NCBI GenBank assembly: GCA_028870115.1
Contig: JAGWQH010000105.1
Span: 1-58,751, forward strand
Reading direction: 5' to 3'
DNA length: 58,751 nucleotides
From: Candidatus Methylomirabilota bacterium
GTDB taxonomy: Bacteria; Methylomirabilota; Methylomirabilia; Methylomirabilales; Methylomirabilaceae
The position numbers and the translations under genes were made by a program. The notes beneath the pieces were generated by a model. That model made no database searches, was not told the origin of the DNA, and saw nothing but the letters and a program-made list of their open reading frames with translations. Shown one piece after another: positions 1 to 58,751 of the stretch (position 1 is its first letter; each line of letters starts with the position of its first letter).

Positions 1-172
1 GGGACAGGACGTGACGACCCGTGCTATCTCACGGTCTCACCGGACCAAGACTGACGCGGTCTGTCACGTCCGGATGTGTTAGATCCTCGACCACGACTCT
101 ATACCTGTTCATGACGCTACTGTAAAGATACAAGACTGAAGGCTGAAGAATGAAGAGGGAAGGACAAATACG
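1..172. other. Leader region of the U32 gene, no gene seen
   Basis: No convincing coding region is visible. Around 128-165 the sequence is rich in short GCTGAAG/GAATGAAG-type motifs, like the repeat material found inside the glycosyltransferase near 37.8 kb. A purine-rich stretch, GAAGAGGGAAGG, lies just ahead of the ATG at 173 and can serve as the ribosome binding site. Confidence 0.5.
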
Positions 173-1141
173 ATGGTGAAATTGATGGCTCCCGGGGGCA
201 CACAGGCGATGGCGATCGCCGTGTTGGAAGCCGGCGCGGATGCCGTCTATGTGGGCCCCGCGGGCTGGAGTCGGCGACCTCCTGAGGATGAGCTTCAGGA
301 TGAGGAGATCCGGGATGTCCACGAGTTTGCGCGGAGCAGAGGGCAGGAGGTCAAGGTTGCGCTGAACAGCGTGCCCGGTCCGCACGAGATCGACCGCCTG
401 TACCAAAAGGTTGAAAAGTACATCGGCTGGGGTCTGTCGAGCTTCATTCTTAACGATGTCGGGTGCATCCGGCAGCTTTGCCAGCGATTCCCCGGCGTAG
501 ACATCCACGCCAGCGTGACGTGCGCCGTCTGCAACCGGGAGGACATCCGATTCTACCAGGAGATCGGCGCCAACTTCGTCATCCTCTCGTATCGATGGGG
601 CGTAGAGGTCGATCAGATCCGCACAATCAAGGCCGAGGTCCCGGTTGGCATCGAGGTCTTCCTCTTCACGTCGCTTCAGGAGGGGATCATCTGCCCAGGG
701 CGGTGTACGATGAGCAGCTACCTCCGCTTTGATCGATGGGTAGACTCCGAGGGGAAAGACCATTGCTTTGGCAGTTCCAATCGCGGGGGAAGCTGCCATC
801 GGGTCTGCCAGGCCGGATGGGATCTCGACCCCACGAATGGGTCTCCCGCGAAACGGCTAGGCCTCAAAAGCAGCCCGTCGCTCATCCTCCACGAACTGCC
901 GGACTATGTCGAGGCGGGCGTCGATTACCTGAAGATCCCGGGGCGGGAGCACCCGGATGGGGTTATGCGGGATATCACCAGATTTTACCGCAAGGTGCTC
1001 GACGAGATCCTGGCTTCCCCAGGCGCTGCGGTGGTGGAACACTTTGTTCCGGAATGGGAGCAGTTGAAGTACAGGTGGAAAGTCGAGCGGGTCCAGCGCG
1101 ATCGCTTCCGCATCTGGCGGGCCGGGCAGTCAAGCGCTTGA
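173..1141 (+). CDS. Peptidase U32 family protein (UbiU/YhbU-like)
   Basis: This 322-residue protein belongs to the U32 family. The N-terminal half shows the family's barrel start (MAPGGTQAMAIAVLEAGADAV, with the AGADAVYVG motif). The conserved cysteine set follows: CPGRC near residue 174, then a cluster around residues 201-215 containing SNRGGSCHRVC. In characterised U32 members such as UbiU/UbiV, such cysteines hold a 4Fe-4S cluster, and the proteins assist hydroxylation rather than cut peptides, so the name peptidase should be taken loosely. The stop codon lies 5 bp before the next gene, a PEP-synthase-like phosphotransferase, so the two are probably co-transcribed. Substrate unknown. Confidence 0.85.
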   Translation: MVKLMAPGGTQAMAIAVLEAGADAVYVGPAGWSRRPPEDELQDEEIRDVHEFARSRGQEVKVALNSVPGPHEIDRLYQKVEKYIGWGLSSFILNDVGCIRQLCQRFPGVDIHASVTCAVCNREDIRFYQEIGANFVILSYRWGVEVDQIRTIKAEVPVGIEVFLFTSLQEGIICPGRCTMSSYLRFDRWVDSEGKDHCFGSSNRGGSCHRVCQAGWDLDPTNGSPAKRLGLKSSPSLILHELPDYVEAGVDYLKIPGREHPDGVMRDITRFYRKVLDEILASPGAAVVEHFVPEWEQLKYRWKVERVQRDRFRIWRAGQSSA

Positions 1142-1146
1142 GAAGC

Positions 1147-3711
1147 ATGACGGAGAGGCCCTGCATCATCGATCTTCAGGATGTCCGGGAGGGCGATCTG
1201 ACCCGTGTCGGGCGGAAGGCGTTGCATCTGGGTGTAATGATGCGGGCCGGATTCCCGGTGCCGAGAGGGTTCGTCATCCCTACCGACGCCTGCGAAGAGG
1301 CGATCCGATCGCCCGGCGAACAGATCGAGCTCGACAAGCGGTTACAGTCGGCGATTGTCGCAGCCTATCGGGCGCGGGGATTGCAGCGGGTGGCCGTGCG
1401 AAGCTCGGCGACCTTGGAGGACCTCCGCCACGCCAGCTTTGCCGGCATCTATACGACACGCGTCAATGTCGCTTCCGATTCGGAGCTGATCCACGCCGTG
1501 GCCGAGTGCTTACGCTCTATGAGGGCGCCACGCACTGCCTTGTACAGGCAGCACGTAGGCCTGGAGGAGAATGACAGCAAGCCGGGCATGGCTGTTGTCG
1601 TCCAAGAGATGGTGGATGCCGAGGTCTCGGGTGTAATCTACACCCTCAACCCGGTTACCTTCAGCCAAGACGAGTGCGTGGTCAACTCGGTGCGCGGCTT
1701 GGGCGAGCCGCTGGTGTCGGGTCGGGTAACGGGCGACACGTTCCGAGTAGATCGGGAGGGCCTGGTGCTGGAGGCGCGAATCGCCGAAAAGGGCGCGAGC
1801 CTGACGCCAATCCAACTTCGCGGCCTTGTTGACGCGGGTATCGCCCTGGAGGCGCTCTTCGGCCATCCGCAGGATATCGAGTTTGCCGTCGCTAGAGGGC
1901 GGATACATATCCTACAGACCAGGCCCATCTCGACTGCCGGCGACCCGATTGAACGCAAGGCTGCACGGTACCGACGAATGGAGATCGACCGGCTGCGCGA
2001 CAGGATCGCCGAGTTGAGACGAAAGGGGACACTCGACTGCGGCGAAGCAGTCTTCAGCGACGGTAACATCGCCGAGATCCTACCCACGCCAACGCCCATG
2101 AGCTTCGGGATCTTCACGGCGATCTTCAGCGACGAGGGCGGCATTCAGCTTGGCCGCCGCCGGCTTGGGTATACGTTCGGCAAGGAGACCTCCGAGGGGC
2201 TGTTCGAGCTGATCTGTGGACACCCCTACTTCAACCTTGAGCTGGATGCGAAGACGTTCCAGGTCGGCTTTCCCCTCGATATCACGGCATGCCTGAACCG
2301 GGTAAAGGCCGAACCGCACCTGGCCCACTACCCGGAGCTCGGGCTCTATCAGCAGGAGTTGACCCTTGATGAGGCTGTGAGGAGATTCGGACCGGATGAG
2401 GGTCGGAAATACCACGACCGTTTCCTCGAATTCTTAAGCGGGATGATGAGGTGGGGGAAGGCGTCCTACATACAATTCGCCGACGCGATAGAACCTGGAC
2501 TACAGCACTACCTGGCCCGGGAGCGATCAGTTGCCCTTACAGACCTTTCATCTGAAGAGATTGTCGTAAAGATCTGGGGCTACCTGAATCACCTGAAGCA
2601 GTACACTGCCATGCACTTCGTGATCGCGGCGAGGCTCGGCTTTTTCTTTACTGAAAGGGTGAAGCGGCAATTGCAAGTTTGGTTTGGTCCGGAAGCCGAT
2701 GGGTTAATTGAGAAGCTAATGCATGGGTTAGAGCGAAGCAAGATCGGTCAAGAAGGGATTGATCTGTCGAGGCTTGCGCAAAAGGAGATGTTGCGCGAGG
2801 AGTTCCTTGCATTGTATGGCCACCTCGCTCCGAACGAACTGGAGATTGCGATGCCTCGCATGGCTGACGACCCCCAGAGCCTCGATCGGCTGCTCAGGAA
2901 GGCCGCGGCTACCATTCATCACCCTGCAGCGGAATCGCTTCAGCAGGTGGAGCGCAGAGAGCGGGATGAGGCAGAGGTTCGGAGCCGAATGGCGCGGCTT
3001 GGCGCGAGTCGGCTTGACATTCAAACCCTGTTCATAGAGCTGACGTATGCCCAGCGATACTTGCCGCTTCGCGAGTCGATCAAATTTTACCTAGCTGCAG
3101 AGTATGCGTTCATTCGACAGGCGTTGATGGTCTTGAGTCAAAAGCTTGATATGGAGTCCGATGCGATCTTCTACCTGTTTCCGTCTGAACTGCCGGAATT
3201 GCTGAGCGATCTGACGCAAGCACGAGAAAAGATCCGTGTCAGACGCGAGGAGCGAGAGATCGCGCTACTGTTCTCAAAGCGCAAATGGATGCCGAGGGTC
3301 ATTTTCGAGAGCTCGCTTGAGGAAATCGGCAGGCCGCCAAGACTGGATGTTGCACAGGAGTTTCAAGCCGTTCCCGTCTCTTCCGGTGAAGCGGTGGGGA
3401 CAGTGCGAATTATTGACCCCGACAGGCTGGACTCGCTAAGCAATGGGAACGGCTGCCACGCCCACGACATCATTGTCGTGCCGGCGGTGAGTCTCGGTAT
3501 GTTCCTTCACCTCAGAGGGGCGGCTGGAGTGGTGATGGAAACCGGGGGCATTCTTGCGCACGGCGCCTGTCTGGCCCGCGAGAGCGGGGTCCCCGCTGTG
3601 ATATTGGAACACGCCTCACTGTTGCTCCAGAACAAGAGCCGGGTCAGGATAGATGGCAGCAGCGGGAAGGTCTCTCTGTTGAAGGATCCAGCCTCCCCTG
3701 AGGGGTCGTAG
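1147..3711 (+). CDS. PEP-synthase-like phosphotransferase with rifampicin phosphotransferase architecture
   Basis: This is an 854-residue three-part enzyme. The N-terminal ATP-binding PPDK domain (about residues 1-290) shows VRSSATLEDL, QEMVDAEVSGVIYT, GLGEPLVSGRV and FAVARGRIHILQTRPI. A long helical middle region (about 300-750) has no familiar motif. A C-terminal swivelling phosphohistidine domain contains TGGILAHGACLARE with the phospho-acceptor at His805. There is no PEP/pyruvate barrel, so it is neither a classical PPDK nor PpsA. Order and length match rifampicin phosphotransferases (about 865 residues), where the middle part binds the acceptor. I chose the ATG at 1147 because the PPDK homology starts right after it; the frame is open further upstream, inside the U32 gene. 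The acceptor cannot be read from sequence. Confidence 0.8.
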   Translation: MTERPCIIDLQDVREGDLTRVGRKALHLGVMMRAGFPVPRGFVIPTDACEEAIRSPGEQIELDKRLQSAIVAAYRARGLQRVAVRSSATLEDLRHASFAGIYTTRVNVASDSELIHAVAECLRSMRAPRTALYRQHVGLEENDSKPGMAVVVQEMVDAEVSGVIYTLNPVTFSQDECVVNSVRGLGEPLVSGRVTGDTFRVDREGLVLEARIAEKGASLTPIQLRGLVDAGIALEALFGHPQDIEFAVARGRIHILQTRPISTAGDPIERKAARYRRMEIDRLRDRIAELRRKGTLDCGEAVFSDGNIAEILPTPTPMSFGIFTAIFSDEGGIQLGRRRLGYTFGKETSEGLFELICGHPYFNLELDAKTFQVGFPLDITACLNRVKAEPHLAHYPELGLYQQELTLDEAVRRFGPDEGRKYHDRFLEFLSGMMRWGKASYIQFADAIEPGLQHYLARERSVALTDLSSEEIVVKIWGYLNHLKQYTAMHFVIAARLGFFFTERVKRQLQVWFGPEADGLIEKLMHGLERSKIGQEGIDLSRLAQKEMLREEFLALYGHLAPNELEIAMPRMADDPQSLDRLLRKAAATIHHPAAESLQQVERRERDEAEVRSRMARLGASRLDIQTLFIELTYAQRYLPLRESIKFYLAAEYAFIRQALMVLSQKLDMESDAIFYLFPSELPELLSDLTQAREKIRVRREEREIALLFSKRKWMPRVIFESSLEEIGRPPRLDVAQEFQAVPVSSGEAVGTVRIIDPDRLDSLSNGNGCHAHDIIVVPAVSLGMFLHLRGAAGVVMETGGILAHGACLARESGVPAVILEHASLLLQNKSRVRIDGSSGKVSLLKDPASPEGS

Positions 3712-3782
3712 GTCCAAAAGCTTACCCCGTTTGTTCCTCACTGCAGATCGCCCTGGAGCGCCTGCCTCCATTCCGAAAATAG

Positions 3783-3811
3783 TTGACACCCTGACCCGGA
3801 TACCATAGGTT
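3783..3811 (+). promoter_or_regulatory. Possible sigma70-type promoter for the Yip1 gene
   Basis: A perfect TTGACA (3783-3788) is followed after 17 bp by TAGGTT (3806-3811), a weak -10. The 137-bp gap before the gene supports an independent promoter here. Confidence 0.35.
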
Positions 3812-3848
3812 TGCATCGTCAACACGCATTTCGTGCGAAGGAGGAACG

Positions 3849-4382
3849 GTGATTAAGGAGCTGGGCGAGCGGGTGATTCGGGCTGCCAGGCTGGATGAAA
3901 GCCTTTATGAGGAGATTAAGGCCGATCGGCGGGCCCCGCTGCAGGCCGCGCTAGTAGTGATCCTGTCGGCTCTCGCCGCTGGAGTCGGTATCGTCCTTCA
4001 GAGCGGGGTCGGAGACTTCTTTCTCAAGACATTGCAGGCGATGCTTGAGTGGTATATCTGGGCGTTTTTTACCTGCGTGGTCGGTACACGGTTGCTCCAG
4101 GAGCCGCAGACCAGAACTGACGTCGGCGCGGGGGTGCGGATGATCAGTTTTGCCAGCGCTCCGGGAATGATCAGGCTGCTGGGCGTCATCCCCGGAATAG
4201 GCGGCTTCGTTTCCGGGCTGGCAACCGTCTGGATGCTGGGAGCCACAATCGTTGCAGTGAGAAAGGCCCTCGACTATACGACGACGATGCGGGCGGTAGG
4301 GGCATGCGTGATCGGGTGGGTCGCGCAGTATCTTATCATGGGCGTCTTGCTCAGCCTGAGGGATCCCGTCACAGGGGCCTGA
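3849..4382 (+). CDS. Yip1-domain integral membrane protein
   Basis: This 177-residue protein has about four to five hydrophobic segments (roughly residues 33-52, 60-80, 95-130 and 150-170). A short charged N-terminus rich in acidic residues precedes them. The layout and the GVIPGIGGFVSGLATVWMLG segment fit the bacterial Yip1 family, whose function is poorly known. Translation probably starts at the GTG at 3849, because AAGGAGGAAC lies immediately upstream. The gene stands alone between the phosphotransferase and the SDR genes. Confidence 0.65.
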   Translation: MIKELGERVIRAARLDESLYEEIKADRRAPLQAALVVILSALAAGVGIVLQSGVGDFFLKTLQAMLEWYIWAFFTCVVGTRLLQEPQTRTDVGAGVRMISFASAPGMIRLLGVIPGIGGFVSGLATVWMLGATIVAVRKALDYTTTMRAVGACVIGWVAQYLIMGVLLSLRDPVTGA

Positions 4383-4387
4383 GGCAA

Positions 4388-4458
4388 AGCTATCAGCGAT
4401 CAGCAGTCAGCCATCAGCACCATCCTTATCAGAGGCTGACAGCTCATCGCTGATAGCT
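4388..4458. repeat. Palindromic AGCTATCAGC repeat, copy 1
   Basis: AGCTATCAGCGAT (4388-4400) is the perfect reverse complement of ATCGCTGATAGCT (4446-4458). Degenerate CAGTCAGCC/GGCTGAC motifs lie between the arms. A second copy with the same arms lies at 18588-18649, over the 3' end of metK, so this is a dispersed family. Confidence 0.75.
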
Positions 4459-4470
4459 AAGAGTTGATTT

Positions 4471-5379
4471 ATGGCATCGTTGCGCATCCTTGTCACAGGG
4501 TCAACCGGATTCGTGGGGTCGGCGCTGGTTCCGTTCATCGAGGCTAGCGGACACCGTGTCACCCGCCTGGTTCGGGTCAAGCCGGAGCCAAGGCTTGCCG
4601 ACGTCCTGTGGGATCCTGAGGCGGGCGTCGTCGATACTGCTCGCCTGGAAGGGCTGAACGGGGTCGTCCACCTCGCGGGAGAAAATATCGCAACCGATCG
4701 GTGGACGGCCGAGAAGAAAGCGAAGATCCGCGACAGCCGGGTGGACGGCACCAAATTGCTGTGCGATGCGCTGGTCGGCCTGAAGCAGCCGCCTAAGGTG
4801 TTGGTATGTGCGTCGGCTATCGGCTACTACGGCGATCGTGGCGATGAGCTGCTCACCGAAGAGAGCGAGCCGGGCGCCGGTTTTTTGGCCTCCGTGTGTC
4901 GCGAATGGGAGGCATCGACCCAGTCAGCCGAACAAAAAGGGATCCGAGTTGTTCACCTCCGGTTTGGGATGGTGCTGAGTCCGACTGGCGGGGCAATGGC
5001 CAAGCTCCTCCCGCCGTTTAAGAAAGGCCTCGGTGGAGTACTTGGAACGGGGCGACAATATGTAAGCTGGATCACCTTGGACGATGTGTTAGGTGTGGTC
5101 CTGCACGCACTGACGACAGAAACACTCCAGGGTCCGGTCAATGCGGTTACGCCGAATCCCGTCACTAACCGGGAATTCACGCATACGCTGGGGCGGGTGA
5201 TTGGTCGATTCACGATCTTTCCGATGCCTGCTGCCGCAGCGCATCTCGTCTTTGGCCAACTGGCGGACGAACTGCTCCTGGCCAGCCAGCGCGTCCAACC
5301 TACCCAGCTCCTGGCCACAGGATATTGCTTCCTCTATCCTGATCTCGAAGGTGCACTTCGACACTTGCTTGGGCGCTAG
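4471..5379 (+). CDS. TIGR01777-type NAD(P)-binding SDR epimerase (YfcH-like)
   Basis: This 302-residue protein has a Rossmann start with GSTGFVGSAL near residue 10. The family markers HLAGENIA, WTAEKKAKIRDSR and SAIGYYGDRGDE follow. The C-terminal 50 residues (PMPAAAAHLVFGQLADELLL onwards) match the small DUF1731-type domain that closes this family. Its members resemble sugar-nucleotide epimerases, but no reaction is firmly assigned. It is followed after 84 bp by another SDR protein on the same strand. No specific pathway link is visible from the neighbours. Confidence 0.85.
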   Translation: MASLRILVTGSTGFVGSALVPFIEASGHRVTRLVRVKPEPRLADVLWDPEAGVVDTARLEGLNGVVHLAGENIATDRWTAEKKAKIRDSRVDGTKLLCDALVGLKQPPKVLVCASAIGYYGDRGDELLTEESEPGAGFLASVCREWEASTQSAEQKGIRVVHLRFGMVLSPTGGAMAKLLPPFKKGLGGVLGTGRQYVSWITLDDVLGVVLHALTTETLQGPVNAVTPNPVTNREFTHTLGRVIGRFTIFPMPAAAAHLVFGQLADELLLASQRVQPTQLLATGYCFLYPDLEGALRHLLGR

Positions 5380-5463
5380 CACTCGGCCTGGAGATTCCGC
5401 TACCTGCACAATCGGCACAGTGTAACCAGGGTACTGTGAACTGACAACCTCTCGAGATGGAAC

Positions 5464-6324
5464 ATGGCGAACATATTGATCGCGGGCTGCGGGTATATCG
5501 GTACGGCGCTGGGCTCGCTACTCGCGGCTGAGAAACATACCGTCTGGGGACTGCGTCGTCACCCCGAAACACTTCCGCCGGATATTCGTCCAGTCACGGC
5601 AGACCTGACCTCGCCGGATACGCTTCAGAGGCTACCGCGGGCCTTCGACTATATCTTCTACACCGCAGCGCCCGATACCCATGACGAAGCGGCCTATCGA
5701 GCGGTCTATGTGGAAGGACTCAACAACCTGCTCAACGCGCTCGCCTCCCAGGAGGCGCATTCCGGACGTGTCTTCCTGACATCGAGTACAGGGGTGTACG
5801 GGGAGTTCTCTGGGGCCTGGGTGAACGAAACGTCCCCTACCCAACCAAATGAGTTCGGCGGGATGCGCCTTCTCGAAGGCGAACGGCTGCTGCTGGATGG
5901 TCCGTTCCCGGCCACTGTATTACGCTTGGGCGGTCTCTATGGTCCAGGCCGCGCATCGCTGATCGAGCAGGTGCGTCGAGGCCAGATCGCATGGGATGAT
6001 GAGTCGCCCGTCTATTTTAATCGTATCCACCGGGATGATGCTGCCGGAGCCCTGCGCCATCTGATGATGCTCCCGAGCCCGGACCCCATCTACCTTGGAG
6101 TCGATCACGAACCGACCACGCTGGCGGTGCTCCTTGACTGGCTGGCCAAAACGCTTGGCGTGCCCCCGACGCGGCCGAGTGAATCATCCGGGGCTCGGAC
6201 GCCCCGACATCCCGCCAACAAGCGTTGTCACAACGCCAAGCTTCTCGCCTCCGGCTATGTCTTCCGCTATCCGACCTTCCGCGAGGGCTATGCGGCCCTG
6301 CTCACAGAACAGGCTGGTCAATAG
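5464..6324 (+). CDS. NAD(P)-binding SDR protein (YeeZ-like)
   Basis: This 286-residue protein begins with a Rossmann motif GCGYIGTAL near residue 8. An extended-SDR core follows, with TSSTGVYGE, RLGGLYGPGR and FNRIHRDDAAGAL. The short length and motif order resemble the YeeZ group of atypical SDRs. The usual catalytic YxxxK is not obvious: the tyrosine is in GVYGE with no lysine four residues on. The start at 5464 has GAGATGGAAC just upstream. Substrate unknown. Confidence 0.8.
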   Translation: MANILIAGCGYIGTALGSLLAAEKHTVWGLRRHPETLPPDIRPVTADLTSPDTLQRLPRAFDYIFYTAAPDTHDEAAYRAVYVEGLNNLLNALASQEAHSGRVFLTSSTGVYGEFSGAWVNETSPTQPNEFGGMRLLEGERLLLDGPFPATVLRLGGLYGPGRASLIEQVRRGQIAWDDESPVYFNRIHRDDAAGALRHLMMLPSPDPIYLGVDHEPTTLAVLLDWLAKTLGVPPTRPSESSGARTPRHPANKRCHNAKLLASGYVFRYPTFREGYAALLTEQAGQ

Positions 6325-6393
6325 TAGCAGGCACAGCCTCCCTCCGAATCAAAAACGCTCCTTTTACTTTTTGCGAAATTACTTGCTCATCTA

Positions 6394-6422
6394 TTGACAA
6401 GATACCCGACGACAGTTAAATT
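6394..6422 (+). promoter_or_regulatory. Probable sigma70-type promoter of the stress protein gene
   Basis: TTGACA at 6394-6399 is followed by a 17-bp spacer and TAAATT at 6417-6422. It lies about 120 bp upstream of the start codon. The region between includes a strong ribosome binding site, AGGGAGGTGA, near 6523-6532. Confidence 0.5.
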
Positions 6423-6538
6423 TTAGGCATCTAGACTACCGTGAGTGGAAGACGCACTAGAACGCCGTGAGAGCGATGTTTTCAATATCAGTGAACGGAC
6501 GGTAGTAGGATCCACTTAACGCAGGGAGGTGAAGTACC

Positions 6539-7009
6539 ATGATACCAAAGTATCAGAAAGTACTGGTAACTACAGATCTTTCACCCCTCGGAAACACCGC
6601 CATCCCCCATGCCTATGCTATCTTGGCAGAACGGGGCGGCACTGTCATCCTTTTGTGTACGGTTGATGTGTCCGGGATGCCGGACCCGCTCTACTCTCAG
6701 CCCACGCCTGGGGAGACGCTCGCTGAGGAGCGGGCGGAGATCCGGGAAAAGCTGTTCTCCTCGCTGGAAGCACTTGTGCCTGAGGAGGTTCGCACAGAGG
6801 GAAAGGTGAAAACGGAGGTACGTGTGGTAGAGATCGCCGGATCAGTCCATGATGCGATCTGCGAGGAAGCTGCAACCAAGGAGGTGGACGTCATCGTGAT
6901 GGCATCTCATGGCTATTCCGGGATGAAGCACCTTATCCTGGGCTCAGTGGTAGAGCATGTGCTGCGGTCAGCCGATCGACCTGTCCTCGTTGTCCGCGCT
7001 CGGAAGTGA
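6539..7009 (+). CDS. Universal stress protein (UspA family)
   Basis: This 156-residue single-domain Usp begins with VLVTTDLSPLGNTAIPHA. Near the C-terminus it carries the nucleotide-binding pattern as ASHGYSGMKHLILGS, followed by VLRSADRPVLVVR. The first glycine of the G-2x-G-9x-G-S motif is alanine, a common change; the other positions that contact ATP are present, so an ATP-binding Usp is likely. The gene is monocistronic, with its own promoter upstream and a perfect hairpin just after the stop. Confidence 0.92.
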   Translation: MIPKYQKVLVTTDLSPLGNTAIPHAYAILAERGGTVILLCTVDVSGMPDPLYSQPTPGETLAEERAEIREKLFSSLEALVPEEVRTEGKVKTEVRVVEIAGSVHDAICEEAATKEVDVIVMASHGYSGMKHLILGSVVEHVLRSADRPVLVVRARK

Positions 7010-7013
7010 GAAG

Positions 7014-7046
7014 ATTGAGCCGGGCGCAACGCGCGCCCGGCTCAAT
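7014..7046 (+). terminator. Strong hairpin after the stress protein gene
   Basis: ATTGAGCCGGGCGC (7014-7027) and GCGCCCGGCTCAAT (7033-7046) form a perfect 14-bp stem with a 5-nt loop, 5 bp after the stop codon. There is no T tract, so it is a probable but non-canonical terminator. Confidence 0.6.
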
Positions 7047-7883
7047 ACGCAACTGCAATCCCGAGTCATCAAAAGGTCGCGCCTTCAGTCTTTCGACCGA
7101 CTACGACAGCCCATCAATAGGCGACTCGGGTTCTGGTAATTCAAAAGCTTAGCAGGGGCGCTAGGGGTTCTTCGCGAACTCACCTGCCAAGCTAACATTG
7201 CTTGACTCCGCGCCATATAAGGGAGTGCTCAGCAATACGGCAGTGTTATTGGAAACGAACATTCCAACCTTCAGCTTACTGAGTGGTGCCGCTGATTTTA
7301 TGAGTTCGCGTAATCCTGGCGCTGCATCTGCTGGAACTACTACATGAACGAAATCACCATGGCGACCGTCACGAAGAGCAATAGGCCGCCAGCCGCAAGC
7401 CACAACAAAATTGTGTCGCCCCGATCCACTGCAATCCTCCCTTAGTTTGACTGGTTAGCGGTTAATCGTGGTTACTTAACAACACACACTACGCGACGAG
7501 GTACTCCAAGTAAATCATATCTCATGGGGGCCACTCTTGCAACTACCCATGGAGAGCTAGTCTCGAAACCACCACATCGATGCGGTTCCCATCCGACACC
7601 GACCGTATAATAACCCCCAACTACGGAGACCGACGTGCCCTCTAACGAACGCGACTCAGCTTCCTCATTGGGCGAATGCGCAAATCTTGAGAGAGAATCT
7701 AACTGAGGTGGACCCCATTGTCAAGACAAAAATGACGTGACCGGCAGGTTCATCATGGGTAGCACTTCCTCCTGCTGCGGTAGAAGAGATAGATCAACTA
7801 CTTATCGTTCACCGAGCGAAGAGACTGGTTACCGCGCTTGCCTTGATCGGAGGTCCAATCTGATCGCCACCCATCGGTCAGGA
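7047..7883. other. Sparse region with one possible small gene
   Basis: No sizeable gene is supported here. The only plausible coding signal is the 29-codon membrane ORF at 7340-7429 on the minus strand. A minus-strand frame at 7161-7403, overlapping it, could encode 80 residues but has no recognisable domain. Near 7706-7732 the string TGAGGTGGACCCCATTG resembles the end of an IS3-type element. I found no partner end or transposase, so this is at best a relic. Confidence 0.35.
7340..7429 (-). CDS. Possible 29-residue single-pass membrane protein
   Basis: A GTG start at 7429 is preceded by a strong ribosome binding site, AGGGAGG, at a 6-nt distance. The product starts MDRGDTILLW, continues with an uninterrupted hydrophobic helix (LAAGGLLLFVTVAMVI), and ends SFM. 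One charged end plus one helix is typical of small membrane subunits or regulators. The reading frame after its stop, shifted by one, stays open for about 60 more codons (VVVPADAAPGL onward). A frameshifted membrane-anchored protein is therefore an alternative. No family recognised. Confidence 0.35.
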   Translation of the reverse strand: MDRGDTILLWLAAGGLLLFVTVAMVISFM

Positions 7884-10211
7884 CTACGATGCTCCTGCCC
7901 GTTTCCGGCGAATCGATGCGAAGAGGCTCCGAACGAACGCCGTTGTCAGGAGCAGCTCCTTGAAACAGGTGATCGCAAGCGCAGAAGGCTGAATGTGCCA
8001 GAATCGCATCCCACTCATGTGCTCCCGTGTTGTGATCCAAAACGTTTTGAGATCCTGGCGAGAGCAGACAATCCGGTTACTCAAGGCATCATACCTGACA
8101 TAGAGCCGATCCAGTCGTGACGGGAGCCTTCCCTGGATGTCGGAATAGACTTCTTGCCATTCATGGACCTTTATACTTTGCCAAGCATCCCGATGGAGAG
8201 CATAAAGATGTTCAAACCATCTCTTGGCAGGTCCTTCTCCCCAGATCCATGAGCGATGGAGTGTCTGGATCTTGCCATGAAGGTCTCCCCACTTCCTCAG
8301 GAATGTATTCAAGTCGTGACGACTGAGTAACATCTTGGAGGGAAGCTCCTCAAAGGGATCGAGCAGGGCCCGGGCCTTGGCAGGGAGCGCCGTCTTGGCA
8401 TCGCTATACGCCTTTTGCCACTCCGCGATCTTCAAGGTCTGCCAGATCTCGCCCTGGATCCGCTGAACCTCGTCGAAAAACCGCTTCTCTCTTTCACTTC
8501 TCGGACGGGTCTGGAGCCATATCTCCTCCATCTCCTTCAGAAAGCGGGCCCACGCCACGAACAGACGACAGACCTCTTTCGTACGCTTCCAGAGATGGAC
8601 CGGCACCGGATCGATCGAACATCCCGGTCTCCGTGCCAGCCGGTCCTTCAGGCGGAAAAAGCCCGCTACCATCGGATGCTGCTTCTCGATCACGGCAGCG
8701 TTCTTGTACCACAGATACAACATGATGAGATTCCAGTATATCACTGGGTTGTGCCGCCATCGCGCCAGAACGTTGGCCATATTCTCTTTGCTGTAAAACG
8801 CTTTCCAGGCCTCTTGATACGCGGCGGTCCACTCCTCGGCGGTCATATGGGGGTGTGCGGTCGTGGCGTGGAAAGAATCCCGCTTGTTGAGATCGGGGTC
8901 CATCCATTCCCCACGCATCTTCATCTCGCGATGATCCTCGGAGCCGGGAAGCGGGGTCAGCATAAAGAAGGAGGCCTGATCCGGCTGGATGACCTCCATG
9001 AGATACTGGATATCGCGGGCTACCTGCTCCTTCGTATCAAAGGGGAGGCCAATGATATAAGCTGCATGGACGACCACGCCGGCATCGTGCCACTCGCGGA
9101 CCGCACTCACATACTCCTCGACCTTGTTCTGCCCCTTGCCCTGGGACTTGAGGTTCTCAGGGTTCACGCTCTCCATGCCGACGAACACCTGGCTGCAGCC
9201 GGCCTCCGCCGCGAGACGTACGAACTCCTTCGGCTTGCGGGCCAGGTCCACCTGCATCATGAAGGAGATGGCAATCCCTTCCTCGCGGAGCCGGATGATT
9301 GCTTCAAAGGTCTCGCGCCACAACTTCTTACGAGCAAAATTGTCGTCCGTGAGGAAGTAGTAGTTGATGCCACGCTCCAAGTAATTTCTTCGGATAAGTT
9401 CTGCGATCGCCTCCGGAGAGCGCTCCCGCATCATTCGACCCTGCACGTTGATGATGGTGCAGAAGGAGCATGAAAATGGACAGCCTCTGGAAGTTTCCAC
9501 GGTCCCGAAGTTGGGCCTGGCAAAATGCTTCATCGTCTTGGGACTGGTCACGGGGAGAGGGGCCTTTTCGATGTCGACCAGGTTCTTGAGATCTTCAGCG
9601 AAGGAGTAAAGGGGTTTCAGTTGTCCGTTGAGAACATCGGCCAGTATCCCCCCCCAATGTCCTTCAACCTCACCGGCTACGACTACGATCGACTCCCGAT
9701 AGAGTTCCTGAATGTCCGGTTCCTGGTCGCCGAGGATATTGATGGTTCCACTGGTATGGAATCCTCCCATGATGACGTCAATCCCATGCGCGCGGAACTG
9801 CTTGCCCAGATCGAGCGCCCTTGGGAACTGGGGGGTTTGAACCCCTACCAGACATACTACGAGTTTGGTGTGAAGGTGGCGACTCCATTTGACGATCTGC
9901 TTGACAGGGACCTTTTCCGCTACCTCATCAAAGGTATCGAGCTGAATGGCGATGTCGCCCAGAACGCGGCGTTTGTCGACATCTTCAGTCAAGCCCCGGA
10001 GTACACTGAGCGTGTTGCTGGGCAGTACGCCCTTCCAAAAGCGGATCACGTACCCGCCATCATCGAATTGCGATGGTTTGATAAGGACAACTCGAAGGGT
10101 TCTGTACTTATGGGCTTGGGAGGGAAGAACGGGTTGCGACGATTCAGGACAATTGTGCACGGGTTCCTTGACGGCTAGCAATGCGCGTGAACTATGAGTT
10201 GTCTCCTCCAT
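7884..10211 (-). CDS. B12-binding-type radical SAM protein with duplicated C-terminal module
   Basis: The protein has 775 residues. Residues about 35-225 form a cobalamin-binding-like domain as in B12-dependent radical SAM enzymes. The radical SAM core begins with SRGCPFSCSFCTI near residue 243, giving the CxxxCxxC motif for the 4Fe-4S cluster, and runs to about 450. The tail (about 530-775) is unusual. Residues 578-644 and 665-731 are two copies of one module sharing the pattern W-Q, K-I/V, E-W-Q-x-x-Y-S-D, L-P and S-R-x-D-L-x-T-F. Known relatives carry out methylations or radical rearrangements, but no substrate can be named. The gene stands alone; its start at 10211 has AAGGCGAGG just upstream. 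Confidence 0.85.
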   Translation of the reverse strand: MEETTHSSRALLAVKEPVHNCPESSQPVLPSQAHKYRTLRVVLIKPSQFDDGGYVIRFWKGVLPSNTLSVLRGLTEDVDKRRVLGDIAIQLDTFDEVAEKVPVKQIVKWSRHLHTKLVVCLVGVQTPQFPRALDLGKQFRAHGIDVIMGGFHTSGTINILGDQEPDIQELYRESIVVVAGEVEGHWGGILADVLNGQLKPLYSFAEDLKNLVDIEKAPLPVTSPKTMKHFARPNFGTVETSRGCPFSCSFCTIINVQGRMMRERSPEAIAELIRRNYLERGINYYFLTDDNFARKKLWRETFEAIIRLREEGIAISFMMQVDLARKPKEFVRLAAEAGCSQVFVGMESVNPENLKSQGKGQNKVEEYVSAVREWHDAGVVVHAAYIIGLPFDTKEQVARDIQYLMEVIQPDQASFFMLTPLPGSEDHREMKMRGEWMDPDLNKRDSFHATTAHPHMTAEEWTAAYQEAWKAFYSKENMANVLARWRHNPVIYWNLIMLYLWYKNAAVIEKQHPMVAGFFRLKDRLARRPGCSIDPVPVHLWKRTKEVCRLFVAWARFLKEMEEIWLQTRPRSEREKRFFDEVQRIQGEIWQTLKIAEWQKAYSDAKTALPAKARALLDPFEELPSKMLLSRHDLNTFLRKWGDLHGKIQTLHRSWIWGEGPAKRWFEHLYALHRDAWQSIKVHEWQEVYSDIQGRLPSRLDRLYVRYDALSNRIVCSRQDLKTFWITTREHMSGMRFWHIQPSALAITCFKELLLTTAFVRSLFASIRRKRAGAS
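8019..8480 (-). repeat. Tandem protein module in the radical SAM tail
   Basis: Two copies of about 67 codons (protein residues 578-644 and 665-731) share aligned motifs IAEWQKAYSD / VHEWQEVYSD and SRHDLNTF / SRQDLKTF. The DNA copies have diverged, so this is an old domain duplication rather than a recent tandem repeat. Confidence 0.7.
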
Positions 10212-10333
10212 GCCTCGCCTTCTTCGCTACTGTGCTTCCGAACTCGTACAAATGAGTCACAAAACAACACAGGTTGTTACTGTACATCAGACTTCCCGGA
10301 CCTGTCAACGGAAAAATAAAATCTCAAACGGAG

Positions 10334-12829
10334 CTACCGATTCGACTGTCGAAAGGTCGCCACGTTGACCGTATTCCCATCGCTCGTGACGGTGACGGCG
10401 CCGTCCAGGTCGGTCCTGTACAGATTGACGCCGTTCGTGCGGTACCGGTCCAACGTCTCCTGGTGGGGATGTCGGAACCGGTTCCGATAACCGGCAGAGA
10501 CTACCGCGACCCTCGGATGGACATGCGTCAGAAACGGTTCGCTGCTGCTGGTCCTGCCGCCATGGTGAGGCACCTTCAACACCTGCGCTGCAAGATCGGC
10601 TCCCCGCTCAAGCAGCAGTTGTTCCGCCTCCTGTTCAATATCACCGGGCAAGAGAAACGTCACCTTGCCGTACTTCACGGTCAGGACCAGAGAGTTGCTG
10701 TTCACATCAGAGAACCGGCCGCGAGGCGAGCCATAGAGCATCGGATTCGACGGGTGCAGCACGGCGATCTGTACCGGGGCGAACTCCGATGTCTGATAGC
10801 CGGCCTCGAGGATCTTGTGGGGGATTCGCCTGTCGCGCAATACCTCTTCAAACCACAGATAGGTCGGTATGGCGGCCCGCTGCCCGCTATCCCAGACCTG
10901 GCCAATCGGAAAATGGCGGAGGACGGCCTGCAAGCCGTTCAGGTGATCCGGATGCGGATGCGACAGGACCACGACATCCAGGTGGCCAATCCAGCGGGAT
11001 AGCAGGAACGGAACCACCACCTGCTCTCCGACATCGAACCGATCATCGAACAGCCCGCCGCCGTCGATCAGAATAGCTCGCTTTCCGGGAAGCTCCAGGA
11101 CAATCGCATCGCCTTGTCCGATATCCAGAACAGTCATCCGTAGTTGGCCGTTCTGAAAGATGGGCAGCAGGCGGACACCGATCAGGACGACGAAGGCAAG
11201 GGCGGCCGCGCACGCAGTCCATCGGAGCCACCGGCGTCCCATGGCCGCCATCGCGGCTCCTAACGCCAGATAGTAGCAGATGGCCATCGGTATAGACGGA
11301 GAGAAAAGCTGGATCGAGGCAAAAGGTAGCCCCGCGAACCATCCGGCAAGGAATGTCAGCAGATCGATCAGCCATCTCATGAGTGTGGCAAGCCATCCGA
11401 GAGAGCCGGGAATGACCGTCGCCAACACGGCAAACAGCATCCCTGCCCCTGTGAGCAGACCGCTCAACGGCACAATCGGGAGGTTGGCCAGGATGCCGAT
11501 AGGCGAGATCCGATGGAAGGTGGAGGCGAGAATCGGGGCTGTCCCGAGGAACGCGGCGACAGACAGCAATACGGGCGTGGCAACCCATCGCCAGGGTACC
11601 GATAGTGAAGCCAACGGCAGCCGATCGACCGCCACCAGGATCGCCCCCGTGGCGACAAAGGTAAGCTGAAATCCGACATCGAACAGAAACAGTGGTTGCC
11701 ACAGGAGGAGCCAGAAGGCGGAGAGGGCAAGGGTGTTGAGCGAATCGGCCTCCCGATCGAGGATCAGTCCCAGCAGGTATACATCAGCCATCACTGCCGC
11801 CCTGACCACCGACGCGCTCCCGCCAGCGAGGGCAGCATAAAAGGTGATAAGACCCATCGAGATCAGCGCGCTCGGGCGCAGCGGGACACGGACTGCCTTC
11901 AAAAGAAAAAACAGCGCGCCGGCGAGGATGCTCACGTTGAGGCCGGAGATGGCCAGAATGTGATACGTGCCGGACCCCGCAAAAGCCTCGGTGATCCGCC
12001 GCGGGATATCGGATCGCTCACCGAGTGTCATAGCAACGAGAAGAGAGGCCTGCTCGGGCGGCAATAGGCTGTTCACCGCCTGAATCATTCGATCGCGGAG
12101 CGCATATGTAAAAGCAAGCGGCCCGCTCCCTCCGCCTGTTCCTCGCCGCTCGATAGGAGAGGCTTCGCCCGCCCACCCTTCGAGGGTCACACCCTGACTC
12201 CTGAGATAGAGCGGGTAGTCGAACCCGCCCGGATTAAGGTATCCTCGCGGCCTGCGAAGCTTGAACTGTCCGCGAATGCGCTCCCCATAGGCAGGAACGA
12301 TCTCGGAGCCAGGAAGAGTCAGACGCGCGCGCCCGATGACCTCGATCTCCCGCCCAGCCAGCCACATGGTTCGCAGGTCGAGAACGATCCGGACCCGCCT
12401 CGCTTCATCCTCGACGCCTCCGGCATCGACGGCTACGGAATCGCCCGGCGAGGCCACAACTCCCTCGATCAGAAGCGGCTGCTCCAGGACCTCTTCGGGT
12501 AAACGATCGATGTGATGTGGGGGAAGGAGGTAGGGCTCGACTCCGAGGCGCCCCGCGCCGAGGGAAAAGAACAGGAGCAGCAGGAAGGCGCTGGCGACGC
12601 GAAGTCGCCGATACGCGGCACTCAACAGGGCGAGGGCGGCGGCTGCAACTCCGGTGAATAACCAGATGGGCGCCGGACACTGCAGCAGGCGTACGGCCAT
12701 AATGCCCAGAAGAAACGCAATAACCAGCGGTACGAGCGGACGGCGCATGGGCTGTGAGCGATCCTCAATCCATGCAGAGAAAGAAGCAGTCTCCTGCTCT
12801 ACCTGGGGGCCCGCGTATTCATTTACCAC
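10334..12829 (-). CDS. comEC: ComEC/Rec2 DNA-uptake channel protein
   Basis: This 831-residue inner-membrane protein forms the channel that takes transforming single-stranded DNA into the cytoplasm. The order is complete: a hydrophobic N-terminus and a soluble OB-like region (about 1-220), a multi-helix competence domain (about 225-530, with LAISGLNVSILAG), and a C-terminal metallo-beta-lactamase-like domain. The last starts at VLDIGQGDAIVLELPG and contains SHPHPDHLNGL and KVPHHGGRTSSS. The metal-binding HxHxDH is intact. The GTG start at 12829 overlaps the end of the CPBP gene; an ATG at 12748 is an alternative. No other competence genes are nearby. Confidence 0.92.
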   Translation of the reverse strand: MVNEYAGPQVEQETASFSAWIEDRSQPMRRPLVPLVIAFLLGIMAVRLLQCPAPIWLFTGVAAAALALLSAAYRRLRVASAFLLLLFFSLGAGRLGVEPYLLPPHHIDRLPEEVLEQPLLIEGVVASPGDSVAVDAGGVEDEARRVRIVLDLRTMWLAGREIEVIGRARLTLPGSEIVPAYGERIRGQFKLRRPRGYLNPGGFDYPLYLRSQGVTLEGWAGEASPIERRGTGGGSGPLAFTYALRDRMIQAVNSLLPPEQASLLVAMTLGERSDIPRRITEAFAGSGTYHILAISGLNVSILAGALFFLLKAVRVPLRPSALISMGLITFYAALAGGSASVVRAAVMADVYLLGLILDREADSLNTLALSAFWLLLWQPLFLFDVGFQLTFVATGAILVAVDRLPLASLSVPWRWVATPVLLSVAAFLGTAPILASTFHRISPIGILANLPIVPLSGLLTGAGMLFAVLATVIPGSLGWLATLMRWLIDLLTFLAGWFAGLPFASIQLFSPSIPMAICYYLALGAAMAAMGRRWLRWTACAAALAFVVLIGVRLLPIFQNGQLRMTVLDIGQGDAIVLELPGKRAILIDGGGLFDDRFDVGEQVVVPFLLSRWIGHLDVVVLSHPHPDHLNGLQAVLRHFPIGQVWDSGQRAAIPTYLWFEEVLRDRRIPHKILEAGYQTSEFAPVQIAVLHPSNPMLYGSPRGRFSDVNSNSLVLTVKYGKVTFLLPGDIEQEAEQLLLERGADLAAQVLKVPHHGGRTSSSEPFLTHVHPRVAVVSAGYRNRFRHPHQETLDRYRTNGVNLYRTDLDGAVTVTSDGNTVNVATFRQSNR

Positions 12830-13784
12830 CCCTGAGAAAGAGGATCCACATCGCGTCTACCATTGCATGGACCGTAGCAGATGCTGTGATAGAACTGGTT
12901 TTCCAGAACACAAACCCATATCCTAAGCCGGCAATAGTGGCCACCCCGGCGTAAGGCCAGTTCGGAACGTCATATCCCAGCGCCCTCTTATTCACATGCG
13001 CTAGCCCGAACACCGCTGACGCAATAACCAACGCACCGATCGGCTTCAGACGATGCCGGAGAAGATTCTGAATCGCGCCACGAAAAAGTATTTCTTCGAC
13101 CACTCCGATACTGACGAAGATCATCGGGACAGCGACAAATACCGCTATCGGGACAGCGATGATGAGAGGTAATCCAAGAGGATTGAGTCTCACCGCCTTG
13201 GCGATCCCCAATGTGGTCAGCCCGGTAGACAGTGTAATCAACAACAGCGTGACGCTTAGAACCCCAAAGGTTGCTACCATCGGGGGCAAGTCCGACTTTT
13301 TAAAAGACAGATCACACTTCAGGTCACATCTTCTCCATCCAGAAAGGACAATAAGCGCATAAATAATGGCCGCGTACACGCCTAACGGCAGAGCGGTAGG
13401 CCGCGTGCTGCCGATTTGCACGCGAAGCCAATTCGTGTTCACAATCTTCAACTCAATCAGCAACCAGATCCACAGCACGACGGCAAAATTAATCACCAAG
13501 TCGCTTCCGGTACATGTATCGTCAGATTTCGGCCCGGTCAGGTAGAGTAGCAACGTCGGTAATCCAAAATATCCCGCCAATAGCGCAAAAAGAGTAAAGT
13601 CCCACTGATCGACCGCCGCACTCACCATACTGTAATACGCGAGCATGAGACACGGGAGCCACCAGACGCGAAGAGGCGTTTCCACAAGCCAGGCGCCCAC
13701 GCCTTCTCGAGTGGATTTTTTCATCATCACAATGAACGTCACCGCCAACATGACGGTACCGATGATGGCTACTACGATCCCCAT
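12819..13784 (-). CDS. CPBP-family intramembrane metalloprotease
   Basis: This 321-residue protein has about eight hydrophobic segments. The CPBP (Abi) domain lies in the last third: VVEEILFRGAIQ supplies the EExxxR motif and SAVFGLAHVN supplies the following FxxxH. These are the glutamates and histidine expected to bind zinc in Rce1-type glutamyl proteases. The start has GGAGGTTCCTGA directly upstream. The gene ends 11 bp inside the comEC frame, so the two are probably translated from one message. Substrate unknown; in other bacteria such proteins are linked to bacteriocin immunity or protein maturation. Confidence 0.85.
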   Translation of the reverse strand: MGIVVAIIGTVMLAVTFIVMMKKSTREGVGAWLVETPLRVWWLPCLMLAYYSMVSAAVDQWDFTLFALLAGYFGLPTLLLYLTGPKSDDTCTGSDLVINFAVVLWIWLLIELKIVNTNWLRVQIGSTRPTALPLGVYAAIIYALIVLSGWRRCDLKCDLSFKKSDLPPMVATFGVLSVTLLLITLSTGLTTLGIAKAVRLNPLGLPLIIAVPIAVFVAVPMIFVSIGVVEEILFRGAIQNLLRHRLKPIGALVIASAVFGLAHVNKRALGYDVPNWPYAGVATIAGLGYGFVFWKTSSITASATVHAMVDAMWILFLRGGK

Positions 13785-13900
13785 TCAGGAACCTCCGCGC
13801 TCTCAACACTCTGTTATACGCGCCTTTATAACAGCCTCTCCAAGGCTATATCAAGCGAATTATATTTACTTGATGAGGTCTCTTCACTACAATTAATAGG

Positions 13901-15187
13901 ATGCAACATTCGCACCGCGCACCGCGCACTTCGCACCCTACCCCTCATATCAACGGGACAACCGTTTTCACCGGGCGGTTGCGCTTTTTCTGTCTGATCG
14001 ATCGGCATCTGCTGAGAGAGATGGCGGCCGCCTTCGCGCTCGGACTCGGCACCTTTACCTTCGTACTGCTGATGGACCAGATGATGCGCCTAATGGATCT
14101 GATCATCAATAAAGGGGCGCCCGTTGGAGTCGTCCTGCGTCTCGTCTTGTATATCCTTCCTTTTTCTCTAACGGTTACGATTCCGATGTCCGTGTTGTTG
14201 GCGGTCCTGTCCACGTATGGCCGCGTCTCGTCCGAGGGAGAAGCGATCGTCCTTAAAACAAGCGGCCTCAGTTTGTACCGCCTTATGGCGCCTGGGGTTT
14301 TCTTCGGAATCGTTGCCACGCTCGCCACCCTTTGGATCAGTACCCTGGTTCAGCCCAACAGTACAAGGGCCTTCAAGACGTTGACTTACCAGCTCTACCA
14401 CACCCAAGCGCTCACAGCCCTCGATGAGGGGGTATTCAACACCGAGTACCCGGGGCTTGCGATCTACGTGAATCGCTCGGAGAAACGGGACGGGACACTC
14501 CAAGGCATCCTGGTCATCGATCAAAGAGGCCAGGCCGATCAGCATCTGATCATCGCTCGAGAGGGAAAACTGCTCAACAAGAATGATGAGACGGAGGCAC
14601 CGATCGGGCTCCAATTATCGAAGGGAACTCTCCACGTCAGCTCCCACGACAATCCAACCCGGTATCGAAATCTCGATTTTGAAACCTACGATCTACAGAT
14701 CCTGGCCGGCGGTACCCTTGCTGAGACGGTAGGGCGAGTCAGGCAGGGTAAGGAGATGAATCTTGAGGAACTGCGAGCGGAGATTACACGACTGAACAAG
14801 ACTGGGGATAAAGCTTGGTCGCTGCAGGTAGAACTGCACAAGAAATTTGCTCTCCCAATTGCCTGCCTCATTCTGAGCGCGATAGGCGCCCCGCTCGCGA
14901 TTCGCATCAAGAAGGCCAGCCGCGGCGTCAGCCTTGCCCTCAGCGTGGCCTTTGCCGTGTTCTACTATATCCTGCTGGCGACCGGCGAGAGTCTGGGATC
15001 GCGCGGGGCAATCGAGCCCGCCATCGGCGTATGGTTCCCGAACCTCACCCTCGGTATCATCGCAATCAGCCTGGTTCTTATGGAGGGTCGCGAGGCCGTT
15101 CTACCCGTTAAGATTCGATTGGCCATGCGGACTCTGATGGTATACTTTACGCGGGCCACCTCACGGCAGAAAACCGTAGAATCATAA
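13901..15187 (+). CDS. lptF: LPS export ABC transporter permease LptF
   Basis: This YjgP/YjgQ-family permease of the LptB2FG complex pulls LPS from the inner membrane towards LptC/LptA. It begins in conserved sequence with LIDRHLLREM, three N-terminal helices, a large periplasmic beta-jellyroll region (about residues 140-300) and three C-terminal helices. lptG follows 96 bp downstream, as usual. The annotated ATG at 13901 is doubtful. The first about 30 residues (HRAPRTSHPTPH and so on) come from repeat-like DNA and have no homology. A promoter-like TTGATG/TAATAG pair (13870-13899) also abuts the ATG. True translation may start near 13979 or at a non-ATG codon just before LIDRHLL. Confidence 0.9.
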   Translation: MQHSHRAPRTSHPTPHINGTTVFTGRLRFFCLIDRHLLREMAAAFALGLGTFTFVLLMDQMMRLMDLIINKGAPVGVVLRLVLYILPFSLTVTIPMSVLLAVLSTYGRVSSEGEAIVLKTSGLSLYRLMAPGVFFGIVATLATLWISTLVQPNSTRAFKTLTYQLYHTQALTALDEGVFNTEYPGLAIYVNRSEKRDGTLQGILVIDQRGQADQHLIIAREGKLLNKNDETEAPIGLQLSKGTLHVSSHDNPTRYRNLDFETYDLQILAGGTLAETVGRVRQGKEMNLEELRAEITRLNKTGDKAWSLQVELHKKFALPIACLILSAIGAPLAIRIKKASRGVSLALSVAFAVFYYILLATGESLGSRGAIEPAIGVWFPNLTLGIIAISLVLMEGREAVLPVKIRLAMRTLMVYFTRATSRQKTVES

Positions 15188-15283
15188 GTATCCAAAACAT
15201 TGGGGAAAGCGCTTGCCCTGTCCCGAAGGGCGTAGCGCGCAGCGCCCTACATCGCGACTGAACGCTGATTCCTGCATACTTTT

Positions 15284-16357
15284 ATGCGAATCCTGGATCG
15301 TTACCTTGCAAGAGAGTTTCTGAGAACATTCGTCTTCTCGCTGGCGGTTTTCCTCGCGCTTTCCGCCATCGTGGATCTGTTCGACCGCCTATCCCGCTTC
15401 CTTGACGTGTCCGGCATGGTGGTGATCCAATATTATTTTCATAGGCTGCCATGGTTCGGGTTCCAGGTCATGCCGATAGCAGTGCTGCTTGCCGCCCTGT
15501 TCAGCCTTGGAAAAATGGCTCGGAACAATGAATTGCTCGCCATGAAGATGGGCCGCCTGAGCTCCTTCCGTATTGTTGTTCCGCTCTTGGTCCTCGGTCT
15601 CATGGTGAGCCTTGCGGCCTTAATTCTTGGCGAGTCAATTATCCCTCGAATGAACGAGCGCGCGCTGGACACATATCGGGTCAAGGTACAGAAGGTCTCC
15701 CCCTTCCAGCGTACTAAGAACAACGATATCTGGTACCGGGCTAAGGGTAACCGGTTCTTACACATCTCGCTGTTGGATGCGGCATCGAGTACTGTCCAAG
15801 GATTCACACTCTTTGAACTCTCGCCGGATTTCAGACTGCTGAGAAGGATCGATGCAAAGGAGGCCAGATGGCAAGGCGGACAGTGGTGGCTTCGGGACGG
15901 CAACATTTCATGGACCAGGCCTGATGGAGCCTATCGAGTCGATCATTTCACGAACCTCACACTGAATCTGGAAGAAAAACCCACGGATCTCGCCCGGGTG
16001 GTGCGGGAATCTGAGGAGATGACCTCTTCGGACCTTCGAGAGTATATTGAACGACTGGCCAAAACTGGAGTGAACTCTATACGGTATCAGGTAGACCTAG
16101 CAGCAAAGGGCTCTACGGCATTCACGAATCTTGTGATGGCCCTGATAGGGATCGCATTCGCCCTTCGTACCGGCAAGCGAGGCGTGATGGCCTGGACGGG
16201 CGCCTGCGTGGTGGTCGCCGTCTGTTACTCGATTCTCAACTCCTTCAGCATTTCCTTGGGGCGTGGCGGCGTTCTGCCTCCGCTGGTCTCGGCCTGGCTT
16301 CCCAATGCTCTCTTCACTGCTGCCGGCCTCAGCTCCGTACTCACGGTGAAGAGTTAG
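15284..16357 (+). CDS. lptG: LPS export ABC transporter permease LptG
   Basis: This 357-residue YjgP/YjgQ-family partner of LptF begins MRILDRYLAREFLRTF, the typical LptG start. Three N-terminal helices, a periplasmic jellyroll domain (about residues 130-260) and three C-terminal helices follow. The 96-bp gap after lptF contains a GC-rich hairpin (AGGGCG and CGCCCT arms around 15222-15250), which could attenuate transcription between the genes. The stop codon is directly followed by a dispersed repeat. Confidence 0.93.
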   Translation: MRILDRYLAREFLRTFVFSLAVFLALSAIVDLFDRLSRFLDVSGMVVIQYYFHRLPWFGFQVMPIAVLLAALFSLGKMARNNELLAMKMGRLSSFRIVVPLLVLGLMVSLAALILGESIIPRMNERALDTYRVKVQKVSPFQRTKNNDIWYRAKGNRFLHISLLDAASSTVQGFTLFELSPDFRLLRRIDAKEARWQGGQWWLRDGNISWTRPDGAYRVDHFTNLTLNLEEKPTDLARVVRESEEMTSSDLREYIERLAKTGVNSIRYQVDLAAKGSTAFTNLVMALIGIAFALRTGKRGVMAWTGACVVVAVCYSILNSFSISLGRGGVLPPLVSAWLPNALFTAAGLSSVLTVKS

Positions 16358-16364
16358 CGCATCT

Positions 16365-16463
16365 GTCATTGCGAGCGACTAAATGGAGCGCAGCAAACTC
16401 AGCGTTCTTGAGGCTGCGAAGAGCGGTAGGATTGCTTCGGACGCTGCGCTCCTTCGCAATGAC
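16365..16463. repeat. Dispersed repeat with GTCATTGCGA ends, copy 1
   Basis: The element starts with GTCATTGCGA (16365-16374) and ends with its exact reverse complement TCGCAATGAC (16454-16463). A GGAGCGCAGC/GCTGCGCTCC pair lies inside. A second, 88-bp copy with the same ends lies at 33922-34009. It has no coding capacity, so it is a MITE-like or REP-like element. Confidence 0.8.
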
Positions 16464-16474
16464 GCGGTCGGAGG

Positions 16475-16625
16475 CTACGTCCCCATACTCCAGGATTCCA
16501 GGTACTGTCGCTGCTCAGAAGTCAGCGTATCGATCCGGACCCCCATGGACGCAAGCTTCAACGCTGCGATCTGCAGATCGATCTCGGTCACGATGACGTT
16601 CGCGCCCATCCCCCGCCCGCATGAC
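16475..16625 (-). pseudogene. ahcY: Remnant of the original ahcY (3' end, internally deleted)
   Basis: Minus-strand translation gives [12 protein letters not shown], from the NAD-binding part of SAH hydrolase. It is joined directly to [20 protein letters not shown] and the ending YLESWSMGT, the C-terminus of the short, deep-branching type of SAH hydrolase. About 150-200 codons that should lie between are missing. At the left edge the expected AMRARGMGAN is frameshifted by a 2-nt loss (around 16610). Nothing 5' of this survives. It lies downstream of metK on the same strand, where a metK-ahcY operon would have had it. It is not a copy of the adjacent intact ahcY, whose C-terminus is different ([10 protein letters not shown]). 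Confidence 0.85.
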
Positions 16626-16655
16626 CGCACCCTACATTTTGGGGCCAATATTGCC

Positions 16656-16684
16656 TTGACCACAAGTCCGTTGCTGCTTATACT
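16656..16684 (+). promoter_or_regulatory. Strong sigma70-type promoter of ahcY
   Basis: TTGACC (16656-16661), a 17-bp spacer and TATACT (16679-16684) give a near-consensus promoter. The start codon is about 110 nt downstream. The leader contains an ACCGCG-TTCCG-CGCGGT hairpin, so post-transcriptional control is possible. The conserved core of the known SAH riboswitch is not visible. Confidence 0.6.
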
Positions 16685-16801
16685 TTCCACGTCAGAAGCA
16701 ATACCTTATCAAAAAAATCAAACAAATGAAATTCCCCTCACCGCGTTCCGCGCGGTCGGGAGGGCTAAATAGGGGCGCCTCGCACTCTTTATAAAAAGGA
16801 C

Positions 16802-18250
16802 ATGAACATGCCGACGTTAACAGAAAAAAACGTATCCTCTTTGCCTGATTTTAAAGTGGCAGATTTGTCCTTGGCCGATTTTGGTCGCAAAGAAATTGAA
16901 ATTGCTGAAAAAGAAATGCCCGGCCTGATGGCGGTGCGTGAAAAGTACGGGAAATTGAAATCCCTCAAAGGCGTCCGGGTCACCGGTTCGCTGCATATGA
17001 CCATTCAAACAGCCGTGTTGATCGAAACCCTGGTCGACCTGGGTGCTGATGTTCGCTGGGCCTCTTGCAATATCTTTTCAACCCAAGACCATGCAGCGGC
17101 AGCCATTGCCGTGGCTGGAGTTCCCGTATTCGCCTGGAAAGGTGAAACCTTGGAAGAATATTGGGACTGTACTTTTAACGCGCTGGTTCACCCCGGCAAA
17201 CACGGTGAGGTCCTGGGACCCCAGCTCATTGTGGATGATGGTGGCGATGCCACTCTGCTCATTCATTGGGGAGTTAAAGCCGAAAACGACGCGTCTTTCC
17301 TGGATCGAAAACCGGCAAACGAAGAGGAAGGTTGTATTCTCAACTTGTTGAAAAAGACCTTGAAGTCCCATCCTGGTATGTGGACCCGCATGATCAAAGA
17401 TTGGAAAGGGGTTTCGGAGGAAACCACCACCGGCGTCCATCGTTTATACCAGATGATGGAAAAAGGGGAACTTTTGGTGCCGGCCATTAATGTGAACGAC
17501 AGTGTCACCAAGAGCAAGTTCGATAATCTGTACGGATGCCGAGAGTCATTGGCCGACGGTATCAAGCGCGCCACCGATGTGATGATCGCAGGTAAGGTAG
17601 TAGTCGTGGCCGGCTACGGAGACGTGGGCAAGGGTTGCGCGCATAGCATGCGCAGTTACGGGGCCCGCGTTATCGTCACTGAGATTGATCCCATTAACGC
17701 TCTACAAGCGGCGATGGAGGGCTTTGAAGTCACCGTTATGGAAGATGCCGCCAAGGTGGGAAATATTTTTGTCACCGCCACCGGTAACGTGGATGTCATT
17801 ACCGTAGATCACATGGTGATGATGAAAGGGGAAAGCATCATTTGCAATATCGGGCATTTCGACAGCGAAATCGATGTGGCCGGGTTGAAATCCCTTCCGG
17901 GTGTACAACACGTCAACATCAAGCCCCAGGTAGATAAATATGTACTTCCCAATGGGAATAACCTCTATCTTCTGGCTGCAGGACGTCTTGTCAACCTGGG
18001 TTGTGCCACGGGTCATCCCAGTTTCGTCATGTCGAATTCATTTACGAACCAAACCTTGGCCCAAATCGATCTTTGGAACAATCCACGACCCATAGGTGTG
18101 TACACCTTACCTAAAAAGTTAGATGAGGAAGTCGCTCGACTACATTTGCAAAAACTGGGAATCAAGCTGACCCGGTTGAATCCCAAGCAGGCTCAATATA
18201 TCGGAGTCTCTCCAGAAGGTCCCTATAAGCCGGATCATTATCGTTATTAA
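16802..18250 (+). CDS. ahcY: Adenosylhomocysteinase, probably horizontally acquired
   Basis: This cytosolic 482-residue enzyme hydrolyses S-adenosylhomocysteine to adenosine and homocysteine, completing the SAM methylation cycle. Key motifs are [30 protein letters not shown], the NAD-binding [10 protein letters not shown] near residue 268, GHFDSEIDV and the C-terminal PDHYRY. The last carries the conserved Lys-Pro-Asp-His-Tyr-Arg-Tyr ending of the long, proteobacterial/eukaryotic-type enzymes. The gene is visibly AT-richer than its neighbours; sampled 60-bp lines run about 40-58% GC, with many AAA/GAA/TTT codons. It faces opposite to the metK strand, next to the remnant of another ahcY. An ATG at 16808 has the better spacing from AAGGA. 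Confidence 0.96.
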
Positions 18251-18606
18251 TCAGCAATTGGATTGCCTCTAGAATCCTATCCCTTTGAATCCGCTGGGGG
18301 TTCATTCCCCGCGGCTTGCTGCCGTAAGTTCGTCATACCGGCGAAAGCCGATATCCAGAGGGCCCGACTAGATTCCCCCGTATCCAGTACGGGGCAGGCG
18401 TGTCAAGCACAGAATGACTGGCCAGAACAGAAGATGATACCTCGCAGCTTGCTTCGGAGGTTTTGAGGGGACCTTCAGAGGGGCAGCAACTATTTAAAAT
18501 GAGAGAATTGTAAGAACGCCTAACGACTGTAGAACAACCCGATTCTAAACGCCGTACTCAGCCTCGGGCTGTTCCAGCCCTAAATACAGCTATCAGCGGT
18601 CAGCGG
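18251..18606. other. Gene-free spacer between ahcY and metK, rich in repeats
   Basis: No gene is seen. It contains a repeat (18332-18418) and the left arm of a palindromic element overlapping metK. I looked on the minus strand for the missing 5' part of the old ahcY and found none. Confidence 0.6.
18332..18418. repeat. GTCATACCGGCGAAAGCCG-type dispersed repeat
   Basis: The 87-bp stretch begins GTCATACCGGCGAAAGCCG and ends GAATGAC. An internal TCCAG/GGATTCC-like layout matches a repeat type common in many bacterial genomes. It is non-coding. Confidence 0.55.
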
Positions 18607-18649
18607 TCAGCCAAGAGTGTCTTTTGCTGAATGCTGATCGCTGATAGCT
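18588..18649. repeat. Palindromic AGCTATCAGC repeat, copy 2, overlapping the metK stop
   Basis: AGCTATCAGCG (18588-18598) pairs with CGCTGATAGCT (18639-18649). The metK stop codon lies inside it, and the last about 14 residues of metK ([14 protein letters not shown]) are translated from the element. Confidence 0.75.
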
Positions 18650-19824
18650 GACCGCTCGTCTATGCTCCCAGCTCCCAGCCGGCCGGCCTCTTTTTTCAGT
18701 TCCTCGGCCTTGTCGGTTCGTTCCCACGTAAAATCAGGTTCTGTGCGGCCGAAATGGCCATAGGCCGCAGTCTGCTTATAGATCGGACGCCGAAGATCGA
18801 GTGCCTTGATCATCCCGGCCGGGGTCAGCTCAAAGTGCGTCCGGACCATTTTCATCAACTCCTCATCCGGTATCGCCCCTGTTCCCTTCGTATCGACCAA
18901 CACCGACACCGGGTCGGCGACGCCGATCGCATAGGCCAGTTGAACCTCACATTTCTTCGCTAAGCCGGCCGCCACGAAATTCTTTGCAATATACCTGGCA
19001 TTGTACGCCCCAGATCGATCGACCTTCGTCGGGTCCTTCCCGGAGAAGGCGCCACCTCCGTGGCTCCCGACACCGCCATAGGTATCCGCGATCAACTTCC
19101 GGCCGGTGAGCCCCGTGTCGCCGTGCGGACCACCGATGACAAAGCGGCCGGTAGGATTGATGTGATAGGTAATCGAATCCAAGTCCACCAACGCCTTGGG
19201 GAGAATCGGAAGAATCACCTGCTCAATGACATCTTCCCGGATCTGCTTTAACGGAACCTCAGCGCTGTGCTGGGTAGAGATGACGACCGTATCGATTCGA
19301 TTCGGCTTCCCATCAAGATATTCGACCGTGACCTGCGATTTGCCATCCGGCCGAAGGTAATCCAGGATCTCCGTACGCCGAACCTCGGCCAGGCGCCTGG
19401 CCAGCTTGTGGGCCAGCATGATCGGCATCGGCATCAATTCTGGTGTCTCATCGCTGGCATACCCGAACATCAACCCCTGATCTCCCGCCCCCTGGATATC
19501 CACCCCCAACGCGATGTCAGGGGACTGCTCCTGAATAGCGTTGATCACGCCGCAGGTCTCGTAATCAAAGCCGTATTTCGCCCTCGTATAACCGATGTCC
19601 CTGATCGTTTCGCGAACCACCCTTGGGATGTCCACATAACACTTGGTAGAAATCTCCCCGGCCACAAAGGCCAAGCCCGTCGTGACCAGCGTTTCACAGG
19701 CCACCCGGCCATAAGGGTCCTGCGTGAAGATGGCGTCAAGTACGGCATCAGAGATCTGGTCGGCGATCTTGTCGGGGTGACCTTCCGTCACCGATTCCGA
19801 CGTGAACAGATACAGCTTGGGCAT
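18607..19824 (-). CDS. metK: S-adenosylmethionine synthetase
   Basis: This 405-residue enzyme makes SAM from methionine and ATP. Motifs include [20 protein letters not shown] at the N-terminus, [12 protein letters not shown] near residue 120 and [16 protein letters not shown] near residue 265. The start at 19824 is set by GGAGGAGGAC just upstream and by the family's usual [11 protein letters not shown] beginning; an open frame continues 33 codons further but looks non-coding. The C-terminal tail is abnormal: after the natural end around RLGAG it reads through a palindromic repeat and gains about 18 residues. It is the last intact gene of the minus-strand run, with the ahcY relic beyond it. 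Confidence 0.97.
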
Positions 19825-19980
19825 GAATCGGTCCTCCTCCCCTTCTATAAAATCCGCTCTGTTACTCCGACGGCGAGCCGGCGAACAGCGTCCCCTCGCC
19901 TTCGACGGGTCACTGTAACACACCTCTCCCGCTTGTCAAGAAAAAGCCGTAGCCCGGCCGCCTCCCCTGGAAACTCGCTC

Positions 19981-20505
19981 TCATCGTCCGATGAACTCTT
20001 CCCATCGACCCTGAGCCTTCAGAATCAGGTCGATTACCTCCCGGACCGCGCCGCAGCCGCCGGCCTGCGTCGTCACAAAGGCAACCTGCGCCCTCACCTC
20101 CGGATGAGCATCAGCCGGCGCCGCAGAGAGGCCGGCCCGACCGAGCAACGGTAGGTCGTTCAGATCATCACCGACATACGCCGCCGCCTCATCGGTCAGG
20201 CCATACCGCTGAAGGAGTATCTCGTACACTTCGAGCTTGTTCAGGGCTCCTTGGTGGATCTCAGAAATACCCAACTCCTTCGCACGGTGGGTAACCGCCC
20301 TCGACACGCGCCCCGTCAGGATCGCCGTCAGTAACCCCGCTTGTTGGGCCATGCGAAGACCCAGGCCGTCCCTCACGAAGAATGCCTGACTCTCCACCCC
20401 CTCAGCACTGTAGAAGATGCGTCCGTCAGTCAGGACGCCATCCACGTCCGTTATGAGCAGACGTATCGCCTTCGCCTTTTCCTGAAGTCTGAGGTTGCTT
20501 GACAT
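19981..20505 (-). CDS. kdsC: 3-deoxy-D-manno-octulosonate 8-phosphate phosphatase
   Basis: This 174-residue HAD-family phosphatase removes phosphate from Kdo-8-phosphate to give free Kdo. The nucleophile motif ITDVDGVLTDG near residue 18 holds the catalytic aspartates. TGRVSRAV and YVGDDLNDLPLL supply the later HAD motifs. Length and motif spacing fit the small KdsC type, which lacks a cap domain and works as a tetramer. With kdsD and kdsA in the same run, three of the four Kdo-synthesis steps are present. Confidence 0.93.
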   Translation of the reverse strand: MSSNLRLQEKAKAIRLLITDVDGVLTDGRIFYSAEGVESQAFFVRDGLGLRMAQQAGLLTAILTGRVSRAVTHRAKELGISEIHQGALNKLEVYEILLQRYGLTDEAAAYVGDDLNDLPLLGRAGLSAAPADAHPEVRAQVAFVTTQAGGCGAVREVIDLILKAQGRWEEFIGR

Positions 20506-20532
20506 GGAACTCCATACTCCCTCAAAAGGTCA

Positions 20533-22236
20533 TCATGACCGCGCCCGATTCTTCACCAGGACAAAGTCCCGCTGGCGATACGAATGATTCGCAAGACGCA
20601 TGATCGGGAGGTTGCCTCGGCGTTCAAGCTCCTCGAAGCTGCTTTTGCTCAGAAGACCGAAGATCTGCGGCCCGGCCTCAAAGGCCGCGTAGATCTCGTC
20701 CGGGGTCTGAAGTTCCGGCACCGGCGATGGTCGATCCAGATAATACAGGATATCCTCACCAAACGACCGCCCCGGGTGATAAATCACCAGAGGGGCGTCA
20801 CCCACAACCGCGCTGATCTGCTCGGCAATGACCTTTGCAGATTCGTGTCTGGCAAGCGTAGGATAAAAGTACTGAACCAGACCGATAGTCATCGCGATGG
20901 CGACCGCCACCACGCTCGAAAAGATAGCCGGCGGTTGACACCTGCAGGCGGTGTAGAGGACAGCTATGCACCCGATACCTAAAAGCAGTGCAAACGGGAT
21001 AGACCAGAAATCACCAGGCATGAGAAATCGCAGCTGAATGAGCCTTGGGCCAATAAACAAGCCCAACGCGCCAACCAGACCCAGAAGGCAGGCCGTAACC
21101 CGGAGCAGGCGGGTCTCCGTCGACGACAGGGTATTTGCATACCGAAAGAGATGGTCCCAGTATCGGGCCATCAACAGGGCAAAGGGCGGGATAAGATATA
21201 CGAGAAACCGCTCGGCCTTCCCTGCCGGCAGGCTCAAGAGCACGAAAAATCCGATGAACCAGACGCGAAGCAGCAGGTCCGCTTCGCCAAGAGGACGAAC
21301 ATGCGATCTCCAGAGATACAGACTTACACATGGGAGAAAGAGGCTCCAGGGAAAGAAAACCGCAAAGATCATGACGAGGTAGAAAAACGGTGAGTTTGGC
21401 GCATGGACGACGCGGGTCAGATTCTCGTCGACAAAAAAGTGCCGGTTAAACTCATCGCCTAACTCCAGATAATAGGGCACGGTAACCAGCAGAAAGATTG
21501 CCAGGCCAACCAGCAGGTACGGAATTTCTGCGAGGACCCTGGATCGCCGTGTCAGCACCACAAAGCCGAACGCCGCAACTGCCGGCAGCAGGAAACCTAC
21601 GGGGCCCTTCAAGATGGTTGCCAGGGCCATCGACAGGAAGGCGAAACACAGATAGCTGAGCCGACGCCCGCCTCCGCGATAGGCCACATAAAAGGCGAAG
21701 AATGCGAGATTCATCCAAAAGGCAAGCTCGACATCGAATCTCGCTTGATGAGCATGCCAGACAGCGGCAAGCGTAGTGGTCGTGATAAGCGCCGCAATTA
21801 CGCCAAGCCGTCGGTCGAACAGCAGCTTTCCACTAAAGTACACGAGGAACACCAGCCCGATCCCGAAGGTCGCTGATGGAAATCGAATGGCAAACTCAGT
21901 CGGCCCCCACAGGACAAGGGACAGCGCCATAAGCCAGAAATGCAGTGGGGGTTTGTTCACATAGGGACGTCCCTCGTAGACAAGCTGCAGCCAGTCCCCG
22001 GTCCGAACCATCCTTCGCGCAATGGCCGCGTACATCCCCTCGTCGCCTCTGAGGGGTATGCCCAGATGCGAGTAGAAGACGAAAAGCACCCAGACGAGCA
22101 GAGCGCCCAGGACCAGCCACTCCTTTTCCAGACATCCCCCTATCCCACATCCCCCCGCACCGCCCTTTGCAAAAGGGGGGATGTCTGGGGCTGAAGGAGA
22201 ATTTACTTCGTACCCCGCACCTCGCAGTTCGCCCAT
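20533..22236 (-). CDS. Dolichyl-phosphate-mannose-type glycosyltransferase (GT39/ArnT-like)
   Basis: This 567-residue inner-membrane protein has about 11-13 hydrophobic segments. After the first segment comes GIPLRGDEGMYAAIARRM, the acidic periplasmic loop where ArnT/PMT enzymes keep their catalytic Asp/Glu, then PYVNKPPLHFWLMALS. Such enzymes move a sugar from a polyprenyl carrier to lipid A, core or protein. Its place between kdsC and kdsD suggests lipid A or core decoration. The first about 38 residues are translated from repeat DNA (the PPFAKGGAGG stretch and a GCGAGGTGCGG-type repeat). The ancestral start was therefore probably nearer to EKEWLVLGAL. Confidence 0.85.
   Translation of the reverse strand: MGELRGAGYEVNSPSAPDIPPFAKGGAGGCGIGGCLEKEWLVLGALLVWVLFVFYSHLGIPLRGDEGMYAAIARRMVRTGDWLQLVYEGRPYVNKPPLHFWLMALSLVLWGPTEFAIRFPSATFGIGLVFLVYFSGKLLFDRRLGVIAALITTTTLAAVWHAHQARFDVELAFWMNLAFFAFYVAYRGGGRRLSYLCFAFLSMALATILKGPVGFLLPAVAAFGFVVLTRRSRVLAEIPYLLVGLAIFLLVTVPYYLELGDEFNRHFFVDENLTRVVHAPNSPFFYLVMIFAVFFPWSLFLPCVSLYLWRSHVRPLGEADLLLRVWFIGFFVLLSLPAGKAERFLVYLIPPFALLMARYWDHLFRYANTLSSTETRLLRVTACLLGLVGALGLFIGPRLIQLRFLMPGDFWSIPFALLLGIGCIAVLYTACRCQPPAIFSSVVAVAIAMTIGLVQYFYPTLARHESAKVIAEQISAVVGDAPLVIYHPGRSFGEDILYYLDRPSPVPELQTPDEIYAAFEAGPQIFGLLSKSSFEELERRGNLPIMRLANHSYRQRDFVLVKNRARS
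22135..22230. repeat. Repeat inserted at the N-terminus of the GT39 gene
   Basis: CCGCCCTTTGCAAAAGGGGGG with flanking CCCAGACATCCCC/GGGGATGTCTGG arms forms an imperfect palindrome. A CGCACCTCGCAGTTCGC-type repeat adjoins it. Both are of the kind seen between genes elsewhere in the window, but here they are read in frame. Confidence 0.55.
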
Positions 22237-22238
22237 CT

Positions 22239-23198
22239 CTATACCACCCCAGCCCTCAAAAGATCGTGCAGATGGATGACCCCATCCGGCTTCGCCTCGT
22301 GATCTACACTCAGCAGGGAGGTGATCGCGTGCCGTTCCATAACCTCCAGCGCCTTGGCCGCAAGGGCGTCCTTGTCGATAGTCCTGGGGTTTGGCGTCAT
22401 ACAGTCTCTGACCTGCCGCTGCAATAGATCGATCCCTCTTTGGAGCGCCCGCCGAAGGTCGCCATCGGTCAGGATCCCGGTGAGGATCCCGGCCTCGTCC
22501 ACCACAGCGGTCATCCCGAGCTGCTTTCGCGAAATCTCGGTGACTGCGTCACGCATGAGCGCATCCTGCGCGATGATAGGGAGTCGCTCGCCGACATGCA
22601 TCAGGTCCTTCACCCGCCAAAGCAGTCGCCTCCCCAGACTGCCGGCCGGATGCAGGAGGGCAAAGTCGGCCTCGGTGAAGCCGCGCTGCTCGAGCAGGAC
22701 AACAGCGAGCGCATCGCCCATTGCCAAGGCTGCCGTGGTGCTGGCAGTCGGCGCCAATGCCAGCGGGCAGGCTTCTTTCGCTACACCGACATCGATGGCA
22801 ACATCGCTCTGTCGGGCAAGGGTAGAAGCAGAATCGCCGACCAGCGCGATCAGTGTGAGGCCGAGCCGTTTGATCGCGGGGAGCAAGCCCACAAGCTCAT
22901 CCGTCTCACCGCTGTTCGAGACCGCAATCACGACATCGCCACGGACCAGCATTCCCAGATCGCCATGCCCCCCCTCGGCGGGGTGGAGAAAGAACGCAGG
23001 GGTTCCGGTGCTGGCCATGGTGGAGGCAATCTTCTGAGCAACCGAGCCGGACTTGCCCATGCCGGTCAGCACGACCCGGCCCCGGCAGTCCCGGAGGATC
23101 TCGACGGCCCGGTCGAACCGCTCATTAAGTTTCGGGATCAAGGCCAGGATCGCCTCGGCCTCGATCTGCAACACGTGTCGCCCTCGATCGGCAATCAT
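22239..23198 (-). CDS. kdsD: Arabinose-5-phosphate isomerase (KpsF/GutQ family)
   Basis: This 319-residue enzyme converts ribulose 5-phosphate to arabinose 5-phosphate, the first step to Kdo. The SIS sugar isomerase domain (about residues 1-190) carries GMGKSGSVAQKIASTMASTG and HPAEGGHGDLGM. Two CBS domains (about 205-319) follow, containing AVVDEAGILTGILTDGDLRR. The full-length SIS-CBS-CBS layout is normal. Its start overlaps the stop of the upstream heptosyltransferase by ATGA, so translation is probably coupled. Confidence 0.95.
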   Translation of the reverse strand: MIADRGRHVLQIEAEAILALIPKLNERFDRAVEILRDCRGRVVLTGMGKSGSVAQKIASTMASTGTPAFFLHPAEGGHGDLGMLVRGDVVIAVSNSGETDELVGLLPAIKRLGLTLIALVGDSASTLARQSDVAIDVGVAKEACPLALAPTASTTAALAMGDALAVVLLEQRGFTEADFALLHPAGSLGRRLLWRVKDLMHVGERLPIIAQDALMRDAVTEISRKQLGMTAVVDEAGILTGILTDGDLRRALQRGIDLLQRQVRDCMTPNPRTIDKDALAAKALEVMERHAITSLLSVDHEAKPDGVIHLHDLLRAGVV

Positions 23199-24253
23199 AG
23201 AATCTCGGTCCGCTCTGGCGGAGTCCCGAGCATCCGCTCTACGACGGGGATCACCTCATCAAGCTCGATCAATCGCATGCAGTTCTGCTCCCCACGCTGG
23301 CACCCGCCCGGGAAGCAGGGCCGGCAATCCACCCCCTTGTAGAGCGTGGCATGACCCTGACCGGCCGGTCCCCAGATCCTCGGATCGGCAGGACCAAAAA
23401 GGCCGACCACCGGCGTGCCCATCGCAGCCGCGATATGCATTGGTCCGTTGTCGTTTCCAACAAGGAGGGCAGCCTGTCGGAGCAGCCCGGCCAACTCCAA
23501 GAGCGTCAAGCGCCCGACCAGCGAACGACAGCCGGTTTCTACCCGGCTCAGGATTGCCTCAGCGGTCTCCTGATCTGCAACGGAACCGAGCAGCACCACC
23601 TTGATCCCGAGCTTCCCCTGAATATAGTCGATCAGGCCCGCAAACCGCGCAGCAGGCCAGCTTTTAAACCACCACCGGGCACCTGGATGCACCGCCACAA
23701 AGCGCTCACCGGACAAGATGTCGACGGCGCCGAGGGCAGCGCCAGCGGCCGCCTCATCGGACGCTCGAATCTTGAGTATAGGCAACGAAGGGGCAACCGG
23801 AATCCCCAGCACCTCCAGCGCCATCAGATGCTGGCGGATCATCGGAATCGGCTGCTCCTGCACCGGGACCAGATGCGTGTAGAGTCGCCCACGCCAGCGA
23901 CCTTCTCGATTGAAGCCGACTCTAGTCGCCGCTCCGGTGAGTCGGCTCAGGATCGCCGCGCGGTCTCCATCGGTCAGATCGAGCACGAGATCGAAGCGGC
24001 GCCGACGCAGCGCCGCAGCGAATTTCAGTTGACGCAGCGGCGACCCTGCCCGCTCCGCGATCAGCACCTCATCCAAATAAGGGTTGGTGGCAATCATCGT
24101 CTCGGTACCCGGATTGACCAGCATTGAAAGGACCGCTTTTGGAAAGACCGCCCGCAAGGAGGCGATAACGGGGGTGCTGAGCAACACATCGCCCAGGTAT
24201 CTCAGTTTGATCACCAATATCCGCTCTGGTGCGACCATGCCAGAGGTCGACAT
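23195..24253 (-). CDS. Glycosyltransferase family 9 (heptosyltransferase)
   Basis: This 352-residue GT-B protein starts MSTSGMVAPERILVIKLRYL. The GT9 motifs FVAVHPGARWWFKSWP and LLVGNDNGPMHIAAAMG are followed by GTPVVGLFGPADP and the typical cysteine-rich CRPCFPGGCQ tail. It most likely adds a heptose to the inner LPS core (WaaF/WaaQ type). I place the start at 24253, where the ATG overlaps the upstream TGA as TGATG; the frame is open further upstream but would run into the preceding gene. Confidence 0.9.
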   Translation of the reverse strand: MSTSGMVAPERILVIKLRYLGDVLLSTPVIASLRAVFPKAVLSMLVNPGTETMIATNPYLDEVLIAERAGSPLRQLKFAAALRRRRFDLVLDLTDGDRAAILSRLTGAATRVGFNREGRWRGRLYTHLVPVQEQPIPMIRQHLMALEVLGIPVAPSLPILKIRASDEAAAGAALGAVDILSGERFVAVHPGARWWFKSWPAARFAGLIDYIQGKLGIKVVLLGSVADQETAEAILSRVETGCRSLVGRLTLLELAGLLRQAALLVGNDNGPMHIAAAMGTPVVGLFGPADPRIWGPAGQGHATLYKGVDCRPCFPGGCQRGEQNCMRLIELDEVIPVVERMLGTPPERTEIL

Positions 24254-25353
24254 CACCGACTTCCCACCCGGCGATATGCCTGCAGTGTCTCGCGCGCAGT
24301 TCGCTCCCACGAGAACTGCTTTATGCGATCGAACCCACGCGCTCGAAGCATGACGGCCAGCGTTTCATCTTCCAAGATAGCGTTCATCGCGTCAGCCAGG
24401 GCCTCAGGGTCCCGGGGATCTACCTGGAGAGCCGCCTCTCCGACAACTTCGGGGAGCGAAGATGTGTTCGAGGTGATGGTGGGAGTTCCGCACGCCATCG
24501 CTTCCAGGGGCGGCAAACCGAACCCCTCATAGAGCGAAGGGTAGACAAACAGGTCGGCGTAGGAATAGAGGCGTCGGACCTCCTCCGGGGGAAGATAGCC
24601 CGGCATGACGACCTCCCCATCCAGACCCGAGCCCCTGACGACATCAGAGATCTCCTCAATCCCCTGTCCGGGAGCACCAACGAGCACGAGGCAGTGAGAG
24701 CGCCGTATGCGAGTCATCCCGCCAAAGGCCCGCACCAATGTGGGGATATTTTTGCGCGGCTCGAGCGTTCCCACGAACAGCACATACCTGTCCCGAGGTA
24801 GGGCATACCGCCGACAAAGCGCCTCGCGACCCCCCGCAACACGCTCGGGGTAGTAGTCGTCGCCTACGCCCTGATTGATGATCTCAATCTTCTCGCGGGG
24901 CACGCCCATTAAATCGCCCACGTCTCGAGCTGCCTGCTCCGACGGAACCACAACAAGGGTGGCTTGATGAACTGTGCGCCTGGTCTTCTCTGATGCCAGG
25001 CGGGCTCTCCAACGCCGCGGCGCGATACCCGGCATCCGTTCGGCCGCCAGGTCATGGATAGTGACGATACTCCCACATCTGCCGATGCCCCGAAGCCGAT
25101 AGCTCGTCCCATGGTAGACATCCAAATCGTCAAGCCGGCTCCTCACCCGCAGCAGGAGTTTTGGAGCGGAAACCACGCGAACATGCCCGCTCCATCCCGC
25201 CGGGCTCTTCGACTCGCCCCACATACCGGTGCGGTACAGCACAAACTCATCCTCGGGGGCCAAGCGCCCCATGTGCGTGACCAGGTTGGCCACATATTGG
25301 CCGATCCCGGCCTGTCGTATGAACATCGGATTCGCGTCAATGCCGATACGCAC
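24253..25353 (-). CDS. Glycosyltransferase family 4
   Basis: This 366-residue retaining GT-B glycosyltransferase begins MRIGIDANPMFIRQAGIGQY. The donor-binding half shows YVLFVGTLEPRKNIPTLV and the conserved EX7E element as PSLYEGFGLPPLEAMACGTP. It belongs to the large mannosyltransferase-like GT4 group; the sugar cannot be told. Within the core operon it probably extends the outer core or O-unit. Its stop overlaps the next start by one base. Confidence 0.9.
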   Translation of the reverse strand: MRIGIDANPMFIRQAGIGQYVANLVTHMGRLAPEDEFVLYRTGMWGESKSPAGWSGHVRVVSAPKLLLRVRSRLDDLDVYHGTSYRLRGIGRCGSIVTIHDLAAERMPGIAPRRWRARLASEKTRRTVHQATLVVVPSEQAARDVGDLMGVPREKIEIINQGVGDDYYPERVAGGREALCRRYALPRDRYVLFVGTLEPRKNIPTLVRAFGGMTRIRRSHCLVLVGAPGQGIEEISDVVRGSGLDGEVVMPGYLPPEEVRRLYSYADLFVYPSLYEGFGLPPLEAMACGTPTITSNTSSLPEVVGEAALQVDPRDPEALADAMNAILEDETLAVMLRARGFDRIKQFSWERTARETLQAYRRVGSR

Positions 25354-25480
25354 AATACGCTCTCGCGCGTTGGAACCGTCCGCAGATCAGCCAAGCACAC
25401 CATTTACGGTACATAGACGGTCGCGAATAACCAAAACAACTTCATTACCTTCTCAGTACGCCCACGTGGGATCTGCATGA

Positions 25481-26719
25481 TCACTGCCTCGAAAACGCCC
25501 ACGAACCAGGCTGAGCGGAGAGCGACGGATTGCGCGCGAAATCCTTGGCCACAATGAGCAGTCCCGTAAGTGTTGCGAAAAGGAGGGCCACTTGGTGACC
25601 CAGCAGCGGGTCGATGATTCCGCCACCGAGAATCACGAGAAACGACCCCGCCGCCGCGTACCACAGCGCCCTGGCCAAGTCACACCCAAGTTGGCGCCGG
25701 ACAGTCACGAGGAAATGCGCGTAGGCCCCGATCAGGGCCAACAATGCCAGCAGACCTAGACCACCGAGTTCGGCGGCAACATGGACGAACAGATTATGGG
25801 CTTGGCCGAACTCCTGTGGCACGTTGTACTTTTCCCGACTAGGCTTAAAGCACTTGGGCCCGACCCCGAGAAACGGATGATCCTGCACCATGCCCAAGGC
25901 GCCCTTCCAGATAGGAATTCTGCCCAAGAAGCTTGTATCCTGCCAGGGAGCCATCAAGCTGACTACCCGCTGCTTGATAAGCATATCCGATTTCACGGCC
26001 CCAAAGGCCACGGCCACAAAGAAGGCGAGCAAAATAATAGGCCACTTCCAGACCCGCCCCATCACACTGAGGATCCCCAGATTGAGCCCTGTAATGAGCC
26101 ACATTGATCTGGTATGGGTAAACACAAGGGCAACGACCGATAGGACCATGACAGCCCCGATACATATTCGCCAGCGAACATCGAGCCGAGCATGGATCAA
26201 CAAGGCTGCCATGGCAACAAGCGCCATGGCAAGAAAGGCGGCGGTGAAAGACAGTCCCGGGACACTCAGGCGCACCGCTGTGGTTGGAACAAGAAAATAT
26301 CTGTATATCCCCGCAACGTCACCGATTCCGGTAGCGACTATCATAGTCAGCAGTGTCGACTTTACCTGGGATTCTGAATTGAGCGTATTCACGATCAGGA
26401 GGAAAAAGGAGCTGTAGATGAAGACATCCGCGATCCCTCTGGCGACATTCAGGACGCCGCAAAAATTCAGCACATCCCACCGCATTGCGCTCATGAAGGA
26501 GACTCCCACTAGTCCGAAGAAGAACCACCCCAAGGTGGGTATTCTCATATCGAAGCGTCGACGCCCAACCGTTCTCAGCGCCCACATAGTAAGCGCAGAT
26601 GCGAATCCGATATTTTTTGCGGACTCTGAGATCGGCATAACAAACACCGTGAAAAGAATGGACAGGCGCAGACCCTGTTCAGTAAACCGTATGAATCGTT
26701 CTCGATCTATCGTCATCAT
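25481..26719 (-). CDS. O-antigen ligase/polymerase family membrane protein (Wzy/WaaL type)
   Basis: This protein of about 412 residues has about 10-12 hydrophobic segments. A large periplasmic loop carries SFLGRIPIWKGALGMVQDHP and FGQAHNLFVHVAAELGGLG, the family's Arg and His region. In a core-LPS operon this is more likely WaaL (ligating O-chain to lipid A-core) than Wzy, but sequence alone does not separate them. The frame is open for 40 more codons upstream into the neighbouring gene; those residues are hydrophilic and unlike the family, so I start at 26719. Confidence 0.82.
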   Translation of the reverse strand: MMTIDRERFIRFTEQGLRLSILFTVFVMPISESAKNIGFASALTMWALRTVGRRRFDMRIPTLGWFFFGLVGVSFMSAMRWDVLNFCGVLNVARGIADVFIYSSFFLLIVNTLNSESQVKSTLLTMIVATGIGDVAGIYRYFLVPTTAVRLSVPGLSFTAAFLAMALVAMAALLIHARLDVRWRICIGAVMVLSVVALVFTHTRSMWLITGLNLGILSVMGRVWKWPIILLAFFVAVAFGAVKSDMLIKQRVVSLMAPWQDTSFLGRIPIWKGALGMVQDHPFLGVGPKCFKPSREKYNVPQEFGQAHNLFVHVAAELGGLGLLALLALIGAYAHFLVTVRRQLGCDLARALWYAAAGSFLVILGGGIIDPLLGHQVALLFATLTGLLIVAKDFARNPSLSAQPGSWAFSRQ

Positions 26720-26780
26720 CCGGTCATACCACCCTGGTGGCGCGACCCGATCGGCATTGCACGATCTGTATCGGTCATGT

Positions 26781-27932
26781 CTATCCGCGCCTTTCGGATT
26801 TCCCTGGCATCCGACTAAGCACTTGATCATACAGATCAATCAGAACGCTCATCTGTGAATCCAGGCCAAAGACGCACTCGATCCGCTCTCGGCCCTGTTT
26901 TCCCATGCGAGCGCGTCGCTCCGGATCTTTCAGTAGCTCTACAAGGGCTTTGGCCATCGCGTCAGGGTCTCCAGGAGGCACCAACAGGCCAGTCCGCCCG
27001 TCCTCCACGATCTCAGGTGGGCCATCCACTCTCGTCGCCACTACCGGCTTTTCGCAGGCCATCGCCTCAAGCAGCACGATCCCGAATCCCTCATCGACCG
27101 AAGCCAAAACGAACAGGTCCATGGCATCAAAGTAAGGATATACATCGTCCTGGAACCCGGCAAAGCACAACCTGCCGTCGAGACCGAGGGATCCTCCTAA
27201 TCGCTCCAATCCCCTCTGCAACCCGCGCTCATCGGCTCCCACAATGAGACAGACCAGGTCATTGATTTCCTGCCTTGCCTTGGCCATCGCTCGAATGAGG
27301 ACGTCGTAGCCCTTTTTGGGAACGATGTTCGCCACGCTCCCGATCACAAGGGTCTCCGGAGAAATGCCGCGCTCCACTCTGATTCTCAGGCAGTCTCTGG
27401 CTGCCTTGGCCCTCTCAGGATCAATACCGCTATAGACAGTCACCACCTTCTCTGCCGAAAGTCCGCCTTGGATGGCTTGCCGCCGCACGCCCTCTGAAAC
27501 GGCGATCAGGAGGTCAGCCCACTGTAGGCGTAGCTTCCTGAATTTGTTCGGCACCATTTCGCTCCGCATGTGGGCCACACAGGGGATTCCAGCGAGACGA
27601 CAGGCCACGGACGCGATGGCAGCGTCGTCGGCGTCATTAACGTGGACAAGAGCGATCTCTCTTGCGCGAAGTAGTCGCCAGAGCCTCAGGACTGCAAACG
27701 GAAGAAAGGGAATCGACTTCCCCTTCCTGAGCGGCGGGAGGGGGAGAGCGACCGTCTCTACCCCGAGGCGATCGAATCTGGTCATGGGTTCATCCCCACA
27801 CGAGAGGAGGACCGTAGGCACGTAGTGTGCCGGATCAAGCCGCGCCACTATATTGAGAAGGTCTGCTAGTGCCCCGCCATAGCTCCCACCGACCGACCGA
27901 TAGATGTAGAGAATTCGATGCGGACGAACCAT
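26781..27932 (-). CDS. Glycosyltransferase family 4
   Basis: This 383-residue GT-B enzyme starts MVRPHRILYIYRSVGGSYGG, a glycine-rich acceptor-side loop. It carries VIGSVANIVPKKGYDVLI and the EX7E region LASVDEGFGIVLLEAMACEK. The donor and linkage are unknown. It follows the double GT2 gene after 3 bp and sits in the outer-core part of the operon. Confidence 0.9.
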   Translation of the reverse strand: MVRPHRILYIYRSVGGSYGGALADLLNIVARLDPAHYVPTVLLSCGDEPMTRFDRLGVETVALPLPPLRKGKSIPFLPFAVLRLWRLLRAREIALVHVNDADDAAIASVACRLAGIPCVAHMRSEMVPNKFRKLRLQWADLLIAVSEGVRRQAIQGGLSAEKVVTVYSGIDPERAKAARDCLRIRVERGISPETLVIGSVANIVPKKGYDVLIRAMAKARQEINDLVCLIVGADERGLQRGLERLGGSLGLDGRLCFAGFQDDVYPYFDAMDLFVLASVDEGFGIVLLEAMACEKPVVATRVDGPPEIVEDGRTGLLVPPGDPDAMAKALVELLKDPERRARMGKQGRERIECVFGLDSQMSVLIDLYDQVLSRMPGKSERRG

Positions 27933-27935
27933 CCC

Positions 27936-29552
27936 CTATCCAGAGCACCTCGGGTACCCGCTCAGTTCCCAGGCCTTCACGTAGCGTGCGAAGGTGTAAA
28001 GACTAGCGAGCCCGGCGTAGACGAGCCCGTGGAGACCATCGCGAAATCCCTGTTTGAGAATGTACAGCTTCACGAAGACGACCGCAGGACGGAACACCAG
28101 ATCCCACCACGCAACTCGCTTACACTTTACCAACGTTTCGGTCGCCACGGAGTCGCTATAGCGGTTGAGCTTAGCCACACGATCGGTTACTGTGCGGCCT
28201 GCCTCATGGATCAGGTGCCCGGAGAGGTGTCCAACCGTTCCGTCTACCAAAAGGTGCTCATGCAGAGGAAGGTCGTTGTACCTGCCCTTACCGCGTCGGA
28301 TAAGTCGAATCTGTCGATCTGGATAGGCTCCACCCCACCGCAGCCATCGGCCAAAGAAGTAGTTCCGCCGTGGAACGTCATAGGCTGTACAGGCCGAGAG
28401 CGTCCCCGCCTTCTGAAGGGCGAGGATCTCGTCCGCCAAGGCGGCGGAGACCCGCTCGTCAGCATCGATCACCAGCAGCCACTCGCCCGTGGCTTGATCA
28501 AAGGCAAAGTTCTTCTGCGCGCCAAACCCTGTCCAGTCCTTGGACCACACCAGTGCCCCCGCCGCCTTCGCAACGTTGACCGTCCCATCGTCGCTGCCCG
28601 CGTCCACCACCACGATCTCATCAGCCCAGCTCACGCTCTCCAGGCATTGCCGGATGTTCTCCTCTTCGTTCAACGTAATTGCGAGAGCCGAGATCCCGAC
28701 CGTCCGTTCATCCTGTCCGACGAGAGGTGTGATCGCTGGCGCACTGTGTCGATCGAGCCACCGTTCCTGCCGACGTTCGGTTCCCTGACCCGGCTTCGCG
28801 CGGAGCCCCAATTCCCAGACTTTTGCATATTTCATGAAATTGAAATGGGCGGCGCCCACTGCTGCGATCAATCCATGCGTCCCATCGAGAAAGCCCCGCT
28901 TGACCAGATACACCTGCACGAACTTCACCAGCGCGCGCAGCGCCAGTTCTATACCAGTGATTGATCTTGCCCGATGGCCCCCGCGCACCCGCCCTTCTGC
29001 CGAGATCCCTGTATACCAATCCTGTTTTTGGATGTACCGGGAGAAATCTCGATAGGTCAGGTGGACGAGATAGCCATCGAGCAGATCGATGGAGCCATCA
29101 GCGATGACGACACGGTCGTGAGGATTCAGGCCGCCGAACCGCCCTTTCCGCCGATCAAACAGGCGCAGAACGCGATCGGGGTACCACCCCCCATGTCGCA
29201 TCCACCGTCCCAGGAAGTAGTTTCTACGGGTGATCCGGTACCCCGCATGGCGAGGCACGGACAGTTCACGTTCAATCGCCTCCCGAAGCTCTACTGGCAC
29301 CCGCTCGTCGGCATCGATGCTCAGGATCCACTCATGGCTGGCCAAGGAAATGGCCACGTTCTTCTGCTCCTGATGACCTGGCCATGGGTTGATACACACC
29401 TTATCGGTGTAGTCGCGGCAAATCTCTACGGTGCGATCCGAGCTTCCTGAATCAACAACAACAATCTCCTTCACCCATGTCAGACTCTCCAGGCACGCCT
29501 GAATATTCTCTTCCTCGTTGTAGGTGATAATCGTCGCGGTGAGATCGGCCAT
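27936..29552 (-). CDS. Fused double GT2 glycosyltransferase (two WaaE-like domains)
   Basis: This 538-residue protein is made of two complete family 2 domains in a row. The first starts at TATIITYNEEENIQACLESL with IDADERVP, HGGWYPDRVLRLF and HDRVV. The second starts about residue 270 at SALAITLNEEENIRQCLESV with VIDADERVS, WGGAYPDRQIRLI and LHEHLLV. Both keep the D-x-D-like IDADERV motif. Each resembles WaaE/KdtX-type core beta-glucosyltransferases that are normally single proteins of about 250 residues. I start at 29552, 7 bp after the msbA stop. Two transfers in series, or one catalytic and one structural domain, are both possible. Confidence 0.9.
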   Translation of the reverse strand: MADLTATIITYNEEENIQACLESLTWVKEIVVVDSGSSDRTVEICRDYTDKVCINPWPGHQEQKNVAISLASHEWILSIDADERVPVELREAIERELSVPRHAGYRITRRNYFLGRWMRHGGWYPDRVLRLFDRRKGRFGGLNPHDRVVIADGSIDLLDGYLVHLTYRDFSRYIQKQDWYTGISAEGRVRGGHRARSITGIELALRALVKFVQVYLVKRGFLDGTHGLIAAVGAAHFNFMKYAKVWELGLRAKPGQGTERRQERWLDRHSAPAITPLVGQDERTVGISALAITLNEEENIRQCLESVSWADEIVVVDAGSDDGTVNVAKAAGALVWSKDWTGFGAQKNFAFDQATGEWLLVIDADERVSAALADEILALQKAGTLSACTAYDVPRRNYFFGRWLRWGGAYPDRQIRLIRRGKGRYNDLPLHEHLLVDGTVGHLSGHLIHEAGRTVTDRVAKLNRYSDSVATETLVKCKRVAWWDLVFRPAVVFVKLYILKQGFRDGLHGLVYAGLASLYTFARYVKAWELSGYPRCSG

Positions 29553-29559
29553 CGTTGTC

Positions 29560-31386
29560 TCAGGTCCCGGCAAGCTGTGTGTTGTACAGCCGGCAGTAGA
29601 CGCCACCCTTTGCCATCAGCTCCGCGTGCGTTCCTTGCTCGACACAGCACCCACCATCTAATACCAGGATTTTGTCGGCCCGGATCACGGTGGAAAGCCG
29701 GTGCGCAATCACAAAGGTAGTCCGATTCTGCATAAGCCGATCCAGGGCCTCCTGGACCAGCCGCTCCGACTCCGCATCGAGGGCTGAGGTCGCCTCGTCC
29801 AGGATCAGGATGGGCGGGTTCTTCAGGATGGCCCTGGCGATGGCAATCCGCTGCTTCTCGCCGCCCGACAGGCGGACACCCCGTTCGCCGATCCTGGTCT
29901 TGTACCGATTTGGGAGGGCTTCGATAAACTGCACGGCATTGGCGATCCTGGCAGCCTCCAGAACCCGGCTCGGATCTACGTCACGTTGCCCGTAAGCGAT
30001 ATTGTTGAAGATGGTGTCATCGAACAGGATCGTCTCCTGTGTCACGATTCCCATCTGCGCGCGCAGCGACGAAAGGGTCACCTGCGTGATATCGATCCCA
30101 TCGATCGTAATGAGACCGCCCGTGGGATCATAGAAACGAGGGATGAGATTGACCAGGGTACTCTTACCGGCCCCGCTGGAGCCGACGATGGCCACAATCT
30201 CGCCCAGCTTGGCCCGAAGACTGACCGCGTGCAGCACAATCCGACCTGGCTCGTAGGCGAACGAAACATTGTGCAACTGGAGCCCCTCCTGCATCCGCGA
30301 AAGTATCGCGGCGTTCGGTCGCTCCGCCACCTCGGAACACTGATCCATCAGCTCGAAGACGCGGGCCACTCCGGCCATGCCGCGCTGGATGTTGTTGTTG
30401 ACCTGACTGATCCGTTTTACAGGTTGATAGAGAGAGGCCAGGGCCCCAAGGAAAGCCATGAACGCCCCCGGCGTGAGGCTCTTGGAAAAGACCAGGTAGC
30501 CCCCGACCCAAACGGCTACCACGATGCCGATCGAACCAAGGCTCTCCAACACGGGTGAAGTAAGCGCATCTACCCGCGTGATCCGTAAGAGGGCGCTGAA
30601 GACCTGATTACTTGCTTCCCAGTAGCGCTGTTTCTCGTACTCCTCCATGCTGAAGGCCTTGACGATCCTGATGCCGGAGACGCTCTCATGCAGGATTGTA
30701 TTTAGCTCGGCCCGCCGCTCCTGGACTTGGGTCCCTCTCCGGCGAATCTTCTGCCCGAACTTCACGATGGGCACGAGGGCCACAGGGAGGACTAAGAGCG
30801 AAAGGAGGGCGAGCTGCCACTTGATGAGGAAGAGAACGGCGATGAGCGCAACGATGTTCAGCGGCTCTTTCAGGGCGTTGCGGAAGAGCTCGGTCGAGGC
30901 ATCGCCCAAGGCTTCCACGTCGGAACTGAGACGGGACATGATCTCACCTGTTGAGCGCCGGCTGAAGAACGCCAGCGACAGTGTCTGCAGATGGGCGTAC
31001 AACTCGTTACGAATGTCCCGCTGGATCCCTTCAGCCACGTACCGCATCTGTAACTGCTGGAGATACGTGAGCAGGCCTTTGGCCAGAAACACCAGGAAGA
31101 GGGCCGCGCCGATAAAGGTGAGCACGCTGATCCGGTGAGCCTGCAAGAACGTTTGGAGCTGGACCAGTCGCTGGCCCAGCAGGGCTTTGATTGGATCCGG
31201 CAGGCTGATCCCTGACCCGCCGCCTTCAGCGGTAAAGAGACCGTCGAAGATCGGCTGCAGCGAGCCAATGGAGACTGCATTGAGGATGGCCACGAGGACC
31301 AGGTAGACGAGGGCCAGGATGACCCGAGCCCGATACGGGGTAGCGTACCGAAGTACGCGAAGGAATTGTTGCGAAGGGGTCTGCAT
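29560..31386 (-). CDS. msbA: Lipid A-core flippase, MsbA-type ABC exporter
   Basis: This 608-residue half-transporter has six transmembrane helices (about residues 15-330) and an ATPase domain with Walker A GSSGAGKST, signature RLSGGEKQRIA and Walker B ILILDEATSALD. As a homodimer it flips lipid A-core across the inner membrane. Its place directly after kdsA and before core glycosyltransferases supports MsbA over a drug exporter. Confidence 0.93.
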   Translation of the reverse strand: MQTPSQQFLRVLRYATPYRARVILALVYLVLVAILNAVSIGSLQPIFDGLFTAEGGGSGISLPDPIKALLGQRLVQLQTFLQAHRISVLTFIGAALFLVFLAKGLLTYLQQLQMRYVAEGIQRDIRNELYAHLQTLSLAFFSRRSTGEIMSRLSSDVEALGDASTELFRNALKEPLNIVALIAVLFLIKWQLALLSLLVLPVALVPIVKFGQKIRRRGTQVQERRAELNTILHESVSGIRIVKAFSMEEYEKQRYWEASNQVFSALLRITRVDALTSPVLESLGSIGIVVAVWVGGYLVFSKSLTPGAFMAFLGALASLYQPVKRISQVNNNIQRGMAGVARVFELMDQCSEVAERPNAAILSRMQEGLQLHNVSFAYEPGRIVLHAVSLRAKLGEIVAIVGSSGAGKSTLVNLIPRFYDPTGGLITIDGIDITQVTLSSLRAQMGIVTQETILFDDTIFNNIAYGQRDVDPSRVLEAARIANAVQFIEALPNRYKTRIGERGVRLSGGEKQRIAIARAILKNPPILILDEATSALDAESERLVQEALDRLMQNRTTFVIAHRLSTVIRADKILVLDGGCCVEQGTHAELMAKGGVYCRLYNTQLAGT

Positions 31387-31410
31387 ACCGTTACAGAGAG
31401 CTGTCAGCTC

Positions 31411-32232
31411 TTAGCTGCCGGCTGCTGGCTGGTTCACGTACGGCGCTACCGCCCGCTGAACCTCCAGCAACTGGTTCAGAAGTCTCGGAAGCGCATCGAG
31501 TCGGAGCATGGTGGGGCCGTCGCTGGGCGCATTGGCTGGGTCGGGATGGACCTCCATGAAGAGCCCATCAACCCCTGCCGCCACAGCGGCTCGCGCGACA
31601 TAAGGAATGAAGTCCGACTGTCCTCCCGAGGTATCGCCAGCGCCGCCGGGTAGTTGCACGCTGTGGGTGACATCGAACAGGACCGGGTAGCCGAAGCTGC
31701 GCATGATCGGGAGCGCGCGGATGTCCACCACCAGGTTGTTGTAGCCGAAGCTGCTGCCCCGTTCCGTCAGCACGATCGCCTCCGATCCGGCAGATCGGAG
31801 CTTCTCGACGATATTGCCGGCATCCCATGGCGAGAGGAATTGTCCCTTCTTGACATTGACCGGCTTACCGGACCTCGCTACGGCGACAAGCAGGTCGGTC
31901 TGCCGGCACAAGAAGGCCGGGATCTGAAGAATATCCAGCACCTGAGCCGCAGCAGAGACCTGATGTACATCGTGGACGTCGGAGATCACAGGCACCTCCA
32001 GTTTCGCCTTTACCCGCTCCAGAATGCGCAACCCCTCTTGCAGGCCCGGACCCCGAAATGAACGGCCTGACGACCGATTAGCCTTATCGTAAGAAGACTT
32101 GAGCACAAAGGGCACCTGGTACGTCTCGCAGACCGTCCTGATCGTCTCACCGATTCTGAGCAGGTGATCTTCACTCTCGATCACACACGGACCGGCCACC
32201 AGCAAAAGCGGCGCCCCGCCGCCAAGCGTCAA
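31411..32232 (-). CDS. kdsA: Kdo-8-phosphate synthase, possible CTG start
   Basis: This enzyme condenses arabinose 5-phosphate with PEP to Kdo-8-phosphate. Motifs include [43 protein letters not shown] and [12 protein letters not shown], all normal for KdsA. The 5'-most standard start is the TTG at 32232, but the family's usual N-terminus (here [16 protein letters not shown]) needs nine more codons. The only candidate upstream in frame is a CTG at 32259-32257 that overlaps the pyrG TGA as CTGA. The true product may thus be 282 residues, translated by coupling from a CTG codon. Confidence 0.92.
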
Positions 32233-32255
32233 TTTTCCGATCTGTACCTGTTTTG

Positions 32256-33914
<1,659 letters not shown>

Positions 33915-33921
33915 TTACATC

Positions 33922-34009
33922 GTCATTGCGAGCGACCCACGGGAGCGCGGCAATCTCATCGTATTTGCAGTGCGAGATTGCTTCGGTCGCTACGCTCCCT
34001 CGCAATGAC
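33922..34009. repeat. Dispersed repeat with GTCATTGCGA ends, copy 2
   Basis: It begins GTCATTGCGA and ends TCGCAATGAC, the same 10-bp inverted ends as the copy at 16365-16463. It has a longer internal palindrome (GCAATCTC and GAGATTGC). It lies between pyrG and rfaE1. Confidence 0.8.
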
Positions 34010-34046
34010 ACCTGGGGGGACGTTCAGGGCGACGACACTCCTACGC

Positions 34047-35066
34047 TCACCCAACTCCCTCCACCCTGTCTTTCAACGCATCCAGCAGCTCTTTACGGCT
34101 GATGGTTGCCGTCCCAGCCCTCCCCACGACGACACCGGCCGCGTGGTTGGCAATGACGGCCGCGCCTCGCAGGGAGGCGCCGGATGTCATGGCCAGGGCA
34201 AGGGTTGCTAAGACGGTATCCCCCGCCCCTGTGACATCATAGACCTCCTTTGCGACCGCCGGGATATGAGTCACTCGTCCATCCTCAAAGAGCGACATCC
34301 CAGCCTCTCCCCGGGTTACCAATATGGCCTTGGCCTCAAGTTTCCGAAGCAGCTCTCTTCCCGCAACGGCGAGGAGATCCGCTTGCCCCCATGCGGGAAG
34401 ATGGGCGAAGGCTAAGGCCTCGTAATGGTTGGGGGTGATTACTGTGGCCCCCCTGTATAGGGGGAAGTGATGCACTTTCGGATCGACAACAACGATCTTC
34501 CGGTCACGTCGCGCGAGAGAGAGGATCTGCCGGGCGACCCGCTTGCTGATCACTCCCTTGGCGTAATCCGAGATGAGTACGGCATCCGCATCAGCAAGCC
34601 GCTGCGTAACCATCTCAAGCACCCGATCCTCCGCTTCCTTCGAGAGGTCGGCCATGCTCTCCCGGTCGAACCGGACGATCTGTTGGCTTCCTGCTACCAC
34701 TCGGGTCTTGATGGTGGTCGGGCGGGCGCGGTCCACCACCACACCATCGCTTTTTATCCCGGCAGCCTCAATCTGATGAATCAGGCGTTCCCCGGACAGA
34801 TCGTTACCGACTACCCCTACCAGGATCGCCTGTCCGCCTAGGGATTGGATATTAGCCGCCACATTGCCCGCCCCACCCAGACGAAAACTTTCCGCCTTCA
34901 CCTCCACCACGGGGACCGGGGCCTCCGGGGAAAGCCGCGACACGCTCCCCCAGATATACTCGTCCACCATGATATCTCCCAGGACGAGAAGCTGTTTCCG
35001 GGGAAAATGTGTCAAAACCTGTCGATACCGAATAGCTACACTCCCTGGCGAAGCCTTCCTGAACAA
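34047..35066 (-). CDS. rfaE1: D-beta-D-heptose 7-phosphate kinase (RfaE1/HldA domain)
   Basis: This 339-residue PfkB/ribokinase-fold enzyme phosphorylates heptose 7-phosphate at C1 for ADP-heptose synthesis. Motifs are LVLGDIMVDEYIWG, LSPEAPVPVVEV, RLGGAGNVAANI and the catalytic DVTGAGDTVLATLALAM near residue 270. It is kinase-only, lacking the adenylyltransferase domain of HldE, which must be elsewhere. The first in-frame start is a TTG at 35066 with no clear ribosome binding site. The first about 64 codons are duplicated at 45849-46042. Confidence 0.92.
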   Translation of the reverse strand: MFRKASPGSVAIRYRQVLTHFPRKQLLVLGDIMVDEYIWGSVSRLSPEAPVPVVEVKAESFRLGGAGNVAANIQSLGGQAILVGVVGNDLSGERLIHQIEAAGIKSDGVVVDRARPTTIKTRVVAGSQQIVRFDRESMADLSKEAEDRVLEMVTQRLADADAVLISDYAKGVISKRVARQILSLARRDRKIVVVDPKVHHFPLYRGATVITPNHYEALAFAHLPAWGQADLLAVAGRELLRKLEAKAILVTRGEAGMSLFEDGRVTHIPAVAKEVYDVTGAGDTVLATLALAMTSGASLRGAAVIANHAAGVVVGRAGTATISRKELLDALKDRVEGVG

Positions 35067-35069
35067 TAC
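34876..35069. repeat. 194-bp direct repeat, left copy (5' end of rfaE1)
   Basis: It matches 45849-46042 over 194 bp, without gaps and with six mismatches by eye (about 97%), in the same orientation. The two copies bracket about 10.8 kb. Confidence 0.93.
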
Positions 35070-35136
35070 ATATCAGGTGCCAGATTAGCCGAAATCGTGA
35101 GAAATTTCAATTGCTTTCTCCTCCGCAATAGCGCAG

Positions 35137-36057
35137 TTACCCTCGATAAAACGCCACAGTCCGGGAGATTCCCTCCTCAAGGGAAATGGTCGGCTTCCAG
35201 CCCAACTCTGCCTTAGCCAACGAGGCGTCCAGGCAGATCCTGTCGATCTCTCCGGGTCGTTTGGATGCGGTAATCGGCTCCAGTGTGGCGCCAACCGCCC
35301 CGCGTATCATCTCAAAAATCTGCCGGTCGCTTACCTCGCGCCCCAGACCCACGTTATAGCTTCGGCCTGAGGCCCGCTTCTCCGCCATTGCTAAGAGGTT
35401 CGCCCCAACGATGTCATCAACGTAGACGTAATCCCGGGTCTTTGTGCCGTCACCGAAAATTGTCGGACGCTCACCGGCAAGCATCTGCCGGCTAAATATC
35501 GCCACAACGCCGGCCTCCCCAGCAGGATTCTGCCGAGGACCATAGACATTGGCATACCGCAGGATCGTGTAGTCCAGCCCGGATCCATCAAAGAGGCGCA
35601 GGTACTGCTCTACGGCGTACTTGCTTACTCCGTAGACGGACAACGGATTGATTGGATGGAGTTCGTCAACAGGTAGCCGCTGGGGTTCGCCATAGACAGC
35701 TCCACCCGACGAGATGTCAATGAACTTTCTCACCTTGTGGGCAAGGGAGAGCTCGAGCAGATTGAGCGAGCCAAGAATGTTCACGGAGGCATCGAACGAT
35801 GGTTCAATCATCGACCGGCGCAGGTCGGCCTGGGCTGCGTGATGATTGACTACTTCAGGGCGCTCGGCGCGAAAAACCTCCTCCAGTGCCTGACGGTCAC
35901 GGATGTCCGCCCGGTAAAAGCGCGCCGAAGGATGGACCTGCTCTCGTTTCCCCATCGAGAGGTCGTCCACCACAGCAACGTCATGGCCCCCTTTCACCAA
36001 GGCGTCCACAACATGCGACCCGATAAAACCGGCCCCACCCGTTACCAGCACCTTCAT
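35137..36057 (-). CDS. NAD-dependent sugar epimerase (GalE-like extended SDR)
   Basis: This 306-residue protein has the Rossmann motif TGGAGFIGSHVVDALV at the N-terminus and catalytic YGVSKYAVE (YxxxK) near residue 143. RYANVYGPRQNP and the VYVDDIVGANLLA segment follow. This is the UDP-glucose/UDP-GlcNAc 4-epimerase type of extended SDR; the exact sugar is not readable. It is the first gene inside the direct-repeat-bounded block and precedes a polyprenyl-phosphate sugar transferase, so it likely supplies a nucleotide sugar for that glycan. Confidence 0.88.
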   Translation of the reverse strand: MKVLVTGGAGFIGSHVVDALVKGGHDVAVVDDLSMGKREQVHPSARFYRADIRDRQALEEVFRAERPEVVNHHAAQADLRRSMIEPSFDASVNILGSLNLLELSLAHKVRKFIDISSGGAVYGEPQRLPVDELHPINPLSVYGVSKYAVEQYLRLFDGSGLDYTILRYANVYGPRQNPAGEAGVVAIFSRQMLAGERPTIFGDGTKTRDYVYVDDIVGANLLAMAEKRASGRSYNVGLGREVSDRQIFEMIRGAVGATLEPITASKRPGEIDRICLDASLAKAELGWKPTISLEEGISRTVAFYRG

Positions 36058-36084
36058 AAGACCTCCTTTTAAGGCGGGGTACAG

Positions 36085-36190
36085 GGTCTAGGGGATAGGG
36101 GTTAGGGTTAAAGGCAAGAATAAGAAGAGAAATGACGCCAGTAGGTTTTTGACCCCACCTAACACCCAACCCCCAACACCCATTCCCCGA
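36085..36190. repeat. Low-complexity intergenic repeats
   Basis: Two stretches of CCC/TA-rich repeats are seen: GGGTCTAGGGGATAGGGGTT and, further on, CACCTAACACCCAACCCCC. They fill the gap between the epimerase and the sugar transferase gene. No gene is seen. Confidence 0.5.
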
Positions 36191-36194
36191 TGCC

Positions 36195-37598
36195 TCACAT
36201 GGCGTTCTTGTGGATGAACCCCCTCCAAAGACTTAGCCAGAGAATCCTCAGATCGAAGAATATTGACCAGTTCTCAATATAGAACAGGTCGCACTCGATT
36301 CGTTTCTCGACTGAGGTGTCGCCCCTCCACCCGTTGACCTGAGCCCACCCGGTGATGCCCGCCTTCACCTTGTGTCGAAGCATATACCGGGGGATCCGTT
36401 TTCGAAACTCCTCTATAAAGACCGGCCGCTCCGGTCGGGGACCGACCAGACTCATCTCCCCCTTCAGCACATTGAACAGTTGCGGCAGCTCATCCAGTGA
36501 GGTTCGGCGGAGCAAGGCGCCGATCACTGTCCGACGCTCATCACCGCGCGCGGCCCAGACCGGGCCGGTGTCATCTTCTGCATCGGTCCGCATCGATCGG
36601 AATTTCAGCATCTGAAAGGTCCTGCCGTCCAGGCCCATGCGCTCCTGACGGTACAGAACCGGGCCAGACGATGTGAATTTGATGACCGCCGCGAGCAGGA
36701 GCAGCAGCGGCCCGGTGATCAGGAGGGCCACGCTTGACAGTGCGATGTCCATCACCCTTTTGCCGACCAGGCTCCAGCCGTAAGTGGGCGAGTCCTGCAG
36801 GCTGATCAGGGGCAGGCCGTCGAACTCCTCCACCCCTCCCCGCAAGGTCATGTACTGGTAGAGATCCGGAACAACGTTGATGTCCGCAATCCCCTCCTCC
36901 AAGCTTCGGAGGATCCCTTCTATCCGCCCGTAAGCCTCCAGCGGAATGGCGATGAGCACCCTGTCGATCGACAGCTCTCCTGCCAGCTCCCCCGCCTGTT
37001 CATAGGTGCCAAGAGCGCTCAGCCCACCAACCTGTTGCCCAATCATTATTGGATCCCCAACCAGAAGCCCGACAATGCGAAGACCCAATTCCGGGCGCGC
37101 ATGGATCCTCTCGACCACCTTCCGCGCCAACACCCCCTCTCCGACAATCAGGATATGGCGGAGGTTATACCCCCTGCGCCTCATAAAGCGGAGACCCTCG
37201 CGGAAGGAACTCCTGATCAAGCTGACTGACAGGATGCTGAAGATCCAGAAGTAGAGGATCACTAACCGCGAGACCTCGAACGGCTTGAGAAAGAAAGTAG
37301 CCGCGACGAGGATCAAGACTGCAACGGTACAGGCCTTGGCGATATCCCTCACTTCGGCAAGGCGCGATGAGATTCGCCTCGGGCGATACAACCCGAAGGC
37401 CTTAAAGGCGACACCCCAGACGATAGCGATGAGACCCAGAAACAAGAGGTATGGGCGAATGTCGGGGATGCCGCGGTAGACGGGAACCATGCCCCAATAA
37501 AAGCGGAGATAGTACGTGCCGAGCCAACTGGCGCTGATCGCCAGCAGGTCTGCGAGCAGCATAAGACTTTCGAGAAACTGGCTGTGGCGTTTCAGCAT
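36195..37598 (-). CDS. Polyprenyl-phosphate sugar-1-phosphate transferase (WcaJ/WbaP-like)
   Basis: This 467-residue membrane enzyme starts a lipid-linked glycan by moving hexose-1-phosphate to undecaprenyl phosphate. Four to five N-terminal helices (about 1-140) and a CoA-binding-like Rossmann segment (IVGEGVLARKVVERI) come first. The catalytic bacterial sugar transferase domain follows from about residue 275, with FKSSG-like KFTSSGPVLYRQERMG, LKFRSM, RRTSLDELPQLFNVLKG and SLVGPRPERP. I start at the ATG at 37598, which overlaps the upstream GT4 stop by 7 bp; the open frame above it is inside that gene. Confidence 0.92.
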   Translation of the reverse strand: MLKRHSQFLESLMLLADLLAISASWLGTYYLRFYWGMVPVYRGIPDIRPYLLFLGLIAIVWGVAFKAFGLYRPRRISSRLAEVRDIAKACTVAVLILVAATFFLKPFEVSRLVILYFWIFSILSVSLIRSSFREGLRFMRRRGYNLRHILIVGEGVLARKVVERIHARPELGLRIVGLLVGDPIMIGQQVGGLSALGTYEQAGELAGELSIDRVLIAIPLEAYGRIEGILRSLEEGIADINVVPDLYQYMTLRGGVEEFDGLPLISLQDSPTYGWSLVGKRVMDIALSSVALLITGPLLLLLAAVIKFTSSGPVLYRQERMGLDGRTFQMLKFRSMRTDAEDDTGPVWAARGDERRTVIGALLRRTSLDELPQLFNVLKGEMSLVGPRPERPVFIEEFRKRIPRYMLRHKVKAGITGWAQVNGWRGDTSVEKRIECDLFYIENWSIFFDLRILWLSLWRGFIHKNAM

Positions 37599-38812
37599 GG
37601 CCGATGGCGGCCCTCCCCACGCTTCCATTCCTCGAAGCGTTCATCAATATAGCTCGCGATCCGCTTTTCGAAGATCGAGCGGTCGAAGGTGAGGGCATAC
37701 GCACGAAGCGTCTCCGGATCGAATCGTTCAGATGAGCGCTCGAAAAGATCGACGGCTTGGACTAACGCCTCAACCGTCTGCTCGTAGAAAAATACGCCGG
37801 TAGGAGGTCGAGGTTCAAGGCTGCAGGCTGAAGGCTGCAGGCTGAAGGTATTGTGCGGCTCTGAACGTTGAATATTGAACATTGAACGATCCAACGGGAT
37901 CACCGTTTCCGTTACACCGCCCTTCCCATACGCAATCACCGGCCTCCCACAGGCCATGGCTTCAACGGGGAGAATCCCGAAATCCTCTTCACCCGGAAAG
38001 ACCAGCGCACGGCAGCGGCTCAGAAGGTCGGCAACCTCGCGGTCTGATCGCCACCCAAGAAACTCGATGGTGGGGCCGGCCATGTGCCTCAGGCGATGCC
38101 CCTCCTGACCTTCTCCCATAATTACCAGGCGTCGCCGCAGGCGGTTAAAGGCTTCGATCGCCAGATCGATTCGCTTATACGGGGCGAAGGCCCCAGCCAC
38201 GAGGTAGTAGTCATCTGTCCGGTCAGCGATGTGAAAGCGGGCGGTCTCGACCGGGGGGTAGATCACCTCAGCCTCACGCCCGTAGTGGCGACGGATCCGA
38301 TCTGCTACATAATGAGATATAGCAATGAAGTGATCGACTCTGGTGTTGACTGCCATGTCCCACTGCCGTAAACGCCCGGCAATGATGCGCAACATAAGTC
38401 TGGACACCGGACCCATCCGGCCAGAGGCTACATAGGTATCCTGCATATCCCAGATGTATCGCATGGGGGTGTACAGATACGCGATGTGAAGCGCCTGTGG
38501 CGGGGGCTTGACCCCCTTGGCCACGCAGTGGCTGCTCGACAGGATCAGATCGTACCCATCGAGCTTGAGCTGCTCGATGGCCCACGGGAAGAGGGGCAAA
38601 TAGTAGCGATAGCGGCTGGCGGCAAACGGCAACGCCTGGATAATCGACGTCCGGATCCGCCGTTCTTCGATGGTCTTTGATACGCTTCCCTTCATGTGCA
38701 GCAGGGTAAAGATATCCGCTCCTGGAAAGAGGTCACAGAACGCTTCCAGACAGCGCTCTCCGCCCCGCATCCCCGTCAGCCAGTCGTGAATAATGGCGAC
38801 CTTCGGCCTCAT
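37592..38812 (-). CDS. Glycosyltransferase family 4 (WbaZ-like) carrying an in-frame repeat insertion
   Basis: The protein has 406 residues. The GT4 fold begins KVAIIHDWLTGMRGGERC, with YLYTPMRYIWD, YYLVAGAFAPYKRIDLAIEA and FPGEEDFGILPVEAMACGRP. After GGVTETVIPLD the expected short link to TGVFFYEQTVEAL is interrupted by about 25-28 residues (residues about 307-334, beginning RSMFNIQRSE). They are translated from tandem GCTGCAGGCTGAAG and GAACATTGAA motifs of the intergenic repeat type. Because the insert keeps the frame and falls in a loop, the enzyme may still work. The next gene downstream overlaps it. Confidence 0.88.
   Translation of the reverse strand: MRPKVAIIHDWLTGMRGGERCLEAFCDLFPGADIFTLLHMKGSVSKTIEERRIRTSIIQALPFAASRYRYYLPLFPWAIEQLKLDGYDLILSSSHCVAKGVKPPPQALHIAYLYTPMRYIWDMQDTYVASGRMGPVSRLMLRIIAGRLRQWDMAVNTRVDHFIAISHYVADRIRRHYGREAEVIYPPVETARFHIADRTDDYYLVAGAFAPYKRIDLAIEAFNRLRRRLVIMGEGQEGHRLRHMAGPTIEFLGWRSDREVADLLSRCRALVFPGEEDFGILPVEAMACGRPVIAYGKGGVTETVIPLDRSMFNIQRSEPHNTFSLQPSACSLEPRPPTGVFFYEQTVEALVQAVDLFERSSERFDPETLRAYALTFDRSIFEKRIASYIDERFEEWKRGEGRHRPC
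37810..37893. repeat. Repeat block inserted inside the GT4 gene
   Basis: Two exact 14-nt units AAGGCTGCAGGCTG (37818-37831 and 37832-37845) are followed by GAACGTTGAATATTGAAC-type short repeats to about 37890. The whole is a multiple of three within the gene, so the frame is kept. Confidence 0.75.
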
Positions 38813-39924
38813 CGATTTCCCGCCTCCAGCAGAATCTCCAGGGTCGTCTTGGCAGTCCGCTCCCAGCTAAACCGTTCGGCCTGTTTGAGGCCCTTCTGTC
38901 TCAGATCCTCCCTCACCCAGGGGTCACTCAGGACAGCCTCCATAGCCCCAGCAAGCTTTTCTTTGTCGTAGGGATCGATGAGTAGCGCCGCTTCCCCGGC
39001 CACCTCCGGGAGGGAGCTGATGTGGGAAGTGATGACCGGGGTTCCGCAAGCCATGGCCTCCAGGACAGGGAGGCCAAAGCCCTCGTAGAGGGAGGGGAAG
39101 ACGAACGCCTCCGCTCCCGCATACAGGGCAGGCAGATCCGCCTGGGGAACATAGTCGAGAAACGAGACCCTTTTCTCAAGTCCCAAGGCTCTTGCCTCCG
39201 CTTCCAGGGCCGGATAGTAACGCGGGTCCTTTCTCCCGGCGATGACCAACCTGTGGGGGAATCTTTTCGAGATGAGGGCGAAGGCGTTTAGGAGACGATG
39301 AAGGTTTTTATGGGGTAGGAGGTTACCTACATAGAGAAGATACGCCGCAAGCCCATATCGTTTCTTGGCCCCCTCTGCGTCGATCCCCACCCGATAGCGA
39401 CTGTTGTCATACCCATCCAGAACGACGCGGATCCTTTCGGCCCCGATGCCGTAACAGGTCATGATGTCCCGCTTCGTATTCTCTGAATCGGCGACGACGG
39501 CCCGAGCCTTCCGCAGGATCATCGGGACGAAGTAGCGGAAGTAGTGCTGCTGCCTCGGATACTCCTCGGGAAAATGGAGGGGGAGGACATCGTGAACGAC
39601 AACGACTTGAGGAATGACGGGAAACAGCATCCCTTCGGGCATAGGGGATAGAAGCAGGGACGCCCTGTCGATCAGGAGCCGAAATGGGAGGATAGTTTGG
39701 ATCCAGGCTAGCCGGTGGAGGTGGCCCTTCCGACCGTGGAAAGGCTGAACCTTTGGGCTGATCCTCCTGACTTTGGTCGAGCCTATGCCGCAGACCTCCG
39801 GACAGGAAGTGTACACCACCAGATCATCATGGAGCTTGACCAGCTCCCTGAGGAGGTGGACGGTATACGTTCCAAGGCCGCTGAGGATGGGATCGATGAT
39901 AGAGGCGTTGACACCAATCCTCAT
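38809..39924 (-). CDS. Glycosyltransferase family 4
   Basis: This 371-residue GT-B enzyme starts MRIGVNASIIDPILSGLGTY. It has YLLYVGNLLPHKNLHRLL and the EX7E region PSLYEGFGLPVLEAMACGTP. It is close in sequence layout to the next gene upstream and to the one at 24253-25353, so these are paralogous mannosyltransferase-like enzymes. The open frame extends 31 codons above the chosen ATG at 39924, but the family N-terminus starts here. It overlaps the start of the following gene by ATGA. Confidence 0.9.
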   Translation of the reverse strand: MRIGVNASIIDPILSGLGTYTVHLLRELVKLHDDLVVYTSCPEVCGIGSTKVRRISPKVQPFHGRKGHLHRLAWIQTILPFRLLIDRASLLLSPMPEGMLFPVIPQVVVVHDVLPLHFPEEYPRQQHYFRYFVPMILRKARAVVADSENTKRDIMTCYGIGAERIRVVLDGYDNSRYRVGIDAEGAKKRYGLAAYLLYVGNLLPHKNLHRLLNAFALISKRFPHRLVIAGRKDPRYYPALEAEARALGLEKRVSFLDYVPQADLPALYAGAEAFVFPSLYEGFGLPVLEAMACGTPVITSHISSLPEVAGEAALLIDPYDKEKLAGAMEAVLSDPWVREDLRQKGLKQAERFSWERTAKTTLEILLEAGNR

Positions 39925-40007
39925 CTGTAACGCGATCCCTCCATGTCTACGACCTTCTGAACTGCCTCCGTCACCCCTGTACGCTGCATCGCCTTTCCCT
40001 ATCCATC

Positions 40008-41147
40008 CTATCCGCAAAGCGCTTGGTAACTTTCCACAGTCTTCCGAGCGACAGCCTCCCAGGAGAAGTGCCGCACTCGATCCATCCCCTTGCGCCTGAG
40101 ATCATCCCTCAGCGCCCCGTCATCCAAGACAGACGCCATGGCTTCTGCCAAGGCGTTGGCATCCGTTGGATCGACCAAGAGGGCTGCCTCCCCTGCTACC
40201 TCCGGCATCGCGGAGGTGTGGGAGGTAATGACCGGGACGCCGCACCCCATGGCCTCCAGGATCGGCAGGCCGAACCCTTCGTAGAGGGAGGGGTAGACGA
40301 AAAGCCGGGCCCCTCGGTACAGATCCGGGAGGTCCTCGTCATCGATATAGCCAGGAAAGCATGTGTGACCCTCAAGACCCAGAGACCTGACTGTGTTAAA
40401 AATCTCCTGCTGTTTCCACCCGCCTCCTCCAGCGATCACCAGCTTAAGATCTCGGTTCGGCTTTTCAGCGAGGAGAAGGGCAAAGGCTTGAAGGAGCGTT
40501 GGGATGTTCTTCCTCGGCTGCAGGGCGCCGACAAACAGGATGTACTCAGGGGAAATGCCATACTTCTGCCTCACCGCTTCCAAGCGGCCTGAGTCGCCGA
40601 ATGGCTGAAACCTTCTCTCGACCCCCTCCGGGATGACGGCAATCCGCCCCCGTTCCACTCCGAGATAGCGAACCGCGTCTTCTTTGCCCGATTCAGAGGG
40701 AACGATGATGAGATCTGCCTGCCTTCGGATAGCCGAAAAGGCCGTCTTGAGCACCAGACGGTATTTCAAGGGGAACGTGTGAGGCATGAAGCAGGCGATC
40801 GCATCGTGGAGCGTGACGACGTACCGCCCTTTCTTGAAAAAAAAGGGGATCCCGGCCTGATCGAGCCCGTGAAAGAGATCGATCTCATCAAGGAACAGAC
40901 CGGCCGGCAGAAAAAGAGATGACCGGAGCAGCGTGCTTTTCACACGGCGAAAGCGATCGGATGGATTGGCTTGAAGCTCGCTAAGAACGCCCCGGTCGGT
41001 TTGCGGAGAGGTAAAGATCACGAACTCCACATCGAGCTGTTCTCGGGCCGAAATCGAAATGAGAGCCTTAACTAGATTGACGGCATAGCGCCCGATTCCG
41101 CCGATTGCCGGCGTCAGAACCTTCCCCTCGATCCCGATCCTCATCAC
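40008..41147 (-). CDS. Glycosyltransferase family 4
   Basis: This 379-residue GT-B enzyme starts with a GTG or the ATG right after it (MRIGIEGKVLTPAIGGIGRY). It has YILFVGALQPRKNIPTLL and PSLYEGFGLPILEAMGCGVP. The C-terminal 100 residues closely resemble those of the next GT4 (HTSAMPEVAGEAALLVDP against HISSLPEVAGEAALLIDP), which suggests tandem duplication. It is the first of three GT4 genes feeding the same lipid-linked glycan. Confidence 0.9.
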   Translation of the reverse strand: MMRIGIEGKVLTPAIGGIGRYAVNLVKALISISAREQLDVEFVIFTSPQTDRGVLSELQANPSDRFRRVKSTLLRSSLFLPAGLFLDEIDLFHGLDQAGIPFFFKKGRYVVTLHDAIACFMPHTFPLKYRLVLKTAFSAIRRQADLIIVPSESGKEDAVRYLGVERGRIAVIPEGVERRFQPFGDSGRLEAVRQKYGISPEYILFVGALQPRKNIPTLLQAFALLLAEKPNRDLKLVIAGGGGWKQQEIFNTVRSLGLEGHTCFPGYIDDEDLPDLYRGARLFVYPSLYEGFGLPILEAMGCGVPVITSHTSAMPEVAGEAALLVDPTDANALAEAMASVLDDGALRDDLRRKGMDRVRHFSWEAVARKTVESYQALCG

Positions 41148-41180
41148 ATTATCGGTAGACGTTCAGGGCTTCGCGCATCG

Positions 41181-41618
41181 TCACGAACTACGCTTTCGCT
41201 TACGGTCCTTGAGAAGTGCCAGGCATTGATCCAAGACATGGCTCGCCTCTTTGAGATAGGCGACCGCATCCTCTCTACCGTAAAGTTCCTGGGGCGAGGC
41301 CCCTGTCTCTTCGTCTCCATAGAAACTGAGCTCGCGCTCCATCCGTAACCTCCGCGAGATCGCCGTCAGCCTCTCAATCTGTCGCCGAAAGGAGAGGGGA
41401 AATTTCTCCTGGTGGCCCTTAAGCAACTGCCCAACATCATGCGTCTTCAAGGTTTCAATCCCTATGTCCCTCAACGACGCCTTCAAAGCCAGCTCAACCA
41501 CTTCCTGCGAGCGTCGGACAACCAGGTTCCACACTCTGCGTCGATTCAGATCCTTTGCCTCCTGAAGGATCTGTTCGGCTTGCCGGAGATAACTTCTGGC
41601 CATATCAGCGTTGGTCAT
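41181..41618 (-). CDS. HEPN-domain protein of a MNT-HEPN pair
   Basis: This 145-residue all-helical protein shows the HEPN pattern ARSYLRQAEQILQEAKDL, then EVVELALKASLRDIGIE and KTHDVGQLL. The canonical RNase motif Rx4-6H is not clear. The start overlaps the stop of the nucleotidyltransferase gene by ATGA, the usual arrangement of MNT-HEPN toxin-antitoxin pairs. There HEPN is the toxin and MNT silences it, in some systems by AMP-modifying it. A toxin role here is by family analogy only. Confidence 0.8.
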   Translation of the reverse strand: MTNADMARSYLRQAEQILQEAKDLNRRRVWNLVVRRSQEVVELALKASLRDIGIETLKTHDVGQLLKGHQEKFPLSFRRQIERLTAISRRLRMERELSFYGDEETGASPQELYGREDAVAYLKEASHVLDQCLALLKDRKRKRSS

Positions 41619-42115
41619 AGTTCAAAAATCTCTCCGGGCCGCAAATCGGGTTTGAGGTCCCAGTAGCGAGTTTTGCCCATCCGGCGGCGGACTGACCTGA
41701 GCTCCTTCAATCGACTTTTCAGGCGATCGAGAACGCTCGCGAAAAAGCCATCCGGGTCAAACAGAATAACCGCATCCTCCACAAAGTCCAGGTAAAAGGG
41801 CCTAAGGGGTACGGCCTCTTCGGGGGTCTGTAGGATGGGGCACACATCGCTGTAAATCTCCTTGCCACGCAGCTCTTTCAATCGCTTCTCGATCCGTTGG
41901 TCCGCCGCTCGGACGCGTTCCAGACGCGCCCTGCGCCCCCGTGGGAGGTTCCTCACCACGACAAACAGATCAACATCCGAATACGGATTCGCTTCCCCTC
42001 GAGCCACCGAGCCGAACAACACGACCGAGATCACGTCGTCTCCCAGATCTGCCCTCAAACCCTGAGCGAACGCCTCGGCCAAGTCTCTCAATCGCCTGTT
42101 CAGCACATCCATCAT
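41615..42115 (-). CDS. Minimal nucleotidyltransferase (MNT) of a MNT-HEPN pair
   Basis: This 166-residue protein carries VVLFGSVARGEANPYSDVDL, the GSxxRG...SDxD signature with both metal-binding aspartates. A longer helical tail follows. It is translationally coupled to the HEPN gene. The predicted role is antitoxin by nucleotidylation of HEPN. Confidence 0.85.
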   Translation of the reverse strand: MMDVLNRRLRDLAEAFAQGLRADLGDDVISVVLFGSVARGEANPYSDVDLFVVVRNLPRGRRARLERVRAADQRIEKRLKELRGKEIYSDVCPILQTPEEAVPLRPFYLDFVEDAVILFDPDGFFASVLDRLKSRLKELRSVRRRMGKTRYWDLKPDLRPGEIFEL

Positions 42116-42132
42116 CTATTATCCCGCAATCC

Positions 42133-42561
42133 TCACCCTTCCCGCCTCTTTCCCTCGCGCGGCTCGAAGCGAATCAGCAAGCGCGATCTGGTCGCCTCCG
42201 CCAGGCGCTCCAGTGTACGCATCGACGGACGCGTGCGCCCGCTTTCCAGCCGGGCGACAACGGGTTGCGTCGTCCCCATTCTTCTGGCCAGTTGCTGTTG
42301 CGTCAGGCCGGCGCGATTCCGTGCCTTGATTACGGCCGACGCCTTTTGCCAACAGGCCAGCTTGGTGACAACCAATGTGAAGCCCTTCCCGATGCCCGAC
42401 CTGAATGTTTTGACCATGGACGAGCAGGGCGCGCTCGTCTGGGTCCTACCAACTATTCGAAGGCCTGCCCCTTGATCCAGAAGGCGAAAGATCTTTAGGT
42501 TCGTGATCAACCCTCTGGCTCCAGCGTTCATTAACTCAATCGAATCGCTCAGCTCCCACAT
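42133..42561 (-). CDS. XRE-type HTH protein, orphan antitoxin-like, N-terminus doubtful
   Basis: The last about 65 residues are a clear HigA/XRE helix-turn-helix (IKARNRAGLTQQQLARRMG, TTQPVVARLESGRTRPSM, LERLAEA). They end with RLLIRFEP, typical of HigA-like antitoxins. The first about 70 residues (from 42561) have no homology and look like read-through of unrelated DNA. The functional start is perhaps near 42350. No RelE/HigB toxin is next to it, and the frame's 5' end overlaps the end of the protease gene. A truncated or orphan antitoxin is the likeliest reading. Confidence 0.6.
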   Translation of the reverse strand: MWELSDSIELMNAGARGLITNLKIFRLLDQGAGLRIVGRTQTSAPCSSMVKTFRSGIGKGFTLVVTKLACWQKASAVIKARNRAGLTQQQLARRMGTTQPVVARLESGRTRPSMRTLERLAEATRSRLLIRFEPREGKRREG

Positions 42562-45029
42562 ACTGTGGGGATCAGGCCCTGAAACTCCGTCGAGGGGATG
42601 AAGCCCGCGTTGATGATCTCAAGCAGATGAGTTCGCAGGAACCCCTCCCAAAAGTCGAGACCACCCGGGTCGGGGTTTCGCCCCAGAAAGGTTCGATATA
42701 GAACGGTCACGTAGTCCCGGAAGGTCAAGGCTCGGGCCTCAAACTCTGGCGAGGCCGAGAACGCTACCGCTGCTCCCTCCAGATCCCCTGTCGCCACGAT
42801 GTGATCAACCCAAAAGGCTAATCCGGCGGGTTCGGGGGCTCGCCCGAGGATCTCCGTGTAGAACCGGGTGACCACGGCTGTGACCGCTGCACGGTCCGTA
42901 CGATCAGGCAAGAGACTCTGGAACTCCGCCGAGAGAATGAACCCCTCCAGGGCCAGGGAGAGACGTTCCTGACGAAACTGGTCGGCCCAGAACACCAGGC
43001 CGCTGGAGTCGGGATCCCGCTCTAGGAAGGTCCGGTACAGCACCGTCACCAGCCCCGTCAGGGTCAGCGGCCGTACGGTCCGAAACTCCTCGGAGTCGAA
43101 GAAGGCCTGGGCGATGGTGCGGAACCCGTCAGGGTTGCAGTTGGCCCTGAGAAAGCCCGCCCACGCTGCTAGCCCTGCTTGGTCGGGCGTTCGTCCTAGA
43201 ACTTGTACATAGAGGCCCGTAACGAACGCAGAAATAGCATCTTTGAATTGGACCGCGGTGAGGGCGTCGATGCGTCCGAAGCCGAAGGTATTGTTGGGGA
43301 CCGGGGGACCCAAGGGCACAGCCGTCTGAGTCAGTCTGGCTGACAATTGGGCTGGCGTGAATGTTGGATTCGCGCCCAGCACGAGAGCCGCAGCGCCAGC
43401 CGCATGGGGAGCGGCGGCAGAGGTTCCAAAGAAGGAAGTAAATCCGGCAACACTGGTCGTAACACCGTCCGGAGCGACAAGTTCGGGCTTTACCCTGCCG
43501 TCGCTCGTAGGTCCGTGGGAACTAAAGAATTCGATCGCATTCGGTGTTTGCCAGTTGACCGCCCCAACGGAGATGACGCCGCCCCCAGCGTCGCCTCCAT
43601 TCGGAACGCTCCCCGCGGGGACTACAAACTCGTTCATCACACCGCCGAGAATGAACAGATCAAACACTCGTGGGGCAGCCCCGCCTACCCGATGAATGCT
43701 CACCCCGATAGTAACAGGCGTGGATCCATTGTTTGTGACGAAACCAGCCTCTGTAGGGTTTTGAGTCCCGGTCTGAGGGTTTGTAGAGCAACCCAGTGGC
43801 GAAGCAGGAACATCGGGTGGATAGTGGACGCACAGATCGTAGTTATTTGTAGAGCCGCCAAAGGGATCATTCCATTGCAAGATGATTGCAGCTATCGCTC
43901 CTGGCTGGATGGTCACATTCAGCGTCTCACCCGCATTATCGACTCGGGGAAGCCCAAGGCTTACATCGAACTCATGGAAGGTATCCCCATCGGTATCGGT
44001 GAAGAGGCCCCGATAGTGGCGTTGGGCATAGTTGCCGACCGAATGGAAGTAAGAGACCCCGCCGGCAACAGCATTGGACGCCTCCTGGGAAACCACACTC
44101 GTCCCATCGTAAGGCCCAACATTGAAGAAACTGATATCGTCGGCGATCACCTTGACGCCTTGAGATTTCAGCCACCGGATTGCCCTCTGGTCGGCGAGCG
44201 TCGTACCGCCGAACGGCGCGAAGAATAATTGGGCATCGGGGGCGATATCATGAATGATCTCAAGCAGCGCCGTGCCCTCAGCGCCCGACGTCAGATCTGA
44301 TCGACCTACAGGGGTCACCGTAAACGTCGCGCCTCCGGGCAGCGGGCTGTCGAGCGAGATGCCGCCCCCAGTGAGCGGAGCGGCTGGCATGGTAATCCCT
44401 GCGGCAGGCAGATCGCCAGAGGCTATGCTGGAGGTGAGGCTGTTGACCCCATCGGAGATCACACCCACCTTGACGCCGTTGCCCGTGATGCCCTGTGCCC
44501 GCACCTGATCGGCCCGGATGACCGCGTCGCCTTGCGTCATCACAGAGCCGGCATAGGTCATGCCGTAATTCGGAAGATCGACAAAGGTTACACTGGGGAG
44601 ATCCGCGACGGCCTGCACTTGAGACGGCGCAATCCAGCCCTGGACCAGTCGCTGCGAGACATCATAGATTTCAATCTCCACCCCAGAATCCCGAAGGGCG
44701 TTGAGCGCGCTTTCATTCACGTGATCCAGGGTGATGTAAACCTCAACTCTCCCCTGCTGATCGAATCGAGCGAAGCCCGACAGTCTTTCAGTCAAGGGGA
44801 CGGGTGTGAGACCAGGCTGTGTTGACAGCGGTGCGGTGCCCCCCGCCTGCGTCAGCCTCGAGGCGATCTTCGGGTGGCCTTTGGACTCAGGCCATATCTG
44901 AGTGTTCGGAGCTGACAGGCCGCCCCCAGAAAAAAGCCAGTCAGATGGCTGGGCTTCACTCTTCGTACTCTTGTCGTACGCCAGCAGTAACGCTACCACA
45001 GCAATGAAGGCCGCTTTTCGCTTCATCAT
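42549..45029 (-). CDS. Secreted S8 subtilase with prodomain and four DUF4214-like modules
   Basis: The protein has 826 residues. A signal-peptide-like start (MKRKAAFIAVVALLLAY) is followed by a prodomain (about residues 85-165). The divergent subtilase domain has Asp in VKVGVISDGVN (about 190), His in LEIIHDIAPDA (about 260) and Ser in GTSAAAPHAAG (about 535). The tail from about 600 has four modules of about 55 residues with YVQVLGRTPDQAGLAAW, LYRTFLERDPDSSGLVFW, FYTEILGRAPEPAGLAFW and LYRTFLGRNPDPGGLDFW, the DUF4214 pattern often seen in exported proteins. The lipoprotein gene 73 bp upstream is a stand-alone version of the prodomain. Confidence 0.88.
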   Translation of the reverse strand: MMKRKAAFIAVVALLLAYDKSTKSEAQPSDWLFSGGGLSAPNTQIWPESKGHPKIASRLTQAGGTAPLSTQPGLTPVPLTERLSGFARFDQQGRVEVYITLDHVNESALNALRDSGVEIEIYDVSQRLVQGWIAPSQVQAVADLPSVTFVDLPNYGMTYAGSVMTQGDAVIRADQVRAQGITGNGVKVGVISDGVNSLTSSIASGDLPAAGITMPAAPLTGGGISLDSPLPGGATFTVTPVGRSDLTSGAEGTALLEIIHDIAPDAQLFFAPFGGTTLADQRAIRWLKSQGVKVIADDISFFNVGPYDGTSVVSQEASNAVAGGVSYFHSVGNYAQRHYRGLFTDTDGDTFHEFDVSLGLPRVDNAGETLNVTIQPGAIAAIILQWNDPFGGSTNNYDLCVHYPPDVPASPLGCSTNPQTGTQNPTEAGFVTNNGSTPVTIGVSIHRVGGAAPRVFDLFILGGVMNEFVVPAGSVPNGGDAGGGVISVGAVNWQTPNAIEFFSSHGPTSDGRVKPELVAPDGVTTSVAGFTSFFGTSAAAPHAAGAAALVLGANPTFTPAQLSARLTQTAVPLGPPVPNNTFGFGRIDALTAVQFKDAISAFVTGLYVQVLGRTPDQAGLAAWAGFLRANCNPDGFRTIAQAFFDSEEFRTVRPLTLTGLVTVLYRTFLERDPDSSGLVFWADQFRQERLSLALEGFILSAEFQSLLPDRTDRAAVTAVVTRFYTEILGRAPEPAGLAFWVDHIVATGDLEGAAVAFSASPEFEARALTFRDYVTVLYRTFLGRNPDPGGLDFWEGFLRTHLLEIINAGFIPSTEFQGLIPTVCGS

Positions 45030-45102
45030 CTACGTCCCTGCCTCGTTTTAAGAACATGTAAGGGCAACCGTTCCTGCGGGGCTTCTTCCCACTAATGGTC
45101 CC

Positions 45103-45537
45103 TCAATCTTCCGATCGATTAGTGATACCGTAATTAGGTAAGTCGAGAAATTTCACGAACGGGAGGCCTGCCACCTCTCGGAGTCGCTCCATCGGGACCC
45201 AAGCCTGCACAAGGTGCTGAGCCGGATCGTAGATCTCAATGGAGCACCCACGAGCCTGCAGCTCCTTTAAGGTGTCCCCGGTAACCTCCGTCATGTCGAT
45301 CATAACTTCCAGCCGGCCGGCTTCATCCAGGCGAGCTCCCTGAAGTGATCTCATTCCCTGGAGCCCCCTATTCCTCTGGGCGGAAGTGCCCTCCACCGCC
45401 TGCATGAGCGAGAGCAATCTCGACGAGACATTGGGCAGGGGACCCTTGCCTGCCGTGCAGGCTACCAGGAAGATATGTGCCATCATGAGAACCGCACAGG
45501 CCGCCACGCGCGCCCTCCCGTCGATCGGTTTCCTCAT
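45103..45537 (-). CDS. Lipoprotein resembling only the subtilase prodomain
   Basis: This is a 144-residue product from the ATG at 45537; an open frame continues 14 codons further. The signal peptide ends in the lipobox LVAC, so the mature protein should be lipid-anchored. Residues about 70-140 run parallel to the prodomain of the following protease: GRLEVMIDM against GRVEVYITL, IEIYDPAQHLVQAWV against IEIYDVSQRLVQGWI, and FLDLPNYGI against FVDLPNYGM. It stops exactly where the protease would continue into its catalytic domain. Subtilase prodomains act as folding aids and tight inhibitors, so a stand-alone inhibitor/chaperone is plausible. A truncated duplicate gene is the alternative. Confidence 0.75.
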   Translation of the reverse strand: MRKPIDGRARVAACAVLMMAHIFLVACTAGKGPLPNVSSRLLSLMQAVEGTSAQRNRGLQGMRSLQGARLDEAGRLEVMIDMTEVTGDTLKELQARGCSIEIYDPAQHLVQAWVPMERLREVAGLPFVKFLDLPNYGITNRSED

Positions 45538-45848
45538 GGGGCGAGATGATAATTGCTTGGATAGCATGCGGCTTGACAAAGAGAGAGCCTACGCACGCCG
45601 TGGAAAAATCTCAATTCGGACGAAAACCGAACCAGCCGCTGCGCCGATCTAACCAGGACCCTTGACGCTATCGAACCCTTCCGGTCATTCTGGCACTGCC
45701 TCTCGGCGGGGCAAGGCCCGCCAGGCTGTCGAAGGTTCGGCCAATCTACCCGCTCCTTCACGGGGTGAACTGGAAAGGCTGCACCGCGAGGCTGAGCCGA
45801 TTCGCGGGTTGGAAGGGATCGGTTCCCGCCGCCACGATGCCCGCTCCC

Positions 45849-46042
45849 CCCAGACGAAAACTTTCTGCCTTCACCTCCACCACGGGAACCGGGGCCTCCG
45901 GGGAAAGCCGCGACACGCTCCCCCAGATATACTCGTCCACCATGATATCTCCGAGGACGAGAAGCTGTTTCCGGGGAAAATGGGTCAAAACCTGTCGATA
46001 CCGAATAGCTGCACTCCCTGGCGAAGCCTTCCTGACCAATAC
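45849..46042 (-). pseudogene. rfaE1: Truncated second copy of the rfaE1 5' end (right direct repeat)
   Basis: Minus-strand translation gives VRKASPGSAAIRYRQVLTHF, LVLGDIMVDEY, SPEAPVPVVEV and FRLGGAGIVAA. It then departs from rfaE1 into unrelated sequence. It matches 34876-35069 with six mismatches and no gaps. Only about a fifth of the kinase is present, so it is non-functional. Confidence 0.93.
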
Positions 46043-46100
46043 CGCATAGGCCGGTAGCACGGCCATGGGCATGAAAGTCCGCATCCCCCCTCACCTTCAT

Positions 46101-46130
46101 CCTCTCCCCAAAGGGGAGAGGAGATTTTTT
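46101..46130 (+). terminator. Intrinsic-terminator-like hairpin from a CCTCTCCCC repeat
   Basis: CCTCTCCCC (46101-46109), AAA loop and GGGGAGAGG (46113-46121) are followed by GATTTTTT ending at 46130. On the plus strand this has the form of a Rho-independent terminator. The CACCTTCATCCTCTCC context matches a widespread intergenic repeat. No plus-strand gene reads into it. Confidence 0.5.
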
Positions 46131-46142
46131 GGGCTCGTGCCC

Positions 46143-46200
46143 CATCCGTCGAAGCATCATCAACAACAATCAGCTCCTTGCGAAGATCCAACGTAGCCGC
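46143..46200 (-). pseudogene. Fragment of a GT2 glycosyltransferase
   Basis: A short minus-strand frame reads LDLRKELIVVDDASTDGA. This is the nucleotide-binding VVDDxSTDG core of family 2 glycosyltransferases, and it then runs into the hairpin repeat. No other part of the gene is nearby. Confidence 0.65.
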
Positions 46201-46206
46201 CCCGAC

Positions 46207-47652
46207 TTACTGGATGATCTGCGCGGTGGGAGGAAGTAAAACGGCTGTAGTGCTTCCAAGGCCACTGCCGCTAGAGAAGGATTTTTGCACAGAACCACGC
46301 ACCCCGCGGTGGATGCAATCCGACCGGGACATCTCAGCCTGAGCGTTCGAAGCCGGCCAAGAACCGCCCACAATCTGGCCGTAGAGGTCATAGACATTCC
46401 TGCCGACCACATCCCATGTATGGTGCTCTACTACTTTCTTATAGCCTGCCTCTCCTAACCTCTTGGCCAACGCAGGGTTCGAAATCAACCACGCGCTTCT
46501 TTCAGCTATCTCCTCGGCACTCGCGCACAGATACCCATCCTCTCCATCCTCGATGACGGAGGCGACTGACTTACAAAAGGCGTTCCCAATTACCGGCTTC
46601 TTCCTCATCCAGGCCTCCAGAAACACCATGCCAAAGCTTTCGTATTCTGACGGCAGCAGGAAGACGTCACAGGCATCATAGGCGTTGAGTAGATCGCCCC
46701 GAGGAACTTTCCCGAGATAGAGGACGTTAGACGAAAGGATCGGCTTTCTGTCCACATCGTTCCCGACCATGACCAGTTTGACCCGCTCGTCGTCGATGAG
46801 ATCGATAGCCTCGATGGCTAGGTCGTAGCGCTTGGAAGGTTCCTTCCGACCCACGAACAGGATTATCTTCTTTCCCACCAAACCGTACTTCGCTCGAAAG
46901 CACTCCCCAGAGATTCCAGGATCTGTAAAAACCTTATCGTCTACTCCAGGCCCAACTTGGATCGGCTTAGAACCTGGAAAGAGCCGTCTGAAGAGTTCAG
47001 CGCTATAAGGAGTCTGGGCTAGGATCGCATCCGCCTTGGAAAAGCACCGGTAATAGGCCCTAAAATGATGGTAAATGTCATCGGGATGGAATAAGGCTAG
47101 AATCACAACAGGCTTCTTGAACACCCTGGCGATATGGGTTATCTGCCAGATCATGGCGAAGGGCATGAAGCCCACGAGGAGGACATCGTAGCGTTTGATG
47201 GATCGTATGATACGGGCAAGGAGGGGGAAGGAAAAAGGACCACGCCCCAAGAGGCTCAGCCAGTCATAGATGAAGGGACGAGTGACAGCTCGTTGAAAGT
47301 AGTAATCTATCAAATTCTTCGAGCCCTTGATCATGATCCCATACCGCCCTTCCTCTCGCTGCCACCGCCTAAACATCAGTCGAGAGATGACATGGCCCAT
47401 CGCTGCCGGAATCGAGAAGGTAGCAGGAAAACGGTAGATATCGATGTCGTCCGCCTTCTCGAACCCCTCGTCATACTCATTAACCCATTTGAGCGAAAAC
47501 GCAGAGGTCGGTTCAGCCTTCTTTGACCGGGTCGTCAGTACATCTACCTCAACCCCTACCTCGACCAATTTCTTCGAGAGCATGTACTCGTGGTACTCAG
47601 CTCCATGGATTAGATCAGGACCAAAGAAGGGAAAGATGTGCAACGCCCTCAT
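46207..47652 (-). CDS. Glycosyltransferase family 4 with an aberrant C-terminal tail
   Basis: This 481-residue GT-B enzyme starts MRALHIFPFFGPDLIHGAEY. It has IILFVGRKEPSKRYDLAIEA and the EX7E-like LPSEYESFGMVFLEAWMRKK. The glycosyltransferase domain ends around NVYDLYGQIV. About 50 further residues, rich in Ser/Gly and without homology (NAQAEMSRSDCIHRG and on), lead into the recombination scar. The original 3' end was therefore probably lost. It is the last gene of the Wzm/Wzt-linked cluster in transcription order. Confidence 0.87.
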   Translation of the reverse strand: MRALHIFPFFGPDLIHGAEYHEYMLSKKLVEVGVEVDVLTTRSKKAEPTSAFSLKWVNEYDEGFEKADDIDIYRFPATFSIPAAMGHVISRLMFRRWQREEGRYGIMIKGSKNLIDYYFQRAVTRPFIYDWLSLLGRGPFSFPLLARIIRSIKRYDVLLVGFMPFAMIWQITHIARVFKKPVVILALFHPDDIYHHFRAYYRCFSKADAILAQTPYSAELFRRLFPGSKPIQVGPGVDDKVFTDPGISGECFRAKYGLVGKKIILFVGRKEPSKRYDLAIEAIDLIDDERVKLVMVGNDVDRKPILSSNVLYLGKVPRGDLLNAYDACDVFLLPSEYESFGMVFLEAWMRKKPVIGNAFCKSVASVIEDGEDGYLCASAEEIAERSAWLISNPALAKRLGEAGYKKVVEHHTWDVVGRNVYDLYGQIVGGSWPASNAQAEMSRSDCIHRGVRGSVQKSFSSGSGLGSTTAVLLPPTAQIIQ

Positions 47653-47656
47653 AGGC

Positions 47657-49027
47657 TTACCAAAAGATGACGGAGGAAACCGCTATCCCCACCGTCCTCC
47701 GAAAAGGATCCACAAAACCTCTTTCGGTTACCAGGATCAGCTCGTAAAACCCTCCCTCCAGGTTCAAAGAGCAAACCCGCTCCTCCCACGATGAGGAGGC
47801 AGTGAAGGAAACCTCTAACTCTGGCTCGATCTCTCCCAACCGTCGGAGGACGACCTTGACCTCCTGCTGTGCCCATGGAGTGCGAAGCATAATGGAAAAA
47901 GACCGAATGGGAGACGTGAAGTGGAAGAAGGCCGAGGCCTGGGGCTCTATCCACCGGTAGCTGATCAGGCCGTCTCTTTCCAAGTCGTACCAGCCGAAAT
48001 TCAACTGCCAGAGGTCAGTAGTACCATCACTGATCAATCGGCTTCCCGCTCGCCTTAGATCAGGTTGAAAGGCGAGATTATTAGGAACAGGCGGTGGGAA
48101 AAAGCGCCAAGAAGGATGAATTAAATGCCAGAAGGAGCCCCTTTTAAACGTAAATCTCAAACGCCATTTCAGAGCAGAAGGAAGGTGGAAAAGGTTCCAT
48201 GCCCAAGCTTTGACTGGGATGCTCCAACGGAATTTGAGATGATGCAGAAAGTGACAGAATTCTCGAAGAAACCAATAAGGTAGCTGGCTCAGGGGATAAT
48301 ACTTAAGGACTGTTCGGATCCTTGCCTTTTCGCAGAGGTAGATCTTATCCGGAAGGAACTGGTCAGAATGGCCTATATCATGATCCACCCAGGCGTTTGG
48401 CGAGACGACTACCCGGAACCCCAGCTTCCAGATCCTGATCCCTAGCTCTGTGTCCTCGTACCATTTGATGGGAAGAGGGTCGAGCGGTCCGCATTGATCC
48501 ATCACGCTTCTCCGGATCACCATTCCAATTGCCATAGAGTAGAGGACCTCATAAGGGAACTGGGCAAACTCATATGGGGCATTAAAAAAGAAGTCCCCCC
48601 CGTAGCCCTGTAAGTTTATCGTCCCTCCTGCTCCATTCAGGATGATCTTCTTTTTGTTGAAAAATACCGTGGAAGCAACTGCTCCTATCCCCTCATCCGA
48701 TTCAAGCGTCCGGACGGCTTCCTCGAGCCAGTTTTTATCAGCATATCCATCATTATCCATATAGGCAATGATGTCTCCCTTGGCATGGAGGAAGCCAAGG
48801 TTGCGGCCTCTTGGCACCCCTAGGTTCCTTTTGCTACTGACCACGGAGACTTTCCCAGTACTCAGGTACTCCTCAAGGATGACAAGGCTTCCGTCCGAGG
48901 AGCCGTTGTCGACCACAATAATCTCGAAGTTGGAATACGTCTGCTTCAATAGATGATCGAGGCATTTTCTGATGATCTTCTCACCGTTGAGGTTCAGGAT
49001 GATGATGCTAACAGTCTTCGACTCCAC
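47657..49027 (-). CDS. Glycosyltransferase family 2 with C-terminal extension
   Basis: This 456-residue GT-A enzyme starts SIIILNLNGEKIIRKCLDHL. It has EIIVVDNGSSDGS, an Asp-rich YMDNDGYAD metal site and KWYEDTELGIRIWKLGFRV. This is the rhamnosyltransferase-like (WbbL) type. From about residue 310 the tail has no GT2 motifs and looks beta-rich; it may bind glycan. It lies next to the O-chain methyltransferase and exporter genes, so it probably helps build that chain. Confidence 0.88.
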   Translation of the reverse strand: MESKTVSIIILNLNGEKIIRKCLDHLLKQTYSNFEIIVVDNGSSDGSLVILEEYLSTGKVSVVSSKRNLGVPRGRNLGFLHAKGDIIAYMDNDGYADKNWLEEAVRTLESDEGIGAVASTVFFNKKKIILNGAGGTINLQGYGGDFFFNAPYEFAQFPYEVLYSMAIGMVIRRSVMDQCGPLDPLPIKWYEDTELGIRIWKLGFRVVVSPNAWVDHDIGHSDQFLPDKIYLCEKARIRTVLKYYPLSQLPYWFLREFCHFLHHLKFRWSIPVKAWAWNLFHLPSALKWRLRFTFKRGSFWHLIHPSWRFFPPPVPNNLAFQPDLRRAGSRLISDGTTDLWQLNFGWYDLERDGLISYRWIEPQASAFFHFTSPIRSFSIMLRTPWAQQEVKVVLRRLGEIEPELEVSFTASSSWEERVCSLNLEGGFYELILVTERGFVDPFRRTVGIAVSSVIFW

Positions 49028-49035
49028 ATCAGCCC

Positions 49036-50484
49036 CTATTTCTTCCCAATCACCGCATAATCGGAGCTACCATAAAGCAGCTTGTTGAGATACTCGGTCG
49101 CGTCATTGAACCGGCATAGCGCTTCATGGGGATAGTCTCGAATCTCAAGCGGAGGAATCGTCAGAGGGCCTGCCGGGGCAACGAGGAATCGCGATACAGT
49201 CTCATCAAATCCAACCGACTCGAAGAGGAACTTCAGCATCTCGGGATGGATCAAGCGGATGTGGGTAAGATCCATCCAGAACCATTTGAAGTGGACAAAC
49301 AGGGATTCAGGGTTAAGGGTCTCCAGAACCAGAATACCCCCGGGCTTCAGCTTCCGGTGGCATAACTTTACCAAATGGATGATCTGACCTGACTCCAGGT
49401 GCTCGATCACCTGGGCGGCGAAGATGCCCCCGAGGGATTCATCAGCCAGGGATTCAAGGTGCGAAAAGGCATCCATCCTAATTACGTCCAAACCCTTGTC
49501 CTGGCAGTGGAGCGCCATATCCAGATCAAGATCCACCCCTTTGGCTTTGATCCCAGCCTCCTGTAGAAGCTCCAAGAACTCTCCTCGCCCGCAGCCGATA
49601 TCCAGCACGTCCCCTTTACCCAGGAAATACTCGATATAATTCCGCTGGCGCTCCTTTACGTCGGCCTCACTCCCTCGGAATCGGTCCTCAAAGGCGAAGT
49701 AGTCAAAATCGGGCTCGAGAGATAGGTCGGGCACTTTCTTCGCTTCGACTTGAGCCGTGGGTCCTTCCGCTATGCGAGAGGACATCAAGCCCTTCCCTAC
49801 TGCCTGGTCATCCGTCAACAGATAGAGGATCCGTCGAAGCTTTCGCTCCGCGCCGGAGACTCGCTTCCGCACCACATCAAAGGCCTGAGCATGCCCTGTT
49901 GGGACTTCGTTCTGCAACCGCCGAATCTCCTGCGAGAGTATCCCCGGGACCTCTTCCCGAAGCTGCGCCTGCAGTTCCGCGATAGCTTGCAGTTCCTTCG
50001 CCTGCTGCTCCGCGATAGCTTGCAGTTCCTTCGCCTGCTGCTCGCTTAGCTCCTGGCGAAGCTGCACGTGCTGTCGGATGGTCTCAATCTCCTCCTCCAG
50101 ATGCGCGGCAATCCTGGCGTTAGCCGCATTGTAGGCGACCTGCCGCGTAAAAATTGGGTTGAGGAGCTTCTGAAGGATTTTTTTTACGATGACGATAAAG
50201 GATCCCAGGAATTTCCGGTGAGAAGTGAAGTGTACGCGATAGACATCGTAGCCGGAGCGAAGGGCGGCAAGATCGGCCGCCATCTGGCCATCGGTCTGTA
50301 GGGGCGGGGTCCCATTCCCTGTTCCGTAGGGGCGGGGTCCCATTCCCTGTTCCGTAGGGGCGGGGTTTATCCCTGCCTGTTGAGCGGAAGGGCAAAAGCC
50401 CTCCTCTCCGGTTCGCTTCCTCCGGATATTCTCTCGAATCCGGTCCATGACCTGTTCTACGTCGATCTCTTGCAACTCGTCCAT
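49036..50484 (-). CDS. SAM-dependent methyltransferase with N-terminal coiled coil (O-chain terminator candidate)
   Basis: This 482-residue protein begins MDELQEIDVEQVMDRIRENI, a start seen in O-antigen cluster methyltransferases. Residues about 38-66 come from a 28-nt tandem repeat. Residues about 115-215 form a coiled coil containing the repeated QQAKELQAIAE. The class I methyltransferase domain (from about 270) has GDVLDIGCGRGEFLELL and AAQVIEHLESGQI. In ABC-type O-antigen systems such as E. coli O9a, a coiled-coil methyltransferase (WbdD) caps the chain and measures its length, and Wzt recognises the cap. The neighbours wzt and wzm fit that role; a kinase domain as in WbdD is absent. Confidence 0.85.
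   Translation of the reverse strand: MDELQEIDVEQVMDRIRENIRRKRTGEEGFCPSAQQAGINPAPTEQGMGPRPYGTGNGTPPLQTDGQMAADLAALRSGYDVYRVHFTSHRKFLGSFIVIVKKILQKLLNPIFTRQVAYNAANARIAAHLEEEIETIRQHVQLRQELSEQQAKELQAIAEQQAKELQAIAELQAQLREEVPGILSQEIRRLQNEVPTGHAQAFDVVRKRVSGAERKLRRILYLLTDDQAVGKGLMSSRIAEGPTAQVEAKKVPDLSLEPDFDYFAFEDRFRGSEADVKERQRNYIEYFLGKGDVLDIGCGRGEFLELLQEAGIKAKGVDLDLDMALHCQDKGLDVIRMDAFSHLESLADESLGGIFAAQVIEHLESGQIIHLVKLCHRKLKPGGILVLETLNPESLFVHFKWFWMDLTHIRLIHPEMLKFLFESVGFDETVSRFLVAPAGPLTIPPLEIRDYPHEALCRFNDATEYLNKLLYGSSDYAVIGKK
49978..50043. repeat. Two exact 33-nt repeats in the coiled coil
   Basis: Units 49978-50010 and 50011-50043 are identical and in frame, each encoding an 11-residue coiled-coil turn (EQQAKELQAIA). 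A gain or loss of units would change coil length without a frameshift. Confidence 0.9.
50298..50365. repeat. 28-nt tandem repeat near the methyltransferase N-terminus
   Basis: Two exact 28-nt units (50298-50325 and 50326-50353), each starting GTAGGGGCGGGG, and a 12-nt partial third (50354-50365) are seen. As 28 is not a multiple of three, each unit is read in a different frame, and a copy-number change would shift the frame. Confidence 0.9.
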
Positions 50485-50510
50485 TTTATCTTCCTTCCAA
50501 CTTGCCGCTC

Positions 50511-50545
50511 GTTGCAGGGGAGGGCGTCAAGCCCTCCCCTGCAAC
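50511..50545. repeat. Perfect 15-bp hairpin between wzt and the methyltransferase gene
   Basis: GTTGCAGGGGAGGGC (50511-50525) and GCCCTCCCCTGCAAC (50531-50545) surround a 5-nt loop. The wzt stop codon sits in the loop, so the last residues of Wzt (LQGRA) come from the element. It may attenuate transcription into the downstream genes. Confidence 0.75.
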
Positions 50546-51870
50546 CCAGGCCGGATGGCCCACCGATGCGGGACCCGGAAGACCCCCACGTCCTGCACCT
50601 CCGAACTGACCGAGAACGGACACAAACGGCTGTGGTAATCGTAGGGAGCGCCGTCCTCGCGATGGACAGCCACATCCAGGCAATACCGCCCTGCGATCAA
50701 GTTGAGCGATTTCAGATAGACCTCTACCACACCTTCTCGACCAAGAGGGGGAATGGATATCTTCTCAGTTTGCGTGTTAGTCCCATAACACCACAGCCCA
50801 TCCTCCCTGATGATGGCGAACCCAAAGACCGTCTCCTCCACCGCGTGATGCACCTGGTAGCGAATTTGCACCGTGGCGCCTTCGCCGCTCTGGTACAGGG
50901 ACCGCTCCTGACCATGCTGGTCAAGAAGCCGAACGGAGACGATCTCGATCTCCCCGCTCCCCCACCGCCGCCCACCTCCCCTTTCCTCGCTCTCCCTCTC
51001 GTCAGAAACCCCCTCTTTTGTACTGGGAGGTTGGGGAGATGTGATGGTAAGGGCTGGGGGAGCATCCTCGGAAATTTCGATCTCCTCTTCGAGCACCTGA
51101 TCCGACACCCCGGCACCTGCCTCTCGGTCAGCAACGGCCTGAAGGTACAGTCCGATCACCTGCTCCGGCGTCCCCCGCACACGCACCGCCCCTTCATCTA
51201 ACCAGACCACCTCATCGCACCACCGCTCCGCCGCAGAAAGATCGTGGCTGACAAGGATGATGGTCTTTCCTTTCCGCTGAAATTCGACGATCTTCTCGGC
51301 GCACTTCTTCTGAAAGATCTCATCCCCCACCGCCAGGACCTCATCGATCAGGAGGATGTCGGGGTCCGTATGGACGGCAACGGCAAAACCCAGGCGCATG
51401 TACATCCCGGAGGAATAGGTCCTCACCGGCTCGTCGATAAAAGGTTCCAGTTCAGCGAAGTGGACGATCTCCGGAAATCGCCTCTTCACCTCCTTTTTGG
51501 TAAGACCGAGGACGATCCCATTGATAAGGACATTCTCTCTCCCGGTGAACTCCGGGTGAAAGCCGGCCCCCAGCTCGAGGAGCGCGGAGACCTTACCATT
51601 CACTTCGACCCTCCCGCTATCCGGTTGGAGAATTCTCGCCAATAGTTTCAACAGCGTACTCTTACCGGAGCCGTTGCACCCGATGATACCCAAGGTCTGA
51701 CCCTGTTCGACGGCCAATGTGACGCCTCTCAGGGCCTGAAAGCTTGACTCTCGCTTGGGTTGGCTCTGACCTGCGAAAAAGTTCACGAGAGAGGTTTTCA
51801 AGGTGGTGTGGGAGACCACCGTCCGCATCCGGAACTGCTTCGAAACGTTTTCGACCTCGATGGCTCTCAC
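50527..51870 (-). CDS. wzt: O-polysaccharide ABC exporter ATPase with substrate-binding domain
   Basis: This 447-residue protein has an ATPase domain (about 1-240) with Walker A GCNGSGKST, signature YSSGMYMRLGFA and Walker B ILLIDEVLAVGDE. A C-terminal Wzt domain (about 315-440) with IEIVSVRLLDQHGQ and FGFAIIREDGLW recognises the chain terminus in known systems. The linker (about 270-310) contains SPQPPSTKEGV, which is translated from a repeat of the CCTCCC-AGT-AGAGGGG type. wzm precedes it by 15 bp. Confidence 0.93.
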   Translation of the reverse strand: MRAIEVENVSKQFRMRTVVSHTTLKTSLVNFFAGQSQPKRESSFQALRGVTLAVEQGQTLGIIGCNGSGKSTLLKLLARILQPDSGRVEVNGKVSALLELGAGFHPEFTGRENVLINGIVLGLTKKEVKRRFPEIVHFAELEPFIDEPVRTYSSGMYMRLGFAVAVHTDPDILLIDEVLAVGDEIFQKKCAEKIVEFQRKGKTIILVSHDLSAAERWCDEVVWLDEGAVRVRGTPEQVIGLYLQAVADREAGAGVSDQVLEEEIEISEDAPPALTITSPQPPSTKEGVSDERESEERGGGRRWGSGEIEIVSVRLLDQHGQERSLYQSGEGATVQIRYQVHHAVEETVFGFAIIREDGLWCYGTNTQTEKISIPPLGREGVVEVYLKSLNLIAGRYCLDVAVHREDGAPYDYHSRLCPFSVSSEVQDVGVFRVPHRWAIRPGLQGRA

Positions 51871-51885
51871 ACTCTACACCTCTTC

Positions 51886-52680
51886 CTACACCTCTTCGGC
51901 AAAAGAGCCTTTGAAACGGTCAAAGACCCGAATCCCGATCAGGTACACCATGGCCGCCACAAGGCCGGTCCCCCCCAGGGCCCTCCAGTGGGGAAGTCTA
52001 TTATAAAACAGACCATCCTGGTAGGCAATGAGGGGGGAAGCCATCGGGTTAAGGATGAGGGTGAAACGGAACTGCTCCGGAATCTGAGAAGCCGGGTAAA
52101 GAACAGGGGAGAGAAAGAACCAGAGCATAAGGAGATTAGAAAGAAGCTGGGAGAGATCCCGGTACCGGGGTGTCAGGGCCGAGACGATTAAGACGAGGCC
52201 CATCGTCAGAAGAAGCTGGATCACCATGACAGGGAAAAGAGCCAGGGATGCCCATCCGATTTTGACCCTAAACACGAAGAAGAGAAGGAAGAGAAGCGGA
52301 AGACTCAGGAGAAAGTTCACGGTATTGGCCAGGACAGTGACCGTCGGGAGGATCTGGAGAGGAAAGAAGACCTTCTTGATCAGGCCTCCCCCTTCGACGA
52401 TGGAGGTTGCCCCCATCAGGAGGGACGAGGCGAACCAGCTCCATGGCAGTAACCCTGTCAGAAGAAAGGGTGTGTAGTTCTCCATCCCGTTCCGCATGTA
52501 CACGGAAAAGACCAGCCCATAGGTCGCCATCAGGAGTAAGGGGTTGAGGAATGTCCAGAGAAAGCCCAGGACAGATCCCCGGTAGCGAACCTTCAGATCC
52601 CGAACCACCAGGCTCTGGATCAGAACGCGGTAGGCATGCAGCTCTCTGAGGTGGGCAATAACGATTTTTCTTCCAGGCAA
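51886..52680 (-). CDS. wzm: O-polysaccharide ABC exporter permease
   Basis: This 264-residue ABC-2 type permease has six hydrophobic segments. The conserved region VRDLKVRYRGSVLGFLWTFL precedes the first helix, and LNPMASPLIAYQDGLFYNRL lies in the late loop. It forms the channel for a polyprenyl-linked O-chain with Wzt. Confidence 0.92.
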   Translation of the reverse strand: MPGRKIVIAHLRELHAYRVLIQSLVVRDLKVRYRGSVLGFLWTFLNPLLLMATYGLVFSVYMRNGMENYTPFLLTGLLPWSWFASSLLMGATSIVEGGGLIKKVFFPLQILPTVTVLANTVNFLLSLPLLFLLFFVFRVKIGWASLALFPVMVIQLLLTMGLVLIVSALTPRYRDLSQLLSNLLMLWFFLSPVLYPASQIPEQFRFTLILNPMASPLIAYQDGLFYNRLPHWRALGGTGLVAAMVYLIGIRVFDRFKGSFAEEV

Positions 52681-52684
52681 GGGC

Positions 52685-54997
52685 TCACTGCGAGAGCAGC
52701 GTCACAGACACTGCAGCCAGGTTGGTGATCCAATGTTGGCGGTCCATGGGATCGGTTCCAGGATCGACGCCAAGGGCGAAGAAGGTATACGTGCCGAGAG
52801 GAAAACTATCCGGGATCTGCACCGAGAGGACCTGGCCGCCAACGTCCACGACCTTTGCGGAGGAGACGACTGGAGTTGGGGTCGCGCTAAAGGTCTGCAA
52901 GCCCGGTCCGGCGAAGAAGATAGTGCCATCGGGCACCTGGACCCCGAACCAGAAGTCGATAACTTTTGGATCACGGCCGGCTTGAATCGCCACAGCAACT
53001 GCTAAGGTCTCGCCGGGGGTAAAACGAGGCTGGTTGGTTGAAAGCACGATTCGTGGTGTCGCCGGCTTGACAGCAGAGGCGGCGTCAAGCTTGCCGAACC
53101 CCCATTTTGCATTCGGGACTCGCCCTGTGAAGAAATCGGTCCGGCTCGAAGAGGTCAGGATCCCACGAGCCAGATCGGCGTCGAGGCGCGGGTTCTTTTG
53201 GAAGAGGAGCGCCACCGCCCCGGCCACATGGGGGGCAGAGAAACTTGTCCCCTGACCGATGGCGTGAAGGCCGTCGTGGAGAACAAAGCGCTGGTCAGGA
53301 AAGATACTGGTGTCCCCGGGGGCGCCTGGATCAGTATCCTCCGAAAGGGCGGAGCCGATAACACGCCCGGGGGCCGTCAGCTCCGGCTTGATCCGTCCAT
53401 CTCGGCTGGGCCCGGGACTTGAGAAGAAGGCCAAGTCTCCAATAGAGCTATTGGTGATCAGAGACCACGTCCTCCCGAGGGTGTCTGTCCACTGGTTCTT
53501 CGTCACATGGGCACCGACGGTGACGGCGTGGCGCGCTGTTCCCGGGATACCAACCACGCTCGTCAGATCCACGTGATCACTGAAGGTCGCATCGCCATCA
53601 ATCCAGCCATCAAAGCGGCCGCTCACCACAGCCTGTCCAGAGATGGTGATCGTGAAAAAGGGCGCCCTGCTTGTCACGAACAGTAACTCCTTGCTCCCGT
53701 TCACCGGATTGAGCACCACCTGATCGCTGATATCCTCAGGGGCGAGACCACCTCCCTCGATCACCGCAGTGAACGTGTCGCGACCATCGAACCAGAAGTC
53801 GAAGATGGAAGCCGCCGATTCAAACTGAGAGACTTTGATGGTCACACTCTGATTAGGGGCGCCTGCCGGACCAAAAGAGCCTTTGGCATGGATCGGATTA
53901 CCCCCATCGTTTCCAGCCGCGACGGCGACAGCCTTTCCAGGCTTTCCAGGACCAACAAGGCTGTCGATGGCCAACTCGTCCAGATCTGTCCCATCGTGAG
54001 CTCCCACCTGGGTACCCAGGCTCAGATTGATGACATAGGGGCGTCCCATCTCCGCCGCCTTCTGGTCGATGAACTGGAAGGCCTGCACCAGGTCGACATC
54101 GGCGTCCAGGAACTCACATGTGGGGCCGAAGACCCGGACGGCCACAATGTCCGCCTCCGGGGCCATTCCAATGAAGGTCGCCGCGGAAAATGCCGATTGA
54201 CTTACCCCGCCATTTCCGGCGGCCACACCAGTGACATGGGTGCCGTGGCCGCATTCATCGCGCACACTGACCTTGCCACGCCCTTTAAGGGCCGCATTGA
54301 TCTGGCTCTCTGTGTACACGGTCCCCGCGCCTCCCAAGGGTGGCGGAGAACCAATCGTTCCTTGCGATTCCTCAAAGCTCCGATCAGAGGGGTCCCAGAG
54401 GAATTTGATTCGCGTTGAACCGTCCCGGCGCCGGAAATCCGGATGACGCCAATCGAGTCCGGAATCGATGATCCCGACGACAACTCCCTTCCCTGTTATG
54501 CCGCTGAAGGTTCCAAACAACCCGCGGCTCCTGAGCTGATTCGCCCGGGTGTCCGGGACGCTGCGATCCAGGACAGGTCGATATCGCGTCGCCCCTTCGA
54601 CATACACAACGTCCGGCAAGCCGGCGAGGGACTCCAGCCGATCAAGGGGAACAGCGGTAGAAACGACATGTCCGATGTGACCCTTAATGGCAAACCCAGC
54701 CTCCTCCAGTTGCGCCGTTCCTCCTTCCCGCATCAGAACGAGGGCACGCACAGCCGCCCGAGGCTTTCCTGGATCAAGGCCGAAGTGCCTGGCGAGAGCC
54801 TGAAGCCCTGGACCATGAGGAATCGAGGCCTCCCGTCGAATCAACTCGAGCCCCGCCCCTATCGTCCCACCCCAAGCCTGAATCGGGAAGGAACCACCCA
54901 AAACAATCAGGAGCATGCCGAGGCAAACAGCGTAAAGGTACCGCTCATTCGTAGTCGGTTGTCCTGGCATCCCAATGACCCGTCCAGTATCACGCAC
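52685..54997 (-). CDS. Secreted S8 subtilase with prodomain
   Basis: The protein has 770 residues. A signal-like hydrophobic stretch (YLYAVCLGMLLIVLGGSFP) is followed by a prodomain (about 75-145). The subtilase domain has Asp in VVGIIDSGLDWRHPDF (about 177), His in ECGHGTHVTGVAAG (about 252) and Ser in GQGTSFSAPHVAG (about 583). An insert of about 150 residues between His and Ser contains a PPC/PA-like beta region. The C-terminal about 120 residues (from RIVLSTNQPRF) form a beta domain ending in WITNLAAVSV. The triad is complete. A 113-residue prodomain-like gene lies 4 bp upstream. The GTG at 54997 is the likely start; the ATG at 54970 is possible. Confidence 0.88.
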   Translation of the reverse strand: MRDTGRVIGMPGQPTTNERYLYAVCLGMLLIVLGGSFPIQAWGGTIGAGLELIRREASIPHGPGLQALARHFGLDPGKPRAAVRALVLMREGGTAQLEEAGFAIKGHIGHVVSTAVPLDRLESLAGLPDVVYVEGATRYRPVLDRSVPDTRANQLRSRGLFGTFSGITGKGVVVGIIDSGLDWRHPDFRRRDGSTRIKFLWDPSDRSFEESQGTIGSPPPLGGAGTVYTESQINAALKGRGKVSVRDECGHGTHVTGVAAGNGGVSQSAFSAATFIGMAPEADIVAVRVFGPTCEFLDADVDLVQAFQFIDQKAAEMGRPYVINLSLGTQVGAHDGTDLDELAIDSLVGPGKPGKAVAVAAGNDGGNPIHAKGSFGPAGAPNQSVTIKVSQFESAASIFDFWFDGRDTFTAVIEGGGLAPEDISDQVVLNPVNGSKELLFVTSRAPFFTITISGQAVVSGRFDGWIDGDATFSDHVDLTSVVGIPGTARHAVTVGAHVTKNQWTDTLGRTWSLITNSSIGDLAFFSSPGPSRDGRIKPELTAPGRVIGSALSEDTDPGAPGDTSIFPDQRFVLHDGLHAIGQGTSFSAPHVAGAVALLFQKNPRLDADLARGILTSSSRTDFFTGRVPNAKWGFGKLDAASAVKPATPRIVLSTNQPRFTPGETLAVAVAIQAGRDPKVIDFWFGVQVPDGTIFFAGPGLQTFSATPTPVVSSAKVVDVGGQVLSVQIPDSFPLGTYTFFALGVDPGTDPMDRQHWITNLAAVSVTLLSQ

Positions 54998-55001
54998 ACG
55001 A

Positions 55002-55343
55002 TCACCTGGCAGGGCCGAACTCTACGGGAGGCGGCGTGATCCGGAATAGCTCGGGAAGGTCGATGAGAACGACCTCGTTGATTGCGGTTATGGCGGGGAT
55101 ATTAGAAGCCTGAATGCGCCCGCTGACAACGCTGCCGACTATGCCTTGAACCGTCAGTCCCTTTTCCTGCAGCTTCTCCTGAAGGGAAGGCGTGAGGTTT
55201 CCCTGGATCAGGATCACGACATTCACGCTTTCGTCCAGCCGGTGCTGGGTCGTGAGCGCCTGAAGCAAAAGGATCAAACCGGACCCGATCTTTGCCGGCT
55301 TCAGCGCTATCCACTCAGCGGTCACGGATCCACCCATCACCAT
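55002..55343 (-). CDS. Stand-alone subtilase-prodomain-like protein
   Basis: This 113-residue protein aligns by pattern with the prodomain of the protease that follows it: VNVVILIQGNL against VRALVLMREGG, GLTVQGIVGSVVSGRI against GFAIKGHIGHVVSTAV, and AINEVVLIDLP against GLPDVVYVEGA. It ends before any catalytic motif. No signal peptide is evident, so export is uncertain. It is sandwiched with a 0-bp gap after the upstream small secreted protein and 4 bp before the protease, in one transcription unit. GGGGAAGTGA precedes the start. The role is inferred: a separate inhibitor or folding helper. Confidence 0.65.
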   Translation of the reverse strand: MVMGGSVTAEWIALKPAKIGSGLILLLQALTTQHRLDESVNVVILIQGNLTPSLQEKLQEKGLTVQGIVGSVVSGRIQASNIPAITAINEVVLIDLPELFRITPPPVEFGPAR

Positions 55344-55730
55344 TCACTTCCCCTTCTTCTCCGTAGCCTGCTCTTGCAATGCCCGGCCGTGCTGGATCAG
55401 GATCTCTCCCATCTTTACCATCAGCTCACCTTCGAGAACCAAGGCACGCCCTGCCGCCTCGGGATCGGCCCAGAAGCCTGCTCGCATCTCCGGACCCAAG
55501 AGTTGAAACATCGGATATGCCGCGTCACCGGATTGAGGAGCGCCCTGGCCTTTGGATTTCTGGGCAAGGAGACTCAATAGCGGCCCATAAGCCCCAGCCC
55601 CACCTATCCCCTCCAGCATCTTGGGCTTGCCGCCAACCTCGCTCCCCGGTTGAGGCTGCTGCTGGGCCGAAGTGAGATCTGCCGCAGCCAGGACAGCCAC
55701 AAGAGCCGATACGAACAAAACTCTTTTCAT
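55344..55730 (-). CDS. Small secreted protein, function unknown
   Basis: This 128-residue protein has a clean signal peptide (MKRVLFVSALVAVLAAADLTSAQ). A Gly/Gln-rich linker and an alpha-helical end (GRALVLEGELMVKMGEILIQ) follow. I start at the ATG at 55730, because the upstream codons are polar and would bury the signal peptide. No family recognised. It directly precedes the prodomain-like gene and probably belongs to the same operon. Confidence 0.7.
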   Translation of the reverse strand: MKRVLFVSALVAVLAAADLTSAQQQPQPGSEVGGKPKMLEGIGGAGAYGPLLSLLAQKSKGQGAPQSGDAAYPMFQLLGPEMRAGFWADPEAAGRALVLEGELMVKMGEILIQHGRALQEQATEKKGK

Positions 55731-55816
55731 CACGCTCCCCTCCCCGTCCGCATATGCAAAGATCAGAGGGGCCCAGAGTACGGGCCCCTCTCCAAAAGCC
55801 GACCTCCCGGAAGACA

Positions 55817-56299
55817 CTACGGAGTAGTGAAAAAGAACGGTGCCTGTATATTGAAGGCGCCAGTGTCCGGGTTGAAAGTGATAAGCTCTGCAAAAAACAA
55901 GACATTGTTATTCGGCGCGCGATGCGCGATTACCTGACACCCCGGGCTTGGGCACGGCACAGAGAGGCCGACTCCAGGGGCAGGTGGCGTGACAAATACG
56001 CTTCCTAGTGCAGGTAGTAGCACTTGGACGCTGCCTCCAATCGACCCGCCTGAGAAGAAGATCGAATCGACGGTGACAGTTAAGTTGTTTATAGTGGTCA
56101 AATTCGAAATAGCCAGCACCCACTGAAATCCGGAAAACCCGTTGAGAGCAATCGGGAAATACTCATATGTGTTATTTGGCGGGAAATCTGCTGGAGTGAC
56201 GTCTTGAGGTAACATCGGATAATTTGCTGCTAAGGCAGAGTTACAGGGAACCCACAAGAGCGCGGCAAGCAGCACTGCGGTCGTAAACCCCTTTTTCAT
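55817..56299 (-). CDS. Secreted beta-rich protein, function unknown
   Basis: This 160-residue protein has a signal peptide (MKKGFTTAVLLAALL, then WVPCNSALA). The mature part is rich in Asn, Gly, Phe and beta-branched residues (YEYFPIALNGFSGF, NLTTINNLTVTVDSIFFSGG). Two cysteines (SVPCPSPGCQV) may form a disulfide. It looks like a small extracellular or surface beta-sandwich; no family recognised. GGAGGGGGC precedes the chosen start. Confidence 0.7.
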   Translation of the reverse strand: MKKGFTTAVLLAALLWVPCNSALAANYPMLPQDVTPADFPPNNTYEYFPIALNGFSGFQWVLAISNLTTINNLTVTVDSIFFSGGSIGGSVQVLLPALGSVFVTPPAPGVGLSVPCPSPGCQVIAHRAPNNNVLFFAELITFNPDTGAFNIQAPFFFTTP

Positions 56300-56496
56300 G
56301 GCCCCCTCCTCCATTTATGAGGTTGTTTGAAGTACATGCCTTCCCCTCGTCCCTCTAAGAACCATTCCCATCGCACCGGCATAAGCGTCTCCTCGATACC
56401 ACCTCCCTTCGATAGCTCACTTGCCCCACCCATTTGAGCCAGCATAGCATCATCAGTAGCCTCTGATTGACGCCATGTCAACAAAAAAAGTCGCCT

Positions 56497-56793
56497 TTAC
56501 CTCGCGGGCGCAGGAAGCTTCGGAACCTCCTGAAGCATCCTCAGACCCCCCTCGGTCCTTGCGCCGGCAGCAAGCGATTCTTTGACCGCCCGAAGGGCCT
56601 TCAGATTTCCCTGTACTTCGTCGATGTTCTTCTGCATCTGCTCAATAAGGGAACCAAGTTGAGTGATTTTTGCAGTGAGCGGGCTTACGAGGCCTTGGGC
56701 ATGAACGGGCGCGATCGACAGCCGCCCCAGCACGAATCCCCCCAGGAATACAGCAATAATGAACCCGGCAAGCGTTGTTTTTGAGAAAGGCAT
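56497..56793 (-). CDS. Small exported or membrane-anchored coiled-coil protein
   Basis: This 98-residue protein has an N-terminal hydrophobic helix (LAGFIIAVFLGGFVLG) followed by SIAPVHAQ, a possible cleavage site. A helical segment (KITQLGSLIEQMQKNIDEVQ) likely forms a coiled coil, and the tail is Pro-rich. No family recognised. It lies 18 bp after the SurA-like gene, so they are probably co-transcribed. Confidence 0.65.
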   Translation of the reverse strand: MPFSKTTLAGFIIAVFLGGFVLGRLSIAPVHAQGLVSPLTAKITQLGSLIEQMQKNIDEVQGNLKALRAVKESLAAGARTEGGLRMLQEVPKLPAPAR

Positions 56794-56811
56794 GACCGTA
56801 CCTCCCGGCTG

Positions 56812-57387
56812 CTAAGGGTTGACCGTGGAACGCTGAGGTACCTCTACCTCCTTCAGGAGTTGCTCATCAATGATCACTTTCTCCCGCTTCCATAATTCCG
56901 TTTTCGTCTTTTGTATAAGATCGCCCATGCTATTTTGTAGAAGTTTCGCCTTGATCTGTCCCTCCACTTCTTTCAACCCCTTTCCCTGAAACTCGCCTTG
57001 GTGGCCCTCAAAGAACGCCATAACCTCCTTATCGCCGATGGAAACCCCTTGGGCCCGAGACTTCATATACTCCTGCGCCAGGATGTTCGTCCGAGCCTGA
57101 TTAAGCTTGACCTTCACTGGCGGCGCCTGATCCAGGCCCATTCGGACCGCTTCCCTGGCGAAAAGCCGCTGGTTGATCAGGCCTTCCAGGAGCTTGCGCT
57201 TCCTTGCCTCAGCATCACCCTGAGCGCGGAAGGCCGACAGTGCGGGAAGCATCTCCTGAAACTCCTGGAGTGTGATTTTCTCCTCTCCCACTCTTGCTAA
57301 AATCTTTTCATCCGCCGCCGCGAATGCTCCGGCTCGCCAGAAGATCAGGAAGGCACCGACTGCTACCACCATACGTTGTTGTCTCAT
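56812..57387 (-). CDS. SurA/EpsD-like periplasmic chaperone lacking a PPIase domain
   Basis: This 191-residue protein has a signal peptide (MRQQRMVVAVGAFLIFW...AFAAADEK). The SurA N-terminal pattern ILARVGEEKITLQEFQEM, then KLLEGLINQRLFAREAVRMG and VMAFFEGHQGEF, follows. The parvulin-type isomerase domain that should follow is absent; the chain ends in a helical segment (QIKAKLLQNSMGDLIQK). EpsD-type proteins of exopolysaccharide systems share this layout. It may chaperone the exported proteins encoded just downstream. Confidence 0.75.
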   Translation of the reverse strand: MRQQRMVVAVGAFLIFWRAGAFAAADEKILARVGEEKITLQEFQEMLPALSAFRAQGDAEARKRKLLEGLINQRLFAREAVRMGLDQAPPVKVKLNQARTNILAQEYMKSRAQGVSIGDKEVMAFFEGHQGEFQGKGLKEVEGQIKAKLLQNSMGDLIQKTKTELWKREKVIIDEQLLKEVEVPQRSTVNP

Positions 57388-57425
57388 CAGCTCCGCTCCC
57401 AAGTACAAGTAAAATACGCTATTAC

Positions 57426-57441
57426 ATATAATATATTATAT
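57426..57441. promoter_or_regulatory. AT-rich perfect palindrome with -10-like boxes
   Basis: ATATAATATATTATAT is a perfect 16-bp palindrome, directly after the stop codon of the large membrane protein gene and about 40 bp upstream of the SurA-like gene. It contains TATAAT on both strands and stands out sharply from the GC-rich surroundings. It could be a promoter for the small-protein genes. Confidence 0.4.
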
Positions 57442-58751
57442 CATTTTTTGAGGGTTTTAGTCAAGGGAAATCTTTCTAAATCCAATAAGGTCAATTCCGT
57501 GATCGCAATCCCCAGATCGCGCGGATCAGAGGAAAGGTTGAGGGCTCGAGGGGAAAAGGTCCGATTCATCCTTACCTCCAACTCCCCCCAAGAGGATACG
57601 CCCAAAAGCTCCTGAGGGATGAGGTATGTCCTGGTGAATTCCCCCGCGTCCACGACCTCTCCCAGTTCGCGCCCGTTCAAGCTGACAGTGGCTTTTCCAC
57701 CTGACTGAGAAGGAAGAATCCCCCCTATTTTCAAGGCGGCCGGTTTGAACGGATTGCGAAAAACCGAGAGGGCGGCGATCTTGCTCCACCTCCGCTTCCC
57801 CTCCTCTAACCCATGCCAGCCATTAACGGTAAAGAAGCCGGAGCCTGGGATTACCTCCTCCCGAAATTGGCCGAATATCCCCTGGGTTGCCAATACGTTC
57901 TTTAGCCTTCCCTCCCTGCTCACCAACTCCAACCAACCGGGAATGAGGATACTCCTTTCCCCCTCATTGGTTAACGTCATCTCCATCGGGAGCCGAGTAA
58001 TTGGGCGATCAATAACAAGAAGATCCTGAGGAGGGGAGATTCTCTCCTGTGTGTCTGAAGAGCTGATCGAAATCGTCGAGCCTGTCGGGACGAATGCGCC
58101 CAGGCGTAGAGTGGTTGATTGGTCTGACCGGCCACCTCCCAACAAGAAAGGCCGTCCATCATTAATACTGAGGACACCGCCTTGAAGGAAGCGCAACTTG
58201 AGCGCTTGGCCTGTCCCCAAGAGGCGGGCCGTGTGCGCGAAGTCGAAGTGTACCATAATCCTCGGATCCTTCCGGAGCAGCTTGTATCCACTGTTCTCGT
58301 AAACCGTCTCTGCGGCCCACGCTTCGCCTGAGGGTGTCCTCTTGTTGACCAAGACTAGATCAGCGTCAATAGACTCTCGATAGAACGACCAATCCCGCCA
58401 GAGATAGTAAGGACTGTAATGAGCGAGAGAAAGGTTGGAGTCCTGTAAAAAGTAGGTAATCCAAAGTAGCTCTGTGCCCTCTGCATCTCGAACGTGGATC
58501 GTCTCGTCCTCCCCGATCAGGTCCGTAATCTTTCGTAATTCGATCAGAGGGCGGAGATCGGGGATGGTCTCTGCCACCCTTCTAGATAAAGTAATCATGC
58601 CCATGAGGTTTACAGTCAGAAGGAGGGCGACAAAGGTCCAGACAACAGCAACCAACCCCTTTCGCCTTACACCCCCCGTCGACAACTCCTTTGCGCCGTG
58701 GGCCAAGCCCAACAAGGCCGGAAAGACTGCGAAGGTCAAGGCCTTGAAAAA
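57441..58751 (-). CDS. Large membrane protein, C-terminal part (cut by window end)
   Basis: The frame is open through the right edge, so the 5' end is missing; about 436 codons are visible. Two hydrophobic segments come first (VFPALLGLAHGA; AVVWTFVALLLTVNLMGMIT). About 360 residues of soluble, probably periplasmic, beta-rich sequence follow, with LSLAHYSPYYLWRDWSFY and several GRPFLLGGGRSDQ-type strands. The layout (membrane segments then a large C-terminal periplasmic domain) is like GT39/YfhO-type polysaccharide membrane enzymes, but I do not recognise the family. Confidence 0.7.
   Translation of the reverse strand, partial: FFKALTFAVFPALLGLAHGAKELSTGGVRRKGLVAVVWTFVALLLTVNLMGMITLSRRVAETIPDLRPLIELRKITDLIGEDETIHVRDAEGTELLWITYFLQDSNLSLAHYSPYYLWRDWSFYRESIDADLVLVNKRTPSGEAWAAETVYENSGYKLLRKDPRIMVHFDFAHTARLLGTGQALKLRFLQGGVLSINDGRPFLLGGGRSDQSTTLRLGAFVPTGSTISISSSDTQERISPPQDLLVIDRPITRLPMEMTLTNEGERSILIPGWLELVSREGRLKNVLATQGIFGQFREEVIPGSGFFTVNGWHGLEEGKRRWSKIAALSVFRNPFKPAALKIGGILPSQSGGKATVSLNGRELGEVVDAGEFTRTYLIPQELLGVSSWGELEVRMNRTFSPRALNLSSDPRDLGIAITELTLLDLERFPLTKTLKK

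Follow-up and report, generated by a model that had tools for sequence, protein, structure and literature searches.

Prodomains of subtilases are textbook single-use intramolecular chaperones. The 58,751-nt stretch of DNA from a Candidatus Methylomirabilota bacterium analysed here in full (contig JAGWQH010000105.1; hereafter the window) encodes two such proteases of the S8 family, P0002 and P0003 (protease 1), each preceded by a small gene whose product (helper2 and helper1, respectively) resembles a prodomain. This raises the question of whether such pairs represent a repeated design, as the first-pass annotation proposed, or one accidental truncation, and what a stand-alone prodomain might do for the protease encoded next to it. 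The features discussed below are collected in Table 1. The pairs had been described as lying ten kilobases apart, which holds for their starts (~10 kb), but the gap between them is only ~7.1 kb. Both sit within a polysaccharide synthesis and export cluster (window positions 38809-41147, 46207-52680 and 56812-57408, minus strand), which comprises genes for glycosyltransferases, a methyltransferase, a Wzt/ABC-2 exporter and an EpsD-like prolyl isomerase.

Table 1. Features of the two protease pairs of the window, and of the tandem duplication in a genome of the same genus (G006)
Feature	Position	Strand	Basis or content
helper2, stand-alone S8-prodomain-like protein, 113 aa	55002..55343	-	ORF bounded by stops; alignment, predicted fold
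P0002, S8 subtilase, 770 aa from GTG	52685..54997	-	PF00082, motifs, signal peptide, own prodomain
prodomain2 (inside P0002)	54503..54868	-	predicted fold and PDB fold matches
P0005, small secreted protein upstream of helper2	55344..55817	-	signal peptide from internal ATG 'MKRVLFVSALVAVLAAADLTSAQ'
helper1, predicted lipoprotein resembling a stand-alone prodomain (lipobox FLVAC)	45103..45579	-	sequence; Ka/Ks
P0003 (protease 1), subtilase fold	42549..45029	-	GTSA Ser, four C-terminal DUF4214 repeats
G006 duplication, L079 (G006:C30:28500-33241)	2380-2438, 2492-2805, 3047-3360		tandem partial copies of subtilase gene 5' end

On the minus strand the gene order is P0005, helper2, P0002, followed by an ABC-2 permease and a Wzt-type ATPase. 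The TGA of P0005 abuts the ATG of helper2 with no gap, the two ORFs share a frame, and a Shine-Dalgarno-like stretch, AAGGGG, lies 6 nt before the helper2 ATG, within the end of the P0005 gene, a layout that is likely one for translational coupling. Codon-position G+C of helper2 (0.62/0.40/0.72) is coding-like. The two ORFs of the pair are as annotated, and the 4 bp reported between them assume the GTG start of P0002; with the ATG at 54970, which we regard as the likelier start because the signal peptide points to it, the gap is 31 bp.

P0002 matches PF00082 with 133 bits (cut-off 21.8), in a match split by a ~130-aa insertion in the catalytic domain, and its Asp, His and Ser motifs are intact (VVVGIIDSGLDW, GHGTHV and GTSFSAP). 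It has its own signal peptide and a complete prodomain of its own. Its best NCBIfam matches, CspBA and CspC, score 114 and 94 bits where the curated cut-offs are 1250 and 675, and by sequence it represents a subgroup related to the Csp germination proteases rather than a member of that family. A close relative of its catalytic domain, in genome G061 (L197), has a prodomain like that of P0002 and no helper. The other close relative is a Csp-like S8 ORF in G085 (L114; G085:C364:1-9000, 2614-4424, plus strand), which has neither a prodomain nor the catalytic-Asp region and is directly followed by a signal-less prodomain-like ORF; it may represent a split system, or the gene may be defective. This is the only protease found without a prodomain; P0002 itself does not show the feature that defines the ASP type, a protease without its own propeptide.

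The kinship of helper2 with prodomains was assessed at the level of both sequence and predicted structure. Its Smith-Waterman score is 74 with prodomain2 (shuffle maximum 55, 0/1000 shuffles as high) and 56 with the prodomain of protease 1 (reached by none of 1000 shuffles), which bears out the earlier claim that it is closer to the former; with helper1 it is 41 (17/1000 shuffles as high). Identity to the prodomain is low, 23-26%. A suggested comparison of each helper with its neighbour gave the same answer for helper2: of the 105 S8 N-termini compared across the phylum, that of P0002 ranks first (z 12.2, next 5.9). The predicted core of helper2 is βαββαβ, with pLDDT about 90, and in a Foldseek search the best 14 of 14 PDB matches of the model are subtilase prodomains (probabilities 0.91-1.00, no E-value below 0.02), among them CspB (4i0w_A), pro-subtilisin E, Tk-subtilisin, the BPN' prosegment (1spb_P) and cucumisin; CspB is the closest match to the predicted structure. 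The model of prodomain2 shares this fold and gives PDB matches of the same kind, both models being built on 7-12 sequences, with termini of low confidence. The predicted folds thus agree, where a difference had been named in advance as evidence against the kinship. Neither Pfam nor NCBIfam yields a match for helper1, helper2 or the type A and type B helpers described below, and PDB sequence searches with helpers are likewise without a match. Helper2 has a gene of its own (a 113-aa ORF between stops) and is not cut from a larger precursor, as is characteristic of I9-type proteins; the helpers are nevertheless not filed as I9, because they match no Pfam Inhibitor_I9 or other curated prodomain model.

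As to the other pair, helper1 had been credited with a signal peptide; it is indeed predicted to be exported, as a lipoprotein and not merely as a secreted protein. P0003 keeps its own prodomain (about residues 80-165), and since both proteases of the window do so, the two helpers are extra copies, not displaced prodomains. In P0003 and its type A relatives the GTSA serine is kept, while the position of His64 of subtilisin is occupied by Glu (EGTA[ML]LEI[IV]HD), reminiscent of the Glu of sedolisins. Directly downstream of protease 1 (window 41181-42561, minus strand), genes for an HTH protein, a nucleotidyltransferase and a HEPN protein stand in a row, resembling an MNT/HEPN toxin-antitoxin system.

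To survey recurrence, 110 S8 places in 95 Methylomirabilota genomes were compared, with their neighbouring ORFs, all against all, and a helper/prodomain profile was used in addition. Three main groups of helpers were found. Type A, that of the protease 1 family, comprises stand-alone prodomains upstream of the protease in the window, in G001 and in G013 (all with lipoboxes) and in the Rokubacterium G072 (with a signal peptide); it is absent from G010 and G011. Type B, corresponding to prodomains of the VRVIVEL kind, is represented by 12 intact helpers directly upstream among 19 proteases, the remainder including one with a decayed helper and one that runs into a contig edge; a lipobox is present in at least four type B helpers (L174, L176, L117 and L164). 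Type C is helper2. The helpers end shortly past the position that matches the end of the prodomain. In three Rokubacteria (G063, G047 and G052) the type B protease has no adjacent helper, and the helper (L203, L204 and L205, respectively) is encoded elsewhere in the genome, unlinked to any S8 gene. Overall, a type B helper is present in 16 of the 17 genomes with a type B protease vs 3 of the 78 without (these three including a broken helper and one at the edge of a contig; hypergeometric P 2.9e-14, kinship ignored). L206 (G070:C274, 2128-2538, plus strand) is a type B helper in a genome without an S8 match at E 1e-6, and may be an orphan or have a protease that is missing from the assembly. 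Decay has also been found: the helpers of G044 (L183) and G054 (L209) are degenerate, and the type A helper of G003 (L084) is frame-broken.

Several candidates were not counted. The ORFs at L168, L142 and L144, which matched prodomain queries from other loci, appear to be translations in the wrong frame; that at L195 is the frame-shifted prodomain of the protease itself. A scan of the whole collection with A3 returned only the two known loci and one Planctomycetota protein, which is not a stand-alone helper, and a tblastn search of plasmids with two helpers gave no match.

The phylogenetic tree of type B sequences places eight Rokubacterial helpers in one clade (97/89) and fifteen prodomains in another (98/93), with largely matching sub-branching, which suggests that the Rokubacterial helpers go back to an old duplication and have been inherited together with the protease. 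The helper/prodomain label changes only three times on this tree (two changes being forced by well-supported branches; 0/500 shuffles as low), and therefore type B helpers likely arose more than once. In G006, which belongs to the genus of the window, the helper is placed in the tree as sister to its own prodomain (86/73), and the first 314 bp after the helper stop, among them flank from before the ATG, align to the helper region at 83.5% (E 1.5e-82); an older third copy has left a trace. A stand-alone prodomain gene has arisen here recently, through tandem duplication of the 5' end of the protease gene. Where selection could be tested it is purifying, with Ka/Ks of 0.30-0.47 for helper1 (about 0.30 vs two congeners) and 0.26-0.65 for pairs of type B helpers.

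As regards the initial question, these results speak for a repeated design and not for one accidental truncation: upstream helpers occur in at least two unrelated S8 subgroups and in many genera, with the co-occurrence, largely congruent trees and purifying selection described above. A count of such loci in the phylum had been called for, and amounts to pair 1 of the window with three relatives, plus 12 loci of another subgroup. Conservation of the pairing holds for the design across the phylum but not for the pair of helper2, as no orthologue of helper2 or its operon was found in 14 congeners. Helper2 is thus private to its species and a weaker case than the rest of the design.

We consider it somewhat more probable than the contrary that helper2 acts in trans on the neighbouring P0002, as an inhibitor and folding aid. 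It would be a subtilase prodomain copied into a gene of its own, in the same operon as a protease that retains its prodomain. Most helpers of the phylum, which have a signal peptide or a lipobox, would encounter the protease once exported, and the lipidated ones would hold it at the envelope. Helper2 was noted early on to lack an evident signal peptide, unlike helper1, and this stands: the in-frame codon before its ATG is the TGA of P0005, and no hydrophobic segment is seen upstream in any frame. Because of this, its action would be expected in the cytoplasm, prior to any export, provided that its function is not being lost. Gene order, homology to the neighbouring prodomain and the predicted fold are shown, as are the recurrence of the pairs, their co-occurrence and tree congruence, the selection acting on related helpers and, in one relative, a birth by 5' tandem duplication; binding, inhibition, chaperoning and the place of action are what we infer. 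Against the trans role count the low identity, the absence of an orthologue, the small number of sequences behind the models, the low confidence of their termini and the high Foldseek E-values; moreover, helper2 and the signal-peptide-bearing P0002 would be able to meet only before export, and, as P0002 keeps its own prodomain, a second one is in principle not needed for its folding.

The absence of both a signal peptide and an orthologue also suits a different explanation, which we regard as rather unlikely, namely that helper2 is the remnant of a partial duplication of the 5' end of the protease gene, now decaying after the loss of its signal peptide, while the design is real elsewhere. Its start, MVMGGS.., weakly resembles the end of the P0002 signal peptide, IVLGGS.. 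(30/2000 shuffles as good), as if the front had been lost, and the decayed helpers of relatives demonstrate that such genes do degenerate. On the other hand, the frame of helper2 is open over its full length with coding-like base composition, it has a Shine-Dalgarno-like site and is tightly coupled to P0005, its predicted prodomain fold is complete, and a neutral copy at 23-26% identity would hardly have kept its frame.

It is less probable still that the helpers are mainly external foldases for their proteases rather than regulators of activity. The model would be the ASP protease of Aeromonas sobria, which requires ORF2 from its operon, a chaperone and inhibitor in one (PMC5638518), and the G085 protease without a prodomain, with its prodomain-like gene directly downstream, could be read in the same way. 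However, ASP is propeptide-deficient, whereas P0002, P0003 and the type B proteases keep a prodomain that should suffice for folding, and the G085 protease, lacking also the catalytic-Asp region, may be defective. Finally, occasional readthrough of the single TGA between P0005 and helper2, which are in the same frame, could yield an exported fusion by means of the P0005 signal peptide, but we deem this very improbable, as frames coincide by chance in 1/3 of cases, a TGA followed by an ATG with a Shine-Dalgarno-like site fits ordinary termination-reinitiation, and no homologue of the fusion was found.

Beyond the action of helper2 in trans, the phylum-wide pairing suggests a bacterial design of protease plus separate inhibitor or chaperone. 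In its most general form, which we put forward only tentatively, Methylomirabilota would have a two-gene plan for exported subtilases, in which the prodomain segment has been copied to a product of its own, often anchored by a lipid, by which the mature protease is held or inhibited at the envelope, through several independent 5' tandem duplications followed by co-inheritance with the protease. If prodomains have repeatedly been copied to co-inherited genes, these pairs would be natural systems in which to test cognate specificity and regulation in trans, and the phylum would display the birth of stand-alone protease inhibitors, with one locus caught early. Matching no curated family, the helper genes would be annotated as hypothetical. 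In the open-access literature searched, we found no bacterial case described in which a prodomain gene stands beside a subtilase with its prodomain retained.

Separate prodomain-like inhibitors and chaperones are already known in principle, so far mainly from eukaryotes; TgMIC5, POIA1, yeast PBI2 and Arabidopsis SPI-1 are stand-alone propeptide-like proteins of the MEROPS I9 type, to which the helpers would supply a bacterial counterpart. Plasmodium SUB1-ProM is likewise a prodomain-fold protein encoded separately beside subtilase genes, and is a selective inhibitor of SUB1, a protease that has not lost its prodomain (PMC6993865). SUB1-ProM and its kin differ from the helpers in being eukaryotic, with no lipoprotein form reported and no Pfam family in common. 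Among Bacteria, ASP and ORF2 of Aeromonas sobria also combine a subtilase with a separate partner from an adjacent gene of the same operon, and the C-terminus of ORF2, a chaperone and temporary inhibitor, occupies the ASP active site; however, orf2 lies downstream of a propeptide-deficient protease, whereas here the helper lies upstream and the prodomain is kept (PMC5638518). In the dentilisin operon of Treponema denticola (prcB-prcA-prtP), a small lipoprotein gene upstream of the subtilase is needed for the protease to appear, but PrcB has been described as lacking homologues beyond oral treponemes, and not as a prodomain (PMC8167434). PopD of Myxococcus xanthus, which keeps the subtilisin-like protease PopC in the cell before secretion, offers a model for a signal-less helper2, with the difference that PopC has no signal peptide and P0002 has one (PMC6434023). 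CspB of Clostridium is both the closest fold match of helper2 and the nearest named family of P0002; when provided in trans, its prodomain both rescues folding and obstructs the active site, with specificity for the cognate enzyme, although in nature it is part of the same polypeptide and the supply in trans is an experiment (PMC3567191). This work, on the subfamily nearest to P0002 and to the fold of helper2, provides the best support for the proposed role of helper2 in trans.
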